Assembly: GCA_024398055.1 (NCBI GenBank)
Contig: CP073749.1
Location: 1,922,594-1,986,593, forward strand
Length of the DNA stretch: 64,000 nt
From: a bacterium SCSIO 12741
Lineage (GTDB): Bacteria; Bacteroidota; Bacteroidia; Flavobacteriales_G; Salibacteraceae
Reading direction: 5' to 3'
The position numbers and the translations under genes were made by a program. Position 1 is the stretch's first letter. Each line of letters begins with the position of its first letter. Below the pieces are notes generated by a model, which saw only the letters and a program-made list of their open reading frames with translations, did not search any database and was not told the DNA's origin. Shown piece after piece: positions 1-64,000 of the stretch.

Positions 1-20
1 CTCGAATTCTGAAAGTTCCC

Positions 21-56
21 CGCACCCGCACCCGCACCCGCACCCGCACCCGCACC
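21..56. repeat. Hexanucleotide tandem repeat, 6 copies
   Basis: Six perfect head-to-tail copies of CGCACC lie upstream of the AraC/GyrI gene. The tract is a slippage-prone microsatellite in a non-coding, C-rich leader. No function is evident. It could be a phase-variable spacer or a neutral repeat. Confidence 0.9.
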
Positions 57-81
57 CGTCCTCTCCCTCGTCCTCGCCTCT

Positions 82-99
82 CCCCGATGACCATCGGGG
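82..99. repeat. GC-rich hairpin flanked by direct repeats
   Basis: CCCCGAT (82-88) and ATCGGGG (93-99) form a perfect 7-bp stem with the 4-base loop GACC. The 9-base direct repeat CTCGCCTCT flanks it at 73-81 and 101-109. It resembles a small palindromic intergenic element and sits 33 bases upstream of the AraC/GyrI start. There is no T-tract, so a terminator is unlikely. Confidence 0.6.
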
Positions 100-132
100 T
101 CTCGCCTCTGATTTCTCTATTACTTTTGAAAA

Positions 133-1047
133 ATGCCCACAGCATCAACTACCCAAGAGGATTATCGGAAAAGATTGAACCAGGTGTTTGACTACATGGA
201 TAGGCACCTTGATCAGGAAATGGTATTGGCTGATGTAGCTGAAGTAGCGGCGTTTTCGCCTTATCACTTTCACCGGATTTTTAAGGCAATTACTGGAGAA
301 ACCTTACTTCAATACATTACCCGTCGTCGGATTGAAAAATCGGCGGCAGATTTAATTCATAAGCCTTGGAGTATAACGGAAATTGCCCTGAAATATGGGT
401 ATGCGGATAATGCTGCTTTTACCCGAACGTTCAAGAAATTCTACCAAATCAGTCCATCGGAATTTAGGAATCAAAACCCGCATCACTTTAGCAAGATTCG
501 CCAACTGAAGAGCAAGAATGGCCAAGCCTACCCGGACCTCGAAAAATACATTTGCGAGCTGGAAAACCTAAAAAAATGGATAACCATGAACGCAAAAATT
601 GAAATCAAAAATTTCCCGGAAAGAGAGTTGGCATACGTCTCCCATTTTGGAGATCACAACGTGGCCTCTGCCTTTCAAAAACTGATCGCCTGGGCCGGAC
701 AAAAAGGGCTAATGACCCCCGATGCGAAATTACTCACACAATACCACGACAGTTTCAAAGTAACCCATCCAGACAAGGTTAGGCTGAGTGCCTGTATTGT
801 CCTAAACGAGCCGATCGAAGTTGAAGGCGAAATAGGAAGGTCACAACTTCCGGGCGGGAAGCACATCGTGGGCCGCTTCGAAATCGGGCTGGAGCAATAT
901 GAAGCCTCCTGGACAAGCCTGTTCCTTTGGATGAATGAAAATGGCTACGAAAAATCAGATCAGAATCCTTTCGAAATCTACCACAACAACTTTCAGGAGC
1001 ATCCCGAAAAAAAGAGCATCGTAGATTTCTGCATTCCGATTATTTAA
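133..1047 (+). CDS. AraC-family transcriptional regulator with GyrI-like effector domain
   Basis: The 304-residue protein combines an N-terminal AraC/XylS double helix-turn-helix (about residues 10-110, including the recognisable YHFHRIFKAITGETL and YADNAAFTRTFKKFYQISPSEFR segments) with a C-terminal GyrI/SbmC-like small-molecule binding domain (about 150-304). This SoxS/Rob-like layout normally activates genes in response to hydrophobic or toxic compounds bound by the GyrI fold. The gene stands alone and its nearest downstream neighbour is convergent. A TAnnTTTG box lies at 121-128, only four bases before the ATG. The ligand and the targets cannot be read from the sequence. Confidence 0.88.
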   Translation: MPTASTTQEDYRKRLNQVFDYMDRHLDQEMVLADVAEVAAFSPYHFHRIFKAITGETLLQYITRRRIEKSAADLIHKPWSITEIALKYGYADNAAFTRTFKKFYQISPSEFRNQNPHHFSKIRQLKSKNGQAYPDLEKYICELENLKKWITMNAKIEIKNFPERELAYVSHFGDHNVASAFQKLIAWAGQKGLMTPDAKLLTQYHDSFKVTHPDKVRLSACIVLNEPIEVEGEIGRSQLPGGKHIVGRFEIGLEQYEASWTSLFLWMNENGYEKSDQNPFEIYHNNFQEHPEKKSIVDFCIPII

Positions 1048-1085
1048 CCGGGTGCATGATAATGGAAATGGTAATCAAAAAGGTC

Positions 1086-1544
1086 TTAAAATACCTTTTC
1101 GATCTGGTATTCTATCCCGTGGAAAGAAACCTTATCGCCTGCTTTGGCTCCGGCCATGTTTTTAAACAAGGGAGCTTGAGTGCTTAGGCCAAAATAATCG
1201 GTGCCTTCACAGCTAAATGCTTCAATGCCGGTAGAAACAAAAAGATTGCGTTTGTCCGTAATCACCACACTTCCGAATTCCACCTTGTTGTGGGTCAGTT
1301 TAGGGTCGATGCTTCTCAAGGTGTCCAACTCTTGTCGGGCAAAGCTGAGTTGATTATTCAGGTTGTCCAGCATTTCCAGATCGGCATCTTTACGGGCTTC
1401 CGTTTGACTAGCAGATTCTTCACTGGCTCCTTCGGTGGTTTCGGTTTTTAATTCATTTACGCGGCTCAAAAAGTCGCTCACCACTTCTTCCATTTTGACC
1501 ATCCCAGCGGCCAGAATTTTCTTTTTCTGCTCAGTATTACTCAT
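1086..1544 (-). CDS. GreA/GreB C-terminal domain protein
   Basis: This 152-residue cytoplasmic protein has a charged, probably coiled-coil N-terminal half (1-78) and a C-terminal stretch (about 88-152) with the GreA/GreB C-terminal FKBP-like pattern: GSVVIT, then a Pro/Leu-Phe segment, then AGDKVSFHGIEYQIEKV. Gre factors rescue backtracked RNA polymerase through acidic residues at the tip of an N-terminal coiled coil. The coil here is short and divergent, so transcript-cleavage activity is doubtful. A polymerase-binding competitor, as in Rnk or Gfh-type proteins, is an alternative. It lies downstream of, and in line with, the gene at 1682-2728. Confidence 0.6.
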   Translation of the reverse strand: MSNTEQKKKILAAGMVKMEEVVSDFLSRVNELKTETTEGASEESASQTEARKDADLEMLDNLNNQLSFARQELDTLRSIDPKLTHNKVEFGSVVITDKRNLFVSTGIEAFSCEGTDYFGLSTQAPLFKNMAGAKAGDKVSFHGIEYQIEKVF

Positions 1545-1681
1545 GGCAATTCAGGTTTAAATTACCAGACTAAGTTAGGGCATCCACCTTCCATTTTGGC
1601 TGACTTTGATCAGCTTTAAAGAGGATATCCACTGGTTGTTCGATGGGCTCTTAAATAAGGGTATTCCGAGAAAATTCTTAG

Positions 1682-2728
1682 CTATTCAGCTTCGGGATTT
1701 TGCATGTCCCGAATATCCCAAACCACCCAGTTTTTGGGATTATTGAAATCTTCAGGAATGAACAGATGGCCATGTAGGAGCGCGGTTAGTTTGAACTGTT
1801 CAAACATGTTTTCCGCAAAGGTCAATCCGTCTTCCATGACGATGAGGTGGAATTTTCGCTCATCGCTAAGGGATATGGTAGAACTGTTGGCCAGAAGCCG
1901 GTCTTTCAGTTTTATTGGAACGGTGATGGACTGCACCTCCCGAATGGGAATGGCCAAAAACTTTTTGTGTTGAGCCAGCTTCTTTAGGTCGGCTTTCTTT
2001 TCATCGGTGAAAAAAGGTTCATTGGAAAAGCCTTTGATGGTGGAGTCAGTAAAAAGCAAGGCATTAACGCCCAATCCAACGCCCGGAATTTGTTCGGCCA
2101 CCTTACTGGCCAGTTTTCGCATATTGCCGTCATTCCAAAGGTTCTCCAGGTTGAACGTTTTTGGAAACCAAAACAAATACCGGGTAGTTACAATCAGAGT
2201 TCCGCTTCCTTTGCCCTTCTTATTTTCATCCTTTACCTCTTGAAGCATGGCATTTTCCTGCATAAAAACAAGGTTCACTTTTTCATCCAGGGCATCAATT
2301 TCTTCCTCCACGGTGCGCGGTGTTTTAAGAAAGGGTTCGGAGAGGTATTCAATCAAAGCAAAGCGATCAGCCACTTCCTGAAAATTTCCTTCCTGGATGA
2401 TGCCTACCAGGTTGTCGGTGACGTAGGAATCCGTCATGTAGGCCAAGTATTTGACCGTAATAATTTCTGGAACGTCCTTTTCAGCCCGCATCCATTCTGC
2501 TACTTGTTCCAATGATTCTCCTTGATCCACTCGGTTGAGTGCCTCTTTCAAGGATTGGGTGACTTTCAAAACCTGGTTCTTGTGCTTGTCCTTTTCGTTA
2601 CCTTCTTTGATGGCTAATGCGATGAATATGATTCCGGTAACGCCTAACAGAATTTTGTATAGCATACCTGCCTCTTCGGGAATCATAATGGCAGCAAAAA
2701 TGGAGGCAAATCCGGCGTAATATTTCAT
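1682..2728 (-). CDS. Unknown protein with two N-terminal membrane segments
   Basis: I do not recognise this family. The ATG at 2728 is preferred over an in-frame TTG at 2761 because it places the hydrophobic segments at the N-terminus, giving 348 residues. Two hydrophobic stretches (about residues 4-15 and 20-35) precede a charged, mostly soluble region. A later part (GSGTLIVTTRYLFWFPK) resembles the first strands of a GRAM/PH-like domain, which would suggest membrane-associated regulation. That similarity is only an impression from strand pattern. The protein is likely anchored to the inner membrane and facing the cytoplasm. Confidence 0.5.
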   Translation of the reverse strand: MKYYAGFASIFAAIMIPEEAGMLYKILLGVTGIIFIALAIKEGNEKDKHKNQVLKVTQSLKEALNRVDQGESLEQVAEWMRAEKDVPEIITVKYLAYMTDSYVTDNLVGIIQEGNFQEVADRFALIEYLSEPFLKTPRTVEEEIDALDEKVNLVFMQENAMLQEVKDENKKGKGSGTLIVTTRYLFWFPKTFNLENLWNDGNMRKLASKVAEQIPGVGLGVNALLFTDSTIKGFSNEPFFTDEKKADLKKLAQHKKFLAIPIREVQSITVPIKLKDRLLANSSTISLSDERKFHLIVMEDGLTFAENMFEQFKLTALLHGHLFIPEDFNNPKNWVVWDIRDMQNPEAE

Positions 2729-2880
2729 GGCGTTAAGGTTTAAGTTAAAGACAGTAAGCAAGATAGGTAGATGGAATTAATAATCCAAGCCCGTTAAATA
2801 GCCCAAAAGGGTGATTTGGAATCGCTCTATGGGGGTAAATTTTAGAATCCCTAATTTCACAGCCCAAAGCGTGTTCGGGA

Positions 2881-4086
2881 ATGCACCACTTTTCTTGCTG
2901 TCGTTTTCTTTCTTCTTGCCAGGCCGGTTTATGGGTATTGGTTTTCCTTTTTGCGGGAGGAATAACCGGGCATGCTCAATCAGATAGCACCACCTGGTTT
3001 CAGCGAACCAAGGCCAATTACGAAGCCAAAAAAGAAAGAAAACTGGCTGCTGGTCAAGTCATGTTTACTCCAGTTGTTGCTCCGGCTTACACACCCGAGT
3101 TGGGTTTGCTTGTTGCCGCAGGAGGATTAATCACCTTTAAGACCAACAAAAACGATTCGCTAATTCAGCGTTCTTCACTTCCGGGATCCATTGGGTATAC
3201 CACAACGGGAGCTTTGGTGATTAACGGAATTTTGACCTCTTTTTGGTTCAAGGACAAACTTCGGATCAATGGTGATTTTTGGTACAAAGACATGCCCGAT
3301 CATTACTGGGGTGTGGGTTTTGATAATGGTTTAAACGTGCCCAAATCGGATAGCACAACGGCTTACAACCGCACTTGGTGGTGGATTAATCCCCGTTTTT
3401 TATATCAAGTTAAAACGCACTACTTCGTAGGATTAAATGTGGACTACAACTATACCCAAGGAACTTCTCCGAGTGCAGGTGTAGATCAGGATTCGGTTTA
3501 TCAACACTACAATAATCGCCCGATGAATGGTGGCTTGGGGGTTATTCTTCGATACGATACCCGAGATGTACCTGTTGATGCTCGAAAAGGACTCTTGCTC
3601 GATTTCAGAGCTGTAGCCTATTCCCAGGGCCTGGGGGGAGATAACAATTTCCAAACTTACCGATTAGACTACCGCCAATTTGTAACGCTCAAAAAGCCGG
3701 GACATACGTTGGCCTGGCAATTTAAAACGAGGCTGGCTTTTGGTGAGGTGCCTTATGGCGAGATGTCTCAATTAGGCACTCCCTTCGACCTAAGGGGCTA
3801 CCAATGGGGGCGCTATCGAAACGATCACATGGTGTATTTACTCACCGAATACCGCCATTCTTTTTACCGACCGGATCAAAAAAAGAGTCTGCATGGTGCT
3901 GCCGTTTGGGTAGGAGCAGGTTCGGTGTTTAATAACGATGAATTCGAACAGAACCGGATGGAGTGGCTGCCTAATGTAGGGCTCGGATACCGCTTTGAAG
4001 TACAACCTCGCATGAATGTTCGAATCGATTACGGATTTGGGTTAAAGTCGAGTGGATTTTATTTCAATTTTAACCAGGCCTTTTAG
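2881..4086 (+). CDS. BamA/TamA-type surface antigen outer-membrane barrel (copy 1)
   Basis: This 401-residue outer-membrane protein has a signal peptide ending about Q33 (HAQ) and a predominantly beta-strand remainder with the D15/surface-antigen signature LRGYQWGRYRND. It closes on a terminal phenylalanine (FNFNQAF), the usual Bam recognition signal. No POTRA domains precede the barrel and it is much shorter than BamA (about 800 residues), so it is a stand-alone 16-strand-type barrel and not an assembly factor. A close paralogue follows at 4194. The upstream gap holds a TTTG at 2815-2818 and a TAAATTTT at 2836-2843, spaced 17 bases apart, a weak promoter candidate. The substrate is unknown. 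Confidence 0.75.
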   Translation: MHHFSCCRFLSSCQAGLWVLVFLFAGGITGHAQSDSTTWFQRTKANYEAKKERKLAAGQVMFTPVVAPAYTPELGLLVAAGGLITFKTNKNDSLIQRSSLPGSIGYTTTGALVINGILTSFWFKDKLRINGDFWYKDMPDHYWGVGFDNGLNVPKSDSTTAYNRTWWWINPRFLYQVKTHYFVGLNVDYNYTQGTSPSAGVDQDSVYQHYNNRPMNGGLGVILRYDTRDVPVDARKGLLLDFRAVAYSQGLGGDNNFQTYRLDYRQFVTLKKPGHTLAWQFKTRLAFGEVPYGEMSQLGTPFDLRGYQWGRYRNDHMVYLLTEYRHSFYRPDQKKSLHGAAVWVGAGSVFNNDEFEQNRMEWLPNVGLGYRFEVQPRMNVRIDYGFGLKSSGFYFNFNQAF

Positions 4087-4193
4087 CGATTGACCATTTC
4101 CGCTTCACCCTGATTTTACGAGTTTCCCAGTAATTTTTATTTTTAGTCTATTGGAGATCAAGCTCAACCGTGGTCTTCTGAAAATTGGATTCT

Positions 4194-5369
4194 ATGAATC
4201 ACTGGTACACCTTACTAATTGTTGTGGCTTTCGTTGTCGGATTCATTTTACCCGCTCAAACTCAGGAGGACACGTTCCCGAAATCGGAGAAAAAAGCGGC
4301 CCGAAAGGCGAAGAAAGAACAAAAGCTAGCCGAAGGTCGTTTTATGATCACTCCGGTGGCTGCTCCTGGCTATACTCCTGAGCTCGGTGGCTTAATCGCG
4401 ATTGGAGGATTGCCTACTTTCAAAACCAATCGGAAAGACACATTGATTCAACGTTCATCCTTTCCCATGACCATTGGTTATACCACCACCGGAGCTATTG
4501 TAGCCAATGGAATTTTGACCTCGTTTTGGTTGAAGGATAGATTGAGAATCAACGGAGATTTTTGGTACAAAGACATGCCCGATCATTACTGGGGAGTGGG
4601 CTATGATGCAGGTCGGGAGGTTCCTAAGTCTGATTCCACTACAGCCTTTCAGCGGCAATGGTGGTGGGTCAATCCACGGTTTCTTTTTCAGGTGCGAAAA
4701 CATTACTTCGTTGGACTCAACGTAGACCTTAATTATACCGAAGGGTCCGACCCAAGTTTGGGAGTGCGTTCAGATTTAACTTACATCAAATACAACCGAA
4801 GGCCCTTAAACACCGGGTTAGGGTTAATTCTAAGGTATGATTCCCGAGATGTTCCCGTGGATGCGCGCAAAGGTCTATATCTTGACTTTAGAGGGACCAT
4901 TTACTCAGATGCCTTAGGAGGCGATAATGATTATCAAGTCTATTTACTCGATTATCGTCAATTTCAAACCATTCATAGGGAAGGCAGAACCTTGGCCTGG
5001 CAAGCCAAATTGAGATTAGCCTATGGGGACGTTCCCTACGGTGAAATGTCGCAACTTGGTACTCCTTTCGATCTTCGAGGTTACCAATGGGGACGCTACA
5101 GAAATGACCACCTCTTTTATTTTCTCGCTGAATACCGCCATACCTTCTACGGGGCCGATCAGGAATTGACCAAGCACAGCGCAGTGGCTTGGTTGGGATC
5201 GGGAACGGTATTCGATGGAGATGAATTGGATAACAACAATTTGAAGTGGTTGCCCAACCTTGGAGTTGGGTATCGCTTTGAAGTACAACCTCGAATGAAC
5301 ATTCGACTGGACTACGGAATTGGTATCGAATCCAGTGGCATCTATTTTAACTTTAATCAGGCATTCTAA
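4194..5369 (+). CDS. BamA/TamA-type surface antigen outer-membrane barrel (copy 2)
   Basis: This 391-residue paralogue of the preceding gene matches it along its whole length, including GYTTTGA, KDMPDHYWGVG, LRYDSRDVPVDARKG and the terminal FNFNQAF. The ATG at 4194 is chosen because it opens directly into a signal peptide (cleavage near Q24). An in-frame TTG at 4185 adds only three residues. The tandem pair arose by duplication, with most divergence in the N-terminal region and the loops. The stop overlaps the start of the next gene by one base (TAATG), so the two are co-translated. Confidence 0.75.
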   Translation: MNHWYTLLIVVAFVVGFILPAQTQEDTFPKSEKKAARKAKKEQKLAEGRFMITPVAAPGYTPELGGLIAIGGLPTFKTNRKDTLIQRSSFPMTIGYTTTGAIVANGILTSFWLKDRLRINGDFWYKDMPDHYWGVGYDAGREVPKSDSTTAFQRQWWWVNPRFLFQVRKHYFVGLNVDLNYTEGSDPSLGVRSDLTYIKYNRRPLNTGLGLILRYDSRDVPVDARKGLYLDFRGTIYSDALGGDNDYQVYLLDYRQFQTIHREGRTLAWQAKLRLAYGDVPYGEMSQLGTPFDLRGYQWGRYRNDHLFYFLAEYRHTFYGADQELTKHSAVAWLGSGTVFDGDELDNNNLKWLPNLGVGYRFEVQPRMNIRLDYGIGIESSGIYFNFNQAF

Positions 5370-6478
5370 TGAAAACAATACTACTTGTAATCAGCAGTGT
5401 TATCCTTTCTCTTATACTTATTCCCCATGCCTCGGCACAGGTATTTACGGACAAGGTTCGAAAAGACAAACCCCTGGAACGAGACTCCGGTGAAGTTTAT
5501 GAAGACGCCTTACCTATTTTGGGCAGAAGGGCCTTTGATAGAGGTTATGACTTGCCCTATTCGGCTGGGTTAAGTGCCAATTATCTTTACCAGGAATCCT
5601 CCATTTTAATTCGAAATCTTCAGGTTGGTTTCAATGGAAGTCAGTTGTTTCCCCTGGATGATATCATCCGGTTCAACGACGCAACAGCTCGCACCGATGC
5701 CATGAATTTTAGGCCTGATGTCTGGCTGTTTCCCTTCCTCAATGTTTATGGAATCTTTGCCTATTCACAGACCAGTACGACCGTCGATTTTTCCATCAAC
5801 ATTCCCAATGGAACAGGGTACACCGAAATTTTAAACAGCAATACGCAGGCTGATTTTCAAGCCACCACGGTGGGCTTTGGTCTCACTCCCACCTTTGGTG
5901 TTCATGGCGGATTTATAGCCTTAGACATGAACTTCAGTTGGTCAGATATTCCCGAATTGAGCAAACCTGCCTACGCCTTTGTATTTGGGCCAAGAATAGG
6001 AAAGAATTTTAGGTTCAAAGACGAGCGAGCTTTGGCTGTTTGGGTTGGAGGCTTTAGGGTAGACATTGCCAGTGGAACGGATGGTCAATTGCCCCTAAAC
6101 TCTCTTTTTGAATTCGAAGATTTAGCCAACAAAATTGAAAATGGGTACATCCACTTAGATGAAGCTCAGGTACAATTGGATACCTGGTGGGCAGGACTTA
6201 CGCCCCAGCAAAAAGCCCAAAATGCGGGCAAATATGCAGCTGCTCAGGCTGCCATTTCTAAGGCCGGAGACCTGTTGAATGGGGTGGAAACCGCGGCTTC
6301 TGGTATTTCTAAATCTACCGTAGAGTATTCACTGGATAAACGCCAGGAAAATCTATGGAATTTGGTGGTGGGTGCCCAGTTTCAAATCAACAAACACTGG
6401 ATGATTCGTGGAGAATATGGCTTCCTGGGTACCCGGGATCAATTTTTGGGTGGGGTGCAATACCGATTCGGCCTTTAG
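5369..6478 (+). CDS. Secreted outer-membrane beta-barrel-like protein of unknown function
   Basis: The 369-residue product has a signal peptide (cleavage near Q24, ASAQ) and a beta-rich body with aromatic-ended strands. Its last segment reads as a typical barrel strand (LGGVQYRFGL). A helical, Ala/Gln-rich insertion lies at about residues 250-315 and probably forms a periplasmic or plug element. It is translationally coupled to the preceding surface-antigen barrel, suggesting that the two barrels act on the same envelope process. I do not recognise a named family. The stop interlocks with that of the convergent AraC gene in the tetramer TTAG at 6475-6478. Confidence 0.6.
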   Translation: MKTILLVISSVILSLILIPHASAQVFTDKVRKDKPLERDSGEVYEDALPILGRRAFDRGYDLPYSAGLSANYLYQESSILIRNLQVGFNGSQLFPLDDIIRFNDATARTDAMNFRPDVWLFPFLNVYGIFAYSQTSTTVDFSINIPNGTGYTEILNSNTQADFQATTVGFGLTPTFGVHGGFIALDMNFSWSDIPELSKPAYAFVFGPRIGKNFRFKDERALAVWVGGFRVDIASGTDGQLPLNSLFEFEDLANKIENGYIHLDEAQVQLDTWWAGLTPQQKAQNAGKYAAAQAAISKAGDLLNGVETAASGISKSTVEYSLDKRQENLWNLVVGAQFQINKHWMIRGEYGFLGTRDQFLGGVQYRFGL

Positions 6479-7491
6479 GTTGTTGTTTCCTGCTGAATCT
6501 GGAATTGTTTGGGAGTTACTCCTTCGAAATTCTTAAACGCTCTGATCAAAGTACTCGCTTCAGAAAAACCGGTCATCCAGGCCACTTCATCGAGTGAATA
6601 TCGATGATGCTGCATCAATTTTTTTACCAGTTGAAACCGGAGTTCGTTTTGGGCTTGTTTAAAGGTTTTTCCTTGCTCTTTCAATCTCCTTTGTAAGGTT
6701 CTCGGGCTGAGGTGTAAATCGGATGCAACGGCCTCAATTTGAAATTCGGATTGGGCCAATCGGGTTAAGATGCTTTTTTGGAAGGCGTTGCTCCAGGGGT
6801 CGTCCAAGGGTAATTTATGAAGCAAAGAATCCGCCTCAAGCGTAAGCCGTTCCCGAAGCCCCAGATTTTGACCAAGAGCACTTTCTTCCAGCACGTGGCG
6901 TTCAAAAACGATGGATGAAATGGCCTGATTAAACCGAACAGGACAATTGAATCGACGGAAGTATTCGCCGGGCTTACCGGTTTTGGGAAAGTGAAAGTTG
7001 ACCTGCTTGGGGTGGTACTTTTTTTCCGTTAATCGTTGCAGTGATTTTTGGGCACAAAGCAGGGCCAATTCCAGATTTTGGCGAATGGCAAAATCATCAC
7101 AAAGCGACCATTTTGGGTGCAGGGCAAAAGTCACTTCAAATTGATCTTCCTCAATGGATAGTTGGCAGTCCATCGAATCGCTGATCAACCGGCTGTAGCC
7201 TATGGCAAACTCGAAGGCCTCTTGAACGGTGGAGCAACTTTCCATGATTTGGTCTACAAAGGCAGTGGCCCTTAGGTTAATCAAGTCGCCCATTTCCAAA
7301 CCGATGTACTCCGATTGAGGACCCTTGAGTTTTTTGAATATTCGCTCAATCGTTTGAAAGTCCACCGTGCAACCTGCTTTCCTTAATTCGTGCGAATCCA
7401 TTCCCGTCAGTTCGAATAAATCCAATGCATCCCAGCCTCTTTGCTGAGAAAACTCTTCTAGATCGAGCACGAAACTACCGGCGAAAAACAT
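6475..7491 (-). CDS. AraC-family regulator with AraC-type ligand-binding domain
   Basis: The ATG at 7491 gives 338 residues; the longer TTG-initiated version at 7518 adds nine. The N-terminal two thirds match the Arabinose_bd/OruR-ArgR style sensor domain (MGDLINLRATAFVDQIMESC, FNCPVRFNQ). The C-terminal 100 residues are the double HTH (LHLSPRTLQRRLKEQGKTF and VAWMTGFSEASTLIRAFKNFEGVTPKQF, the latter spanning two adjacent motifs). It is transcribed divergently from the 4-TM gene at 7564, the most likely target. A second regulator of the same build, split by a frameshift, lies at 12764-13803. Confidence 0.85.
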   Translation of the reverse strand: MFFAGSFVLDLEEFSQQRGWDALDLFELTGMDSHELRKAGCTVDFQTIERIFKKLKGPQSEYIGLEMGDLINLRATAFVDQIMESCSTVQEAFEFAIGYSRLISDSMDCQLSIEEDQFEVTFALHPKWSLCDDFAIRQNLELALLCAQKSLQRLTEKKYHPKQVNFHFPKTGKPGEYFRRFNCPVRFNQAISSIVFERHVLEESALGQNLGLRERLTLEADSLLHKLPLDDPWSNAFQKSILTRLAQSEFQIEAVASDLHLSPRTLQRRLKEQGKTFKQAQNELRFQLVKKLMQHHRYSLDEVAWMTGFSEASTLIRAFKNFEGVTPKQFQIQQETTT

Positions 7492-7539
7492 GAAATCTAC
7501 TTTGTCGCAAAATGCCAATTTAATTGAAATTGACCAAAA

Positions 7540-7547
7540 TACTTTTG
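7540..7547 (+). promoter_or_regulatory. Candidate -7 box (TAnnTTTG)
   Basis: TACTTTTG matches the Bacteroidota -7 consensus TAnnTTTG and ends 16 bases before the ATG of the 4-TM gene, within the short divergent region shared with the AraC gene. No good TTTG lies at the expected -33 distance, as expected for an activator-dependent promoter. Confidence 0.35.
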
Positions 7548-7563
7548 ACTCAAAACAAAGCTT

Positions 7564-7968
7564 ATGACAACGAAAAAGTATATCCTCGCTACCATCGCAG
7601 CCTTTTTCCTGAGTAATATTCTTACCACCATGTGGTACATGGGAGCGGATGAGGCCAACATGGTTTCCTTCAGAAGGCCTGAGGTGAACTACCTGGGATT
7701 AATGGCCAATCATTTGATTTACGCCGGATTGTTTGTGTACTTCTTTCCTTTCTTCTTTCAATCCAGACCAGTGGTTTCCCGCTCTTTGGTTTACGGGATT
7801 CTTATGTCTGCTATGATGTTTATTCCTTCGGCCCTGGTGGTGCGTTCCATTTGGACGGTGGATTTCAACGGCATTTTCGTACTCAATACCATCGCCCACT
7901 TGGTCATTGGAGCCATCATGGGATCGGCTGTTGCCTTGATATATAATTCGGGAAAGTCGGCTAAATAA
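7564..7968 (+). CDS. Small four-helix integral membrane protein
   Basis: The 134-residue protein has four hydrophobic helices (about residues 6-23, 45-66, 75-95 and 105-128) and no recognisable catalytic motif. Its start is 72 bases from the divergent AraC regulator, so it is probably that regulator's target. The family is not one I can name. Its size and pattern suit a small inner-membrane protein rather than a known transporter. Confidence 0.65.
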   Translation: MTTKKYILATIAAFFLSNILTTMWYMGADEANMVSFRRPEVNYLGLMANHLIYAGLFVYFFPFFFQSRPVVSRSLVYGILMSAMMFIPSALVVRSIWTVDFNGIFVLNTIAHLVIGAIMGSAVALIYNSGKSAK

Positions 7969-7977
7969 GCCTGGGAA

Positions 7978-9150
7978 CTATAGGTTGGCTTCCAGGTATC
8001 GTTTTTCCAGGCGGCCATATTGCTTGGGCAGGAAGGCCTTAAGTGTGCCTACGAAATAGTTGTAAGGATTATGCTGGTAGAATTTGGGTTCGAGTTTGTA
8101 CCACTTTCCATCTTCACCTTGTTCGCATCGCTCCAATTCATCTTCACTCATTCCGGCGGTATCTACTTCAATTTTAGGGTATTCAAAGGGCTCAAGTTCC
8201 TTCACATCGCCACAAGGGAAGTAGTTGATGTCGTCCACAAATTCGGGCATCGTCACGGATCCAAATTTGGCGCTGATCAATTTAGTCATCAAAGCATTCG
8301 ACTTGGTGATGTAGCCCTTCACTCCGCCCTCAAAAACTTTCATAAGCATGTCTTTACCCAGTCCTTTGGTATCGATACCAGACTCCAGCCACTGGGCAAA
8401 ACGCTCCGAGCTAAAGATTTTCCCTTCTTCGTAATTCAAGGGCAACTTAGGTACGATGTCCCGTGGATTGATGATGCTAAAAGCCGTTTCCGTTTCAACA
8501 AAGCGTTCCCCGTATTCATCAGCAAATTCCTGATTCCCACACATGGGATTGGCAAAAGCGTAGGTCTTGAATTCGTTTTTTGGATCTAAAGCTTTCTTGG
8601 GTAGATTTTCCAACCAGGCCCGAGTCATGGTAGCTAAGGCGCCTCCCTGGCTATGTCCGGTGATGTAAATCTGATAAATCCCTTGGTCATTCAGTTGTTT
8701 GATTTCCCGTAAAATATCTTCAGAAAGGATGACAACGGCCAGGGCATACCCGGCATGAACGGAAGCCTCTTTTTCAGTGGCAAACGTGTAAGGGTGGGAT
8801 TCTTCCTGGATGACGATTTTCCCTTTTGCGGGTATCATGGCTGAATAAAAATTCTCTACCCAGCTTATGGCTTTTTCGGTGGATCCACGAAAGTTGATGA
8901 CCGCGATGTCTCCTTTTTTGTACACCTGAAATTTGTTGTCCATTCCCTGAATGCTGGAGGTAAATACCTTCTCATACCCAGTGGGAATTATGGCTTCGTC
9001 GGTTCCGTACAAAAACTCAAAGGTAAAGCTGTTGCAGAGCGCAATCATATCACGAGCTTCCACGGGATCAAAACCTGGTTTTACACCGGCCTGAGATACC
9101 AAAATGGTCAAGGAAGCCAGGAATAGTAAGAGGGTACGTTTAAACGTCAT
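7978..9150 (-). CDS. Secreted class 3 lipase (alpha/beta hydrolase)
   Basis: The ATG at 9150 starts a signal peptide (TLLLFLASLTILVSQAG); the in-frame TTG at 9156 is less likely. The 390-residue protein carries the Lipase_3 nucleophile elbow GHSQGG with the serine at about residue 167. The segment NPRDIVPKLP holds the probable catalytic aspartate, and a His lies near the C-terminus (YQHNPYNYF). Such enzymes hydrolyse acylglycerol or phospholipid esters in the periplasm or outside the cell. No T9SS sorting domain is present, so export beyond the periplasm is uncertain. Confidence 0.82.
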   Translation of the reverse strand: MTFKRTLLLFLASLTILVSQAGVKPGFDPVEARDMIALCNSFTFEFLYGTDEAIIPTGYEKVFTSSIQGMDNKFQVYKKGDIAVINFRGSTEKAISWVENFYSAMIPAKGKIVIQEESHPYTFATEKEASVHAGYALAVVILSEDILREIKQLNDQGIYQIYITGHSQGGALATMTRAWLENLPKKALDPKNEFKTYAFANPMCGNQEFADEYGERFVETETAFSIINPRDIVPKLPLNYEEGKIFSSERFAQWLESGIDTKGLGKDMLMKVFEGGVKGYITKSNALMTKLISAKFGSVTMPEFVDDINYFPCGDVKELEPFEYPKIEVDTAGMSEDELERCEQGEDGKWYKLEPKFYQHNPYNYFVGTLKAFLPKQYGRLEKRYLEANL

Positions 9151-9221
9151 GGCCAATACGGGTTTGCAGCGGTAAAAATAGAATTTTGAGAAACGTGAGT
9201 CAAAAACCGTGCAAAACTGCT

Positions 9222-10292
9222 TTAGTCGCTCCAGCTCCAGTGAGTCAATTGGTTACTTCCCGAGAGCCAAATACTTGAATCGGAGGCAAATTCGAAGGCT
9301 ACACATCCAGCTTCAGGAAAGGCCTTCCAGGTTTGGCCTAAGTCTTTTGAAACAAGAATTTTGGATTTGATATCACGCATTCTACCCTGAACGGCGATAA
9401 TCGTTTCGGAAGAACCTGGGGCAAAGCGAATACTGGAAAAGTAACCGGATGCTACAGAACTGTTGAGCACCTGCCAGGTTTTACCCCCATCCTGTGTAAG
9501 AGCCAGAGAAGTGCCCGCAGAATCAGGGGCACTCCAATCGCCTCCTGCAACAACACCCGTTAATTCGTCTTTGAAATCGACCGCGTAAATGCCGGTCATG
9601 GCCAATCCACTCATAATGGGCGTAGTAAAGACCTCCCAGCTCTGTCCATAATCTGGACTGTGGTACACCCTTGAGGCTGATTTTCCTCCGGTAGCAAACC
9701 AAACGTGGCTTCCAAAAATGGAGAAGTTGGAATTACTGGCAGCAAAGGGAAATTCATCAGGCAACGCTTTGGGAAGGGCGCTGGTATCGACTTGGGTCCA
9801 GGTATCGCCACCGTCGGCGGTGAGATATACCTGAAAATGATTCTCCTTCGGATCACCGAGTAAAATGCCCCGGGAATCATCCCAAAACTTTACAGCGTCG
9901 AAGAAAGCAGTACTACTTGTATCAGTAAAAATCTGCCTCCAGTTTTCGCCCCCATCAACGGAGCGGTATACGGCTGCGGGAGACTGAATGGAAACTAAAT
10001 ACAGGTGACCATTCGGGGTCTTTTCCAGGGATCTGAATTCTACTTTGTCCGAGATATTGGGAACACTGCTAATGGTCCAATTTTCTCCACCATCTTGGGT
10101 ATATCCCCAGCGATTACCTGTTCCGGAAAACCAAACTTCCTGATCGTTATAGGCCTTCAGTGCTCGAATGCCGCCGGCCTCAATTTGGAAGCGGGAACTG
10201 GTGACCACCGATTTAGCGGATCCATTGTGCTCAGGTATTTGGCAGGCAGCGAGGAGCCCCATAAGGGCGAGAAAAGAAAAGTATTTCATCAT
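9222..10292 (-). CDS. Ycf48/BNR-repeat propeller lipoprotein
   Basis: The N-terminus is a lipoprotein signal (LLAAC, lipidated Cys at about residue 17). The 356-residue body has repeated Asp-box-like motifs (TQDGGENW, SVDGGENWRQ, TADGGDTWTQ, TQDGGKTWQ, SKDLGQTW) typical of BNR/Ycf48 beta propellers. Ycf48 is a photosystem assembly factor, but bacterial homologues outside phototrophs are extracytoplasmic proteins of unknown role. The start overlaps the 3' end of the small gene upstream (ATGATGA), so it belongs to the YtxH/holin-like operon. Confidence 0.8.
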   Translation of the reverse strand: MMKYFSFLALMGLLAACQIPEHNGSAKSVVTSSRFQIEAGGIRALKAYNDQEVWFSGTGNRWGYTQDGGENWTISSVPNISDKVEFRSLEKTPNGHLYLVSIQSPAAVYRSVDGGENWRQIFTDTSSTAFFDAVKFWDDSRGILLGDPKENHFQVYLTADGGDTWTQVDTSALPKALPDEFPFAASNSNFSIFGSHVWFATGGKSASRVYHSPDYGQSWEVFTTPIMSGLAMTGIYAVDFKDELTGVVAGGDWSAPDSAGTSLALTQDGGKTWQVLNSSVASGYFSSIRFAPGSSETIIAVQGRMRDIKSKILVSKDLGQTWKAFPEAGCVAFEFASDSSIWLSGSNQLTHWSWSD

Positions 10293-10474
10293 TTGCGAGA
10301 TCCGAAAAATCCAAAGACCTTTTGTACGGCACCCACGAATAGCTTTTGCATCAATTCGTGACGAAAAGCGTCGTACTCATTTTTGAGTTCCGCTCGTTTG
10401 AGTTGTCTTTCTTGTTTCAGAAAGTCACGCTCAATACGCAATTCATTGAGGTTTCTAATCCTTCTTCTCTCCAT
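10289..10474 (-). CDS. Small basic protein of the YtxH/holin-like operon
   Basis: This 61-residue, strongly charged protein is mostly helical, with many Arg/Lys/Glu residues in the first 45 positions. It ends in a short amphipathic or hydrophobic stretch (LFVGAVQKVFGFFG). It overlaps the upstream holin-like gene by 20 bases and the downstream propeller gene by four. That coupling supports a real gene. No named domain is seen. A cytoplasmic partner of the membrane proteins encoded before it is an inference. Confidence 0.6.
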   Translation of the reverse strand: MERRRIRNLNELRIERDFLKQERQLKRAELKNEYDAFRHELMQKLFVGAVQKVFGFFGSRK

Positions 10475-10826
10475 AATAAAACAGGCTTACAAATAAACGA
10501 ATGAAGGAATTGGTGAAGTAGGGAATTTTGCGAATGCTCTGAATCCATTGTAGCAACAGAATGACAACCAAAAAGAAACCAGCCATGGCAAAGTAACCCA
10601 GGTAGGTGCTGTTGAACATTTCATTGAGCATGTTTCCTGCTCCAAATGCCAAAAATAAGAGGCCAATCAGTGCCAGGGAAGCCATCATTAATTTGGTGGA
10701 CAAGGCGCCGAGCATGAGGGCCAAGAACTCAATGGCTACCAACTTGGCATCCTTGATGTTTTCGTCCAGCATTTCGCGAACGATTTCAAGCATTTTTTCA
10801 AGCCTGTCGTTAGGACTCTTTTCCAT
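10455..10826 (-). CDS. Phage holin-X-like / YqjE-type small membrane protein
   Basis: The 123-residue protein has a helical cytoplasmic N-terminus (1-35) and two hydrophobic helices (about 38-62 and 73-93), the arrangement of the Actinobacterial Holin-X / YqjE group. In spite of the family name there is nothing phage-like nearby. In many Bacteroidota and Proteobacteria these proteins lie next to YtxH or ElaB-like proteins and are stress-associated envelope proteins. It overlaps the YtxH gene by 17 bases and the 61-residue gene by 20. Confidence 0.7.
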   Translation of the reverse strand: MEKSPNDRLEKMLEIVREMLDENIKDAKLVAIEFLALMLGALSTKLMMASLALIGLLFLAFGAGNMLNEMFNSTYLGYFAMAGFFLVVILLLQWIQSIRKIPYFTNSFIRLFVSLFYYGEKKD

Positions 10827-11076
10827 CGTTCATGGAGTTTTTGATTCGGCCACTCAATTCATCCAAAATGGAAAGCAAAGAGCTTTTGATCCGATTGATT
10901 TCATTTTTCTGTTTATCGTTCAACTCTACCTTGTCGTGGTAGAAGTTTTTGATTTCCGCTTCAATCTTGTCTCTAACAACGCTATTTTTTCGGCTAAACA
11001 AGTAGGCTCCAGAAGCAAAGCCAACGGTTAGGCCGATTAGCAGGGCGTAAATCGAACGTTCGTTTTCCTCTTTCAT
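10810..11076 (-). CDS. YtxH-domain protein
   Basis: This 88-residue protein starts with one transmembrane helix (YALLIGLTVGFASGAYLFS, about residues 9-27) followed by a long charged amphipathic helix. That is the YtxH / gas-vesicle-like layout of general-stress proteins. It is the first gene of a four-gene overlapping unit (YtxH, holin-X-like, small basic protein, Ycf48-like lipoprotein). Confidence 0.75.
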   Translation of the reverse strand: MKEENERSIYALLIGLTVGFASGAYLFSRKNSVVRDKIEAEIKNFYHDKVELNDKQKNEINRIKSSLLSILDELSGRIKNSMNDGKES

Positions 11077-11102
11077 CCCTAGGATTTAGGTTCGGAATAA
11101 AA

Positions 11103-11699
11103 TTACAACAAAGTACCGAGGAGAAGGGAATCAGGCGGTTTTCTTGGGGTATTTTCTAATTGACCGAAAAACAACTTGCTGGCATGATCCGGATCGGCAC
11201 TCATGTGGAAATGGTAGAACATGGTGTAAAATTCCAGGTGCGAAATCGCGCCATCGTGGTTAAGATCAAAGGATTCGAAGGCTTCTTCCTCTCCCAAGTT
11301 GGAATTGCACATGGCCCGGTAAAAAGACAGGTAGGTAGATTTATGGATGAGACCATCCCCATCAGGGTCGAGAAAGGGAAAAATGTCGTCTAAAAAGGGC
11401 TTGAGATCACGGTAAAAATGAGAGTCATCTGAGCTGGCCTCCTGATGATAGTGTTGAAACTCTTGCCAGGTTATCCGGTAGTCGTGGTTAGCATCGGCTT
11501 GACGGAACATGCGAGACCACCCCTTAAAAAAGGCGCCTTTGAAACTGCGATCCGCAAAACTCCCTGTATCCCAGCCAAATTCCTGGGAGAACCGGTTCGT
11601 AATGACCACCGCGTCGTTCATGTCCAAATGACCGTTACCGTTGGCGTCGTAGCAATCGAATAGACGTTTTAATTTGAGTTTTCGAAATGATAAGAACAT
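11103..11699 (-). CDS. Four-EF-hand calcium-binding protein
   Basis: The 198-residue protein has four EF-hand loops: DANGNGHLDMND, DANHDYRITWQE, DPDGDGLIHKST and DLNHDGAISHLE. Loops 2 and 4 have the canonical Glu at position 12. Loop 1 has Asp, and loop 3 has Thr, so loop 3 should bind calcium weakly or not at all. There is no signal peptide, which points to a cytoplasmic calcium sensor or buffer similar to the calerythrin/sarcoplasmic-calcium-binding group. The neighbours give no functional hint. Confidence 0.85.
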   Translation of the reverse strand: MFLSFRKLKLKRLFDCYDANGNGHLDMNDAVVITNRFSQEFGWDTGSFADRSFKGAFFKGWSRMFRQADANHDYRITWQEFQHYHQEASSDDSHFYRDLKPFLDDIFPFLDPDGDGLIHKSTYLSFYRAMCNSNLGEEEAFESFDLNHDGAISHLEFYTMFYHFHMSADPDHASKLFFGQLENTPRKPPDSLLLGTLL

Positions 11700-11807
11700 G
11701 CTAACTCCTTCAAAACGTGCAAGCTTTATACGGAGAAAAAAGAAGTAAGTTGCTTAAAGTGAGGTTTATATACGACGAGAAGCGAATATTTGGGATGAAC
11801 CGTCCCT

Positions 11808-12670
11808 TTAATTGGCCCGGTGAAAGACGGGGATGCTAACCCCAAAAAGCAGATTCCCCTGCAGGTACCAAAAGTGCTGTCGGGCGCCTTCACCTGCTCG
11901 GTTGCTGGTAACTACATCGGGTAAATGAATGAAGCCACCTTTCAGATTGGTTTGAATAGAAACATACTTAAAGAGCAAGAATTGAATTCCTACCCGGCCG
12001 TGAAAACCATAACCCGCAAAATGATAGTCGTCGGCCAGTTCATTTACCAAAAACCGAGAGGCTGTTCTTGGATATAGCGCACCGGCTCCTAATCCCTCAC
12101 TCATCTCAATTTGGAAGGCATTGTCCCAAAGCGTTAAAGCCCGGTCGTGCCGACTGAATTCAGCAAATAGGTAGTTGAGACCGTCGCTGTGTTCGTAGGT
12201 AAGAAGTAGAGGGGTTAGTTCAATTTGTTCGTTTTGATAGACTCCATCATAATCCGTATCCGTGCCTCGGATATAACCCTCCATATTCACATTTTGGATG
12301 CGCGTCATCACGTATTTCATGTGATCAAAACCGATGGAGATACTGTAGTGATCCGAGAGGTAATAACCCAATTGAAAATTGGTTTGTGGAACGGAAATTT
12401 GATCGGGCTGTAGGTAGTTTTCCATACTCAATTCCGTAGGTCGATCCTGAGCATGCACATCATACAAGGTGAAATCATAGCCCGGACCATAAAATTGAAT
12501 GTCAGATCGGGTGTAAGCGCTTCTATTCCATCCCCAATGAAGATAGACACGACCCTTTCTCTGGTAATCTGAATCCTGGGCTTTTAGTGGGGAAGAATAC
12601 CCATAACAAGGACCGCGAAAAGAAGGGCAAAAAGGGAATTAGGAAGGATGAATAACCGGTTCTCGTTCAT
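11808..12670 (-). pseudogene. Outer-membrane beta-barrel protein with a 1-base frameshift after the signal peptide
   Basis: The ATG at 12670 opens a clear signal peptide (LFALLFAVLVMGILP) that runs into TAA at 12584-12586. The mature protein continues in another frame (KAQDSDQRKGRVYLHWGWN, then YTRSDIQFYGPGYDFTLYDV) to 11808. Adding one base in the GGGG run at 12589-12592 joins the frames as ...GILPPLKAQDSDQ, giving about 288 residues. The mature part resembles Bacteroidota barrel proteins with a WGWNR...SDI.F.G..YDFTL opening. The join falls exactly at the expected signal-peptidase site. This is either a sequencing error or a real inactivating deletion; translation from the internal TTG at 12467 would leave no export signal. 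Confidence 0.75.
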
Positions 12671-12763
12671 GGATTTAGAATGGTTGCAAAAATAAAACGA
12701 AAGGCTATTCCTGATCAGGTTGGCGTGTTATTTTTATGTTTCGTTCTGGGCCAAAAGGGGGTT

Positions 12764-13803
12764 TTACGAAAGAGAGATCGATGCATTTTGCTTCCACCTT
12801 TTTACTGCATGTAGGTAGGCACTGGTTTCGGAATATCCGAGGATATAAGCGATGTCTTTGCTCTTTATCGAATGGCCCATTTCCAAATGAGACCAGAGCT
12901 CTTGCTTGATTTCATCCACAATTTTTCGAAAAGTCAAACCTTCATCTCTTAGCTTTCGTTGAATGGTCCGATGGCTGTGAGGAAACTGATGTGCCAGTTC
13001 TTCAAAATTGGGCAATTCGGGCTGACTCATGTTTAGGAGCATTTCCCTCACCTGAAATGAGAAGGGGCCATATTCCTCTTTTTTCTTGCCCAGCATTTTT
13101 AAAAACGGAGGCAAGAGCAGGTCAATTTCTCGTAATCTTTTCTGGTTCACGGGTAGCTCAGATGCCTTTTGATGAAATCGAAGTAGATATCCTGGCCCTT
13201 GAGTAACTGGTGCATTCAGTGCTTGTCCAAAGGCTTCGACCTTGGTATGAGGAATTGAAACCTGGGGCAAATCCTCCGGGTTGACCATTTGACTGACTTC
13301 CCGAAAAACGAAACAAATCACGGCATCCAACAACTGTGATCGCCATTCCTCTTCGGCAATGGTGCAGCTGAGTTCAAGCACTAAGGGTCGTCCTGAATGG
13401 CCTGTACAGAAACTACTGGAAAAGCATGGGAGAAATATTCGGAAACCAAAAATAGAGCCTGATCGAAACTGCTGGATTGGATGGACAGTTGATAGATTAA
13501 TCCGAGTGCCTTGAGGTTGAGAAAAGTACCGAGGTGAAGTCCAAAATGCTCGTCCTTGGATGCTTCATAAAGAAACTTGAAGGTGTCTTGGTATTCCTGA
13601 GAAGTCACAAATTGTTCGGGTGAACAAAGGTCTACATCAGGTTGGTTTAGCTGACTTCTTAGCCTGTTTTCGTCCACCCCAATAAGCGAAGCATATTCAT
13701 ATAAACTGGCTACAAAAGGAGCCGCAACTCGATCCATTGTTTCTGAGCATTTTTTGGAAGAATGAAGGTAGGTATAATCTTTCTCGGTCACTACCTGCCG
13801 CAT
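12764..13803 (-). pseudogene. AraC-family regulator split by a 1-base frameshift
   Basis: Two abutting reading frames, 13381-13803 (140 residues, sensor start) and 12764-13381 (205 residues, sensor end plus HTH), together match the 338-residue AraC regulator at 6475-7491 in length and order. The first ends ...FPVVSVQAIQDDP-stop and the second continues LELSCTIAEEEW. Adding one base to the GGG run at 13385-13387 restores ...QDDPLVLELSC with no stop. The HTH part (HSHRTIQRKLRDEGLTFRK, IAYILGYSETSAYLHAVKRW) is intact. It is divergent from the lipoprotein/SRPBCC gene pair at 13873, its likely target. Confidence 0.8.
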
Positions 13804-13872
13804 TCATTTTGGCGTAAAATATCAATCTTTTCGAACCTGTCCGGGCTAAAATTGCATCCAACATGATCACGT

Positions 13873-14454
13873 ATGAAACGCATTATTCCCTGGATAGCAT
13901 TAGCCCTATCTCCGATTCTCTTAGCCGCCTGTTCGACGCTTCAATCACCTACGTTTAGCAAACAAAAAGTGACCGTACAAGTGAACGGTAAAGCCAAACA
14001 AGGAATCCAGTGGCGGGTAGAATCTCAGGTTCCGACATCCGCTGATTCATTGATTCAAGAAATGCATGTATTGAGTTTTTGGACAGCCATGCTGCGACCC
14101 AAGGTAATCCTCCAACCCACATCCGACCCGATCTGGATTAAGCCGGGAAGAACAGATACTTTCAAGCTTACCGTCAATCGCATCATACCTTTTGGAAAGC
14201 ACATGATTTATTGGGAATCCTTTGATCCCAAGTTGGGCACTTTACAAACCCGGGAATACGGAGGATATGTGAAGGTTTGGGACAACCAGATTCAAATAAA
14301 ATCCCTTAATGATTCTACTTCCATCCTTTCCGATCAATTGGTGCTGCATGGCGGAGTACTTACCGGTCTTACCGCACTCTGGGCCAAAGGGGTGCTTAGG
14401 CGACGGCATCAAAACATGACGACTTATTTCAAAATCAAATCGAGTATAAAATGA
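13873..14454 (+). CDS. Lipoprotein of unknown function
   Basis: The 193-residue product has a lipoprotein signal (LLAACS, Cys at about residue 20). Its body, of mixed strand character, is not recognised. A second hydrophobic patch near the C-terminus (VLTGLTALWAKGVL) precedes a basic tail. It is coupled by an ATGA overlap to the SRPBCC gene downstream and diverges from the frameshifted AraC regulator, so it probably belongs to that regulon. Confidence 0.6.
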   Translation: MKRIIPWIALALSPILLAACSTLQSPTFSKQKVTVQVNGKAKQGIQWRVESQVPTSADSLIQEMHVLSFWTAMLRPKVILQPTSDPIWIKPGRTDTFKLTVNRIIPFGKHMIYWESFDPKLGTLQTREYGGYVKVWDNQIQIKSLNDSTSILSDQLVLHGGVLTGLTALWAKGVLRRRHQNMTTYFKIKSSIK

Positions 14455-15278
14455 ATTACCTACAAAAAGCACTTAGCCTGAATGCCAGCTTTTCGAGCCT
14501 TTCAGGAATCATTCTAATCGCGGCTAATAGAACTGTGAGTAATTGGTTTGGTCTGGATGAAGGACTTGTATTTGCCTTAATTGGTGCTGGTCTTCTCTTT
14601 TTCTCCGGCACCATTGCCTATCAAATCAAGCATCAAAATACGGCTGGAATCTTGTTGATCATCGTGCAGGATTTGCTTTGGGTGATAGCTAGTCTCCTCC
14701 TCCTAATCCTTCAACCTTTTGAAATATCGGGTTTGGGGATTGGTCTCATCGAAGTTGTGGGGTTCCTAGTTCTGGCCATGGCGATCAACCAAATCTTTGC
14801 TCTTTCCCGCACAAAAACGGGAGCCAAAGAACTTCGGACCTTGACCTATGAACGAATCATGAAGGGTTCTCAGGAGAAAACCTGGAGTGTGGTTTCTGAT
14901 GTAGCCAATTACTATACAGTTGCTCCTAACATTGATGGGGTGAAAATACTATCTGGAGAAGGAAGGGGTATGGTACGCCAATGCAGTCACGGAAAGGACC
15001 AATGGACTGAAACGTGCTCCCTTTGGATAGAAGGAAAGAAATACGCTTTTGAGGTCAATACCAAAGCACCTGATTACCCTTATCCCTTTGATGAGCTTCA
15101 GGGAGAGTGGGAGGTTGATGCCGTTTCCATTCAGACTACCCGGGTCAAAATGATATTTAGCTTTCGCTTTCGAAACAAACTTCAGCATGGATTGCTTTAT
15201 CCTATTTTGAAGAAAAAGTTTAGCGGTGTGGTGGAAGAATTACTGGATAATTGGCAGGATCAAATAGGCCACAAATAG
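14451..15278 (+). CDS. Four-TM protein with C-terminal SRPBCC domain
   Basis: This 275-residue fusion starts with four hydrophobic helices (about residues 10-115) and ends with a START-like SRPBCC/polyketide-cyclase domain (about 125-275). Recognisable parts are the opening YERIMKGSQEKTWSVVSDVANY, the GEGRGMVRQC segment and the terminal helix LYPILKKKFSGVVEEL. SRPBCC domains bind hydrophobic ligands, and fusion to a membrane module suggests handling of a lipid-like molecule at the inner membrane. It overlaps the lipoprotein gene by four bases. Confidence 0.72.
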   Translation: MNYLQKALSLNASFSSLSGIILIAANRTVSNWFGLDEGLVFALIGAGLLFFSGTIAYQIKHQNTAGILLIIVQDLLWVIASLLLLILQPFEISGLGIGLIEVVGFLVLAMAINQIFALSRTKTGAKELRTLTYERIMKGSQEKTWSVVSDVANYYTVAPNIDGVKILSGEGRGMVRQCSHGKDQWTETCSLWIEGKKYAFEVNTKAPDYPYPFDELQGEWEVDAVSIQTTRVKMIFSFRFRNKLQHGLLYPILKKKFSGVVEELLDNWQDQIGHK

Positions 15279-15287
15279 TCACAGCCT

Positions 15288-15303
15288 GTCACATAAATGT
15301 GAC
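15288..15303. repeat. 16-bp near-perfect palindrome
   Basis: GTCACAT and ATGTGAC are exact 7-base inverted arms around AA, starting ten bases after the SRPBCC stop. The rest of the 259-base gap before the propeller kinase (15279-15537) shows no open frame worth calling. It holds an A/T-rich stretch and the -7-like box at 15507-15514. The palindrome could be an operator or a short transcript-end hairpin, but no T-tract follows it. Confidence 0.5.
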
Positions 15304-15506
15304 TTCCCTTTTTGGTCGAGTAAGTCCAATGCACATTATGTCCTGAGACAATAAGAAAAGAAATCCGGGTTGTAAAGGAGGTCTACCGGATAGGCTGTAA
15401 CTAATCTTAAGACGGAAGTTTTTTCGATTCGTTGTCTATCAATTTGGCCCAATTGCCTCATTTTTTTTGAGAAGGCGTGGATGAGTTCTCCTTTAGGTAC
15501 TTAGGT

Positions 15507-15514
15507 TATATTTG
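15507..15514 (+). promoter_or_regulatory. Candidate -7 box of the propeller-kinase operon
   Basis: TATATTTG fits TAnnTTTG and lies 23 bases before the ATG at 15538. No TTTG stands at the -33 distance, so the assignment rests on the -7 element alone. Confidence 0.35.
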
Positions 15515-15537
15515 GGATTCGCATTAGGCAGGAATTC

Positions 15538-18513
15538 ATGTTTCTTAGATTACCCCTTACCCTTTTTGGAGTGCTATGCAGCTTGTGTTTATGGTGCCAG
15601 TCCATTCAGCATTGGACCGAACATGAGCAGCTTTCCGACCGTGCCGTCAATGCGGGATTGCAGGGAAGTGATGGGTTTATCTGGCTGGCTACCTGGAACG
15701 GTCTCGATCGATTTGATGGCTACGAATTTCAGCGTTTCGGAAGAAACACAGAGGTTGCCCTTTCTTCCAACTATGTGAATGACCTGGTTGAAGATCAGGA
15801 TTCCATCCTTTGGTTGGCCACTGAAGATGGGATCAATGCTTTAGACCTTCGATCTTACACTTTGAAGGTTTATTTTCCTAAGTCCATTAGCGGTAGCCAG
15901 CGATTTGTTTCAATTCATTGCTCACAAGATGGAACCGTATGGGCGGCCAATCAACTCGGTGATTTGTTTGCCTGGACCGAGGGGCGATCGTTTGAAAATG
16001 TGACCAACCCGAGTGACTCTTTGGGATCTTTTGGCTCCGGGGCCATCTTAGCTGATGACGGAAAATACCTGTGGTTAGGTACGGAGGCCAATGGATGTTT
16101 TCAGGTGGATTTGAAATCCAGGGGCATCCACAAAGCCCATTTGCAAAATACCTTTTGGAAAGTTTGGAATTTGGGAAATACCTCGGGTGGAGACATCCTG
16201 ATTCATGTCGAGAATCAATCCTTTTTATACGATCCTACCGGAGACACTTTGGTGCCGAAAAATTGGCCTGTCCCAGAGTCGGTTTATCAAAACTATGTGG
16301 ATTATAAAGGAGATCAATGGATTATTGGTGAAGAGCGAAAGCAGATTTGGAAATTGGATGGTCAGGGCGAAATGGAGCGCCTGGAAATTGGGCAGTTTGA
16401 CCCGGGAAGCAATGTCCATTTTTTTCAGTTTTTCGAAGACCATTCACACAACCTTTGGATGTGTTCCAACAACGGTCTTTTTAAAGTAACCAACGAATCC
16501 ACCCGATTTCGAGCCCGGTATGGTTTAGGTGATTCGGCTATGAACAACCCCATACCAAGTTATCGAGGTTTTTATGAAGACACCAACGGAGATCTCTACT
16601 TCTGCAGCTATGGTGGACTTTATGTCTGCCGCCAGGGGGCTCGGAAGGCCCAGAAAATGATTCCCAACACCTCTTACGGTTTCTACACACTGTTACCTCA
16701 TACTTTAGACTCCCTTTGGCTGATTACCGAGGGAAATGGAGTGATGAGCGTGCACAAACAAAACTTTGGATACACGACCTACCTCCATCCGCTTTCAGAC
16801 CAGTATCGGCACAAGTATCAGTATTTCATTGCTGGGTTTGAAGACCCCAAGGATGGAACATTTTGGTTGGCCGGTTATTCTGGTGTGCAAGGATTTGATC
16901 CCGTTCGGAGAAAGTTTTTTGATCGACCCGTGGTATTGGATGGTAAGGACCACAGTCAATTTCGTATCAAACAGTTTTTTGTTTCTTCCGACCAGCATCT
17001 TTGGTTGGCTGGTGCCGAGGGACTTGTAGAATTGGATGAGAACCGAAAACCTATTCGATGGATGCAATCCGGAGCCCAGGACTATGGAATTCTAAATGGA
17101 AATGAGATCAATTCGATTGGAGAAGGGAAGGATGGTAGCATTTGGATAGGGCAGGCCGATGGTGGGGTAGACCGCCTGAATCGGGAAACAGGAGAAGTAA
17201 CCAATTATTCTAAAGAAAGCGGACTCTGCGATAATAAAGTCGGGGCACTTTTGATTGATGGGAATGGCCATGTATGGGTCGCTACGAATTTTGGACTTTC
17301 GGTCATTCATCCGGAAGAAAACCTAATCTTCAACTATTACGGAGATGATGGTTTGGCCCACAATGAATTCAATCATGGTTCGGCGCTGCTACTCAGATCG
17401 GGGCAGTTGCTTTTCGGTGGGGTGGATGGAGTGAGCCTATGTCAGCCCTTGGATACCCTGGACCAACCGCAAACCCACATTCTTTTATCCAGTGCCGAAT
17501 ACTTCAACGAGTCGGATAGCCTGGTGCGCCTTTTTGGTCGAACCAATATTGCGTCTGGAATTAGTTTACCGGCCAACAATCAGCACCTGAACATTCGTTT
17601 TGCTTATACCGATTTCCTAAGAATTGGAAGAAATGTGTATACCTACAAACTGGAAGGCTACGACAAGGATTGGAGCTTTTTGGGTACCCAAAATCAAGTG
17701 CGTTTTGCCTCTCTTCCTGCTGGCGATTACAACTTGATTGTGAGAGGGGCTGGCTCCAAAGGATCTTGGAGCAAGGAGGAAGTTGTAATCCCCATTCATG
17801 TGGCTCAAATCTTTTACAAATCGCCGTGGTTTATTCTTGCTGTTTTGGCCCTGTTTGCTTCCATTGCTTGGTACATTGTGCGTCAACGCCTGGAAAAATA
17901 CAAGGAACTGGCTCAGATGCGTATTCACATTTCCTCTGATTTGCACGATGATGTGGGCTCTGTACTTACCCGGGTGGCCATGCAGGCTGAATTTATTGAA
18001 GATGAAGTGAGTCCCGAACAGAAGCCGGTATTAATTGGAATAGTGGAAAGCTGTAGAACGGCCTTATCCAATATGCGTGATGTGGTTTGGAGTATCGATG
18101 CCCGGAATCTGGATGTGGTCAGCCTCTTTGATAAAATCAATGAGCATACCACACGAATGTTTGAGAATAGTCAATTTACGGCAGCAGTTCATTTGGATAA
18201 GGGATTGGAAACCATTCCTCTAAATCCAACCGAGAAGAAGGAGTTATTCTTTATTTTTAAAGAATCGGTCCACAATATCCTACGGCACTCGAATGGAGAT
18301 CAGGTACATGTTCATGTACATCACGATGGAAAATTCCTGGAGCTCTCTATTTTTGATAACGGTAGCCTGGATGCAAATCAGGGAAAGGCAGGCAGCGGAT
18401 TAAAGAATATGGAAATGAGGGCCGAAAGTATTGGAGCCCAATTGTCCATTTCCACCGAAAAGGGATTCGAGGTCAAGGTTGCCAAACAAATTCGCCGCAG
18501 TTGGTGGAACTAA
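15538..18513 (+). CDS. Two-component regulator-propeller sensor histidine kinase
   Basis: This 991-residue sensor has a signal peptide (cleavage near residue 21), a long periplasmic double propeller made of Reg_prop repeats (DGFIWLATWNGLDRFDG, DSILWLATEDGINALD, GSIWIGQADGGVDRLN), a Y_Y_Y domain (YTYKLEGYDKDWSFLG), and one transmembrane helix at about 763-783. A HisKA_3 dimerisation domain follows, with the phosphorylated His at residue 803 in SSDLHDDVGSVL. A HATPase domain completes it (FIFKESVHNILRHS; DNGS...GSGLKNM). It should detect an extracellular ligand, possibly a glycan as in Bacteroides hybrid sensors, and phosphorylate the NarL-type regulator encoded 10 bases downstream. Confidence 0.92.
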   Translation: MFLRLPLTLFGVLCSLCLWCQSIQHWTEHEQLSDRAVNAGLQGSDGFIWLATWNGLDRFDGYEFQRFGRNTEVALSSNYVNDLVEDQDSILWLATEDGINALDLRSYTLKVYFPKSISGSQRFVSIHCSQDGTVWAANQLGDLFAWTEGRSFENVTNPSDSLGSFGSGAILADDGKYLWLGTEANGCFQVDLKSRGIHKAHLQNTFWKVWNLGNTSGGDILIHVENQSFLYDPTGDTLVPKNWPVPESVYQNYVDYKGDQWIIGEERKQIWKLDGQGEMERLEIGQFDPGSNVHFFQFFEDHSHNLWMCSNNGLFKVTNESTRFRARYGLGDSAMNNPIPSYRGFYEDTNGDLYFCSYGGLYVCRQGARKAQKMIPNTSYGFYTLLPHTLDSLWLITEGNGVMSVHKQNFGYTTYLHPLSDQYRHKYQYFIAGFEDPKDGTFWLAGYSGVQGFDPVRRKFFDRPVVLDGKDHSQFRIKQFFVSSDQHLWLAGAEGLVELDENRKPIRWMQSGAQDYGILNGNEINSIGEGKDGSIWIGQADGGVDRLNRETGEVTNYSKESGLCDNKVGALLIDGNGHVWVATNFGLSVIHPEENLIFNYYGDDGLAHNEFNHGSALLLRSGQLLFGGVDGVSLCQPLDTLDQPQTHILLSSAEYFNESDSLVRLFGRTNIASGISLPANNQHLNIRFAYTDFLRIGRNVYTYKLEGYDKDWSFLGTQNQVRFASLPAGDYNLIVRGAGSKGSWSKEEVVIPIHVAQIFYKSPWFILAVLALFASIAWYIVRQRLEKYKELAQMRIHISSDLHDDVGSVLTRVAMQAEFIEDEVSPEQKPVLIGIVESCRTALSNMRDVVWSIDARNLDVVSLFDKINEHTTRMFENSQFTAAVHLDKGLETIPLNPTEKKELFFIFKESVHNILRHSNGDQVHVHVHHDGKFLELSIFDNGSLDANQGKAGSGLKNMEMRAESIGAQLSISTEKGFEVKVAKQIRRSWWN

Positions 18514-18523
18514 AAAGAGCAGG

Positions 18524-19144
18524 ATGAATCTAATCATTGTTGAAGACGACGCCGGTATTCGGGATACCTTGCACAGATACCTCGAACGAGACACCGATCA
18601 TTTTGAGTTGATCTCCAGCCATGAGAGCATGGAAATGCTGTTTCAAAATGCACCGGACTTTACGCCCAATATCGTTGTATTGGATATCAACCTTCCCGGA
18701 ATTTCGGGCATCGAAGGTATTGGTGAGGTAAAGAAAAAATGGCCCGAGGCTGAGGTGGTAATTGTATCTGCCTTGACGGACAGCGAAAGCATTTTCAAGG
18801 CCATCTGTTCAGGCGCATCGGGATACATCGATAAAGAAATCTCACTGAGCAAAATCAAAGAATCCTTACTCTCTCTGAAAGAGGGAGGATCTCCCATTAC
18901 CCCATCCATAGCACGTAAAGTGTTTGACTATTTTCAACCGTCCAACCACGTCGAAGAGGGCCTGACCGACCGTGAAAAAGATATCGTTAGAGGAATTGTC
19001 GATGGCTTAAGCTACAAGCTCATTGCCGATCGTTTGGATATCTCCATCGATACTGTCCGCAAATACATTCGCCGGGTGTATCGAAAATTGGAAATCAACA
19101 GCAAAGGCGAACTCATAGCTCGCTACCACAAGTCTCGAATCTAA
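18524..19144 (+). CDS. NarL/FixJ-family response regulator
   Basis: The ATG at 18524 gives 206 residues beginning with the receiver hallmark LIIVEDD. An in-frame upstream ATG at 18431 lies inside the kinase gene and is rejected. The receiver has the phospho-acceptor Asp54 (VVLDINLPG), Ser82 and Lys104 (GYIDKEIS). The C-terminal LuxR-type HTH (LTDREKDIVRGIVDG, then DRLDISIDTVRKYIRRVYRKL) spans about 140-200. It is the cognate partner of the propeller kinase. Its stop interlocks with that of the convergent AarF gene in the tetramer CTAA. Confidence 0.92.
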   Translation: MNLIIVEDDAGIRDTLHRYLERDTDHFELISSHESMEMLFQNAPDFTPNIVVLDINLPGISGIEGIGEVKKKWPEAEVVIVSALTDSESIFKAICSGASGYIDKEISLSKIKESLLSLKEGGSPITPSIARKVFDYFQPSNHVEEGLTDREKDIVRGIVDGLSYKLIADRLDISIDTVRKYIRRVYRKLEINSKGELIARYHKSRI

Positions 19145-20472
19145 ACCACCTGAAAAGGCATAAAGTTCTTGCGAATTTCATCTCCCCGTGGAGTGATCAC
19201 AGCTTGAATTTGATGCAATAGGTTGTACAAACCGAAGTAAGTTCGGTTGATGTAAATACCGTGTTGCGATCCTCGGGCAGCATTGGTTTTTCTGAACTTC
19301 TTATCCTTTGAAATCTCTTCACCCAAGTTGAAAATGGAGCCGAAGAATTCCTTGTCTCCAAAATCGAATACCTCTTCCGAAAAGGGGCGTCCAATGAGCC
19401 TTACCATTTTGGTGAAGATACTGAGCAAATACCTTTTTTCCTCATCCGTATCTGATGGGAGGAAAAATTCCAGTTCCTCCAACAAAGCTTCAAATCGTTT
19501 TTGATCTTCAACCAAACCCGGCTCCATGGATTGGAAGTAGGGATAGTAAAATTCCTCGGGAATTTCCTTCACACACCCAAAGTCGATGATGCCCAGGTCC
19601 CCGTTTTCAGTGACGATAAAGTTTCCTGGGTGCGGATCGGCGTGCACAATTTTAAGTTCGTGCATCTGAAAGTTGTAGAAGTCCCACAGCCTTTGACCCA
19701 TCTCGTTGCGTTCCTCTTGAGAAGGATTGGTTTCAATCCATTCGCTGAGGTGAATACCGTCAATCCAGTCCATGGTGATAACCCGTTTACTGGAAAAATC
19801 GGCGTAGTATTTTGGAAAAACCAGGTTGCTGAAATGAGAGCACTTTTCACTCAACTCCACCGATCTTTTGAGCTCCAACTCATAGTCGGTTTCCTCCAAA
19901 AGCCGGGTTTCAACTTCCTGCATGTACTTGTCTAAATCTTTGGCCTTGATGTTCATAATGCGCATGGCAATGGGTTTCGCCATTTTCAAGTCGCTGCTCA
20001 CGCTATCCGCCACGCCTGGGTATTGCACCTTTACGGCAAACTCTTTTCCATCAATCGTTGCTTTGTGAACCTGTCCAATGGATGCTGCATTCACCGCATT
20101 TCTCGAAAAGGAATCGAACAATTCATCCGGATTTTTCCCAAAAAAACGCCGAAAGGTTTTAACCACCAGCGGATAGGAAAGGGGCGGGGCATTGTACTGG
20201 GCCATCTGAAATTTTTGAGTGTAGGCTCTTGGCAGTACATTCTCATCCATCGACATCATTTGGGCTACCTTGAGGGCGCTTCCTTTCAGTTGGGATAATG
20301 AATTGTAAATGTCCTCCGCATTGGCCTCATCCAATTCACTCCTTTCAGTAGATGGATCCACCATTTTTTTGGCGTAGTACTTAATGACGTTGCCACCAAT
20401 TTTTGCTCCCGTTCCTAAGAACCGGGAAGCACGTTGCATTTTGGAGACGGGAATTTTGTGCTGTTCCTTCAT
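19141..20472 (-). CDS. AarF/ABC1/UbiB-family atypical kinase
   Basis: This 443-residue protein has the ABC1 family landmarks: a KxGQ-like motif degenerate in the segment LKGSALKVAQMMSMDE, the VAIIK-equivalent lysine in FAVKVQYPGV, the catalytic loop HADPHPGNF and the metal-binding IDFG. UbiB/COQ8 proteins are unorthodox kinase-like ATPases that support quinone synthesis and lipid handling at membranes. No C-terminal transmembrane pair is apparent. It starts two bases after the stop of the TetR-family gene, so they form one operon. Its partner pathway cannot be read from the context. Confidence 0.88.
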   Translation of the reverse strand: MKEQHKIPVSKMQRASRFLGTGAKIGGNVIKYYAKKMVDPSTERSELDEANAEDIYNSLSQLKGSALKVAQMMSMDENVLPRAYTQKFQMAQYNAPPLSYPLVVKTFRRFFGKNPDELFDSFSRNAVNAASIGQVHKATIDGKEFAVKVQYPGVADSVSSDLKMAKPIAMRIMNIKAKDLDKYMQEVETRLLEETDYELELKRSVELSEKCSHFSNLVFPKYYADFSSKRVITMDWIDGIHLSEWIETNPSQEERNEMGQRLWDFYNFQMHELKIVHADPHPGNFIVTENGDLGIIDFGCVKEIPEEFYYPYFQSMEPGLVEDQKRFEALLEELEFFLPSDTDEEKRYLLSIFTKMVRLIGRPFSEEVFDFGDKEFFGSIFNLGEEISKDKKFRKTNAARGSQHGIYINRTYFGLYNLLHQIQAVITPRGDEIRKNFMPFQVV

Positions 20473-20474
20473 CG

Positions 20475-21124
20475 TTATCGGGATTGCATCAGAAATTTGG
20501 CGAGGTCGATCATGCTGTCTAAAGCAGACTCACCCAAGAGTTGAAAAGTCAGATTGACTGCTTTTTCTATGGCCGCATCCGTTTGTTCAAATTCGGCACT
20601 GTTGTCCTTGCACCAGAAGTCCAATACAAAGAGTAATTGTACCCAAATTCCTTTGTGGTATTGGTTGCCAATAAGTGGGCGATCCTTTACCTCTTTTTGT
20701 TCCATTCCTTCCGCTAGAAGACTTCCAGCATATTCCAGAAACTGTTCCTTGTAGCCACCAATCCAATGGGGGTGTGTGGTGTCTGCCTCAAAGCTTTTCG
20801 GCGTAGCTTGATATAGCTTCGGTATTTCAGCAATACTTCGAGGTGGGTAAAGTAGAAAGCCAGCAATTTTTCGCGGGCCGTAAACGAACCATAATTCTCA
20901 TCCTGGTTCAGCGTTTCGAGAGTCGTTTCCATCAGTCCGGTCCAGAGATCGCGTTCCAGGGATTCGAACGAAGAGAAAAAGGAATAAAACTCCGATTCAC
21001 TTAAGCCCAAAGATTCGGCGAAAGCAAATTCAGATCGAGGAGGAATACCCTCTCTTAATACATGATGAACAAAGGCTTCGGTGATTTTTTCGGCGGTCCA
21101 TTCGGACGTTGTTTCGGTAGCCAT
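20475..21124 (-). pseudogene. TetR-family regulator split by a 1-base frameshift
   Basis: The first frame (20714-21124, 136 residues) has a TetR-type HTH (AEKITEAFVHHVLREG, FAESLGLSESEFYSFFSSFE) and runs to RQTPHTP before reading into an off-frame tail. The downstream frame holds YKEQFLEYAGSLLAEG followed by MEQKEVKDRPLIGNQYHKG and the rest of the C-terminal domain to 20475. One extra base in the GGGGG run at 20768-20772 joins them as ...HTPHWIGGYKEQFLEY..., about 217 residues. The gene heads the operon with AarF and diverges from the giant adhesin. It is intact apart from this single base. Confidence 0.82.
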
Positions 21125-21296
21125 GATTTCGATTTTTATATGCTATACTAAGGTAACACCCAGGAGCCGAAAAGGTCAATTCTTTTAACCCTTTTTAGGG
21201 ATTCTCACCTGAGGACCGGTTTTTCCTTGATTTGGGCCGTAATCCTGATCCTTTCGGATTGAATTAGATTGCTGTTTATCAGCTTTTTAAATTCAT

Positions 21297-21314
21297 GGTA
21301 CATGGTTATGTACC
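21297..21314. promoter_or_regulatory. Inverted repeat upstream of the giant adhesin
   Basis: GGTACAT (21297-21303) and ATGTACC (21308-21314) are exact inverted arms around GGTT, 67 bases before the adhesin ATG, in the 256-base region shared with the divergent TetR gene. Position and symmetry suit a TetR-type operator. This is inference only. Confidence 0.4.
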
Positions 21315-21380
21315 TAACTTTTTGCATCCCACGCGAAAAGGTCCCTCTACTTTTAATTCTCGTTTTTCTAAAGACTGTTG

Positions 21381-24300
21381 ATGATGAAAACAAAAATTAC
21401 TTCGCTATTGTGTTTTGGAGCAGTTCTAATGGGACTGATGAGCTTCTTGCAGGTTCAAGCTCAATGCCCCGCTCCAACGGTTTCTGCAAATGGACCCACG
21501 ACCTTTAATCAAGGTGGGTCGGTAACTCTTACAGCATCGGCTTCTAACCAAAGTGATGCAGGAAATGCACTTAACTTCTATTCAAGCTATGTAACGGTTC
21601 CGCACAACAGTGTGTTTACCGCCATGGCAAACAGCATGACGATAGAAGCATGGATCTATCAAACCGACAACGTTAACAATGCGATTGTGGACAAGGGGAA
21701 CTACAACTTCTTGTTCATGGCCGGACCCAATGGACAATCTGGACTTGGGTTTTACAACACCAGCGGTGGCTGGACCTATGGAAGTGGGGTGGTGCCCACC
21801 AATCAATGGGTTCACGTGGCCATGACCTGGAATCAAAGTACGGGGTACATTTCTTTTTACCTCAATGGATCTTTGATGAGTACCCACTATAGAGGTGGAT
21901 CGCTTAACTACGATTCGGGTAACTTGAATATTGGTCGCCAAGACCCGGCAAGTTGCCAGTGTAATATAATGAGTGGACAGATCGATGAGTTGCGTCTTTG
22001 GAATGTGGCTCGATCAGGATCGCAAATTGCGAGTGATTATTCCACCAGCATCAATCCGGCAACAAGTGGATTGGTGGCCTATTGGAAATTTAATGAAACC
22101 AGTGGTTCTTCTACTTATGATGCAACGTCCAATGGAAACACCGGTACCCTGGGAGGGAATTCACGGGTTAGTTCTTCGGCCAGTGTGTCCAACAAACCCG
22201 TTTCTTACTCTTGGTCCAATGGGAATAGCGGGTCTTCAACTACTATTTCTACCTCAGGTTCCTATACGGCTACAGCTACCTATTCCAATGGTTGCACAAG
22301 CAGTGCCTCGGCTGCTACTTCGGTAAATGTAATCACTGAAAATGCCCTTCACTTCGACGGGGTCAATGACTATGTAAATATTGGAAATCATTCCTCCTTA
22401 AATATTAATCAGGCCATCACCGTAGAAGCTTGGGTGAAGCCTAACAGCACTTCTTCTGAAGGTCCCGTTCTATTTAATGGCGGTGGCTGGGGAATTCCTG
22501 GATACGCGATGCACTTTTATCGCGGAAATGTTCGAGTAGAGCTTAATTCTGGTTCTGGCGGAAAGGCAGTAGACAATCCTTATAGCTTAACGGGTTGGCA
22601 TCACATCGCGTTTACTTTCGATGCTTCAACCGATAAAATTCTCTTTTATGTGGATGGGGTTCTTCAACCCGTTCAAGGGACCTGGTCGGGAACCATGGGA
22701 ACCTATAATGGAAGTGGAATAATTGGAGCTTACCTGGGCGGTAGTCAATCTTATTTTGATGGCGCCATAGATGAGTTGAGGATTTGGAATTATGCACGCT
22801 GCGGCGCTGAGATTAACCACACCAAAAATTGCTACCTCAATGGCAATGAATCCGGCTTGGTGGCCTACTATAAAATGGACCAAGGCGTGGCCAATGGAGC
22901 TAACGGTTCAATCGGCACCTTGACCGATGAGTTGGGGAACAGTAACGGAACCCTTTACAATATGGCCAAGTCTGGAAGTTCGTCCAACTTCGTTAGTGGA
23001 AGTGGAACATCCGGAACCTGCACCGCCTATTCCTTGGCTGTGAATGCAGGAAACGATATTACTATTCAAGAAGGCCAAGCCGTTACTCTTACCGGAAGCG
23101 GAGCAACCAGCTATTCCTGGAATAATGGAGTGGTAAACGGAGTTCCTTTTTACCCAACATCCACCCAAACGTACACCGTGACAGGCTCGGCCAATGGTTG
23201 CTCAGCCACTGATCAGGTAACCGTAACCGTATTGCCGAACAATGCTTTGAATTTTGACGGGATCAATGATTACGTTCAACTGGGCTCGGCTCTAACTTAC
23301 GGTTCAAGTAGCCTTACAGCAGAGTTTTGGGTTCGCGTACCTAAAATTGGTCAAGGTAATTTGGTCAATAATGAACGAGTAGGAATCCTGATGGGTAACT
23401 ACAGCTCCAACCCGAACCAGAATTTTGAAATTCACGCCCAAGGCCAAGTGAGAATCTATTGGAACAACGGGCAGATTAATGCTTTCGGAACCAAAGATCT
23501 AAGGGATAACAAATGGCACCGTCTGACTTTTGTTCGAGATAAATCGGCTAATCGTTTTTACGCTTACATCGATGGTGTTTTGGAAATTAATCATGGAACG
23601 GCTGGTTCAGACATTAACCTCACTTCAACGCCCCGAATCGGCGGTGACCGCAGAAATTCTTCGGGCGGACCATCCTTCCACGGATGGATGGATGAAGTAA
23701 GAATCTACAACTATGCCATGAACGCCGGTCAAGTTGCCAATAAAGCCTGTGTGCTCAATGGAAACGAACCTGGGTTGATCCACCATTACACCTTTAACAA
23801 TGGTACTGCCAATGGAAACAACGCAGGAGTAACTGCCGTTGTCGATCAGGCAGGAAACAACAATGGAACCCTAATCCAATTCGGACTCAATGGATCGGCC
23901 TCAAACTGGACTTCCAGCGGAACGTGTAACAGCGACCCTATCGCGGTGGCAGGTTCTGATCAATCGGTTCCGGTTTCTGCCGTTTCATGTTCGGCAAACG
24001 TAACTCTGAACGGTAGCGGATCTTCAGATCCGGAAGGTCAGGCCTTGACCTACGAATGGAAAAATGGATCAAGCGTGATTGGAACATCAGCTTCCATATC
24101 CGTGACTCCAGGCTTAGGTACTCATACCTATGTACTTACCGTATTTGATGTTCACGGAGCTTGCTCCATGGATACCATGCAGGTGACCGTTTCGGATAAC
24201 ACCGCACCTACCATGGCAGCCAGTAACGTAACGGTTTATCTGGATGGAAACGGCTCTGCTTCGATTACTACAGCAGACGTTGACAATGGATCCTCTGATA

Positions 24301-27300
24301 ATTGTGGCCTTGCGTCATTGGCCCTGAGTCAGACCAATTTTTCTTGTGCAGATGTAGGCTCTGGATCCACATTGGGAACCAGTTCTTCTAATCCGGGTCT
24401 CGATTGTGCGACCATTAAGAAAACAGATTCTTCAGCCACCGACGGAACCTACTGGATCGATCCTGACGGAACTGGAGGAGCAGCACCTTACCAGTGCTAC
24501 TGTGACATGACTACCGATGGTGGTGGTTGGATGCTGGTAGCTCACCAAAAAAATACTGGAGCCTTTGCTCCCTATAACTCCAATCTTAGCCCCACATTTA
24601 ACTACGGAACCTACGTGGCCGACCCTAAGGCCAGCACCGATTTCTACCGGAGCTATTCCAACGTTAGTCATGATCAATTGATGTTTGCCAGTGGAGACAA
24701 CGCCAAGTGGTTGGTTTTGGATCCTACCTGCGCCCGGGCCGTAACCGGAACGCAGTCACCAAACTGTCAGGTTATCGCCTCAGGTGGAACCGGAATTACC
24801 GCTGGTGGATATACCAATGTGCTATTCAGATCATCGCAACCTGAAGACCCATGGATTGGTGGTGAAGGTTCTCACTCGAACAACATATTTAACGGTATGC
24901 TCTGGGGTGAAAATGGCTGGGGTCCTGGTACCCACGGTTCCTATAAAAATGCGCACCAGGGTTTGAACCTTTTTGTAAGAAATTCTCAAGCCACGGCAGC
25001 CTCAGGTGCTGGCGGCGTATCCGTTACTTTAACCGGTACAGACAACAGTGGAAATACTGCTTCGGCAACAGCCATTGTAGACGTAAAAGATACCACTGCG
25101 CCCAATTTGACTACTCAAAATACAACCCTGTATTTGGATGCGAATGGTCAGGCCACTTTGGCTTCAACCGATGTAGTTAGTTCGTCCAGCGACAACTGTG
25201 GTAACCCCACATTATCCTTGAGTCAATCGGCATTTACCTGTGCCGATGCAGGAGGAGACCCCGTGGATCAAAGTCAGCCCAGCGGATGGTTCCTGGCTGG
25301 TGGATTTAGAGGAGCCGGACAAAGCTTTAAGGCAGGTCAAACAGGGCCTCTCACCGATATTGAGATCATGGCTCGGATACATCCTTCCAATGTGACTTGT
25401 ACGCTTGAATTGCGCACCGGGTCAAATCCAGTGGGAGGGACGCTATTGGCATCTGCTCCAGTTGCCTTGACCACAACCGTGACTACGTACAAAGTAAACT
25501 TCCCAACTCCGGCTGTAGTAACGGCGGGTCAGAATTATGTATGGGTGGTGAAAAACGGGTCTCCAAGTGGATTGGTGTACTTCCACAACGATTTGGGCAA
25601 TCCTTACCCAGATGGTGACTTGATTCAAGAAATCAGCGGTTCATGGAACCCTAATTCCAATGTTGATGCTTATTTCAAAACCTTCGTTTCCACGGCAAAA
25701 ACAGTTTCTGTAACGGCAACCGATGCCCAGGGTAACACAGCCACATCCACAGCTGATGTTTCCATCCTGGATACTTTGGCGCCGGTCGTTCAACCTCAGA
25801 ATTTAACCGTGTACTTGGGTGCCGATGGTACGGCCACGATTTCGGCCGGCGACGTGAGCACCACCAGTGACAATTGCAGTGTAGTTAGTGTAACCCTTAG
25901 CGATACCGCTTTTGATTGCAGTGATGCAGGGGTTCATACCGTAACAATCACGGCTACCGACGCCTCTGGAAATGTAGGAACAGGTCAAGCCACAGTTACC
26001 GTCATTGACAACGTGCCACCACAAGCCTCGGCAAATGATTTGACCGTTTATCTGGATGCCAATGGTTCTGCTTCAGTGACCGTGAATGATGTAGATAGCA
26101 ACTCTACGGATAACTGTTCAATAGCTTCGCGAACATTGTCGGTAACGTCTTTTGGGTGTAGCGATGTTTCCACCGGAAATTCAAGTGCTGGATCGCCAAA
26201 TGGATTGTACTTCCCAAGTGCTTTCAAGCTCCACAGCATGAATAATAATGGTACTGGTTTCAGCACCCCTGTAACCAATGGCGGCCAATATATGAGCGGA
26301 GCAGCTTACGATATTTCAACGAACAAATTGTACTGGATTGATGCTTCTTCGAAGAGGTTGATGAAGTCCGATCAAAACGGAGCAAACCAGGTAACGCTGG
26401 TTTCTTCAGGAATGGGAAGTCCTCGTGACGTAGCCATTGATCCGGATGGACAATATGTTTATTTCAGTGACTACGGAGGGCAATACATTAAACGGGTGAA
26501 TACCGACGGGACAGGACTTACTACCCTGGCTTCTGGATCTGCCGTTCGTCCACTGGGTATTTACCTGGATCGGGTAAATAACCATATCTATTGGGCTGAT
26601 TTGGGATCTGGATCCATCAAAAGAATGAGCACCAACGGTACAGGAATTACCACCGTCGTTTCCGGTCAGGGTGATTGCCGCGATGTTGCTTTTGATGCTG
26701 CTACTTCAACCCTATACTGGAATAGAGGAAATCAAGGCCGTATTTATAAAAAAGTGGGTGCCGGAAGCGTAACTACTTTGGTGAGCGGATTGGTTCAGCC
26801 TTACGGTGTTTTCTTCAATGATGGAGATGGTAAAATCTATTTCACCGAAACATCCGGTGCACAGCGGGTAAGTGTTATTAATGCAAATGGTACCGGTAAA
26901 ACGGTTTTGAAGACAGGATTGAATAACCCGGTATACATTTCGGTTGGACAGGCTGCCAGCTCTTCTTCTTCAGGCGTGTCAACGGTACTCACCGTGACCG
27001 ATGTTGCTGGAAACAGTTCAACAGCAACTTCCATCGTTACCGTTTTAGATACCATTGCTCCAAGCGTTTCTTGTCAACCCGACACCTTGCTGTTAACTGC
27101 AAGTGGAACCGTTTCAAATTCGGCTAATGACTTGGTAGCCTCATCTTCGGATAACTGCGGAGTTGCCAGTATTTCGGCCAGTAAAACAACATTTACTACG
27201 GCTGACGTGGGTGATAATTCTGTGGTAGTTACAGTAACCGATAGCTCTGGTAATTCGACTACCTGTACCGCAAACGTTTATGTAATTGAGCCTGCACCTG

Positions 27301-30300
27301 TGGCCCTTTGCCAGAATGCAACGATTTACTTGAATGCTTCTGGAAATGCAACCCTGGCGGTTGGCGATATCGATAATGGAAGTAACAGTTTGATTGGTTT
27401 ATCGTCTCTAACGCTTTCCAAAACAGCATTTAGTTGTGCAGACGTAGGCACCCAAACCGTAACCCTGATCGCTACCAATACCTTTGGTTCATCAGACAGC
27501 TGTACCGCTACAGTAACAGTAGTTGATTCTATTGCTCCGGTTGCTTTGACTCAAAACATAACTGTACAGTTGAACGCCGCTGGTACGGTATCCATCGCAG
27601 CTGCCGATGTTAATGACGGCTCGAATGACGCTTGCGGAATAGCGGGTATGACTGTTTCGCCAAGTTCATTTACCTGTGCTCAGGTAGGAAGCAATACCGT
27701 GACTCTAACCGTAACAGATAACAACGGAAACGTATCCACTCAAAATGCGACAGTAACGGTACAAGACAATGTTCAACCCGTTGCATCGACCAAGAATATC
27801 ACCGTTCAATTGGACTCTACAGGTAACGCCTCAATTGTTGCAGGGGATGTAAACGACGGTTCAAATGACGCTTGTGGAATCGCCAGTATGACGGTTGCAC
27901 CGAGTGCCTTTACTTGTGCTCAGGTTGGAAGCAACACGGTTACTCTAACTGTAACGGATAACAATGGAAACGTGTCTACTCAGAATGCTACGGTAACCGT
28001 TCAAGACAACGTGGTTCCAGTTGCAATTGCCAAGAATATTACCGTTCAGTTGGACGCTACGGGTAATGCCTCCATCACAGCCGCAGATGTAAACGATGGC
28101 TCAAGTGATGCTTGTGGAATTGCGAGCATGACCGTGGCACCAAGTGCCTTTACCTGTGCTCAGGTTGGAAGCAATACGGTGACCTTAACGGTTACGGACA
28201 ACAACGGAAATGTTTCCACTCAGTCTGCCACTGTAACGGTACAAGACAATGTAGCTCCAGTAGCCTTGACAAAAAACATTACGGTTCAGCTGGATGCAAC
28301 GGGTAATGCTTCTATCACGGCAGCAGATGTGAACGATGGTTCAAGTGACGCTTGTGGAATCGCGAGTATGACGGTTGCACCTAGTGCCTTTACTTGTGCC
28401 CAGGTTGGAAGCAATACGGTGACTCTAACCGTAACGGATAACAACGGAAATGTATCCACTCAGTCTGCAACTGTGACAGTACAAGATAACGTAGCTCCGG
28501 TAGCTTTGACCAAGAACATCACGGTTCAATTGGATTCGACTGGTAATACTTCGATCGTTGCAGCGGATGTAAATGACGGCTCAAATGATGCTTGTGGAAT
28601 CGCGAGTATGACGGTTGCACCAAGCGCCTTTACTTGTGCTCAGGTTGGAAGTAATACCGTGACTTTGACGGTTACGGACAACAACGGAAATGTTTCCACT
28701 CAGTCTGCCACTGTAACGGTACAAGACAATGTAGCTCCAGTAGCCTTGACAAAAAACATTACGGTTCAGCTGGATGCAACGGGTAATGCTTCTATCACGG
28801 CAGCAGATGTGAACGATGGTTCAAATGACGCTTGTGGAATCGCGAGTATGACGGTTGCACCAAGCGCCTTTACCTGTGCCCAGGTTGGAAGCAATACGGT
28901 GACCCTAACGGTTACAGACAACAACGGAAATGTATCCACTCAGTCTGCAACTGTGACGGTACAGGACAATGTAGCTCCAATAGCTTTGACCAAGAACATC
29001 ACGGTTCAATTGGATTCGACCGGAAACACTTCGATCGTTGCAGCGGATGTAAACAATGGTTCAAATGATGCTTGTGGAATCGCCAGTATGACCGTTGCAC
29101 CAAGTTCGTTTACCTGTGCTCAGGTTGGAAGCAATACAGTGACTTTGACCGTAACGGACAACAACGGAAATGTTTCTACGCAATCTGCTACGGTAACCGT
29201 TCAGGATAACGTAGCGCCGATCGCCTTGGCGAAAAACATAACGATCCAGTTGGATTCAACTGGGAATGCTTCAATCGCAGCAGCCGATGTAAATGATGGT
29301 TCAAACGATGCTTGTGGAATCGCCAGCATGGCCGTTGCACCCAATGCTTTTACTTGTTCGGAAGTGGGTAGCAATACCGTAACACTTACCGTGACCGATA
29401 ACAACGGCAATGTGTCCTCAACCTCATCAACAGTTACAGTTCAGGACTTGATTGCTCCTGTGGTGATCACCAAGAACATTACGGTTCAACTTGACTCCAC
29501 CGGACAAGTTTCCATCAATGTGAATAATGTCGACGATGGATCGAACGACGCCTGTGGTATCGATACCCTCACGGTATCACCGGCGACGTTCACTTGTAGT
29601 GAGGTGGGCGCGAACACGGTTACCCTGACTGCAACGGATGCTAATGGCAATGTGTCTTCGGCCACTGCTACGGTAACCGTTCAGGACAATGTAGCTCCTG
29701 TGGTCGTTACTCAAAACTTGAATGTGACCTTGAACGCAACAGGTACTATCTCTATCACGGCCAGTCAAGTAGACAATGGCTCAAGCGATGCCTGTGGAAT
29801 TGATACCATGGTTGTATCGCCGAGTAGCTTCACCTGTGCCGATCGAGGCAGCAACACCGTGACGCTTACGGTAACGGATAACAACGGAAACGTATCCACT
29901 GAAACCGCTCAGGTAACCGTTGAAGGAAATGCTGAATTTGAAACAACAACAGTGGTTACCCAGGTGGATTGTAAAGACAATGCAACTGGAGCTATCGACC
30001 TGAGCATTTCAGGCGGAACATTGCCTTACACTTATAGCTGGAGTAATGGTGATACCACCGAGGACATCAGTAATCTACTCGCAGGAACTTATCAGGTGAC
30101 TGTATTGGATGCCAATTCCTGTGATATCACTTTGGGTGACACCGTTACGGAGCCACCATTGCTCACTGCTTCGATTGCATCACTGTCTTATTCTTCATTA
30201 AACACCAATGCCTTTGGTAACCAGACCCACATCGTGTTAGGCTATGGTGGACAGGATTCAATCCAATTCTTTGGAAGTGCTACTGGTGGAACTCCAGGTT

Positions 30301-31145
30301 ATAGCTACAGCTGGTTCCCAACGACCGATTTGGATGACCCAACAAGCCCGAACCCAGTGTTCAAGCCAAGCTTGCCAGAGGATTCTTGTCATGTATATCA
30401 CTACACCCTAACGGTGACGGATAGCAACGGTTGTACGGCTACCTATTCCGTAGACGTGAACGTGGCCAATGTGGCTAAGACCAAAGTGTATTACGTGTGG
30501 AAATACGTGAAAAACAAAGGCAAGAAGGGTAAGAAAGGTAAAAGAGGTAAATGGGGTAAGAAAGGCAAATGGGTGAAAGTAGAGTACAAGGTGGAAAAAG
30601 TCATCATGTGCAAAACCATCACTTACACCAAAAAGCACAAATGTCACTATAAGTGCCATGGCCACCGCCACCACCGCAATTGCAAACACAAAGGTGGAAC
30701 CTATACTTACACCAAGGACATTAAGATTGAGGTAAGTAAATGGGCTGTTAAATCCCTATTGAGATGCGGATACAAATTGGGTAACTGCAGCTCTACCTGT
30801 GGATCTTCTAAAGGCGGAACCCGTTCTGATTTCATCGCCGATGAGGTGGAAGAAGACATCCTGCCGGATGAGGTGACTGGACCCGTAGTATCCGTATTCC
30901 CGAATCCTAACGACGGAGCCTTCACTATTGACCTTAATCAGTTGAATGAAGATGATCAGATTATGATTCAAGTTTTGGATCCTTCAGGAAGACTGGTTTA
31001 CGAGCAGAATCTGGAGAATACAGGTCAGGAAGTTACAGAACGAATTGACCTCAACGAACAGACTTACATGACTACTGGAATGTACATTCTACGCATTCAA
31101 GTGGGAGATCATCAACAGTACGAACGTATACAGGTGGTAAAGTAG
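21381..31145 (+). CDS. Giant T9SS-secreted multidomain adhesin (LamG, HYR-like repeats, YWTD propeller)
   Basis: The product has about 3,254 residues. The ATG at 21381 or 21384 starts a signal peptide ending VQAQ; the in-frame TTG at 21378 is ignored. In order it has: three LamG/concanavalin-like domains (approx. 21.58-22.13, 22.34-22.88, 23.24-23.93 kb), a PKD-like domain (23.94-24.20), sixteen HYR-like repeats (24.20-29.94), a SprB repeat (SISGGTLPYTYSWSNGDTTE, 29.95-30.16), a PKD-like segment, a Lys/Cys/His-rich segment (30.48-30.83), and a T9SS type A sorting domain (VFPNPNDGAF, 30.89-31.15). Three HYR units carry a large domain inserted at the same loop: a fibrinogen-like domain, an unassigned beta-sandwich, and a YWTD/LDLR-type propeller. 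It is probably a cell-surface, glycan- or protein-binding adhesin. A terminator follows. Confidence 0.92.
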   Translation: MMKTKITSLLCFGAVLMGLMSFLQVQAQCPAPTVSANGPTTFNQGGSVTLTASASNQSDAGNALNFYSSYVTVPHNSVFTAMANSMTIEAWIYQTDNVNNAIVDKGNYNFLFMAGPNGQSGLGFYNTSGGWTYGSGVVPTNQWVHVAMTWNQSTGYISFYLNGSLMSTHYRGGSLNYDSGNLNIGRQDPASCQCNIMSGQIDELRLWNVARSGSQIASDYSTSINPATSGLVAYWKFNETSGSSTYDATSNGNTGTLGGNSRVSSSASVSNKPVSYSWSNGNSGSSTTISTSGSYTATATYSNGCTSSASAATSVNVITENALHFDGVNDYVNIGNHSSLNINQAITVEAWVKPNSTSSEGPVLFNGGGWGIPGYAMHFYRGNVRVELNSGSGGKAVDNPYSLTGWHHIAFTFDASTDKILFYVDGVLQPVQGTWSGTMGTYNGSGIIGAYLGGSQSYFDGAIDELRIWNYARCGAEINHTKNCYLNGNESGLVAYYKMDQGVANGANGSIGTLTDELGNSNGTLYNMAKSGSSSNFVSGSGTSGTCTAYSLAVNAGNDITIQEGQAVTLTGSGATSYSWNNGVVNGVPFYPTSTQTYTVTGSANGCSATDQVTVTVLPNNALNFDGINDYVQLGSALTYGSSSLTAEFWVRVPKIGQGNLVNNERVGILMGNYSSNPNQNFEIHAQGQVRIYWNNGQINAFGTKDLRDNKWHRLTFVRDKSANRFYAYIDGVLEINHGTAGSDINLTSTPRIGGDRRNSSGGPSFHGWMDEVRIYNYAMNAGQVANKACVLNGNEPGLIHHYTFNNGTANGNNAGVTAVVDQAGNNNGTLIQFGLNGSASNWTSSGTCNSDPIAVAGSDQSVPVSAVSCSANVTLNGSGSSDPEGQALTYEWKNGSSVIGTSASISVTPGLGTHTYVLTVFDVHGACSMDTMQVTVSDNTAPTMAASNVTVYLDGNGSASITTADVDNGSSDNCGLASLALSQTNFSCADVGSGSTLGTSSSNPGLDCATIKKTDSSATDGTYWIDPDGTGGAAPYQCYCDMTTDGGGWMLVAHQKNTGAFAPYNSNLSPTFNYGTYVADPKASTDFYRSYSNVSHDQLMFASGDNAKWLVLDPTCARAVTGTQSPNCQVIASGGTGITAGGYTNVLFRSSQPEDPWIGGEGSHSNNIFNGMLWGENGWGPGTHGSYKNAHQGLNLFVRNSQATAASGAGGVSVTLTGTDNSGNTASATAIVDVKDTTAPNLTTQNTTLYLDANGQATLASTDVVSSSSDNCGNPTLSLSQSAFTCADAGGDPVDQSQPSGWFLAGGFRGAGQSFKAGQTGPLTDIEIMARIHPSNVTCTLELRTGSNPVGGTLLASAPVALTTTVTTYKVNFPTPAVVTAGQNYVWVVKNGSPSGLVYFHNDLGNPYPDGDLIQEISGSWNPNSNVDAYFKTFVSTAKTVSVTATDAQGNTATSTADVSILDTLAPVVQPQNLTVYLGADGTATISAGDVSTTSDNCSVVSVTLSDTAFDCSDAGVHTVTITATDASGNVGTGQATVTVIDNVPPQASANDLTVYLDANGSASVTVNDVDSNSTDNCSIASRTLSVTSFGCSDVSTGNSSAGSPNGLYFPSAFKLHSMNNNGTGFSTPVTNGGQYMSGAAYDISTNKLYWIDASSKRLMKSDQNGANQVTLVSSGMGSPRDVAIDPDGQYVYFSDYGGQYIKRVNTDGTGLTTLASGSAVRPLGIYLDRVNNHIYWADLGSGSIKRMSTNGTGITTVVSGQGDCRDVAFDAATSTLYWNRGNQGRIYKKVGAGSVTTLVSGLVQPYGVFFNDGDGKIYFTETSGAQRVSVINANGTGKTVLKTGLNNPVYISVGQAASSSSSGVSTVLTVTDVAGNSSTATSIVTVLDTIAPSVSCQPDTLLLTASGTVSNSANDLVASSSDNCGVASISASKTTFTTADVGDNSVVVTVTDSSGNSTTCTANVYVIEPAPVALCQNATIYLNASGNATLAVGDIDNGSNSLIGLSSLTLSKTAFSCADVGTQTVTLIATNTFGSSDSCTATVTVVDSIAPVALTQNITVQLNAAGTVSIAAADVNDGSNDACGIAGMTVSPSSFTCAQVGSNTVTLTVTDNNGNVSTQNATVTVQDNVQPVASTKNITVQLDSTGNASIVAGDVNDGSNDACGIASMTVAPSAFTCAQVGSNTVTLTVTDNNGNVSTQNATVTVQDNVVPVAIAKNITVQLDATGNASITAADVNDGSSDACGIASMTVAPSAFTCAQVGSNTVTLTVTDNNGNVSTQSATVTVQDNVAPVALTKNITVQLDATGNASITAADVNDGSSDACGIASMTVAPSAFTCAQVGSNTVTLTVTDNNGNVSTQSATVTVQDNVAPVALTKNITVQLDSTGNTSIVAADVNDGSNDACGIASMTVAPSAFTCAQVGSNTVTLTVTDNNGNVSTQSATVTVQDNVAPVALTKNITVQLDATGNASITAADVNDGSNDACGIASMTVAPSAFTCAQVGSNTVTLTVTDNNGNVSTQSATVTVQDNVAPIALTKNITVQLDSTGNTSIVAADVNNGSNDACGIASMTVAPSSFTCAQVGSNTVTLTVTDNNGNVSTQSATVTVQDNVAPIALAKNITIQLDSTGNASIAAADVNDGSNDACGIASMAVAPNAFTCSEVGSNTVTLTVTDNNGNVSSTSSTVTVQDLIAPVVITKNITVQLDSTGQVSINVNNVDDGSNDACGIDTLTVSPATFTCSEVGANTVTLTATDANGNVSSATATVTVQDNVAPVVVTQNLNVTLNATGTISITASQVDNGSSDACGIDTMVVSPSSFTCADRGSNTVTLTVTDNNGNVSTETAQVTVEGNAEFETTTVVTQVDCKDNATGAIDLSISGGTLPYTYSWSNGDTTEDISNLLAGTYQVTVLDANSCDITLGDTVTEPPLLTASIASLSYSSLNTNAFGNQTHIVLGYGGQDSIQFFGSATGGTPGYSYSWFPTTDLDDPTSPNPVFKPSLPEDSCHVYHYTLTVTDSNGCTATYSVDVNVANVAKTKVYYVWKYVKNKGKKGKKGKRGKWGKKGKWVKVEYKVEKVIMCKTITYTKKHKCHYKCHGHRHHRNCKHKGGTYTYTKDIKIEVSKWAVKSLLRCGYKLGNCSSTCGSSKGGTRSDFIADEVEEDILPDEVTGPVVSVFPNPNDGAFTIDLNQLNEDDQIMIQVLDPSGRLVYEQNLENTGQEVTERIDLNEQTYMTTGMYILRIQVGDHQQYERIQVVK
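27538..29937 (+). repeat. Ten tandem 240-bp HYR-like coding repeats
   Basis: Ten consecutive units of exactly 240 bases (80 residues) start near 27538, 27778, 28018, 28258, 28498, 28738, 28978, 29218, 29458 and 29698. Each contains NITVQLD..G..SI...DVNDGS.DACGI, FTC..VGSNTVTLTVTDNNGNVS and TVTVQD. Two conserved Cys per unit (DACGI and FTC) could form a disulfide. The central units are nearly identical at DNA level and the outer ones diverge. Two more units upstream (27058 and 27298) keep the 240-base period but are more diverged. Confidence 0.95.
28258..29217 (+). repeat. 480-bp dimer duplication inside the HYR array
   Basis: The unit pair at 28258-28737 (types LDATGNASIT then LDSTGNTSIV) is repeated at 28738-29217 in the same order. 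About 157 bases are identical between 28188-28344 and 28668-28824, more than between adjacent units. This points to a recent duplication of a two-unit block. Confidence 0.8.
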
Positions 31146-31220
31146 TAGTTATGCACTGATGCGATTTCATTCGGCGCGTTCCGAATCCGGGTGAAGTTAA
31201 AAGCATTAGTTCCGAGTGAA

Positions 31221-31258
31221 CCCTGGCTAGCATGGATAGCCGGGGTTCTTTTGTTTTG
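31221..31258 (+). terminator. Rho-independent terminator of the adhesin gene
   Basis: CCCTGGCTA (31221-31229) pairs with TAGCCGGGG (31237-31245), including one G-U pair, around the loop GCATGGA. The T-rich run TTCTTTTGTTTT follows. It lies 76 bases after the adhesin stop. Confidence 0.75.
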
Positions 31259-31282
31259 GCTCGCTGGGAATTAATAGTTTTG
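31250..31282 (+). promoter_or_regulatory. Bacteroidota-type promoter of the AlkD-like gene
   Basis: TTTG at 31250-31253 and TAGTTTTG at 31275-31282 are spaced 21 bases apart, matching the -33 TTTG / -7 TAnnTTTG pattern. They precede the ATG at 31305 and overlap the T-tract of the adhesin terminator. Confidence 0.55.
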
Positions 31283-31304
31283 AATAACTGAAATCCACAA
31301 AGTC

Positions 31305-32012
31305 ATGACTGCACAAGAAGTTTTAAGCCAACTGGAAACCATGGGGAGCGAACAAACCAAAAAGGTACTTACCCGACATGGAGCAAGAGAGCCTTTTTTT
31401 GGAGTAAAGGTGGGTGATCTTCAGAAGATCCGTAGAAAGGTCAAAAAGGATCAACCCCTGGCTTCGGAGCTTTACGCAACGGGCAATTCGGATGCAATGT
31501 ATCTCGCTGGATTGATTTCAGACGAAAGCGTGATCACCAAAGACGAACTTCAGAAGTGGGTGAAAGGTGCCTATTGGTATATGATTAGTGAATACACCGT
31601 TCCCTGGACGGCCGCGGAAAGCCCTTATGGGTTGGAGTTGGCCCTGGAGTGGATTGAATCGGAAGAAGAGGGTATAGCTGCAGCAGGTTGGTGTACCTTG
31701 TCCAGTTTGGCCTCTCGCAAGGCCGATGAGGATTTGGACCTCGATCTCTATTCCAATTTGATGGATCGGGCGGAACGGGAAGTGCACTCTGCGCCCAACC
31801 GGGTTCGTTACACCATGAACGGATTTGTTATTGCCTGCGGAGCCTACATCACTTCTCTTACCGACAAGGCACTGGAAATGGGAGAGCGAATTGGTAAGGT
31901 GTCGGTGGAAATGGGTGGAACAGCTTGCAAAGTGCCAGTCATTGTGCCCTATCTCAACAACATTATCGACAAGGGTCGCGTAGGTAAAAAGCGAAAAGAC
32001 GCCCGTTGTTGA
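31305..32012 (+). CDS. DNA alkylation repair protein (AlkD-like HEAT-repeat glycosylase family)
   Basis: The 235-residue all-helical protein matches the Bacteroidota members of the DNA_alkylation family along its length: RHGAREPFFGVKVGDLQKI, AMYLAGLI, YWYMISEYTVPW, APNRVRYTMNGFVIA and the basic end GKKRKDARC. AlkD-type proteins excise N3- and N7-alkylated purines with stacked HEAT-like repeats instead of base flipping. Activity of this subfamily is inferred, not shown. It is a single gene with its own promoter. Confidence 0.85.
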   Translation: MTAQEVLSQLETMGSEQTKKVLTRHGAREPFFGVKVGDLQKIRRKVKKDQPLASELYATGNSDAMYLAGLISDESVITKDELQKWVKGAYWYMISEYTVPWTAAESPYGLELALEWIESEEEGIAAAGWCTLSSLASRKADEDLDLDLYSNLMDRAEREVHSAPNRVRYTMNGFVIACGAYITSLTDKALEMGERIGKVSVEMGGTACKVPVIVPYLNNIIDKGRVGKKRKDARC

Positions 32013-32029
32013 TAGGATAACTTCCCGTT

Positions 32030-32062
32030 TTTGGGATTACCAGTGAACCAGTTTTATTTACG
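32030..32062 (+). promoter_or_regulatory. Candidate promoter of the TonB-linked receptor gene
   Basis: TTTG at 32030-32033 and TATTTACG at 32055-32062 (partial TAnnTTTG) are 21 bases apart and lie about 90 bases before the ATG at 32154. The spacing is right but the -7 match is imperfect. Confidence 0.35.
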
Positions 32063-32153
32063 ATTCAGTTTATTCAATTAACCACTCGGCCTAGAATGCT
32101 TGGGTAGTCGAGCTGCTTGTTCAACATTTGTACCTTCAAATTCAAATGGACTC

Positions 32154-34517
32154 ATGAAAAACTCGGTATTAGCATTTCTCGCCCTGATTCTGTTCACAGG
32201 CTTTGCTCATAGTCAGGAAAAGCTTTCGGTGATCAAAGGTGTGGTGATGGATAAGTCCTCCCAGTTTACCATTCCAGGAGCAAATGTTGTTTTGGTTTCT
32301 GTGGAACCTAAAAAAGGAGTGAGTACAGATGCCGAAGGACGCTTTCGAATCGAAGGTGTGGCTCCTGGCCGTCATCAGATTCAGGTGAGTTTTCTGGGCT
32401 ATGAAACCCAAACGATGTCGAACCTGTTGGTTGTGGGAGCAAAGGAATTGGAGATTCAGGTTGAACTGGTGGAGTCTTTTACCCAATTGAAAGAGGTGGT
32501 TGTTTCCTCAGAAGGAGAAAAGACCGAAGCCATCAATGAAATGGCCATGGTAAGTGCTCGACAGTTTTCAGTGGAAGAGGCTGCCCGTTATTCGGGAGCT
32601 CTTCAGGATCCTGCTCGAATGGCCACCAATTTTGCCGGAGTGAGTGGCGCCAACGATAGCCGAAATGATATCATTATTCGAGGTAATTCACCTTCTGGAG
32701 TTCTCTGGAGAATGGAGGGAATTGATATTCCATCTCCCAACCACTTTGCTACTTTAGGTACAACAGGCGGCCCGGTGGGTATGCTCAACTTGAATAACCT
32801 GGCCAACTCCGATTTCTTAACGGGTGCCTGGAGTTCGGATTATGGAAATGCTTTAAGTGGTGTGTTCGATTTGCGCCTTCGGGAAGGAAACCGGGATAAA
32901 TATGAGTTCCTGGCCCAGGTAGGGTTTAATGGATTTGAGGTTGGAGCCGAGGGGCCTTTTAGTAAAAAGAAAAAAGGATCGTTTCTGGCCAACTACCGTT
33001 ACAGCACCCTGGGCGTATTTCAGGCCTTGGGCATCAACTTGGGTACCGGAGCGGCCATTCCTCAATACCAGGATTTGACTTTTAAAATGAATTTTCCAAC
33101 GGAAAAAGCAGGAACCTTTTCAGTATTTGGAGTAGGGGGAACATCCTTCATCGAGTTTAAAGCAGAAGATTCAGATTCCCTGGACTTGTTCTCCGATGCC
33201 TACACGAATACCCGTTATTCGTCTACTACAGCCATTGTCGGTGCTTCCCACAAATACTTCTTCAACCCAAAACTTATGTCCAAGCTGACCGTGGCGGCAA
33301 GTTATACCCAAACGCTGGCAGACATTGACTCCATCAGCGATGTGGATCGTTCAGAGATTCATACCTACGGGCAGAATTTTCAGCAAACCAAGTATTCCTT
33401 GAATTACAAACTGAATAAGAAATTCAACTCCCGCAACACGATGAATGGTGGGGTGATCTTTGATCGCTACGAAATGGATGTGAACGACTCCATTTACAAA
33501 CCAGAGGGCGATTACTACCGAGTCATTACGGACTTCAACGGAGGGTTTAACTTGATGCAGCTCTTCGTGCAATGGAAGCATCGATTCAATAAGGATCTGT
33601 CAGTGAATTTGGGACTTCATTCCCAGCATTTGTTAGACAATGGCTCTTTTAATTTGGAGCCGCGGTTTGCCGCTAAGTACAGGGCAAGCGGACAGCATGT
33701 GTTTGAATTTGGAACTGGTTTGTACAGCCAGATTCAGCCCATCACCGTATACTTTGTAGAAGAAAAAGATGCCGCTGGGAATTCAACTTTACCCAACGAA
33801 GGCCTCGACTTTTCGCGAAGCGCTCATTTCGTATTGGGGCACAATTACCTGATCAACGAAAACCTTCACCTTAAATCAGAAGTGTATTACCAGTATCTGT
33901 TCAACGTGCCTGTGGACGCCACTTCCTCTTCCTTCAGCATGATCAATCAGGGGTCGGACTTTGAAATCACCACCAATACTGGAATGGTTAACCAGGGTGA
34001 TGGTTACAATTATGGTCTTGAGTTGACCCTGGAGAAGTTCTTTTCACGGGGTTATTATTTCTTGACCACCGGATCGCTGTTTGAATCCAAATACCGGGGA
34101 AGTGATGGCATCGTTCGCAACACGGCCTTTAACACCAACTACGTGTTCAATGGTTTGGCAGGAAAAGAGTTTAAGTTGAAAAAGGGGATGTCCCTCTCCT
34201 TCGATACCAAGGTGACCTATGCAGGTGGAAGAAGATACACACCCATCGATCTGGAGGCTTCTCGCCAGGCTGGTACTGAAATCCGGAAAGATGATCTGGC
34301 CTATTCCGAGCGCTACAATGACTACTTCCGTTGGGATTTTAAAATTACGCTACGTCACAATTTCAAAAAGATTTCGCAGCAGTTTGCCATCGATATTCAA
34401 AACCTGACCAACAACCAGAATGTGTTTGCTTACGGGTATAATCCACGAACTGGAGAAATTGCAACCACCTACCAGCGCGGCTTTTTTCCTGATGTGCAGT
34501 ACAAGATTTATTTCTAA
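32154..34517 (+). CDS. TonB-dependent receptor-like protein with CarboxypepD_reg domain
   Basis: The ATG at 32154 opens a signal peptide (LAFLALILFTGFAHSQ); a TTG 54 bases upstream gives an implausible leader and is rejected. The 787-residue protein has an N-terminal carboxypeptidase-regulatory-like domain (KGVVMDKSSQFTIPGANVVL, RIEGVAPGRHQIQVSFLGY). A plug domain (about 120-230; IIIRGNSPSGVLWRMEGIDIP) and a long beta-barrel ending in YKIYF follow. Such receptors import substrates across the outer membrane using TonB/ExbBD. No SusD partner is adjacent, so it is not a classical SusCD pair. The LytS/LytTR genes 27 bases downstream may co-regulate with it. Confidence 0.82.
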   Translation: MKNSVLAFLALILFTGFAHSQEKLSVIKGVVMDKSSQFTIPGANVVLVSVEPKKGVSTDAEGRFRIEGVAPGRHQIQVSFLGYETQTMSNLLVVGAKELEIQVELVESFTQLKEVVVSSEGEKTEAINEMAMVSARQFSVEEAARYSGALQDPARMATNFAGVSGANDSRNDIIIRGNSPSGVLWRMEGIDIPSPNHFATLGTTGGPVGMLNLNNLANSDFLTGAWSSDYGNALSGVFDLRLREGNRDKYEFLAQVGFNGFEVGAEGPFSKKKKGSFLANYRYSTLGVFQALGINLGTGAAIPQYQDLTFKMNFPTEKAGTFSVFGVGGTSFIEFKAEDSDSLDLFSDAYTNTRYSSTTAIVGASHKYFFNPKLMSKLTVAASYTQTLADIDSISDVDRSEIHTYGQNFQQTKYSLNYKLNKKFNSRNTMNGGVIFDRYEMDVNDSIYKPEGDYYRVITDFNGGFNLMQLFVQWKHRFNKDLSVNLGLHSQHLLDNGSFNLEPRFAAKYRASGQHVFEFGTGLYSQIQPITVYFVEEKDAAGNSTLPNEGLDFSRSAHFVLGHNYLINENLHLKSEVYYQYLFNVPVDATSSSFSMINQGSDFEITTNTGMVNQGDGYNYGLELTLEKFFSRGYYFLTTGSLFESKYRGSDGIVRNTAFNTNYVFNGLAGKEFKLKKGMSLSFDTKVTYAGGRRYTPIDLEASRQAGTEIRKDDLAYSERYNDYFRWDFKITLRHNFKKISQQFAIDIQNLTNNQNVFAYGYNPRTGEIATTYQRGFFPDVQYKIYF

Positions 34518-34544
34518 GCAGTCAGAAGGGTTAAATTTGAAAGG

Positions 34545-35594
34545 ATGACAAGACGGGAAAGACGAATCGAACTCCTGGGTTTCAACGATTTCTGGTTGGT
34601 TCTCTTGGGTATTCCCGTGACTGGAATTTTGATTCCAATCGTCTTTTTCGATTTATTACCCACCGGAGGTATAGAATACTGGAAGTTTAGCTTAATCTCC
34701 ATCGGTTTTACTGCGGCTTACTGGTTAGGTGATCGAAAAATTTTGATCTACCTCCGGAAGAAGTTCCCTGGTTACTACAAGTACAATAAGAGGATTTTCC
34801 TACAAGCCATCGTTATCCTAACCTTTACACCTGGGATTTGTTATGCGGCGGGACTTTTACTTCCGGAATTACGAACCGAGCTTTCGCCTAAATACCACCA
34901 TGAACAATATCGATACTACCTGGTTAGTCTAATTATTACGCTGGCCATTACGGCCACCTACGAGAGTATTTACGCCATCTTTCTCTTACGAAATGCCACC
35001 CTGGAAGGAGAGCGTTTAAAAAAGGAGAATCTACGGTCTCAATTAGCGACGTTGAAGAGTCAGGTAAATCCGCATTTCCTGTTTAATAGTTTGAATACAC
35101 TGAGTTCCATTATTCCAGAGAACCCGGATCAGTCGGTGGAATTTGTTCAAAAGCTCTCCACGGTTTATCGATACATTCTGGAGATCCGAGACCGGGAATT
35201 GATTTCATTACAGGAGGAATGGAAGTGTATCGAAGCCTATCGCTTTTTGCTCAATATCCGGTTTGGAGAAAACCTAAGCATCGAAAACCACATTAGCCCA
35301 GAGGACATGGACAAGCATATCGTGCCCCTATCCCTTCAAATGCTTTTGGAAAACGCCATTAAGCACAATGTGGTGTCTAATAAACGGCCGCTAACGATAG
35401 AAATCGCATCTATCGAGAATGGTCGCTTGTTGGTTTCGAATAATTTGCAGCTCAAAAATCAGGTGGAAGCCTCTACTCAAACCGGACTTGAAAATATCAA
35501 TCGCAGGTACCGAATTCTCAATGGAGAAGAGGCCGAAGTCATTGTGAGTGAGACCCACTTTCGAGTGGCCTTACCCTTAATTGAAACGGAATAG
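34545..35594 (+). CDS. LytS-type sensor histidine kinase
   Basis: The 349-residue protein has four transmembrane helices in the first 160 residues and no large extracellular domain. A coiled linker leads to the His_kinase domain, with LKSQVNPHFLFNSLNTLSSII carrying the phosphorylated His in two overlapping motifs (NPHFLFN). The ATPase N-box is LENAIKHN and TGLENINRRY follows. The kinase partners the LytTR regulator encoded directly after it. The upstream TonB-linked receptor and the downstream propeller protein are candidate signal inputs. Confidence 0.9.
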   Translation: MTRRERRIELLGFNDFWLVLLGIPVTGILIPIVFFDLLPTGGIEYWKFSLISIGFTAAYWLGDRKILIYLRKKFPGYYKYNKRIFLQAIVILTFTPGICYAAGLLLPELRTELSPKYHHEQYRYYLVSLIITLAITATYESIYAIFLLRNATLEGERLKKENLRSQLATLKSQVNPHFLFNSLNTLSSIIPENPDQSVEFVQKLSTVYRYILEIRDRELISLQEEWKCIEAYRFLLNIRFGENLSIENHISPEDMDKHIVPLSLQMLLENAIKHNVVSNKRPLTIEIASIENGRLLVSNNLQLKNQVEASTQTGLENINRRYRILNGEEAEVIVSETHFRVALPLIETE

Positions 35595-35595
35595 T

Positions 35596-36354
35596 ATGCA
35601 GATTCTAATCATTGAAGACGAAAAGCCTGCTTCACGACGCCTGGAGCGAATGATCAAATCTCATCGGCCCAATTGGAAGGTGCTCGATGTGTTGGATACC
35701 GTGGAAGATTCAGTGAATTGGTTCCGCAACATGTCCTTGCCTGATTTGGTGTTTATGGATATTCAACTCGCCGATGGAATTAGCTTTAACATCTTTGAAC
35801 AGGTATCCATGACCTGCCCGGTGATTTTTACCACGGCCTACGACCACTATGCCATTCAGGCATTCAAAGTAAATAGCATTGATTATTTACTGAAGCCGAT
35901 CGATGAGGCCGAACTTCAGCAGGCCATTACCAAGTTTGAACAACGCAGTCAAGGGGATTCGATGAAACAAATGGATTGGATGAAGTTGGTTCAACAATCC
36001 ATCAAAGAGAATCCCTACAAGGAGCGCTTTTTGGTACGACTTGGCGATCAGCTCAAGTACATTCCAGTGGATCAAATTGCCCTGTTCTACTCGGAGCAGA
36101 GCACACCCTATCTGGTGGATTTCGATGGACGAAAGAGCTTGATTGATTATCCCCTGGACCAGTTGACCGAAATGCTTGATCCCAAGGAATACTTCCGCGT
36201 TTCTCGAAAGCTTATCGTCCATCACCGCAGCATCTCCAAGATCCATACCTGGTTTAACGGAAGGCTGAAGTTGTCGCTAAAACCTGCTGCTCCTTTTGAA
36301 ACTTTGGTAAGCCGCGATCGCGTGAATGCTTTTAAAGCCTGGCTCGATCAGTGA
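35596..36354 (+). CDS. LytTR-family response regulator
   Basis: The ATG at 35596 lies one base after the LytS stop and gives 252 residues. An upstream in-frame ATG inside lytS is rejected. The receiver starts QILIIEDEKPASRRLERMIK, with acceptor Asp in LVFMDIQLADG and Lys in DYLLKPID. The C-terminal LytTR DNA-binding domain (about 145-252) has FLVRLGDQLKYIPVDQI and FRVSRKLIVHH. LytTR regulators bind direct repeats near promoters. Its targets are not evident here. Confidence 0.92.
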   Translation: MQILIIEDEKPASRRLERMIKSHRPNWKVLDVLDTVEDSVNWFRNMSLPDLVFMDIQLADGISFNIFEQVSMTCPVIFTTAYDHYAIQAFKVNSIDYLLKPIDEAELQQAITKFEQRSQGDSMKQMDWMKLVQQSIKENPYKERFLVRLGDQLKYIPVDQIALFYSEQSTPYLVDFDGRKSLIDYPLDQLTEMLDPKEYFRVSRKLIVHHRSISKIHTWFNGRLKLSLKPAAPFETLVSRDRVNAFKAWLDQ

Positions 36355-36410
36355 TTCCCCGACAGGGCTAAGGTTTTTTCTATTATTTTTCGGCAACAAT
36401 TGGAGATGGT

Positions 36411-37370
36411 ATGAAGTGGGAAAATTTTGTGGTCGTAATCTTTTTGTTGCTCGCCTCACGGCTTGAAGCTCAACAGGTTCCCAATGTAATTGAGAATATT
36501 GACTACCTCGTTACTTTTTGCCCGGAAGCGTCAAAAAGTTATGGGGATGATGACTTTACCCAGGTTTTCTTCTTCGCTATTCCTGAATCTCACACTCGCC
36601 CCTTCTACATTCGGGTATATGATCCGGAAGTAGGTGGAGAAATTGACGCCAAACATGGTGGTGCGTATGATTCTAAGTTCCGCTATACCGTATTTGGTGG
36701 AAAAGGATGTTTTTCAGACGAAGCCAACCAAAGCGTAGAGCCCAATAACGATTTGCGCAAAGGAGTCATGTTGGCTACTAAAACCTTTACCAACGAAGCT
36801 CGATACGAAAACGGATGGTACACCTTTGGTCCGTTCAACCCCAAAGAAGGGGAGTACTCACCTGAGCAAAAAGCCCGTATTTTCAAGATTATTGCAGAAG
36901 GTTTGTCTGGAGATGATGGCAACTTGTACCGCTACTTTATCAGTCAAAATGTAGGGGCCAACAAAGCCATTCTGGGCGCCAATGCCTTTACTTACGAGTA
37001 TTCCTTCCGTATGAAATCGGAGCCGAGTTCAGTGGCTCACTTGTACCCCTTTCTTAGCCGTGATGTGGTTTCGATCAAGCAACACAATTTCGATTTCGAT
37101 TCCGATGGACAAATTCTGATTTACTCCGTGGCCAAAAACCGTCACGTATCTGCCACTTCCGGAAACGGAGATTGGGCAGAGCAGACCCATGAGATTGTAG
37201 ATCGGGAGAAAAATGCCAGCTTAGATATGCAATTTGTAAAAGCAGGTAACGCGGCCAACGATATGGTCGTATACATCACCAATCAGTACGATAAGCCCGT
37301 ACCCTTCTTCGCTATTCCGATTGGAGGGAAGCCGGCCTATGACTACAATTTACAGGTCAAAGTCAAATAG
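36411..37370 (+). CDS. Secreted protein of unknown function
   Basis: This 319-residue protein has a signal peptide (cleavage near Q21, LEAQ) and no lipobox or sorting domain, so it is probably periplasmic. The body is beta-rich and acidic. I do not recognise a family. It contains two similar-sounding elements, FFFAIPESHTRPFYIRVYDPE near the start and KPVPFFAIPIGG near the end (each partly quoted), which may mark a duplicated or closed beta fold. It lies 56 bases after the LytTR gene and 2 bases before the orphan propeller gene. Confidence 0.6.
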   Translation: MKWENFVVVIFLLLASRLEAQQVPNVIENIDYLVTFCPEASKSYGDDDFTQVFFFAIPESHTRPFYIRVYDPEVGGEIDAKHGGAYDSKFRYTVFGGKGCFSDEANQSVEPNNDLRKGVMLATKTFTNEARYENGWYTFGPFNPKEGEYSPEQKARIFKIIAEGLSGDDGNLYRYFISQNVGANKAILGANAFTYEYSFRMKSEPSSVAHLYPFLSRDVVSIKQHNFDFDSDGQILIYSVAKNRHVSATSGNGDWAEQTHEIVDREKNASLDMQFVKAGNAANDMVVYITNQYDKPVPFFAIPIGGKPAYDYNLQVKVK

Positions 37371-37372
37371 CC

Positions 37373-39937
37373 TTGAGAAAAATACTTCCGCTTCTTATCG
37401 GGTTGGGTTTGTTGCCGCTGGTGATGCTGGGGCAGTTTAGCCGCTACCAGGTAAGGTCATTCAATGTGGAAAGTGGACTGCCGGATGAATTCATCTACGA
37501 TGTGATGGAGGATCGCTGGGGTTACCTTTGGGTGGCTACAGCTAAGGGAATTACCCGTTATTCGGGAGAGAATTACAGAGCTCTTGAGGAAGAGCGGCCT
37601 TTGCTGGAAGATGGAAGTGATTTTCCTACCCACCTGGCCGAAGGCGCATTAGACCATAAATATGCCGGTTACTTCTCCGGTAAATTAGCCCATTTTACAA
37701 CCGATACCTTTCACCTGATTGGGGATTTAGAAGGAAACAAAATCATTGGCCTTTTGAGTTCGGATTCCGGTGTGGTGGCCTTGACTCAAGTCGGCGGACT
37801 TTCATTTTTGACCGAGGATACGGTGATCTCTTTCAATCCTGAAGGGTTGGATGAAGTGTACTCATTTCAGGCTCAATCTTTTGGTGGCGAAGTGCTTATT
37901 GCTACGAGTGACGGCCTTGCCCGAATTGCTTTAAATGACCCCAACAAAGTCCATTGGATTCATCGGGGATTTTCCTTTACGGCCTTAGCTCCTGGGCCTC
38001 ATTCAGGATCTTTTGCGGCGCTGAATGACCAGGGCGAGTGGTGGGTCATGGATGATTTGTCTGGGCAAAATCCCAAGCGATTGAGCAACGAATTGCTCTA
38101 TGATTTGATTATTACCGACGTCCTTTTGCTGGATACCAAAGAATGGGCATTTGCTACAGCCAATAAAGGGGTGTTTTTCGCCTTTGCCGATACAAGTAGC
38201 CAATTGCAACTTATCAGTCCGGATGTGCCCGAAGCGCGTCAATTTGGAGCCAGCTGTCTCTGGACCGATCATCATGGAAATCTCTGGTCAGGAACCAAAG
38301 GCAAGGGGTTGGTGCAGATTATTCCGGGTAGGCAATTGGTCATGTCAATAGAAGCTGGTAGTGATGAAGTTCAAGTTAATGCCATTGCTCAAATCAACGA
38401 CACACTGGCCTATGCTGGAACCAATAATGGCTTGTATAAAGTCCTCTACAATCCACCCACCCGAACCTATCGCATTGAGCAAGACAGCGCCTTCCTGTTT
38501 CAGGAAATTCTCACCCTTGATTTCCAAAACAATCAATTAGCTGTGGCCACGCTCGAAGGAGTCGTACTTACCGATCCCATTTCTCGTCGGTGGATTCAAA
38601 CCTTTTTTCTGGATGATTTACCGGTTGACCTGGGCGTAGGAATGAATCAGTTGCATACCTTCATTCGCAGTGGTTCCGATCAATTTGTATTTGCCATCCA
38701 GCGCAAGGGGATTGTGATCTATCAGCCGTCTACTCAAAAGGCTGAACATTACCACACGGCTCATGGCTTACTTCACAACGATATTCATCAGCTATTCCGC
38801 GATAGTCAATCCCGGTTGTGGGTGGTGAGTCGTGAAAGCGGAGTGGCGGTAATGGCCAAAGACGGGAGCTTTAGAAACTTAAATCAGGAAGGGCTGATTA
38901 CGACACCAGTGATCACCGATCTTACGGAAGATCGATTTGGCTCCATTTGGTTGGCTACGGCCGGTGAGGGTCTGTTCAGATTGGACAAAGGATTAAATCC
39001 TACGCAGTTTACCAAAGACACTGGACTTTATTCCAATGTTTGTTTATCCATTATCTGTACCGAAGGGAACCTGATTACCTTGAGCCAGAATGAGGGTATT
39101 TGCCAAATTCGGGTGGAAGAAAATGGCGATCTAACCTGGGTAAAAACAGATAAAAAACCGGGGACTCAGTTTGCAGTTGCCTCTAAGGGAATAGCGCATC
39201 AAAATCGAATCTGGTTGGGAACAGAATCCGGATTGGCCCTGTTGTTTAGTCCGCATATTTGGAAAAACTACCAGCGTCCCCGTTTCAAATTGCACCTCAA
39301 CTACACCAAGGTACTTGGTGAAAAGGGCTACAAAATTGGGCTCTTAAAACCGATGCCCGAGCAGTCTTGGCCGCTGGAACATTACGCCAAAAACCTTCAA
39401 TTCAGTTTCGAATCACCTGATTTTCATCCGGAATCGGGAGTGTCGTATCAATACCGGCTAAAGGGTTTGAGTGAGACCTGGTCGGAAAAGGGGCGAGCAA
39501 CTTCGGCGAGCTATTCTAACCTGGCACCCGGTAAGTATGAGTTTCAGGTTCAAGCTTCCTCAGGCGAAATTTTGTCTCCTGTAGTGGCTTTTCCATTTAC
39601 CATCGAACTTCCTTTTTGGGAGGAGTGGTGGTACTACTTACTCGAGGTTTCCATCCTGGCTTCTCTGGTCATTTTGGCCCTTCTTTCACCCAAGGTTATT
39701 AAGAGTAAGAGGTTTGTTCGCCTACTGGCCTACATTGCCATCTTTATGGTTTTTGAGTACATCCACATTTTGCTTGAGCCCTATATCGAGCGAGATTATG
39801 TAGCTGCGGTTCCCATCTTTAAGGTTTTGGCCCATTTGCTGTTGGCCATCGCTTTGTTCCCACTCGAATTAATCCTGAGTCGACGGCTTAAAAAGCAACG
39901 AAATCAAAGTGAGGCTGCAAATGTTCAGTCATCCTGA
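37373..39937 (+). CDS. Regulator-propeller / Y_Y_Y membrane protein lacking a kinase domain
   Basis: The TTG at 37373 starts a good signal peptide (LLIGLGLLPLVMLGQ), with no ATG upstream that would keep it, giving 854 residues. The periplasmic part has Reg_prop repeats (DRWGYLWVATAKGITRYSG, DRFGSIWLATAGEGLFRLD) and a Y_Y_Y domain (YQYRLKGLSETWSEKG). Instead of HisKA/HATPase modules it ends with about four transmembrane helices (39.62-39.90 kb) and a short basic tail. It resembles the sensor half of a hybrid kinase and may pass its signal to the nearby LytS protein through membrane contacts. Its 3' end overlaps the convergent gene by 13 bases. Confidence 0.78.
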   Translation: MRKILPLLIGLGLLPLVMLGQFSRYQVRSFNVESGLPDEFIYDVMEDRWGYLWVATAKGITRYSGENYRALEEERPLLEDGSDFPTHLAEGALDHKYAGYFSGKLAHFTTDTFHLIGDLEGNKIIGLLSSDSGVVALTQVGGLSFLTEDTVISFNPEGLDEVYSFQAQSFGGEVLIATSDGLARIALNDPNKVHWIHRGFSFTALAPGPHSGSFAALNDQGEWWVMDDLSGQNPKRLSNELLYDLIITDVLLLDTKEWAFATANKGVFFAFADTSSQLQLISPDVPEARQFGASCLWTDHHGNLWSGTKGKGLVQIIPGRQLVMSIEAGSDEVQVNAIAQINDTLAYAGTNNGLYKVLYNPPTRTYRIEQDSAFLFQEILTLDFQNNQLAVATLEGVVLTDPISRRWIQTFFLDDLPVDLGVGMNQLHTFIRSGSDQFVFAIQRKGIVIYQPSTQKAEHYHTAHGLLHNDIHQLFRDSQSRLWVVSRESGVAVMAKDGSFRNLNQEGLITTPVITDLTEDRFGSIWLATAGEGLFRLDKGLNPTQFTKDTGLYSNVCLSIICTEGNLITLSQNEGICQIRVEENGDLTWVKTDKKPGTQFAVASKGIAHQNRIWLGTESGLALLFSPHIWKNYQRPRFKLHLNYTKVLGEKGYKIGLLKPMPEQSWPLEHYAKNLQFSFESPDFHPESGVSYQYRLKGLSETWSEKGRATSASYSNLAPGKYEFQVQASSGEILSPVVAFPFTIELPFWEEWWYYLLEVSILASLVILALLSPKVIKSKRFVRLLAYIAIFMVFEYIHILLEPYIERDYVAAVPIFKVLAHLLLAIALFPLELILSRRLKKQRNQSEAANVQSS

Positions 39938-41451
39938 AAAAGAAATTCTTCATCTCCATTGATCCAACCGATTAAGGTTTCATAGTAATCCCGCTGAATG
40001 ATTTTGGACTTTAACCAGGCATAAAACGCCATGGCCTGAATGTCTTCTCGTTCCGTGCCTACCCAATCAAAACTGGCTTCCAGCTCTTTAAAAAAGACCG
40101 GATTTCGAGGCAATTCGGGATCCACAATAATGCGTTTGATGATTTGAATAAAAACTCGGACTCGCTTATACAACCCAAGCTTAAAGAATTCACCAAAGTA
40201 ACGCTCCATACTTCGAATACGGTTTAAGGCAATTTCGTAATGCTCCAGCTCGTAGTGGACAAACATCTCGATTAGTTCTTTTTTGAGTAGCCATTCCTTA
40301 CCCATGTTCTTGTCGATCCACCCATTCGTATGGTAAATGTTGAGTAGCATTTTATTGGCCTGGCTAAACTCCTTTTTTTCAAACCAATATACCGCCAGAT
40401 TTAGGGTCATGTCCATCCGCATTTCCCGAGATAGCTGCGTGTTTTCAAGGGCAGCGTCCAAAGTTGATATGGATTCATCGACCCGACCGAGGAAATTGTT
40501 CACCGCAGCTAAAAGCAAGCTATACCGCGCAAAGAAGAGCCGGTGATGTACCCCGCCATATTCTTGCATGCACTCCTTCATTTCTTCCAGGTATTCCAAA
40601 GCTTCTTCAAATCGTTTGTTGCGGTAGAGGGTATGAATGATGATGTAAAGAATGTGCAGCTGGTATTCGTGATCCTTGCGCTCAAAGCCTCGCTTTTCTT
40701 TTAGAATCTCGTAGCGACTTAGCAAAAACGGTTCAAAGGAATAGTAGTCCTTTCGGGCCAAAACTGCAGATCGCATTATGGTAAATAGCCGGTATTGAAT
40801 TCGAGCAGAGGCGGAGGTCAGGTTTCCCAAATTTGAGTTCTCTAGTACTTCGTTTACCAGCTTCTCAAAATCAAAATCCTTTCCGAATAAGCGGAATTCA
40901 CGAAGCTTGGCTTTGATGATAGCCTGGGCTTCGGTGATGTTTTCCTCTTCTCGTTGCTTGATGAGGTTCTGTTTGCGTCGTTCCAGAATTTGATCCAGAT
41001 CGGGTGCGTGAGGACTTTCCACTTTTTCGAGCTGAAAGAGATAGATGGTGTTCAGCAGAGAAAAGAGCTCATTTTTTTCAGCCAGGTTTTCGGCCCGCAT
41101 CAAATAACGCCAACCCAATTCCTCCGATCGCTGGGTAAAGAAAAACTGAGCGAGGGTAAACAAGGATTGTACTTCAGCAGCGGCTGTAGTGTCCGTAAGT
41201 GTTTGTCGGGTTAGGATGAAATCTCCCAGGTGGCGAAACAATCGCTTTCGAATGGTGTGGTAGGCATTTCGATTCGGAGTCCCCAGAGTCTGGATCAATT
41301 CCCCAGAATCTTTATCGGGATGAAGGAGTAAAAGTTCAAACAACTGCAGGTCCTTCCGGTTGCTTCGAGTCTTCTTTCGTTGGATAAAAGTGCGGAATGC
41401 CCGGCAATCTTCTTCCTCAAAAGCTTGAATAATTCCTGAGAGCGCATCCAT
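39925..41451 (-). CDS. Helical-repeat (TPR-like) protein of unknown function
   Basis: The 508-residue protein is almost entirely helical with TPR-like spacing (RFEEALEYLEEMKECMQEYGG, KEFSQANKMLLNIYHTNGW and ALNRIRSMERYFGEFFK, partly quoted). It has no signal peptide or catalytic motif. The N-terminal part (MDALSGIIQAFEEEDCRAF) may be a distinct interaction module. A cytoplasmic scaffold is likely. I do not recognise a named family. It stands alone between two plus-strand operons. Confidence 0.6.
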   Translation of the reverse strand: MDALSGIIQAFEEEDCRAFRTFIQRKKTRSNRKDLQLFELLLLHPDKDSGELIQTLGTPNRNAYHTIRKRLFRHLGDFILTRQTLTDTTAAAEVQSLFTLAQFFFTQRSEELGWRYLMRAENLAEKNELFSLLNTIYLFQLEKVESPHAPDLDQILERRKQNLIKQREEENITEAQAIIKAKLREFRLFGKDFDFEKLVNEVLENSNLGNLTSASARIQYRLFTIMRSAVLARKDYYSFEPFLLSRYEILKEKRGFERKDHEYQLHILYIIIHTLYRNKRFEEALEYLEEMKECMQEYGGVHHRLFFARYSLLLAAVNNFLGRVDESISTLDAALENTQLSREMRMDMTLNLAVYWFEKKEFSQANKMLLNIYHTNGWIDKNMGKEWLLKKELIEMFVHYELEHYEIALNRIRSMERYFGEFFKLGLYKRVRVFIQIIKRIIVDPELPRNPVFFKELEASFDWVGTEREDIQAMAFYAWLKSKIIQRDYYETLIGWINGDEEFLFQDD

Positions 41452-41545
41452 TTAAAAGTACGTTTTTGACTTACGAATTGCCATTTATTAGGTAATAATG
41501 TTGGTTTTATTTAAAATCTAAAAGTACGGAAAATTTGAATGCTCG

Positions 41546-41577
41546 TTTGCCCACCCTGCCAAGACCCGGTAGGTTTG
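41546..41577 (+). promoter_or_regulatory. Consensus Bacteroidota promoter of the lipid operon
   Basis: TTTG at 41546-41549 and TAGGTTTG at 41570-41577 are separated by 20 bases, a full match to the -33 TTTG / -7 TAnnTTTG pattern. Transcription would start near 41582, about 20 bases before the ATG of the first gene at 41604. Confidence 0.7.
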
Positions 41578-41603
41578 CCTTGTTCTTTTAAAAACCAAAA
41601 ACG

Positions 41604-41795
41604 ATGAAAACTACTCGAATCACACAAATGCTTTTAAAAGCTCTGTTTTTTGCCGTTGTTCCAGCCCTTTTCCTTTTAGTAATGTACATGCTCAATGGCG
41701 TTTTGCCTTGCCAAAAAGACAATCAATTTTCTGTTCGGGAAAACGTATTAGGTCCCTTAACCCAACCACTTCCCGAATTTGCTAACCGCGACTAA
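41604..41795 (+). CDS. Small single-pass membrane protein heading the lipid operon
   Basis: The 63-residue protein has one hydrophobic helix (about residues 10-30, LKALFFAVVPALFLLVMYML), a single Cys just after it, and a short polar tail. It begins 20 bases after a predicted transcription start and ends 10 bases before the CDP-alcohol transferase ATG. Being first in an otherwise enzyme-only operon, it may be a membrane anchor or small regulator of the lipid enzymes. No family is recognised. Confidence 0.6.
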   Translation: MKTTRITQMLLKALFFAVVPALFLLVMYMLNGVLPCQKDNQFSVRENVLGPLTQPLPEFANRD

Positions 41796-41805
41796 ACCTA
41801 AGGCC

Positions 41806-42396
41806 ATGACTATCTACGAACTCAAACCACAGTTTCAGCGCTTGCTATCTCCAGCGGTCAATGCGATGTACCGCTGGGGATTTACGCCCAATTTGGTGAC
41901 CATTCTCGGTTTTGGTGTGTCCATCATGATCGGGGTGGGAGCCATGCAGGCCATTCAAAATCCGATGTGGGCCTTGATTTGGCCAGCCGGACTTTTGCTC
42001 AGAATGGCGCTCAATGCCATTGATGGGTTGATGGCTCGAAGATTCAACCGCCAAACCAAATTGGGTGGAGTTTTAAACGAGTCCATGGACATCCTATCCG
42101 ACATCGTAGTCACCCTTCCGCTGCTTGTGTTGTTCCCGTCCTTATCGGTGCTCATCTGGATATTTATTGTTCAGGCCGTTTTGATGGAAGGAGCAGGAAT
42201 GCTGGGCTACCTCAGTCAGGTTGGTCGCAGCTACAAAGGCCCTTTAGGTAAAAGCGATCGGGCCTTTATGTTAGGAGTTCTCGGAATACTCGTGGCTCTT
42301 GGAGTTCCAGTTGGAACCTACGCTTTTGAAGTTCTGGTAGGTCTTAACCTACTCATTCACATTGGATTCTTAAATCGATTAAATCATGTTTGGTAA
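41806..42396 (+). CDS. CDP-alcohol phosphatidyltransferase family protein
   Basis: The ATG at 41806 gives 196 residues with about five transmembrane helices. The family signature is present as DGLMARRFNRQTKLGGVLNE followed by SMDILSD. In the canonical DG-xx-AR-x8-G-x3-D-x3-D motif the third acidic position is Asn here (LNE instead of LDP), a substitution I associate with a YnbA-like subfamily. These enzymes transfer a phosphatidyl group from CDP-diacylglycerol to an alcohol, releasing CMP. The acceptor is unknown. It overlaps the CDP-diglyceride synthase gene by 11 bases. Confidence 0.85.
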   Translation: MTIYELKPQFQRLLSPAVNAMYRWGFTPNLVTILGFGVSIMIGVGAMQAIQNPMWALIWPAGLLLRMALNAIDGLMARRFNRQTKLGGVLNESMDILSDIVVTLPLLVLFPSLSVLIWIFIVQAVLMEGAGMLGYLSQVGRSYKGPLGKSDRAFMLGVLGILVALGVPVGTYAFEVLVGLNLLIHIGFLNRLNHVW

Positions 42397-43330
42397 TAGC
42401 CTTTTACAATACGCATTGTCCCAACCCATCTGGGGAGTTATGGGCGGAGTTTTTGCCCTGTTAACTACCTGTTCTTTGAGCTTCAACCTGCTTAAAGAAA
42501 AAATGAACCGATCTCTGCAGCACGAGTTGGTGCGAAGAACCCGCTCGTGGTGGGTGATGGCTGCGGTGTTTTCCATTGCACTTTGGATTCACCCAGCCCT
42601 CACTTTCACTTCCGTGGCCTTTCTTTCTTTTGTGAGTTTACGGGAATACATTTCTCACTCCGGAATGAAAATAGCCGACCGTGGATTGATGGCCGTCTGT
42701 TACCTACTCATTCCAGTGCACTACGGGTTGATCTATTTTGGATTTGAAATGGCTGGCTATCTCTTTTTGCCCCTGGCTGGTTTCCTTTTGTTTCCTGTGG
42801 GTTTGGTTCTTCAACCTGGAGCCAAATCCTCTCTGGAAAATGTACAAAAGCTTTATTGGGGCCTTATTCTTTGCGTGTACACCGTGAGTCATTTGGTTAT
42901 GCTACTTGAGTTACCGGCAATAGGTAATGCTACTGGAAAATCGATGTTGCTGTACGTTATTCTGATTACTGAGGCCAATGATGTTCTCCAATATACTTGG
43001 GGGAAAATCTTCGGTAAGCGTCGCATTTTACCCCGAATCAGCCCTGGAAAATCTTGGGAAGGAATGCTCGGTGGCCTGGGGTCTACCATTTTGGTAGGGG
43101 CATTCCTTCATTTTTTAATTCCTGTTTCCGGGATTTGGGTTTGGGCCATTCCAGCTATGCTGGCTCTATTTGGATTCTTTGGAGATGCCACCATATCGGT
43201 ATGGAAACGTACTGCGGGAATTAAAGACAGCGGTGATCTTATCCCGGGTCACGGTGGAATGCTCGACCGAATCGATTCGTTGATTTTTACCGCACCGCTG
43301 TTCTACTTTCTTATGTTCACATTAAGCTAA
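42386..43330 (+). CDS. Phosphatidate cytidylyltransferase (CdsA/YnbB-like)
   Basis: The 314-residue polytopic protein ends in the CDP-diglyceride synthase signature: SPGKSWEGMLGG, then FGFFGDATISVWKRTAGIKD and SGDLIPGHGGMLDRIDSL. The enzyme makes CDP-diacylglycerol from phosphatidate and CTP at the inner membrane. The N-terminal membrane part differs from housekeeping CdsA, and the gene sits beside a CDP-alcohol transferase as in the E. coli ynbA-ynbB pair. It is therefore more likely a dedicated second synthase than the essential cdsA. Confidence 0.85.
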   Translation: MFGNSLLQYALSQPIWGVMGGVFALLTTCSLSFNLLKEKMNRSLQHELVRRTRSWWVMAAVFSIALWIHPALTFTSVAFLSFVSLREYISHSGMKIADRGLMAVCYLLIPVHYGLIYFGFEMAGYLFLPLAGFLLFPVGLVLQPGAKSSLENVQKLYWGLILCVYTVSHLVMLLELPAIGNATGKSMLLYVILITEANDVLQYTWGKIFGKRRILPRISPGKSWEGMLGGLGSTILVGAFLHFLIPVSGIWVWAIPAMLALFGFFGDATISVWKRTAGIKDSGDLIPGHGGMLDRIDSLIFTAPLFYFLMFTLS

Positions 43331-43336
43331 AAGGAG
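43331..43336 (+). promoter_or_regulatory. Shine-Dalgarno-like AAGGAG before the first plsC
   Basis: AAGGAG lies eight bases before the ATG at 43345. Most genes in this window have no such sequence, so it may boost translation of the first acyltransferase in the operon. Confidence 0.5.
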
Positions 43337-43344
43337 ATTTTAAA

Positions 43345-44016
43345 ATGATTCGCTCTTTCTTATTTCAAAAAGTAATGCGCTCCTTTCTCAAATGGGGAAT
43401 GGGGATGCAGGTAGAAAATGCTGAGGTATTGGAAGGCTTTTCTCAGGCCATCCTGGTTGCCAACCACAACAGCCACCTCGATACCATGGGATTGCTTACC
43501 CTGTTAAATGATCAATGGCTTAGCAATCTGCGACCGGTTGCAGCACGAGATTACTTTGCGGCTAACAAGATTAAAAAATGGTATTACGAAACCTTGTTTA
43601 ACCTCTTGTTGGTGACCCGTAAAAGGGAAAATCGACTTCCGGGTGAAAATCCGATCAAGAGCATGGTCGAAGTCTTAGACCAAGGACAATCCTTGTTGAT
43701 TTTTCCGGAAGGAACGAGGGGCAAGCCCAATGTAATGGAAAGCTTCAAACATGGGGTGTCCAAAGTCATTCAAGCCCGGCCCGATGTTCCTGTCATTCCT
43801 GTTTTTATTGATAATTCAGGTATGGTATTGCCTGGTGGAAGTACCCTGCCGTTGCCTTTTCAATTTCGCATCCGTTTCGGATCGCCAAGATTCCTTAAGC
43901 CGGAGTCCACAGATCAACTTACGGAGAAATTGTACCAAGCTATTATCGAACTAAAACCGGAACCTGTAACCTGGGAAAACCCATTTCAACATTTATCTGA
44001 AAAACCGATCCTATGA
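43345..44016 (+). CDS. PlsC-type 1-acylglycerol-3-phosphate acyltransferase (copy 1)
   Basis: The 223-residue protein has the HX4D catalytic motif in ANHNSHLDTMGLL, the substrate-binding FPEGTRGKP, and a later conserved VPVIPVFIDNSGMVLP. The family transfers acyl groups to lysophosphatidate or related lyso-lipids at the membrane. It is followed by a paralogue with a 4-base overlap, suggesting that the operon supplies both acylation steps, or one phosphatidate-forming and one head-group-acylating step. The RBS is unusually strong for this genome. Confidence 0.88.
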   Translation: MIRSFLFQKVMRSFLKWGMGMQVENAEVLEGFSQAILVANHNSHLDTMGLLTLLNDQWLSNLRPVAARDYFAANKIKKWYYETLFNLLLVTRKRENRLPGENPIKSMVEVLDQGQSLLIFPEGTRGKPNVMESFKHGVSKVIQARPDVPVIPVFIDNSGMVLPGGSTLPLPFQFRIRFGSPRFLKPESTDQLTEKLYQAIIELKPEPVTWENPFQHLSEKPIL

Positions 44017-44636
44017 TTCGAAAGATTGTATTTAAATACCTAACCTGGCCCATCCTTAAAGGGTTGCTGGGTATGCAGATCCATTATCCTAAATCCATTT
44101 TAAAACAAGGACAAGCTGTATTCATTGCCAACCACAACAGCCATCTGGATACAGCTGGGCTTCTATCCGGATTGCCTTTTCATATCGCACGAAAGATTCG
44201 CCCGGTAATTGGCCGCGATTATTTTGATCGGGTGCCGTGGCAAGAGAAGTGGTCCCGATGGTTGCTCAAAGCGATCAATATTCCAAGAAAGAAAACGGAT
44301 CGCAAAACCGGAGAGAATCCGATAACGATGATGACCGATGCACTTGATCAAGGCGATTCCCTGTTGCTTTTTCCGGAAGGAACCCACGGCAAACCAGAAA
44401 AAATGGAACCCTTTAAACCCGGAATCGGAAGACTCTTAACTTTACGTCCCGACATACCATTCATACCGATATTCATCGAAAATGCCAGCATGGTATTGCC
44501 GGATGGGTCCAAATTGCCGGTCCCGCATCAATTTAGCATACGCCTGGGTGAAGCCCAATTGGTTCAAAGTACAGAAGTGCCCGAAGTTGTAGAAGAAGTT
44601 CAAAATGCCGTAATGGCCTTAAAAAAAGCATCATGA
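44013..44636 (+). CDS. PlsC-type acyltransferase (copy 2)
   Basis: The 207-residue paralogue of the preceding gene keeps ANHNSHLDTAGLL, FPEGTHGKP and IPFIPIFIENASMVLPDGS. Arg is replaced by His in the FPEGT(R/H)GKP motif, which may change lyso-lipid specificity. ATGA overlaps join it to copy 1 and to the GNAT gene, so translation is coupled. Together the pair probably gives a two-step acylation. Confidence 0.86.
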   Translation: MIRKIVFKYLTWPILKGLLGMQIHYPKSILKQGQAVFIANHNSHLDTAGLLSGLPFHIARKIRPVIGRDYFDRVPWQEKWSRWLLKAINIPRKKTDRKTGENPITMMTDALDQGDSLLLFPEGTHGKPEKMEPFKPGIGRLLTLRPDIPFIPIFIENASMVLPDGSKLPVPHQFSIRLGEAQLVQSTEVPEVVEEVQNAVMALKKAS

Positions 44637-45178
44637 AAAAATGGGAGGTTAAAAGAGCGGATACTCCTGATGAATTCAGGCAGATTTTTCGCCTAAACTA
44701 CGAGACCTTTGTTGAGGAAATTCCACAACACGAGGTCAATCATGATCAACTGCTGGTGGACTTTCAACACCAAAGGAATACTTACTTCATTGCCATGGAG
44801 GAAGGGGTGCTTATTGGAATGATAGCCATCAACGATCAACGGCCGTATTCTTTGGACCACAAGCTGGAGAATTTGGGCGATTGGGTTCAGGATCTGGACA
44901 AAAGTTGTGAGGTTCGCTTATTGGCGGTTCATCAACAATACCGAAGCCGGGGAGTGATGCTGGCCTTGTTGAAGGCTTTGTACGAATACGCCCAGGAAAA
45001 GGATTATCAAATCGGATTGATTTCTGGAATATTGAAAAATTTACCCTTGTACGAAAAAATGGGCTTTCAGGCCTTTGGCCCAATATGCGGATCCGGCCAG
45101 GCTCAGTTTCAACCTATGATGGTTACCCAAAAACAAATGCAAACCTTTTTTGAAAACGCGAATTATGAAAGCTTCTAA
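44633..45178 (+). CDS. GNAT-fold acyltransferase, N-acyl amino acid synthase-like
   Basis: The 181-residue protein has a GNAT core with acyl-donor binding elements (VRLLAVHQQYRSRGVMLALL, roughly RxxGxx). Its N-terminal region IFRLNYETFVEEIPQHEVN recalls the long-chain acyltransferases that make N-acyl amino acids or acyl-homoserine lactones. This points to transfer of a fatty acyl group from an acyl carrier protein to an amine. An ordinary acetyltransferase is the main alternative. It is coupled to both neighbours by overlaps, placing it firmly in the lipid operon. Confidence 0.7.
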   Translation: MKKWEVKRADTPDEFRQIFRLNYETFVEEIPQHEVNHDQLLVDFQHQRNTYFIAMEEGVLIGMIAINDQRPYSLDHKLENLGDWVQDLDKSCEVRLLAVHQQYRSRGVMLALLKALYEYAQEKDYQIGLISGILKNLPLYEKMGFQAFGPICGSGQAQFQPMMVTQKQMQTFFENANYESF

Positions 45179-46238
45179 AATGCTCAATTTACTGCCCGGA
45201 CCGGTAAATGTATCAGGACGCGTTCAACGCGCTTTGGGCGGGCAATTATACTCTCACCGACAGGTAGAGTTTAGCCGGGATTTTATTTCGCTTAAGCGGG
45301 ATTTATCCAAATTGGCAGGAACCCGATATTGCCAAATCACGACAGGTTCTGGCACCTTGGCCAATGACATCATTGCTCAGCAGTTGACCTTGCTTCCAGG
45401 AATGGGCATGATCTTAATTAATGGCGAATTTGGAAACCGTTTGTATGAAATGGCTTGGTCTGCTGGATTGCACGTGGTTGCGGTAAATAGCAACTGGGGC
45501 GAATCCTTTGATATGGACCAATTGGAAGAGGCCTTGGCTCATAACCCTGAGATTTCCTGGGTCTGGTTTTGCCATTGTGAAACGTCTACCGGTATGCTCA
45601 ATCCTTACGAAAAGATTAGTCGATGGGCCCAGGAGAATGACCTGTTAGTTTGTGTGGATGCCATGAGTACCTTGGGAAATGTTCCAGTCAATTATTCCGA
45701 TGCTTTTCTCGTATCCGGAACCTCTGGAAAGGGTTTGGGTTCTGCAGCAGGCTTGAGTCTCATTTTTCACAACAAAATCTTTTTACCCAAGCCTGGGCAG
45801 TTGCCGGTTTACCTTGATTTGGGGCATTACTTCGTGCAGGGAGGTACGGCCTTTACCGTTCCATCCAATTTGGTTTACGGATTGAAAGAGGCGCTGTCTC
45901 GCATTCAGGATGGTCATTTTTCCAACCTTAGAGCAGTGTCCGGAAAGGTGAGTCGGTGGTTGGATGAAATGGACCTGGATACCTTGGTACGTCCCGAAAG
46001 CAACAATCCCAGCGTCCTTACCATTCCCGTAGCCGACGAGTATTCATCTTCTGAAATTGGAGATCATCTTTACCAAAAGGGGATTGCCGTTTCCTACCAA
46101 AGTGAATACCTCAAAAAAATGAATTGGATACAAGTATGCCTTATGGGCGAGCTCGGAGCTCCGTTTAAGCGGCGACTGCGGTTACGAATGCGCAAATTTC
46201 ATCAGTGGGATCCCAGGCAGGAGCGATTGGTAGGATAA
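45165..46238 (+). CDS. Class V (PLP-dependent) aminotransferase
   Basis: The ATG at 45165 (overlapping the GNAT gene by 14 bases) gives 357 residues. The class V fold is recognised from LLPGPVNVSGRVQRAL, TTGSGTLANDIIA, the PLP-contacting CVDAMSTLGNVPV and the Schiff-base lysine in SGTSGKGLGSAAG. Relatives include alanine-glyoxylate, serine-pyruvate and 2-aminoethylphosphonate aminotransferases. In this operon it probably makes or removes the amine used by the GNAT or CDP-alcohol enzymes. No phosphonate-forming gene is nearby, so a phosphonolipid route is not supported. Confidence 0.82.
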   Translation: MKASKMLNLLPGPVNVSGRVQRALGGQLYSHRQVEFSRDFISLKRDLSKLAGTRYCQITTGSGTLANDIIAQQLTLLPGMGMILINGEFGNRLYEMAWSAGLHVVAVNSNWGESFDMDQLEEALAHNPEISWVWFCHCETSTGMLNPYEKISRWAQENDLLVCVDAMSTLGNVPVNYSDAFLVSGTSGKGLGSAAGLSLIFHNKIFLPKPGQLPVYLDLGHYFVQGGTAFTVPSNLVYGLKEALSRIQDGHFSNLRAVSGKVSRWLDEMDLDTLVRPESNNPSVLTIPVADEYSSSEIGDHLYQKGIAVSYQSEYLKKMNWIQVCLMGELGAPFKRRLRLRMRKFHQWDPRQERLVG

Positions 46239-46320
46239 GCATGAGTTAGAAACTCTTAACAGAACTTTTCGGGCGATAAGGTGAACTTAGGTACAATCCT
46301 TGCTTCCTTTATAACCGAAA

Positions 46321-47289
46321 ATGAAAACCTGGATATCCATCTACTTTTATCGGACCCTTTCCTGGGCTGTCGGATTATCGTGTCTGCTCTTTTTGATCAG
46401 CAGTTGGATATTTCCGGAGAGTTTCATGCACTTGTTGTTGCTTTCCTTTGCCATTCAAGGGAGTGCGTTACTTGCACTGGCTGGATTGTATTTTCTGAAG
46501 AGGAGAAATTTTGTTTTGCTTTTCGTTTCCTGGGCCACTGCTGCGGTCATGATTAATCCAGTTATTTTGGAATGGAATCAAAATCCAGCCCAATTGGGTA
46601 GCCCGACCTCGTCTGATTTGCGCATTGCTCACTTCAATGTTCTTCGGGTAAACAAAGACACCGAAGAAATTATCGAGAAGGCCCTAAGTTCCGATGCTCA
46701 GGTTGTGTCCATTCAGGAAAATGATCGCTTTTGGGACCAACGCCTAAAGCAGAAAATGCTGAAGGCTTACCCTTACTATTTGACCTCACCGAGCGACGAT
46801 TGCTACGGGATTTCGGTCTACTCCAAAATTCCATTTGAAAGTCACAAGATGATCGACGTAGAGGGTAAAAAATGTGTTGTGGCGGAAATAAACTGGGATG
46901 GGTACAGAACGAACTTAGCTTTGGTTCATGCTACTTCACCAGGCACTCCATCAGAGTTTGATCAAAGAAATAGTCACCTGGCAAAATTGGCAGAAGAGCT
47001 CAAGTCTTTGCCACATCCACTCATTGTGGTGGGAGATTTGAATGCGGTTCCCTGGGATCCTGTCCTACTTCGGTGGAAAAAGGATCTGACTTTGGTTCGT
47101 TCCGGCGGATTTACACCCACCTTTCCCGTTCCTCTATTCCCAATGATGATTCCCTTGGACCACGTGATGCATTCACCCGAGATCGCTTCCGTAAAGCATG
47201 AAATCATTCCAGTTTGGTCATCCGACCATTTCGGCGTTTGTGCGTCCCTCAGAATTCAAAATGCCAGTTCTTCTACGGCTGGTCTGTAG
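46321..47289 (+). CDS. Membrane-anchored endonuclease/exonuclease/phosphatase-family protein
   Basis: This 322-residue protein has two or three N-terminal transmembrane helices (about 10-85) and an EEP domain with the family motifs: RIAHFNVLR, SIQEND, VVGDLNAVPWDP, PLDHVM and the terminal SSDHFGV. Membrane-bound EEP proteins are often phosphodiesterases acting on lipids, but nucleases share the fold. It begins 83 bases after the aminotransferase gene and may extend the lipid operon. Confidence 0.78.
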   Translation: MKTWISIYFYRTLSWAVGLSCLLFLISSWIFPESFMHLLLLSFAIQGSALLALAGLYFLKRRNFVLLFVSWATAAVMINPVILEWNQNPAQLGSPTSSDLRIAHFNVLRVNKDTEEIIEKALSSDAQVVSIQENDRFWDQRLKQKMLKAYPYYLTSPSDDCYGISVYSKIPFESHKMIDVEGKKCVVAEINWDGYRTNLALVHATSPGTPSEFDQRNSHLAKLAEELKSLPHPLIVVGDLNAVPWDPVLLRWKKDLTLVRSGGFTPTFPVPLFPMMIPLDHVMHSPEIASVKHEIIPVWSSDHFGVCASLRIQNASSSTAGL

Positions 47290-47450
47290 TTGCCGAAAAA
47301 GAATCGTGGGTTGGGCAATCCCGTTTTTAATGTACAAACATGTAATCCAGCAGACATAGCGAACTGTTTTTACTGCCACTTACTCATTATCAGATAATTC
47401 AGCCGAATCGCCCATTATTTTCGACCCGTCAAAAGTTATACACGGGAAAC

Positions 47451-48812
47451 ATGAAAAAATACTTATCGCTGCTCCTCTGTGGGGCAACTTGGGCTACGCT
47501 GGGGGCTCAAAATGACAAAGTACAGGGGTACATAGACAACCCATCATCGATAGTTTACACATCCATTGCAACGGAAGGAGACGGATTGGATAGTCCAGTG
47601 GATTTGGACTTTAATCCACAAGTACCTTGGGAGTTATGGGTTATAAATATGCGTACGGAAAATCAAGGGGGGAGCACGGTGACGATCCGGGCTGCAGGGC
47701 GGTCAGCTCAACAGGCGATCCATTTGGTTGACGGAAATGCCTGGCATTTCATGTCATTACCTACGGCATTGGCCTTTGGTGATAATGGTGCCTGGGGGAG
47801 CGCACCGGGTGTTTATGACGCCAATCATCAGGGTGGAGCTCGGCCTCCCTTCACCGGACCCTCATTGTGGTCGGCTGACTTGACCATTTATGCTCAAAAC
47901 CATGGACCAGGTACGAACGGAAGCCATTTGGACATGCTTCATGAAAGCCCACGATGTATGGGTATGGCCTGGGAAAAAGACAATATTTACTGGGTTTTTG
48001 ATGGCGAATTCGGCCATCCTGTGATGTACGATTTTGCCGCTGATCACGGACCCGGACAGCATTTTCATGGAGACGGAAAGGTTCGCCGCTATCCGGAGGT
48101 TAGTCTCAACCGTTTGGGACTCATTCCTTCACACATGGATTTTGATAAAGACCGCAAATGGCTTTATATGAATGATGTGGGTCGGTCAAGAGTTTTGCGC
48201 ATGGACATTACTACCGGAACCGTTAAAGGAAATTCAACCTTTCCTCAAATGGAGCAATTGGCCGAGTATGTAGATATGGAAAACGTGACATTCGAAGTCA
48301 TCAACGATAAGGATTTCATCCGACCAAGTGGATTGGCCATGGATGGTGATGTTTTGATCATTTCGGATAATGGAAGTGGTGAGCTCTTATTCTACGATGT
48401 ATCTGACCCTTCTTTTCCACTGCTACGAAGAATTAAGGTTCCTTACAACGACATTATGGGAATTACCATTGGACCGGAAGGTCGCATTTGGTTTGTCGAC
48501 AAAGCGTCCAAGCAATTGGTGCGTATGGATGAGGCAACGGCTGCCTTGGGAATAGACGAGACCAAACCTTCGGTTGAGGTATCTGTCTATCCTAATCCGG
48601 TAGTTAACGAACTGCGGGTAAACATCAGTCAAGTGGGAGAGAAGGTATCGATGAATTTGTATAACCTTCAAGGGCAGTCTGTCACTTCAACTTTTGTTTC
48701 TTCAGGACAAGGTCAATGGACCGCATCCACCAGTGAGTTGAAGCCTGGAATGTACTTGTTGGAGGTGCAAATGGACCATGAAGTTATTCACCACCAACGA
48801 ATTTTAAAGTAG
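47451..48812 (+). CDS. T9SS-secreted NHL-like beta-propeller protein
   Basis: The 453-residue protein has a signal peptide (cleavage near Q20, LGAQ). The beta-propeller-like body includes SGLAMDGDVLIISDNGSGELL and GITIGPEGRIWFVDKASKQL (partly quoted). A T9SS type A sorting domain closes it at about 375-453 (VSVYPNPVVNELRVNIS, ELKPGMYLLEVQ). It should be exported through T9SS and attached to or released from the cell surface. The propeller part resembles NHL/SMP-30-like repeats; no catalytic site is evident. A strong terminator follows. Confidence 0.8.
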   Translation: MKKYLSLLLCGATWATLGAQNDKVQGYIDNPSSIVYTSIATEGDGLDSPVDLDFNPQVPWELWVINMRTENQGGSTVTIRAAGRSAQQAIHLVDGNAWHFMSLPTALAFGDNGAWGSAPGVYDANHQGGARPPFTGPSLWSADLTIYAQNHGPGTNGSHLDMLHESPRCMGMAWEKDNIYWVFDGEFGHPVMYDFAADHGPGQHFHGDGKVRRYPEVSLNRLGLIPSHMDFDKDRKWLYMNDVGRSRVLRMDITTGTVKGNSTFPQMEQLAEYVDMENVTFEVINDKDFIRPSGLAMDGDVLIISDNGSGELLFYDVSDPSFPLLRRIKVPYNDIMGITIGPEGRIWFVDKASKQLVRMDEATAALGIDETKPSVEVSVYPNPVVNELRVNISQVGEKVSMNLYNLQGQSVTSTFVSSGQGQWTASTSELKPGMYLLEVQMDHEVIHHQRILK

Positions 48813-48871
48813 ACCTGGCATTGGGGAAAAGGTCTTGAGAAAGGCCGGTTCGACTGTTGGGTCAATCGCGC

Positions 48872-48935
48872 AAATGCCGCTTTTGGGGAGTGGGGGTCAG
48901 AGGCCCATTTTCTGGAGCGGCATTTTTTATTTTAT
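48872..48935 (+). terminator. Rho-independent terminator with long bifid loop
   Basis: AAATGCCGCT (48872-48881) pairs perfectly with AGCGGCATTT (48916-48925), and TTTTATTTTATT follows. The 34-base loop can itself fold (TGGG with CCCA). It ends transcription of the T9SS propeller gene. The 236-base gap to the SDR gene also holds that gene's promoter. Confidence 0.72.
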
Positions 48936-48999
48936 TGATAACTAATAATTTATGAGCCTTCATCCTGCAGGGTGAAGCTTTCTTTTTTCCAAAAAATCC

Positions 49000-49030
49000 T
49001 TGGCAATCTGCTAACCCAAATCTATTTTAG
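49000..49030 (+). promoter_or_regulatory. Candidate promoter of the SDR gene
   Basis: TTGG at 49000-49003 and TATTTTAG at 49023-49030 are 19 bases apart, close to the TTTG / TAnnTTTG pattern, and lie 18 bases before the ATG at 49049. Confidence 0.4.
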
Positions 49031-49048
49031 CGCAGCAAATCAGGATTT

Positions 49049-49807
49049 ATGGAACCCAAAACCGTGTTCATTACCGGAGCCACTGCCGGTATCGGAAAAG
49101 CCACCGCCGAACTGCTAGCTCAAAAAGGATATCGCCTCATACTCACAGGTAGAAGGGCGGACAGACTCCATCACTTAAAAGAAGTTTTAGGACGATTGAC
49201 GGATGTCTGGACTTTAAATTTTGATGTTCGTGACCGTTACGCTATTCCTGATGAATTGCGATCTATTCCTGAATCGTTTCTACCCATCGACGTGTTGATC
49301 AACAATGCAGGAAATGCCTACGGATTGGCTCCAATTCACGAGGGTGATCATGAGGATTGGGACAACATGATTGATATCAATGTAAAAGGTCTCTTGAATG
49401 TTACTCGCCAGGTTGTTCCTAAAATGGTGGAGGAAAAAAGGGGGCATGTGATCAATATCGCATCGTTGGCCGGTCGGGAAACCTATCCTAACGGCAATGT
49501 TTATTGCGCCAGCAAACATGCGGTTGTAGCTTTGACCGAAGGAATGCGAAAAGACCTGAATCCTTATGGCATAAAGGTCACTTCCATTGATCCGGGATTG
49601 GTAGAAACGGAGTTTTCAGAAGTTCGTTTTCACGGGGATATGGAAAAGGCTCAGAAAGTGTATGAGGGTTACTCTCCTCTTAAGCCCGAGGATATTGCTG
49701 AAACGATCGAATTTGTATTGTCTCGCCCAAGTCATGTGAACATTGCTGACATGCTTGTTCTTTGTACAGATCAAGCCAGTTCTACTCAGGTTCGAAAAGA
49801 GCTTTAA
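49049..49807 (+). CDS. SDR-family oxidoreductase (YdfG-like)
   Basis: The 252-residue classical short-chain dehydrogenase has the cofactor motif TGATAGIGKAT, an Arg after strand 2 favouring NADPH (LTGRRADR), NNAGNAYG, a catalytic Ser in INIASLAGRE and YCASKHA with Tyr and Lys. The overall pattern, including DPGLVETEFSEVRF, matches YdfG-type 3-hydroxy acid / allo-threonine dehydrogenases. It is a single gene. The stop interlocks with that of the convergent esterase in TTAA. Confidence 0.9.
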   Translation: MEPKTVFITGATAGIGKATAELLAQKGYRLILTGRRADRLHHLKEVLGRLTDVWTLNFDVRDRYAIPDELRSIPESFLPIDVLINNAGNAYGLAPIHEGDHEDWDNMIDINVKGLLNVTRQVVPKMVEEKRGHVINIASLAGRETYPNGNVYCASKHAVVALTEGMRKDLNPYGIKVTSIDPGLVETEFSEVRFHGDMEKAQKVYEGYSPLKPEDIAETIEFVLSRPSHVNIADMLVLCTDQASSTQVRKEL

Positions 49808-50766
49808 TCCATTTTAAGCAGCGAAAATACCTGATCTCCCACCTGCAATCGGTAAGTGCCGGGAGTCCAATCTGACGTGTCGATCTGAATACTTCCAGTA
49901 GGGGTGTTGTCATAAACGATCCGACCTTGTAAATCACGAATAACCACTTGTTTCGGCGAGTTGGTCAAGTCTTCTACATTCAATTGATCAAATACTGGAT
50001 TTGGCCAAAAGCGGATAGTTCCCTGTTGCTCTGCGTCTTGCACGGAGGTAGGTTGAGGGGCAACATAATTGTTTACCGAATCTACAAATTGGAAAGCCTG
50101 GGTCAAAAGCGCATTGCGGTTCGTAAAATCAATGGTATGACCAACATTGGGCATCAAAGTATCCCATACAACAGCGTTATTGGATTGAAGCGCATCTCTT
50201 AGTGGGGTAAACCGGAAACCAGGAGCATCGCCCGAGCCATGGAGAATGGCAAAAGGTTCACCATCGGCATTTGCCCTTCTGGGATTGGTTAAGTCGGAGG
50301 CAGAGGCGGCGGCACCGATTACGATGTAGCCACCAAATCGAGGTGCATTGTCCAGCCCATAAACGTAGGTCGCTTGTCCGCCCCGAGAAAACCCCATGAT
50401 GTATTGATTCTGCGAATCAATGGAATACCACTGGTGAACAGAATCTAACAAGGCAGAGGTAAAGGCCGTATCGATGGGATCCAGGATGTTGCCATCAGGT
50501 CCTCCGTCCGGACAAACCAATAGCAATTGATTGGCCTCCGCAAAATCGGTTAAGGTATCCCGCCATGCTTCGGCGTCCCACCTGTTGGTGTTGAACGGAT
50601 GCATGCCCAACATCATTTTTGCTGGAGTAGAACTTTGGTAGCCCGATGGAATGTAGAGGGAGTATTTTTTAGACGTTCCTTGAAAGGTAAAGGATTGATC
50701 GACGGATTGCTGGGCATTACCCCAAAGACATAATCCAGTTGCAAGCAGGATAAAAATGGATTTCAT
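49804..50766 (-). CDS. T9SS-secreted alpha/beta-hydrolase esterase
   Basis: The 320-residue protein has a signal peptide (LLATGLCLWGNAQ) and an alpha/beta-hydrolase core like LpqC / polyhydroxybutyrate-depolymerase or feruloyl-esterase proteins. The nucleophile lies in MGFSRGGQATY, a possible acid in ILHGSGDAPG and the His in NVGHTIDF. A T9SS sorting domain occupies about 245-320 (IRFWPNPVFDQLNVEDL, WTPGTYRLQV). It is therefore an exported surface esterase. The substrate is unknown. Confidence 0.83.
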   Translation of the reverse strand: MKSIFILLATGLCLWGNAQQSVDQSFTFQGTSKKYSLYIPSGYQSSTPAKMMLGMHPFNTNRWDAEAWRDTLTDFAEANQLLLVCPDGGPDGNILDPIDTAFTSALLDSVHQWYSIDSQNQYIMGFSRGGQATYVYGLDNAPRFGGYIVIGAAASASDLTNPRRANADGEPFAILHGSGDAPGFRFTPLRDALQSNNAVVWDTLMPNVGHTIDFTNRNALLTQAFQFVDSVNNYVAPQPTSVQDAEQQGTIRFWPNPVFDQLNVEDLTNSPKQVVIRDLQGRIVYDNTPTGSIQIDTSDWTPGTYRLQVGDQVFSLLKMD

Positions 50767-50905
50767 AACAACGAATAACGCGAATCATATCCGTCGGAAT
50801 TGTCGGCCACCTGATGATTGACAAATTCAACAACCGGATTACTCGCTATTCCACCAGTGATCAAAAAAAATGTGCTTGCCCAGCGATCTTCCTTACTTTT
50901 GATCC

Positions 50906-51895
50906 GTGCCAAAAATTCTGATCATACGTTTTAGTTCCATCGGAGACATCGTGTTGACTACACCGGTTATCCGTGCCGCTAAAAAGCAGATTGAAAATGC
51001 CGAGGTACACTTGTTGACCAAAAAGGCCTTTCTGCCTGTGGTTGAGGCTAATCCCTATTTGGATAAGATTCACGTTATCAACTCCAAGGTGTCGGAGGTA
51101 ATGCCCGACTTGAAAAAGGAGAACTTTGATTTCGTTGCCGATCTTCACAACAACCTTCGCTCCTCACGAGTAAAGCGGGGGTTACGCGTTGAATCGGCCT
51201 CATTCCCCAAACTCAACTGGGAAAAATGGTTGCTCGTCAACTTCAAGAAAAACCGCATGCCCGATCTCCATATTGTGGAGCGATACATCTACACATTAGC
51301 CCGTTTTGGAGTAACTGCCGATGGAGAGGGGTTGGATTATTTTATTCCCGATGAGGAGAAGGTAGATCTAAAAAAGGCATTGCCCGATTCCTTCCAAAAG
51401 GGTTACCTGGCTTGGGTAATTGGTGGTTCTTATTACACCAAGATGATGCCCGTGGACAAGGTTCTTTCCATCGCTCGAAAAATCAAGCAGCCCATCGTTT
51501 TGCTGGGTGGTCCTGAGGACCGTGAAAATGGAAAAGAGATTCGGATGCGCATGGGAGATCAGGTGTACAATGCATGCGGTGAATTTTCGATCAATGCATC
51601 TGCTTCATTGGTAGAACAGGCCAGTGCAGTTATCACCAACGACACCGGTTTGATGCACGTAGCGGCAGCATTCAACCGGCCGGTTTTATCCGTTTGGGGA
51701 AATACCACGCCCGACCTGGGGATGTATCCTTATATGCCTGGAAAAGAAGGCTTGTCGAAAATTATGCAGATCGAAGATTTGAGTTGCCGGCCTTGTTCTA
51801 AGTTGGGCCACAAGAAGTGCCCTAAAAAGCACTTTTATTGCATGCGGTTGCTCGATGAGGATGTGATTGCAGAATGGGCCAACCAAGCTTTTTAA
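50906..51895 (+). CDS. Glycosyltransferase family 9 (heptosyltransferase-like)
   Basis: The GTG at 50906 starts the typical GT9 opening KILIIRFSSIGDIVLTTPVI, giving 329 residues. A second signature lies near the C-terminus (ITNDTGLMHVAAAFNRPVLS followed by WGNTTP). GT9 enzymes add heptose or related sugars from nucleotide-activated donors to lipopolysaccharide core. Cys-rich ends (CRPCSKLGHKKCPKKHFYC) are common in family members. It is a stand-alone gene. Confidence 0.9.
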   Translation: MPKILIIRFSSIGDIVLTTPVIRAAKKQIENAEVHLLTKKAFLPVVEANPYLDKIHVINSKVSEVMPDLKKENFDFVADLHNNLRSSRVKRGLRVESASFPKLNWEKWLLVNFKKNRMPDLHIVERYIYTLARFGVTADGEGLDYFIPDEEKVDLKKALPDSFQKGYLAWVIGGSYYTKMMPVDKVLSIARKIKQPIVLLGGPEDRENGKEIRMRMGDQVYNACGEFSINASASLVEQASAVITNDTGLMHVAAAFNRPVLSVWGNTTPDLGMYPYMPGKEGLSKIMQIEDLSCRPCSKLGHKKCPKKHFYCMRLLDEDVIAEWANQAF

Positions 51896-51901
51896 ACCAA
51901 A

Positions 51902-51938
51902 AAAGCGGGCACCATTCTATCGAATGATAACCCGCTTT
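51902..51938 (-). terminator. Terminator of the sigma/anti-sigma operon
   Basis: AAAGCGGG (51902-51909) pairs with CCCGCTTT (51931-51938). On the minus strand the stem is followed by a T-run from the A-rich segment at 51898-51904. It also lies just after the convergent GT9 gene and could serve both directions. Confidence 0.65.
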
Positions 51939-51976
51939 GTCGTACAACACTGAGTTAGGTATGGTAAGCTCCCAGG

Positions 51977-52423
51977 TTAGAAACCGAGGGAGTCGCTTAC
52001 AAATATTTGGTTACTGTCCACCACATTTTCCACAGCAGTATCGGCAATAAGTTGCGGTGCGTTTTCCCATTCACCCTGAGGGCCAAAGTCTACTCGGATA
52101 ATAGCGACCATAAAGAGGCAGGCCGTTACTCCGGTTAAAAACCATTTCCAGCTCTGCAACCTCATAGGATTCAGAAACTCCGGGATAGGGATAGCGCTTT
52201 GTTTTCTTGGGCTATTGGCGTGTTTAATTTCGAAATAATTATCCAGGCGGCTTTTTACTCCTTCTGAAGGTTTAAACTCCAGAGGCTCGTTCATTACCTG
52301 ATTCACCTGTTCATCAATTTCAAAGAAATTTTCAGGCAGGCCTTCGCTTTCAAGAAATACTTTTTTCTCGTCTTCGGTAGATGCTTTCATCAGCTCTTCT
52401 AATTTGTCAAATCTCTTTTCCAT
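51977..52423 (-). CDS. Putative anti-sigma factor
   Basis: The 148-residue protein has a helical N-terminal cytoplasmic part (1-90), one transmembrane helix (about 93-112, WFLTGVTACLFMVAIIRV) and a short acidic periplasmic tail. It lies six bases after the ECF sigma gene, the usual place and topology of an anti-sigma factor. No ZAS zinc-finger motif (HxxxCxxC) is visible, so the assignment rests on context and topology. Confidence 0.65.
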   Translation of the reverse strand: MEKRFDKLEELMKASTEDEKKVFLESEGLPENFFEIDEQVNQVMNEPLEFKPSEGVKSRLDNYFEIKHANSPRKQSAIPIPEFLNPMRLQSWKWFLTGVTACLFMVAIIRVDFGPQGEWENAPQLIADTAVENVVDSNQIFVSDSLGF

Positions 52424-52429
52424 ACCTAA

Positions 52430-53059
52430 TTAATTGCTGTGGTTATTTATGTTCTTCCCATTTCTCGGGTCGTAGTCTTTTAATTTTTCTGCCAGTTCGG
52501 CTTTTACGTAATACAGTCTCGATTTCACGGTCCCAACTTTTATGTCCAGGATGGCTGCAATTTCTTCGAGGCTAAATCCTTCATGATACTTGAGCAGGAA
52601 GGCTGTTTTTCGATCCTCGTCCATTTCGTTCAGGCAGCTGTAAAGCCTTTCCTTAAATCGACTCGTGTTCGTGGCCTCCAGCGGATCATGTCCATTCATT
52701 TTAACCTGGGAGGCGTCTGCATTGCGATCAATGACTTGCCGTACGGCCATTTTCTTGTATTCGTTTTTGACCATGTTGTGCGCTACACTGTATACCCAGG
52801 GTCTAAATGATCGATTGGTATCGAAGTATCCTGGTTTTTCAATGATTCGCATGAACAGGTCTTGCAGAAAGTCTTCTGCTTTTTCCCGGTCTTGGGCCAG
52901 CATTCGGTAGAAGTAGTAAAACAATTTGTCTTTGTAACGGCGGTAAAGCTCGTCGAAAGCACCTTTGTTTCCCTGTCCGAGGCGGGCCATCAATTCTTCG
53001 TCCGGGTGTTCCTGATAGGTTTGCATACTCAGTGATTTCTTAATGGTCGTACAGCTCAT
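52430..53059 (-). CDS. ECF-subfamily RNA polymerase sigma factor
   Basis: The protein has 209 residues, or 198 if the second Met is used. The sigma-70 region 2 lies at about 25-95 (FDELYRRYKDKLFYYFYRML, DFLQDLFMRI, FRPWVYSVAHNMVKNEYKK). Region 4 lies at about 135-190 (LNEMDEDRKTAFLLKYHEGF, LEEIAAILDIKVGTVKSRLY). It directs polymerase to an envelope or stress regulon and is probably held by the downstream membrane protein. It is divergent from the zinc exporter gene. Confidence 0.93.
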   Translation of the reverse strand: MSCTTIKKSLSMQTYQEHPDEELMARLGQGNKGAFDELYRRYKDKLFYYFYRMLAQDREKAEDFLQDLFMRIIEKPGYFDTNRSFRPWVYSVAHNMVKNEYKKMAVRQVIDRNADASQVKMNGHDPLEATNTSRFKERLYSCLNEMDEDRKTAFLLKYHEGFSLEEIAAILDIKVGTVKSRLYYVKAELAEKLKDYDPRNGKNINNHSN

Positions 53060-53143
53060 GTTTTCAAAAGTTCAAAATCATTTTTCGCTTCCTTGTTAAT
53101 GGCTGTTAATCGCTGAAACGAATTGTTAAAGTAATTTTGTTCT

Positions 53144-54088
53144 ATGGCCTCTGGACATCATCATCATTCACACCACCATCATCATGATCACGATCATCAC
53201 GATAGCCATTTTCATGTACATGGGGCGGTAAAGAATCTGAAGATTGCCTTTTTGCTCAACCTCACTTTTACCATCATTGAATTGGTGGGGGGACTATTAA
53301 CCAATTCCATGGCCATTCTTTCCGATGCCATTCATGATTTGGGTGATACCCTGGCCATTGGATCGGCCTTATTTTTTGAGCAGAAGTCCGGGAAGAAAAG
53401 AGATAACAAGTTTAGCTACGGTTACCGAAGGTTGTCCACCTTGGCGGCCTTGCTCAATGTGATTATCCTAACGGCTGGTTCCATCATCATTGCTGTGGAA
53501 ACGATTCCCCGTTTAATGAACCCTCAGCCGGTTCACGCAGGAGGAATGATTGGATTGGCCATATTGGGCGTGTTGATGAATGGCTTGGCTGTTTGGCGTT
53601 TGAGCCGGGATAAGGATTCGGTAAACCAAAGAACGGTGATGCTTCACCTTATGGAAGACAGTTTAGGCTGGGCTGCTGTACTGCTTGGTTCCATTGTCAT
53701 CTACTTCACCGGTTGGATAATTATCGATCCGATTTTATCCATGGGTATAGCGCTCTATATTTTGTACAACGCACTCAAACATTTAAGAGGTATTCTCAAC
53801 ATATTCCTTCAGGCAGTTCCCTCCAAACTCAATCTCGAGGAAGTAAAAAAGCACATCCTTCAGCTTGATGAAGTAGAAGAAGTTCATGATATGCATGTTT
53901 GGACCTTGGATGGTGAGTTTCATGTGGGAAGTCTTCACCTTGTGGTACCCATGGATATGCCGATCAATCGGGCGGAGGGAGTGAAGAAGGAAGTTCGTCA
54001 ATTATTTGCCGATGCAGGCATTCAGCATGTCACCATTGAAGTAGAAGGACTCGATGAGGATTGCGAAATGGAAAACTGCCTGGAATAG
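53144..54088 (+). CDS. Cation diffusion facilitator (zinc/cobalt/cadmium exporter)
   Basis: This 314-residue CDF protein has a striking His/Asp-rich N-terminus (about 16 His in the first 26 residues), six transmembrane helices and a cytoplasmic ferredoxin-like domain (about 225-305, LDEVEEVHDMHVWTLDGEFH). The metal-site residues of helix 2 (SDAIHDLGD) and helix 5 (HLMEDSLGW) fit the HD-HD type that favours zinc. It exchanges Zn2+ for protons. A TAATTTTG box at 53132-53139 ends four bases before the ATG. Confidence 0.92.
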   Translation: MASGHHHHSHHHHHDHDHHDSHFHVHGAVKNLKIAFLLNLTFTIIELVGGLLTNSMAILSDAIHDLGDTLAIGSALFFEQKSGKKRDNKFSYGYRRLSTLAALLNVIILTAGSIIIAVETIPRLMNPQPVHAGGMIGLAILGVLMNGLAVWRLSRDKDSVNQRTVMLHLMEDSLGWAAVLLGSIVIYFTGWIIIDPILSMGIALYILYNALKHLRGILNIFLQAVPSKLNLEEVKKHILQLDEVEEVHDMHVWTLDGEFHVGSLHLVVPMDMPINRAEGVKKEVRQLFADAGIQHVTIEVEGLDEDCEMENCLE

Positions 54089-54097
54089 TAGTCTTGT

Positions 54098-54373
54098 TTA
54101 TTCAGATGCTGAGTCGGCTGTAACCGAGTCGTCTGGCTGCGATGTAGTGTCCGTCCCTTTAGAATCGGTAGAAGCAGCAGGGCCTTCCTGCAGGTATTCT
54201 TTCTGCATTTCTCGCATCTCAAATTTTCGCAGTTGTTCCAAATTCTGGCGAGCCTCCATGATGTCGAGGTAAGAATTGACCTCAACGACCAGCAGCCCAA
54301 CGATTAATACCATGAAAATGGTAAAGATTACCCAGAGCTTCGTTTTCGTCGAATTGTCGAGCTTTGACGCCAT
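54098..54373 (-). CDS. Small single-pass membrane protein with acidic tail
   Basis: The 91-residue protein has one transmembrane helix (about 13-35, LWVIFTIFMVLIVGLLVVEV). A coiled-coil-like segment (DIMEARQNLEQLRKFEMREMQ, partly quoted) and a Ser/Thr/Asp-rich disordered tail follow. No family is recognised. It is convergent with the CDF gene, nine bases away. Confidence 0.55.
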   Translation of the reverse strand: MASKLDNSTKTKLWVIFTIFMVLIVGLLVVEVNSYLDIMEARQNLEQLRKFEMREMQKEYLQEGPAASTDSKGTDTTSQPDDSVTADSASE

Positions 54374-54503
54374 GATTTTCTGATACTTACGAGTTTAAAA
54401 TTACGAAACTTTGCTCTAAAATAGAAGATGCTGTTCAGGATCAGCCTCTTTTAAATGAATAGTTGTAAACATCTCTATGTTACTCCCGATCGATGGATTT
54501 GGT

Positions 54504-54511
54504 TACCTTTG
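54504..54511 (+). promoter_or_regulatory. Candidate -7 box of the DUF4136 gene
   Basis: TACCTTTG matches TAnnTTTG and lies 28 bases before the ATG at 54540. A -33 TTTG at the right distance is not seen. Confidence 0.35.
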
Positions 54512-54539
54512 ACCTGCTAAAAGCTAAACGTCTTTTAAC

Positions 54540-55166
54540 ATGATGAAAAACCTGATTTGGGCCTCGCTGATTCTCCTTTTAGCGGGTTGCCAGAAATATC
54601 CTTCAGATTCGGTTAGGCTGGAGGACGAAGATGTTGTGGGGACGCTCTACGACCAGAGCACAGACTTTACCCAACTTAAAACCTATTCAATCGTGGACAG
54701 TATTTTCTACTTCAAGTCAGAAGCAGGAAGCAATGTTCCAGATACTATCGTTTTTGAGCAAAGCGATCAGCTAAAATCCTTGATCAGGTCTAATATGAAT
54801 ACCCGTGGATGGACGGAAGTAGATACTTCACAAAATCCGGATGTGGGAATTGATATCATTTTGGTAAGTGGCGAAAATGTAGGTTCCTACAACTACTGGA
54901 ACTACTACCCTTACTACTGGGGCTGGGGCGGATACGGCTACTGGTACCCTTGGTATGGCGGAACGGTTTACTACACTTACGATGTGGGAACCATCCACGT
55001 AGACATGATTGACCTGAAAAATGTGGATCACGATAGCGAGAAACTCCGGGTTATCTGGAACAGCGCCGCAATGGGGATTTTGAGCAATACCCAGTCCTAC
55101 AACCACGAACGGGTTAGGAACGCAGTTAACAAGATGTTTGAACATTCACCTTACCTCACCAAATAA
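54540..55166 (+). CDS. DUF4136-type lipoprotein
   Basis: The 208-residue product has a lipobox (LLLAGCQ, Cys at about residue 17). The DUF4136 pattern follows: YDQSTDFTQLKTYSIVD near the start, IRSNMNTRGWTEVDTSQNPDVGI in the middle (partly quoted) and HERVRNAVNKMFEHSP at the end. A Tyr/Trp/Gly-rich insertion (YYPYYWGWGGYGYWYPWYGG) is typical of many members. The function is unknown and the protein is probably attached to the outer membrane. It is followed seven bases on by a barrel gene, likely an operon partner. Confidence 0.82.
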   Translation: MMKNLIWASLILLLAGCQKYPSDSVRLEDEDVVGTLYDQSTDFTQLKTYSIVDSIFYFKSEAGSNVPDTIVFEQSDQLKSLIRSNMNTRGWTEVDTSQNPDVGIDIILVSGENVGSYNYWNYYPYYWGWGGYGYWYPWYGGTVYYTYDVGTIHVDMIDLKNVDHDSEKLRVIWNSAAMGILSNTQSYNHERVRNAVNKMFEHSPYLTK

Positions 55167-55173
55167 ACCGAAG

Positions 55174-55782
55174 ATGATGAAAAGAATTTGGCTTATCGTA
55201 GTTATGTGCTTGTCCATGGCCGGAATCGCCAGAGCACAGGGCATGAGTGAATGGCAACTTTCCGTGAACTACAACATTGGAATTCCTTTGGGAGATTTTG
55301 GTGACTTTATTAGCCCTGGAAGTTTCCGTGGAGGTAACTTGGAAGTGGATTACTTCCTGAATGAAAAGTTCTCTGTAGGAGGAATCATCGGTTGGAATGG
55401 TTTTTACGAGCGTAAAAACAACCAGACCTATATGTTTGACGGGGGAGCCATCAGCGGAACTCGTTACAACTACTTCTATGCACTTCCCATCATGTTGAAG
55501 GCTCAGTACTTCTTTGTGGATGCCGGACAGATTTTGCCTTACGCTGGTTTGGGAGTTGGTACAGTATATACTGAACATGAAACCTACATGGGTTTTATCG
55601 GATTTGCAACGGAAAAATGGAAATTTGGATTGGCTCCTGAGCTGGGACTCCACATGGGCTTAGGCCAAAGTGGCTGGGCCTTTAAAGTAGCAGGAAGGTA
55701 CAATGCCATTTTCTACAACGAGAACAACTTGAATACCGTGGATTACCTTGGAGTGAATCTCGGATTCAATTACGATTTCTAA
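55174..55782 (+). CDS. Outer-membrane beta-barrel protein
   Basis: The ATG at 55174 opens a signal peptide (LIVVMCLSMAGIARAQ); an earlier in-frame ATG lies within the DUF4136 gene. The 202-residue protein has eight or so amphipathic strands of the OmpA-like/OMP_b-brl fold and a C-terminal GVNLGFNYDF strand ending in Phe. It probably forms a small eight-stranded barrel, co-expressed with the DUF4136 lipoprotein. Confidence 0.75.
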   Translation: MMKRIWLIVVMCLSMAGIARAQGMSEWQLSVNYNIGIPLGDFGDFISPGSFRGGNLEVDYFLNEKFSVGGIIGWNGFYERKNNQTYMFDGGAISGTRYNYFYALPIMLKAQYFFVDAGQILPYAGLGVGTVYTEHETYMGFIGFATEKWKFGLAPELGLHMGLGQSGWAFKVAGRYNAIFYNENNLNTVDYLGVNLGFNYDF

Positions 55783-55805
55783 GCCCTCACTGAAGAAAAT
55801 ATACC

Positions 55806-57365
55806 GTGGTTAGGGAGATTGAACTTACCCTCAAACCGGAAGAAGCCGGCTCCCTTGATCGTAGGAAGCTTAGCGCTGCGCGTTGGCTTTCCATTAGTCC
55901 TGATGAAATTTCGTCCATTCAGGTGCTGCGTCGATCTATTGATGCGCGTAAAAAGCAGGTCAAAATCAGACTTCGTTTACGGGTTTATATTCAGGAAGAG
56001 GCTCCTGAAAATTTAACCGAAAAGGCCCAATATGGAAATGTGTCCGATGCGGAACGCGTATTGGTCATTGGCTCAGGTCCCGCTGGTTTGTTTGCTGCGC
56101 TGCGCCTAATCGAATTAGGGCTCAAACCCCTGGTCATTGAGCGGGGTAAAGATGTTTCTAACCGTAGAAAGGATTTGAGCAAAATCCATCGGGAGCACCT
56201 TATCGATCCGGATTCCAACTACTGTTTTGGAGAAGGGGGAGCGGGTACTTATTCGGATGGAAAACTTTATACCCGGTCGAAAAAGCGAGGCAGCCTCAAT
56301 CGGATACTTGATCTGTTTATCGCTTTTGGAGCAGTGGAAGATATCCGTATTGACGCCCATCCCCATATCGGGACCAACAAGCTACCCAAGATCATTGCCA
56401 ACATGAGAAAGCAGATCATAGAATCAGGTGGCGAGGTTCATTTCGATACTCGTATGGAAGACCTGGTTTTGGAGGGGAATGAAGTTCGGGGAATTGTGGA
56501 TCAAAACGGAAATCGCTTTGAAGCGAAGCACCTCATTTTGGCAACCGGTCATTCGGCTCGGGATGTTTATGAGTTATTGCATCGCAAAGGGATTGCGATG
56601 GAGGCGAAGGCTTTTGCCATGGGCGTTAGAATCGAACATCCTCAACCTCTTATCGACAAAATTCAATACCACTGTGATACCGATCGCGGAAAGTACCTCC
56701 CGGCAGCCTCTTATAGCTTGGTTCATCAAGTAGTTGGAAAAGGTGTTTATTCCTTTTGTATGTGTCCCGGAGGATTCATTGTACCGGCAGCTACAGCCCC
56801 TGGAGAGGTAGTGGTAAATGGGATGAGTACTTCAACTCGGGATTCTCGCTACGCCAATTCAGGAATGGTGGTTACCGTGGAGCCTGAAGAACTAAAAGGT
56901 TTTCATCAATACGGTGTTCTTGCCGGATTACGCTACCAAATGGCTTTGGAAAAACAGGCCTGGCAAGCCGGTGGTGAAACCCAAACGGCCCCGGCACAGC
57001 GGATGGTTGATTTTGTAAATGGCAACCTTTCAGGCGAACTCAACAATTGCTCGTATATCCCAGGTATTCAATCCTCACCGATGCATGAGTGGTTACCCAA
57101 AGACATTCGCTTTCGACTTCAAAAAGGATTTCAGGCCTTCGGTCGAAAGATGAAGGGCTACTATACCAACGAAGCCCAAATATTAGGCGTGGAATCCAGA
57201 ACTTCATCGCCCATTCGAATACCACGAGACAAGGAGAAATTGGTACACCCCGAAATTGGCGGTTTATACCCTTGTGGAGAAGGAGCTGGCTATGCTGGCG
57301 GAATTGTTTCAGCTGCAATGGATGGCGAACGATGTGCCGAAGCCATTGCTCAAAGTATTAAATAA
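55806..57365 (+). CDS. FAD-dependent oxidoreductase (COG2509-type)
   Basis: The GTG at 55806 gives 519 residues. An N-terminal 75-residue ferredoxin-like region (SLDRRKLSAARWLSISPDEI) precedes the dinucleotide-binding motif GSGPAGLFAALRLIELG (about 92). The conserved GEGGAGTYSDGKLYTRSK lies near 145, and the terminal FAD signature is GGLYPCGEGAGYAGGIVSAA. Members are usually annotated as uncharacterised FAD-dependent dehydrogenases. The physiological substrate is unknown. The nucleoid-associated gene follows at 7 bases. Confidence 0.87.
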   Translation: MVREIELTLKPEEAGSLDRRKLSAARWLSISPDEISSIQVLRRSIDARKKQVKIRLRLRVYIQEEAPENLTEKAQYGNVSDAERVLVIGSGPAGLFAALRLIELGLKPLVIERGKDVSNRRKDLSKIHREHLIDPDSNYCFGEGGAGTYSDGKLYTRSKKRGSLNRILDLFIAFGAVEDIRIDAHPHIGTNKLPKIIANMRKQIIESGGEVHFDTRMEDLVLEGNEVRGIVDQNGNRFEAKHLILATGHSARDVYELLHRKGIAMEAKAFAMGVRIEHPQPLIDKIQYHCDTDRGKYLPAASYSLVHQVVGKGVYSFCMCPGGFIVPAATAPGEVVVNGMSTSTRDSRYANSGMVVTVEPEELKGFHQYGVLAGLRYQMALEKQAWQAGGETQTAPAQRMVDFVNGNLSGELNNCSYIPGIQSSPMHEWLPKDIRFRLQKGFQAFGRKMKGYYTNEAQILGVESRTSSPIRIPRDKEKLVHPEIGGLYPCGEGAGYAGGIVSAAMDGERCAEAIAQSIK

Positions 57366-57372
57366 TCAGATC

Positions 57373-58428
57373 ATGTTTGAATCTTCAGAAGCTCGATTTT
57401 TACAATTAAGTGTTCACGCTGTTGGCAACAAATCCAAGGGAGATGGAATCACTGCAGCCCAATATCCTTATGAACCCGATGATGATTTGGAAGCGGTTTT
57501 AACGCCCTATTTCCTCAAATCGTTCAAGTCCAATGAGACGTATCGTCTGTCGCACGAAACGGATGTGAACCTAAACGAGGTGTATGCCTACTGCCGAAAT
57601 ATCTTTCATGATCCTGAGCAATTTCACATCAATTCTATTCACCTGCTTAAGCACTTGTACAATCAGTCTGAGCATCCACACATTAAGCCGGGAGAGGTCT
57701 ACATTGCCTTGTTCGATGATTTGGTTTTAGATGGTGAGTTGACCCGAGGAATTGGAATATTCAAATCGGAGCAAAAGGACGTTTTCATTCAAACCAATGA
57801 TCACGGAAACTTTGTTGAACTGGATGTAAAGCGAGGTATCGATATCAAGAAGTTGGACAAAGGGTGCCTCATTTTTGAAACCGAAGAAGAAGCAGGATAC
57901 CGGGCCATGATTGTTGACCAAAATCACTATGATGCCCAATACTGGAAGGATCATTTTTTGGGCTTGGTTCCGGATCAAAACGAAGCGTATCACACCAAGA
58001 ATGTGATCAACCTATGCAAGGATTTTTCTCGTCAGGTGATTGCCGTGGATGAGAATGCCAAAGAGCAAGCGCTGTTTATGGCCCGCACGGTGGAATACAT
58101 GCAGGACAACGAGCAGTTTACCACAGAATCGTTTGAAGAAGCTGTTTTTCCCGAAGCTCAGCCCGAGATGAAGGAAAAATTTCAGGAGTTTAAGCAGGAC
58201 TACCAAAAGGCCAACGAAGTGCAGGTTGAGACCGATTTTGAGATCGCTGACGAAACGCTGAAACAAGAGAAGAGAAAGATTCGAAATACCATCGAACTGG
58301 ATACCAACGTGCAAATCAAATTGAACTTCCGCGACTTGAATTCAGGGGACAAGTTTGTAGAAAGAGGTTATGATCCTGAACGTGGAATGTATTACTACAA
58401 AGTATTCTTCAATCGTGAAAAACGATAA
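57373..58428 (+). CDS. Nucleoid-associated protein (NdpA/YejK family)
   Basis: The ATG at 57373 gives 352 residues; a longer in-frame version starting inside the oxidoreductase gene is rejected. The NA37/NdpA family pattern includes ARFLQLSVHAVGNKSKGDG at the start, PGEVYIALFDDLVLDGE, and the C-terminal IKLNFRDLNSGDKFVERGYD (partly quoted). NdpA-like proteins bind the nucleoid in E. coli. Their biochemical role remains loosely defined. Confidence 0.78.
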   Translation: MFESSEARFLQLSVHAVGNKSKGDGITAAQYPYEPDDDLEAVLTPYFLKSFKSNETYRLSHETDVNLNEVYAYCRNIFHDPEQFHINSIHLLKHLYNQSEHPHIKPGEVYIALFDDLVLDGELTRGIGIFKSEQKDVFIQTNDHGNFVELDVKRGIDIKKLDKGCLIFETEEEAGYRAMIVDQNHYDAQYWKDHFLGLVPDQNEAYHTKNVINLCKDFSRQVIAVDENAKEQALFMARTVEYMQDNEQFTTESFEEAVFPEAQPEMKEKFQEFKQDYQKANEVQVETDFEIADETLKQEKRKIRNTIELDTNVQIKLNFRDLNSGDKFVERGYDPERGMYYYKVFFNREKR

Positions 58429-58537
58429 TCCAGAAGAAGGAAAAAAAGGGCCGGTAGACAAAACCGTTCTGTGGGCCATAGCCATTTTAGGAGCGATCTA
58501 TCTTTTGATTAAAGGGCTGGATGCCTGGGTGTTTTGA
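58415..58537 (+). CDS. 40-residue single-pass membrane protein
   Basis: A GTG at 58415 inside the end of the nucleoid-associated gene (14-base overlap) starts a 40-residue frame. It has a polar Lys/Glu-rich N-terminus (15 residues) and one hydrophobic helix (VLWAIAILGAIYLLIKGL) before a TGA at 58535. Overlap with the upstream gene and a clean membrane segment suggest a real small protein. No homologue can be named. Confidence 0.5.
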   Translation: MKNDNPEEGKKGPVDKTVLWAIAILGAIYLLIKGLDAWVF

Positions 58538-58588
58538 ATTCCGAGATCGTTAGCAATCTCAAGGCTACAGTTAGGACAAGTCAAAATT

Positions 58589-60052
58589 CTATAGAACCGG
58601 GCTAATAAGTCGGGAGAAGGATTCGAGTATTTTTTGAGAATACGGCCGATTTTGGAATTCTTCCAGGGTGACTTCAACGCACTTTTCACAATCCTTCATA
58701 AACCGGTCCTTGAGTTCCTGGGTGGTTCCTTGATCAAACACCAGCGCATTCACCTCGAAGTTGAGTTCGAAGCTTCTAATGTCCATGTTGCCCGTTCCTA
58801 CTGAGCAAATCTCGTCATCAGACAAGATGACTTTACTGTGTAGGAATCCGTCCTGGTAACGAAAGATGCGAACCCCAGCTTTCAAGAGATCTTCGAGGTA
58901 GGAGTTGCTGCTCCACTTTACAATCTTAAAGTCGGAGACACCGGGTATCATGATACGGACGTCCACACCACTAAGAGCGGTCGTGATCAGATCGTTTTGA
59001 ATTATTTCTCCTGGAATTAAATAGGGGTTCTGGATGAAGACATAGTCCCGGGCAACATTGATAATTCGGGAATACTGATGCATCACCCCGGCATAATCTG
59101 AATCCGGCCCGCTGCCCACAATTTGAACCGGGGTAGTTTGCCCTTTATTCTCATGTTGGTAGAAAAATTTGCGGTAAAGCAATTGCTGGTTGGAGGCGAA
59201 ATACCAGTCCGTAAGAAACAAGAACTGCAGACCATTGACCGCATTTCCCTCAATTCGGATAAAGGTATCCCTCCAGGGTCCTAAGTGGTCGCCGGTGAGG
59301 TACTTGTCCGATACATTTATTCCCCCTGTGAATCCGACCTTGCAATCGATAATCACAATTTTTCGGTGATTCCGATAATTGATTTTATTGGCCAATTGGA
59401 CAAAGCGAACCGGGAGAAAGCGGGAATGTTGAATTCCAGCCGCCGTCATTTTTTCACGAAACTGGCGAGAAAGACTAAAACTTCCAACGCTATCATAAAG
59501 CAGACGAACATCAACCCCTTCTTGAATTTTGCGCGTCAGAATTTCCAGGAACCGATCCGCCAGCTGGCCCTCTTCGAAAATGTAGTATTGAATGTGGATG
59601 AACTTCTCGGCCTTTTCCAGGGCTTCAAATAAGGCTTCAAAAGTATCAGGTCCGTCCTGAAGCACCTTTACATCATTGGTAATCGAGAATAAGGATTTGG
59701 AAGATTTCAGAAGTAGTTTGGCAACGTCTTTTTTGCCCCTTACCTCCGGAATGTCCATCCATTTTTGAGCATCAAAGTTGTAGTATTCTTCTTCGATCAG
59801 CTGGTTGTAGTAATCAATGTCCTTGGTTTTTTTAATGTGGTAGAGTTTTCTTCTGCGGTAGTTGAGTCCGAAGTTGATGTAGAGTAAAATTCCTACCACG
59901 GGAAACATCACAATGAGGAGGACCCAGGTGAGGGTTTTGGTCGGATTCCCATTTTCCCGCACAACCGCATAAACACTGGTGAGAGCGGCGGCAAAAAGAA
60001 CCACCCCAACAATCCAGTTACCGTAAGCCGAAAGATAGGAGAAGGGAGTCAT
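58589..60052 (-). CDS. cls: Cardiolipin synthase (phospholipase D family)
   Basis: The 487-residue protein has two N-terminal transmembrane helices (about 12-30 and 40-60) and two HKD catalytic motifs: NHRKIVIIDCKVGFTGG and LHSKVILSDDEICSVGTGN. It matches ClsA-type bacterial enzymes, which condense two phosphatidylglycerol molecules into cardiolipin and glycerol at the inner membrane. Length and topology are standard. It is a minus-strand gene, probably independent of the metallophosphoesterase 43 bases upstream. Confidence 0.9.
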   Translation of the reverse strand: MTPFSYLSAYGNWIVGVVLFAAALTSVYAVVRENGNPTKTLTWVLLIVMFPVVGILLYINFGLNYRRRKLYHIKKTKDIDYYNQLIEEEYYNFDAQKWMDIPEVRGKKDVAKLLLKSSKSLFSITNDVKVLQDGPDTFEALFEALEKAEKFIHIQYYIFEEGQLADRFLEILTRKIQEGVDVRLLYDSVGSFSLSRQFREKMTAAGIQHSRFLPVRFVQLANKINYRNHRKIVIIDCKVGFTGGINVSDKYLTGDHLGPWRDTFIRIEGNAVNGLQFLFLTDWYFASNQQLLYRKFFYQHENKGQTTPVQIVGSGPDSDYAGVMHQYSRIINVARDYVFIQNPYLIPGEIIQNDLITTALSGVDVRIMIPGVSDFKIVKWSSNSYLEDLLKAGVRIFRYQDGFLHSKVILSDDEICSVGTGNMDIRSFELNFEVNALVFDQGTTQELKDRFMKDCEKCVEVTLEEFQNRPYSQKILESFSRLISPVL

Positions 60053-60095
60053 TTTATTGTTGCAGTATCAACAATATTAGCGGAAAAAGGGTAGA

Positions 60096-61340
60096 CTATC
60101 CTCGCTTTAACTCAAACAAAGTGATTTCGGGTAAGATACCTACCCGGCCAGGGAATCCGATAAATCCAAATCCGCGATTAACGTATAGATATTGATCCGC
60201 TTCCCGATAGAGGCCGGCCCAGCGAGGATACTTATACTTCACCGGACTCCATTTGAGCCAGGTGAGATCCACGCCAAATTGCATTCCATGGGTATGTCCA
60301 CTCAAGGTAAGATCGATGTTTCTGGAGTGCGACAAAACCTTTTCGTCCCAGTGCGAAGGATCATGGGAAAGAAGCACGGTAAAGGGCACTTCTTCGGTTC
60401 CTTGCAGGGCTTTGTCCAAATCTCCTACTTGTGGGAAGGGCGGTAATCCCCAGTTTTCAACGCCGACAATGGCCATCTTTTCACCGTCCTTTTCGAGGAT
60501 ACGATTTTCATTGTTTAGCAGGTCGAAGCCAAGTTCTTTGTGGTATTTGGCCAAGTTGAGTTGATCTTGGGTATGGGCTTCCTGGTTTTCCCATTGGTAG
60601 TAAATTCCGTAGTCGTGATTCCCTTTAGTTGACATTACCCCATTGGGACTGGATAGTTTCGAAAATATATCCATAAAGGGAAGCACCTCATCTGATCTCG
60701 AATTGACTAAGTCGCCTGTGAATACCACCAGATCCGCTTTGAGATCATTCACCATTTCTATCCCCTTCAACACGCTCGACTTGCTATCGAAACTTCCGGT
60801 ATGGATATCCGATAATTGAGCGATGGTGAACCCATCAAAGGCTTTGGGGAGATTTGGAAATGTAAGGGGAACACGGTGTACACGGTAGTCGTATTTCCCA
60901 AAGGTGATCCCCTTGACCATAGAAAGAAAGGGAAGCCCGGCCATAACGATTCCTGAAGTTTGAACAAACTTCCGACGCGAATTGGAATAGCGTTCAGAAG
61001 GTGCTTTTCCTGTCACTTTTTGACGAACCCAAAAAGGTAGATGGATGAATCCGTCTAACATCATCCAAATTCCCAGCAACATTTTACAGACCAATACCGA
61101 GAATGAAAATCCGATAAACCAATTGGTCCAAATGGAAGGGAAAATCGGAGGGGCTACCATGCGGTAAAAAATCAGACCTAAGCCCAAAACAATGATGATT
61201 ACCGATGCCCAATAGGTCTTGCCGATCCACCTCCAGGAAGGACGCTCACCGTACCATTTTTTGAGTCGTTTGTAGAGCCAAACGTCTGATAAAACGTATA
61301 ACAAAATGATGAGCAGAGGGATGAGAAGACGGGCATTCAT
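60096..61340 (-). CDS. Membrane-anchored metallophosphoesterase (YaeI-like)
   Basis: The ATG at 61340 gives 414 residues (a TTG at 61349 is less likely). Three or four N-terminal transmembrane helices (to about residue 105) and a basic segment precede a calcineurin-like domain with all metal ligands: QLSDIHTGS, VVFTGDLVNSR, TKGNHDYG, LLSHDP and LSGHTHGMQFG. YaeI-type proteins hydrolyse phosphodiesters at the membrane. The exact substrate is unknown. Confidence 0.88.
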   Translation of the reverse strand: MNARLLIPLLIILLYVLSDVWLYKRLKKWYGERPSWRWIGKTYWASVIIIVLGLGLIFYRMVAPPIFPSIWTNWFIGFSFSVLVCKMLLGIWMMLDGFIHLPFWVRQKVTGKAPSERYSNSRRKFVQTSGIVMAGLPFLSMVKGITFGKYDYRVHRVPLTFPNLPKAFDGFTIAQLSDIHTGSFDSKSSVLKGIEMVNDLKADLVVFTGDLVNSRSDEVLPFMDIFSKLSSPNGVMSTKGNHDYGIYYQWENQEAHTQDQLNLAKYHKELGFDLLNNENRILEKDGEKMAIVGVENWGLPPFPQVGDLDKALQGTEEVPFTVLLSHDPSHWDEKVLSHSRNIDLTLSGHTHGMQFGVDLTWLKWSPVKYKYPRWAGLYREADQYLYVNRGFGFIGFPGRVGILPEITLFELKRG

Positions 61341-61475
61341 GACGCGCAAAATTCTGCATAAATTGAATACCTATAGGCAACTAAAATGTTTAAATAAGCT
61401 AACAGCAGTATCCTAATCTCTTTGAAATTGGCACTGTCTTTGTCTTTATTCCGGTGAACCACAAAATAAAATGCC

Positions 61476-62240
61476 ATGGAAGAGAAAAAATCAAAACACC
61501 TGAGATTGGAAGGTCGGAGAAACTCCTTTTTTCTGATGGGAATGGTTTGCGCCCTGTCCCTAACCCTCATCGCCTTTGAATGGAAAACCGATTACCAGGC
61601 AGAATACATTGCCGAGCCACTGGAAATAACAGATTGGGGAGAAGAGCTACCGCCCATAACTCCCTACCGGAAAAAAGCGGTTGCCTTGCCTGAACCTACT
61701 CCTAAGAATCCTAACATGACTCCTGATCAGGGTTTTGTGATGATCGATGATTTCGAGCGTCCCACGTTTCAGAATAGTTCACAGAAAAAAGCATTTGATG
61801 AAAGTGGTGATGTGGATGTTTTTGAGGGGTTGGAAGAAGAACCTTTGGAAGAGGAAGGGTACATTTCGGTAGATCCGGGAGTACTGGATATTCCCATTGA
61901 AGCCAAAGAAACCATGCCCACCTTTTGCGAGTGTGAGGGAATCCAATCCGACGATGCCCGGAAAAAATGCAATGATGAATTGTTGCAGACTTACCTCGGT
62001 TCAAACCTCCGTTACCCACATCAGGAATTGGATTTAGGAGTGGAAGGTACTGCGTTTGTTCAATACGTTGTAAGTCGTAAAGGTCAGGTAGAACAAATCC
62101 GAGTAGGAAGTCATTCCGAAGGATTTAAGGCAGAAGCCAAGCGAGTGGTTTCCAATTTACCTTGCATTCGTCCAGCCTATCAAAACGGACATACTGTAGC
62201 TGTTCGTTACGTGATTCCGATTCATTTTAAAATACATTAA
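61476..62240 (+). CDS. TonB-family energy-transducer protein
   Basis: The 254-residue protein has one N-terminal transmembrane helix (about 18-33, FFLMGMVCALSLTLIAF), a Pro/Glu-rich periplasmic linker and a C-terminal TonB domain (about 165-254). Recognisable parts are LRYPHQELDLGVEGTAFVQ, VVSRKGQVEQIRVG and the final VRYVIPIHFKI. It couples ExbBD proton energy to an outer-membrane receptor. Two Cys (CECEG) before the TonB domain and a later pair may form disulfides. No exbBD is adjacent. Confidence 0.87.
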   Translation: MEEKKSKHLRLEGRRNSFFLMGMVCALSLTLIAFEWKTDYQAEYIAEPLEITDWGEELPPITPYRKKAVALPEPTPKNPNMTPDQGFVMIDDFERPTFQNSSQKKAFDESGDVDVFEGLEEEPLEEEGYISVDPGVLDIPIEAKETMPTFCECEGIQSDDARKKCNDELLQTYLGSNLRYPHQELDLGVEGTAFVQYVVSRKGQVEQIRVGSHSEGFKAEAKRVVSNLPCIRPAYQNGHTVAVRYVIPIHFKIH

Positions 62241-62261
62241 GCTTTCCCCAGTTTGATTTCA

Positions 62262-62313
62262 TCCAGCTCCTTTTCGGCTCATCGAAGTCAGGAGCTGGAT
62301 TTGATTTTTTTTC
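62262..62313 (+). terminator. Strong rho-independent terminator after the TonB gene
   Basis: ATCCAGCTCCT (62262-62272) pairs over 11 bases with AGGAGCTGGAT (62291-62301), followed by TTGA and a run of eight T (62306-62313). The rest of the 316-base gap (62241-62556) is A/T-rich with no other structure that I can support. Confidence 0.85.
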
Positions 62314-62556
62314 TTCCATTATTGATAAAAAAGGTTATTTTTACTTACGCTAATCAACAGGATCAGGATTTAATAAATCTGTTGTAAACCAATTAATAAC
62401 CATCAATAGGGCCGATCAAACCTTTACATTTTATATTGTAGCGAAGCAATTGAAATTTGGATCTGCTGAATTCGATTTAAACCAGCGAATTTGGTAATAG
62501 GTTGCGTTGGATACCGATGGTACTTAGTATGAGTTTAACTAATCTAATACCACCAC

Positions 62557-62883
62557 ATGCACACTCAATTAACCGAGAAGGAAACCACCGTTCTGCGTTT
62601 AATCATTGCTGGGTATTCTACCCGAGACATTGGAGAGAAATTGGGAATTCACCTCAATACGGTGAGCAGTACCAAGAGAAGGATCATGAACAAACTAAAG
62701 GTTGAAACCGACATTGGCATGTTGAGAACGGCCCTGCGTGGAGGGCTTGTAAAAATTGAAGAGATTTTGGACAACGAGATGGCCGAAATGGTGGTTCTCG
62801 AATCCGGAAGTGAAGCTACTATTTATGTGACCGAGAAAGTAGGAAGCATTAAGGTGTGCATCCATCCTGGAGATCCGACCTAA
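62557..62883 (+). CDS. Short LuxR-type HTH regulator
   Basis: The 108-residue protein has a GerE/LuxR HTH at the N-terminus (LTEKETTVLRLIIAGYSTRD, then GEKLGIHLNTVSSTKRRIMNKL). No receiver domain precedes it. A 40-residue C-terminal strand-rich tail (AEMVVLESGSEATIYVTEKV) resembles no sensor that I know. It could be an orphan regulator or one controlled by partner binding. It is a lone gene after a long leader. Confidence 0.78.
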   Translation: MHTQLTEKETTVLRLIIAGYSTRDIGEKLGIHLNTVSSTKRRIMNKLKVETDIGMLRTALRGGLVKIEEILDNEMAEMVVLESGSEATIYVTEKVGSIKVCIHPGDPT

Positions 62884-63030
62884 CACCTGCTGGCGAATAG
62901 TTAGTCATTTTAGACCACATCCCCGTGGCGCTCCTATCTCAGGTGGGACGGCTTTGTTGTGCACACAATTTCACTGCATATTGGAAAATGAGTTAGGGGG
63001 AATCCAGTTAGGCTACAAAACGGGAGTATA

Positions 63031-63067
63031 AAGAACCCAGAATGCCCATATCGACACCTGAGTTCTT
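63031..63067. terminator. Terminator-like hairpin between luxR-type gene and lysS
   Basis: AAGAACCCAG (63031-63040) and CTGAGTTCTT (63058-63067) form a 10-bp stem with one C-A mismatch. T-rich sequence follows on the plus strand, and a shorter T-run follows on the minus strand. It could end lysS transcription and the LuxR-type gene. Confidence 0.55.
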
Positions 63068-63094
63068 CTTTTTCAAATAAGTTCTTGAAGTTTT

Positions 63095-64000
63095 TTAGCC
63101 GATGAACTCCACAAACAAGCCATCATCGGTTTTGTCAACCTTGGTCAAGCCTTGTTTGGAAAGTCCTTTCATGCCTTTGTCCCAGCCTTTGTTACTTAAG
63201 CCGGCTTGCTCTTTCAAGGATCCAATCTCAACGCGACCGGCGTCTACAAGCAGATCGTATATGGCCTTTTCATTGGGTGTGAGATCCAATTCTTTCTTCG
63301 GAGCTTCAAATTTTTCCGGACGCATTTGCGGGAAGAAAAGTACATCCTGAATGCTGTCGCTATTGGTTAAGAACATGCACAAACGATCAATACCGATTCC
63401 CATTCCAGAAGTTGGAGGCATACCGTATTCAAGGGCTCGCAAGAAGTCCTGGTCGATGAACATAGCTTCGTCATCTCCTTTTTCCGAAAGCTTCAACTGA
63501 TCCTCGAAGCGCTCCCGTTGATCGATAGGATCGTTCAGCTCGGTATAAGCATTGGCCAGCTCTTTTCCATTGACCATCAATTCAAAGCGTTCAGTTAAGG
63601 AATCGTCGTCGCGGTGTTTTTTACAAAGTGGAGACATTTCTACCGGGTAGTCGGTGATGAATGTCGGTTGGATGTAATGATGCTCACATCTTTCACCAAA
63701 AATCTCGTCAATCAACTTTCCTTTACCCATAGAATCGTCTACCTCGATATCCAGGGATTTGGCCACTTCGCGAATCTCGTCTTCCGATTTTCCGTTTAGA
63801 TCGTGGCCCGTATGTTCCTTAATAGCACTCAAGATTGGTACTCGTGGATAGGGAGCTTTAAAATCAACCTGATTGTCGCCAATTTGGGTTAGGGTTGAGC
63901 CATTCACTTCCTGACTAACCGTTTCGAGCATAGTCTCGGTGAAGTCCATCATCCAATGGTAATCTTTGTAAGCCACATAGATTTCCATAACCGTAAACTC
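63095..64000 (-). CDS. lysS: Lysyl-tRNA synthetase, class II (partial, 5' end outside window)
   Basis: The frame is open to the window edge (it reads EFTV just before the internal Met at 63988), so about the last 300 residues are present. Class II LysRS features are PEFT-type VMEIYVAYKDYHWMMDF, the ATP/lysine-site region TDYPVEMSPLCKKH, YTELNDPIDQRERFEDQLK (partly quoted) and motif 3 GMGIGIDRLCMFLTN. A C-terminal extension of about 75 residues after motif 3 (FFPQMRPEKFEAPKK onward) is common in Bacteroidota LysRS. It charges tRNA-Lys. Confidence 0.93.
   Translation of the reverse strand, partial: EFTVMEIYVAYKDYHWMMDFTETMLETVSQEVNGSTLTQIGDNQVDFKAPYPRVPILSAIKEHTGHDLNGKSEDEIREVAKSLDIEVDDSMGKGKLIDEIFGERCEHHYIQPTFITDYPVEMSPLCKKHRDDDSLTERFELMVNGKELANAYTELNDPIDQRERFEDQLKLSEKGDDEAMFIDQDFLRALEYGMPPTSGMGIGIDRLCMFLTNSDSIQDVLFFPQMRPEKFEAPKKELDLTPNEKAIYDLLVDAGRVEIGSLKEQAGLSNKGWDKGMKGLSKQGLTKVDKTDDGLFVEFIG

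Follow-up and report, generated by a model that had tools for sequence, protein, structure and literature searches.

Three unrelated domains lie inside single HYR repeats of a giant adhesin-like protein from a Bacteroidota bacterium

The window analysed here is a stretch of 64,000 nucleotides of contig CP073749.1 (positions 1,922,594 to 1,986,593) from the bacterium SCSIO 12741, numbered from its first base. Its forward strand, which carries all of the features described below, contains a giant adhesin-like open reading frame of 3255 aa (21378..31145; protein P0001). The listed start is TTG, and an ATG at 21381 or 21384 stands before a signal-peptide-like stretch, as judged by eye. Tested as T9SS type A cargo, the protein was found to have the C-terminal sorting domain, at 30894..31133 (PF18962, 1.8e-12; TIGR04183, 42.4 bits, above its cut-off of 23); no RTX family was found at E 0.1 in the last 407 aa, where the T9SS domain stands instead. 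The region 27048..29924 consists of HYR-type units without interruption, some of them in a near-identical tandem array, and would form the stalk of the protein. The junction within the array reads FTCAQVGSN-TVTLTVTDNNGN, rather than FTCADVG-VTLTVTD as the original prediction had it. The unit at 27048-27284 reaches the gathering score for HYR (PF02494; 23.3 bits vs a cut-off of 21.7), and the unit at 25770 falls slightly below it at 20.9 bits.

Three HYR units of this protein are discontinuous, which sets them apart from the uninterrupted stalk repeats. In unit 1, an N-half (24195..24359; P0001 residues 940-994) is followed by a fibrinogen-like insert with matches to GGGWT and COLFI profiles (24360..25010; residues 995-1211) and then by a C-half (25011..25088; residues 1212-1237). 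Unit 2 follows directly, its N-half (25089..25253; residues 1238-1292) and C-half (25695..25769; residues 1440-1464) being separated by a DUF4082-like beta-rich domain (25254..25694; residues 1293-1439). After an intact unit at 25770..26006 comes unit 3, in which a YWTD/LDLR-type beta-propeller (26172..26972; residues 1599-1865) lies between an N-half (26007..26171; residues 1544-1598) and a C-half (26973..27047; residues 1866-1890). We placed the boundaries between halves and inserts by eye, because some of the partial profile matches, which cover the repeat from its start and stop at columns 30-65, extend into the insert. The frame and the coordinates originally predicted for the three inserts proved right to within a few bases, and the inserts match three different families. 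We thus confirm that three unrelated domains lie inside single HYR units at one loop, after the FxC strand.

The evidence that each repeat resumes after its insert, as had been proposed, comes from rejoining the halves. Scanned uncut with PF02494 at E 0.1, only unit 1 is matched, with 14.1 bits. The units were also scored with an HYR model of our own, which contains no sequences of the giant protein although its alignment columns were seeded from the protein's intact repeats. Against this model the N-halves of units 1, 2 and 3 score 85.4, 70.4 and 72.4 bits alone, and with the C-half joined and the insert left out they match the whole model with 104.6, 89.0 and 94.4 bits. In a control in which insert residues take the place of the C-half, the gain over the N-half is at most 1.2 bits. 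Compared by half-models that do contain sequences of the giant protein, both the N-halves (84.6, 69.8 and 71.8 bits) and the C-halves (23.8, 16.6 and 17.0 bits) lie within the 5-95% ranges of intact units (54.3-86.6 and 14.0-37.8 bits, respectively). Junction lengths point the same way. In the 1010 units that were called intact, this junction is longer by -2 to +7 residues, and by exactly 0 in 855, whereas the other nine units have an extra 48 and 147-267 residues; given such a bimodal distribution, the long inserts are not due to chance. It could be argued that each half is a neighbouring domain in its own right, or a linker, and that the inserts are ordinary tandem domains, in keeping with the shortness of the C-halves (∼25 aa) and their 20-24 bits on the HYR model when taken alone. 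We reject this on the rejoining scores and the junction lengths, and the structural results given below also speak against it, so that we consider it very improbable.

The sequence comparisons and the predicted models agree that the halves of each split unit appear to form one Ig-like domain. In AlphaFold2 models, both halves of all three units are mostly at 91-98 pLDDT (with blocks of 95-98 in the N-half of unit 1) and show the same pattern of strands and short helix as intact units, although the alignments supplied, in which MAFFT laid tandem HYR triples across the split units, favour co-folding of the halves. These alignments held no homologues of inserts 1 or 3, and we dropped the 14 propeller rows tried and four of five DUF4082 rows that were misaligned in MAFFT trials. 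Insert 1 is modelled below 50 pLDDT, and insert 2 reaches 64-79 in its middle only. Comparison with solved structures by VIA-align matched residues 3-93 of 2c26 to model 1..300 across insert 1 (76 residues, 2.7 Å, Z 7.1), and the tandem Rib domains of 6s5y to model 296..604 across insert 2 (148 residues, 4.7 Å, Z 9.1). A search of solved structures with the HYR profile gave two weak matches only. Among the structural matches to tandem units is GhpA, the grappling-hook protein of Aureispira (PDB 9flu, 9flp, 9flw and others), likewise a giant surface protein from the Bacteroidota; the rmsd is large and the likeness is that of tandem Ig-like domains in general, GhpA not being among the HYR-profile matches at E 0.1.

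Insert 1 matches COLFI/Fibrinogen_C and lies well above the cut-off of GGGWT_bact (NF040941; 73.4 bits vs 30). Most of the other matches in the class come from frames of 214-719 aa. Insert 1 is housed in an HYR unit, and two weak family members, at the loci L058 and L134, in another Ig-like repeat. Insert 2, originally described as an unassigned beta-sandwich, has a weak match to DUF4082 (PF13313), and since its 20.0 bits miss the gathering score of 28.4 we call it DUF4082-like only. Structural comparison of insert 2 returned a phage baseplate protein (9euj, Z 6.8) and a CBM6 domain (1o8s, Z 5.5), both within the background of the tool, and we claim no family from it. Insert 2 also matches eight other loci, stretches of a few kb in which our scan found no HYR unit, so the module is not tied to HYR repeats.

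On insert 3, Ldl_recept_b (PF00058) scores 70.1 bits against a cut-off of 21, and the modelled insert (model 140..396) aligns with LDLR/LRP propellers over ∼252 residues (Z ∼30, 2.2 Å), with which it thus shares its fold, although it is bacterial and stands within an HYR repeat. Aligned along the length of these propellers, its two ends would come together, as an insert requires, the first ∼37 and last 10 residues of the model being of low confidence (pLDDT below 50). LDLR/LRP-type propellers are receptors. Propellers like insert 3 could nevertheless have roles other than binding, and in the class 38 of 198 genomes have YWTD-type propellers, for the most part in short proteins. More broadly, what the stalk carries may be enzymes or modules with some other function instead of adhesive ones: insert 3 also scores above the cut-offs of DUF5050 (43.9 bits vs 27) and SGL (29.7 vs 26.3), and SGL, like Vgb_lyase, which fails (27.4 vs 50), is named after an enzyme. 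Yet the best matches to insert 3, by sequence and by structure, are LDLR/LRP-type propellers, and the N-terminal part of insert 1 most resembles intelectin and fibrinogen domains, so that we give a non-adhesive role little credence.

A profile search for other HYR inserts found insertions at the same loop in other families. Among 1054 HYR units from the giant protein and its relatives, 17 have inserts of 139-278 aa and one has an insert of 48 aa; these split units are spread over 10 of 92 ORFs or ORF pieces in four families. Nine of the 18 inserts, including that of 48 aa, lie at the loop originally predicted, which is therefore used in relatives too, and the other nine lie in two neighbouring HYR loops, so that to call the loop unique would be too strong. 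The guests of the neighbouring loops are C-type lectins (PF00059 in three relatives; 4.4e-21, 1.1e-20 and 5.5e-14), propeller-like domains and domains without assignment. Scans of inserts from L067 (one copy out of three), L096 (stretches of 228 and 269 aa), L097 and L087, the last a relative of insert 2, gave no Pfam match at 0.01. It is important to note that the sample is biased, its regions having been picked as HYR-rich, and that inserts in the first ∼20 columns or the last strand are poorly detected, so the three loops are those visible to our method. The 18 split units also represent fewer events, since L038 and L040 are related, as are L093, L097 and L098. Our count leaves out a unit that is 23 residues longer than expected and another 14 that lack a paired C-half; 12 of these 14 start less than 60 residues from the end of the ORF, and the other two read as intact units whose C-half has diverged. 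Only a small minority of HYR units are split.

This distribution bears on whether the inserts were selected for at all. HYR loops may simply take up domains by recombination, the fold and the termini permitting it, with no selection for display. The inserts are few and patchily distributed: insert 1, used as a single query sequence (E 0.001), gave no matches in 34 other genomes of the family or 394 other genomes of the phylum. In addition, the insert of 48 aa at the same loop consists of charged, low-complexity sequence and is not a domain. The point on rarity is tempered, however, by a GGGWT core profile that matches 12 of 246 other genomes of the class. Furthermore, those inserts that can be identified belong to lectin or receptor-type families, a homologue of insert 2 with 57% identity lies at the same point of an HYR unit in a MAG (Flavobacteriales bacterium) from another genus of the family, and an insert of 157 aa is kept in three f90 genomes. 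We therefore think neutral uptake unlikely.

Computation shows both halves lying in one repeat, three unrelated guests at one loop and recurrence in relatives; the explanation that we favour, and consider likely, is that of a T9SS-secreted adhesin whose split stalk units display binding modules. T9SS would export the protein to the cell surface, where it would act as an adhesin. In three HYR units of the stalk, the loop that leads from the FxC strand to the one after it would be opened to take a whole guest domain, after which the chain would come back and complete the same Ig-like repeat. Each guest would be held at both ends and project from the stalk, probably sideways, and the families of the guests (fibrinogen-like, DUF4082-like and LDLR-type propeller) suggest that they may bind ligands, for instance glycans or proteins.

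In RTX adhesins such as AhLap and FrhA, a whole guest domain emerges from a single Ig-like domain that closes after it, with several guests from different families in AhLap (PMC12077191, PMC10865825). By analogy, the best reading of our protein would be the split display known from RTX adhesins, with another host repeat and another secretion route. In both, an Ig-like stalk domain is discontinuous and closes after the guest, as sequence and predicted models, the latter favoured by their alignments, suggest for the giant protein. The differences are that the host is an HYR repeat, that a T9SS type A tail stands in place of C-terminal RTX repeats and type I secretion, that the guests are a fibrinogen-like domain, a DUF4082-like domain and a YWTD propeller, and that three host loops are used across relatives. 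Our search of titles and the beginnings of abstracts found no description of split HYR units, and other phyla may already be treated in a general paper on split domains (Graham et al. 2024, Proteins 92:933). If a split repeat marks a ligand-binding module, as has been argued for RTX adhesins, the binding modules of giant HYR proteins in the Bacteroidota could be read from sequence alone. The protein also offers a natural case of one small Ig-like repeat bearing very different globular domains at the same loop, useful for the study of adhesin evolution and for protein display. More tentatively, and with somewhat less than even confidence, we suggest that HYR serves T9SS adhesins of the Bacteroidota as a socket of general use. 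Three loops of this small Ig-like repeat would take interchangeable modules of receptor-like type (fibrinogen-like, C-type lectin, YWTD propeller, DUF4082-like and others without assignment), so that binding repertoires could be swapped by domain insertion with the stalk left unbroken, and the RTX split domains would be a case of convergence.

A further candidate lies near the start of the giant protein, at 21465..22337, where a LamG_3 insert (21546-22199) separates a possible N-half (21465-21545) from a possible C-half (22200-22337). The joined halves score 45.1 bits, against 9.4 for the N-half, 33.5 for the C-half and 37.1 for a control of the insert end plus the C-half, which is no more than suggestive of an extra split Ig-like unit.

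Our computations show that single HYR units of the giant putative adhesin (3255 aa, 21378-31145, +) hold guest domains, that unrelated guests share one loop, and that the arrangement recurs. Besides HYR-type units, the Pfam segments of the adhesin comprise a PKD-like unit, a SprB repeat and three stretches of LamG_3, and its sorting tail is of T9SS type A (TIGR04183, 42.4 bits against a cut-off of 23). Units were scored against a 79-column HYR model of 502 sequences from related proteins and none from the adhesin, its columns having originally been laid out on the adhesin's own intact repeats. Alone, the N-terminal halves of split units 1, 2 and 3 score 85.4, 70.4 and 72.4 bits and the C-terminal halves 24.3, 20.1 and 20.9 bits; rejoined, they reach 104.6, 89.0 and 94.4 bits, spanning model columns 1-79. 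Since a control joining each N-terminal half to residues from either end of its own insert shows no such gain (83.8-84.7, 70.5-71.6 and 71.3-73.5 bits), the C-terminal halves behave as the missing parts of split repeats. Together with the family matches of the inserts, these scores confirm the original observation of three different guests in HYR units at one loop.

Insert 1 (24360-25010) matches COLFI, Fibrinogen_C and GGGWT_bact (73.4 bits), and the nearest solved structures to its N-terminal part are intelectin-type lectins and fibrinogen chains. A single-sequence search at E 0.001 against 34 further family genomes and 394 further phylum genomes found no relatives of it; with the GGGWT core profile, 12 of the 246 other class genomes give matches. 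Insert 2 (25254-25694) matches DUF4082 weakly, and its closest relative comes from another genome within the family, a Flavobacteriales bacterium MAG. Profile and sequence matches identify insert 3 (26172-26972) as an LDLR-type propeller. LDLR/LRP propellers have six blades, and the predicted propeller aligns with them along model residues 140..396 at a Z of about 30.

The alignments given to AlphaFold2 consisted of 50 tandem HYR triples, with one insert-2 homologue added for residues 940-1543; these triples, covering both halves, bias it towards folding the halves together. With that bias, both halves of all three units are predicted at high pLDDT, mostly 93-98 in residues 940-1543 (mean 63.9) and 91-98 in residues 1465-1970 (mean 82.0). 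Insert 1 falls below 50; insert 2 reaches 64-79 mid-domain and drops below 50 near either end; the propeller is mostly at 73-86, with its first ~37 and last 10 residues below 50. VIA-align places a 91-residue stretch of 2c26 over model residues 1..300, bridging an insert (76 aligned, 2.7 A, Z 7.1, where a Z below 8 possibly reflects just a common arrangement), and two tandem Rib domains over 296..604, again bridging an insert (148 aligned, 4.7 A, Z 9.1).

HYR-rich regions from relatives and from a class sample (HYR present in 145/395 genomes) yielded 1054 units, 16 of them in the adhesin. At most 20 extra residues are present in 1021; 17 carry inserts of 139-278 aa, one carries 48 aa and one 23, while 14 have no paired C-terminal half (12 close to an ORF end, two in fact intact). 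The 17 long inserts and the 48-aa one fall in 10 of 92 unit-bearing ORFs or ORF pieces, from families f1, f4, f16 and f90, and represent fewer events than split units because several of these units sit in near relatives. Junction length at the loop after the FxC strand is bimodal. Nine inserts occupy this loop: the adhesin's three, one in L087 whose model length equals that of insert 2, two in L096 (228 and 48 aa) and one of 157 aa in each of L093, L097 and L098. This loop is preferred, but it is not unique, as two neighbouring HYR loops also hold inserts. The loop ahead of the FxC strand has six: L038, L040 and L050 each carry a C-type lectin domain there (PF00059, 4.4e-21, 1.1e-20 and 5.5e-14), and three units of L067 have inserts of 212-214 aa that match no Pfam family. 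The loop before that one has three: L038 and L040 each hold a propeller-like insert (Vgb_lyase, 29.7 bits in L038 and 33.3 in L040, below the cut-off of 50), and L096 holds one of 253 aa. In the 2887-aa ORF of L096 (genome G377), the 48-aa insert (unit at residues 2519-2646) is Lys/Asp-rich, and the 253-aa insert (unit at 2187-2517) shows acidic and basic runs.

From what is known of their families, the guests would bind ligands and would project from the HYR stalk. In RTX adhesins, as the main texts of PMC12077191 and PMC10865825 describe, Ig-like split domains project ligand-binding domains; neither "HYR" nor "Bacteroid-" occurs in those main texts. Unlike those proteins, the adhesin does not classify as RTX/type I, yet it looks to work in the same way. 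The principle of split-repeat display would then be one already known from RTX adhesins, with the HYR case a variant of it. The original interpretation as a whole is partly supported, ligand binding by the guests being putative.

Other repeats may also be split. The adhesin's first LamG may be a guest in an Ig-like unit of SprB/PKD type (21465-22337), which would be the fourth split host in this protein; moderate support comes from a joined score of 45.1 bits, against 9.4 and 33.5 for the two halves and 37.1 for the control. The GGGWT fibrinogen-like domains of L058 (G016) and L134 (G525), themselves weak matches, seem to lie inside another Ig-like repeat, ahead of its YxWSTG strand; scored without a control, the joined halves reach 50.2 bits in L134 against 41.2 for the C-terminal half alone, and the gain in L058 is small because that half already reaches 40.5 of 43.4 bits. 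In L079, L080 and L084/L121, the last two both from the window's own genome, a DUF4082-like domain directly follows an Ig-like domain whose N-terminal part is matched by profile, and may be inserted in it.

The genome around the window is a single contig of 5.1 Mb. Ahead of the T9SS tail, the adhesin has a Lys/His/Cys-rich stretch (30477-30698; GKKGKKGKRGKWGKKGKW, HKCHYKCHGHRHHRNCKHK) from which the rest of the protein differs. Two-component regulators lie upstream (15538-19144; a Reg_prop/Y_Y_Y histidine kinase and a LuxR-type regulator), and a His_kinase/LytTR two-component pair with a Reg_prop protein lies downstream (34545-39937).
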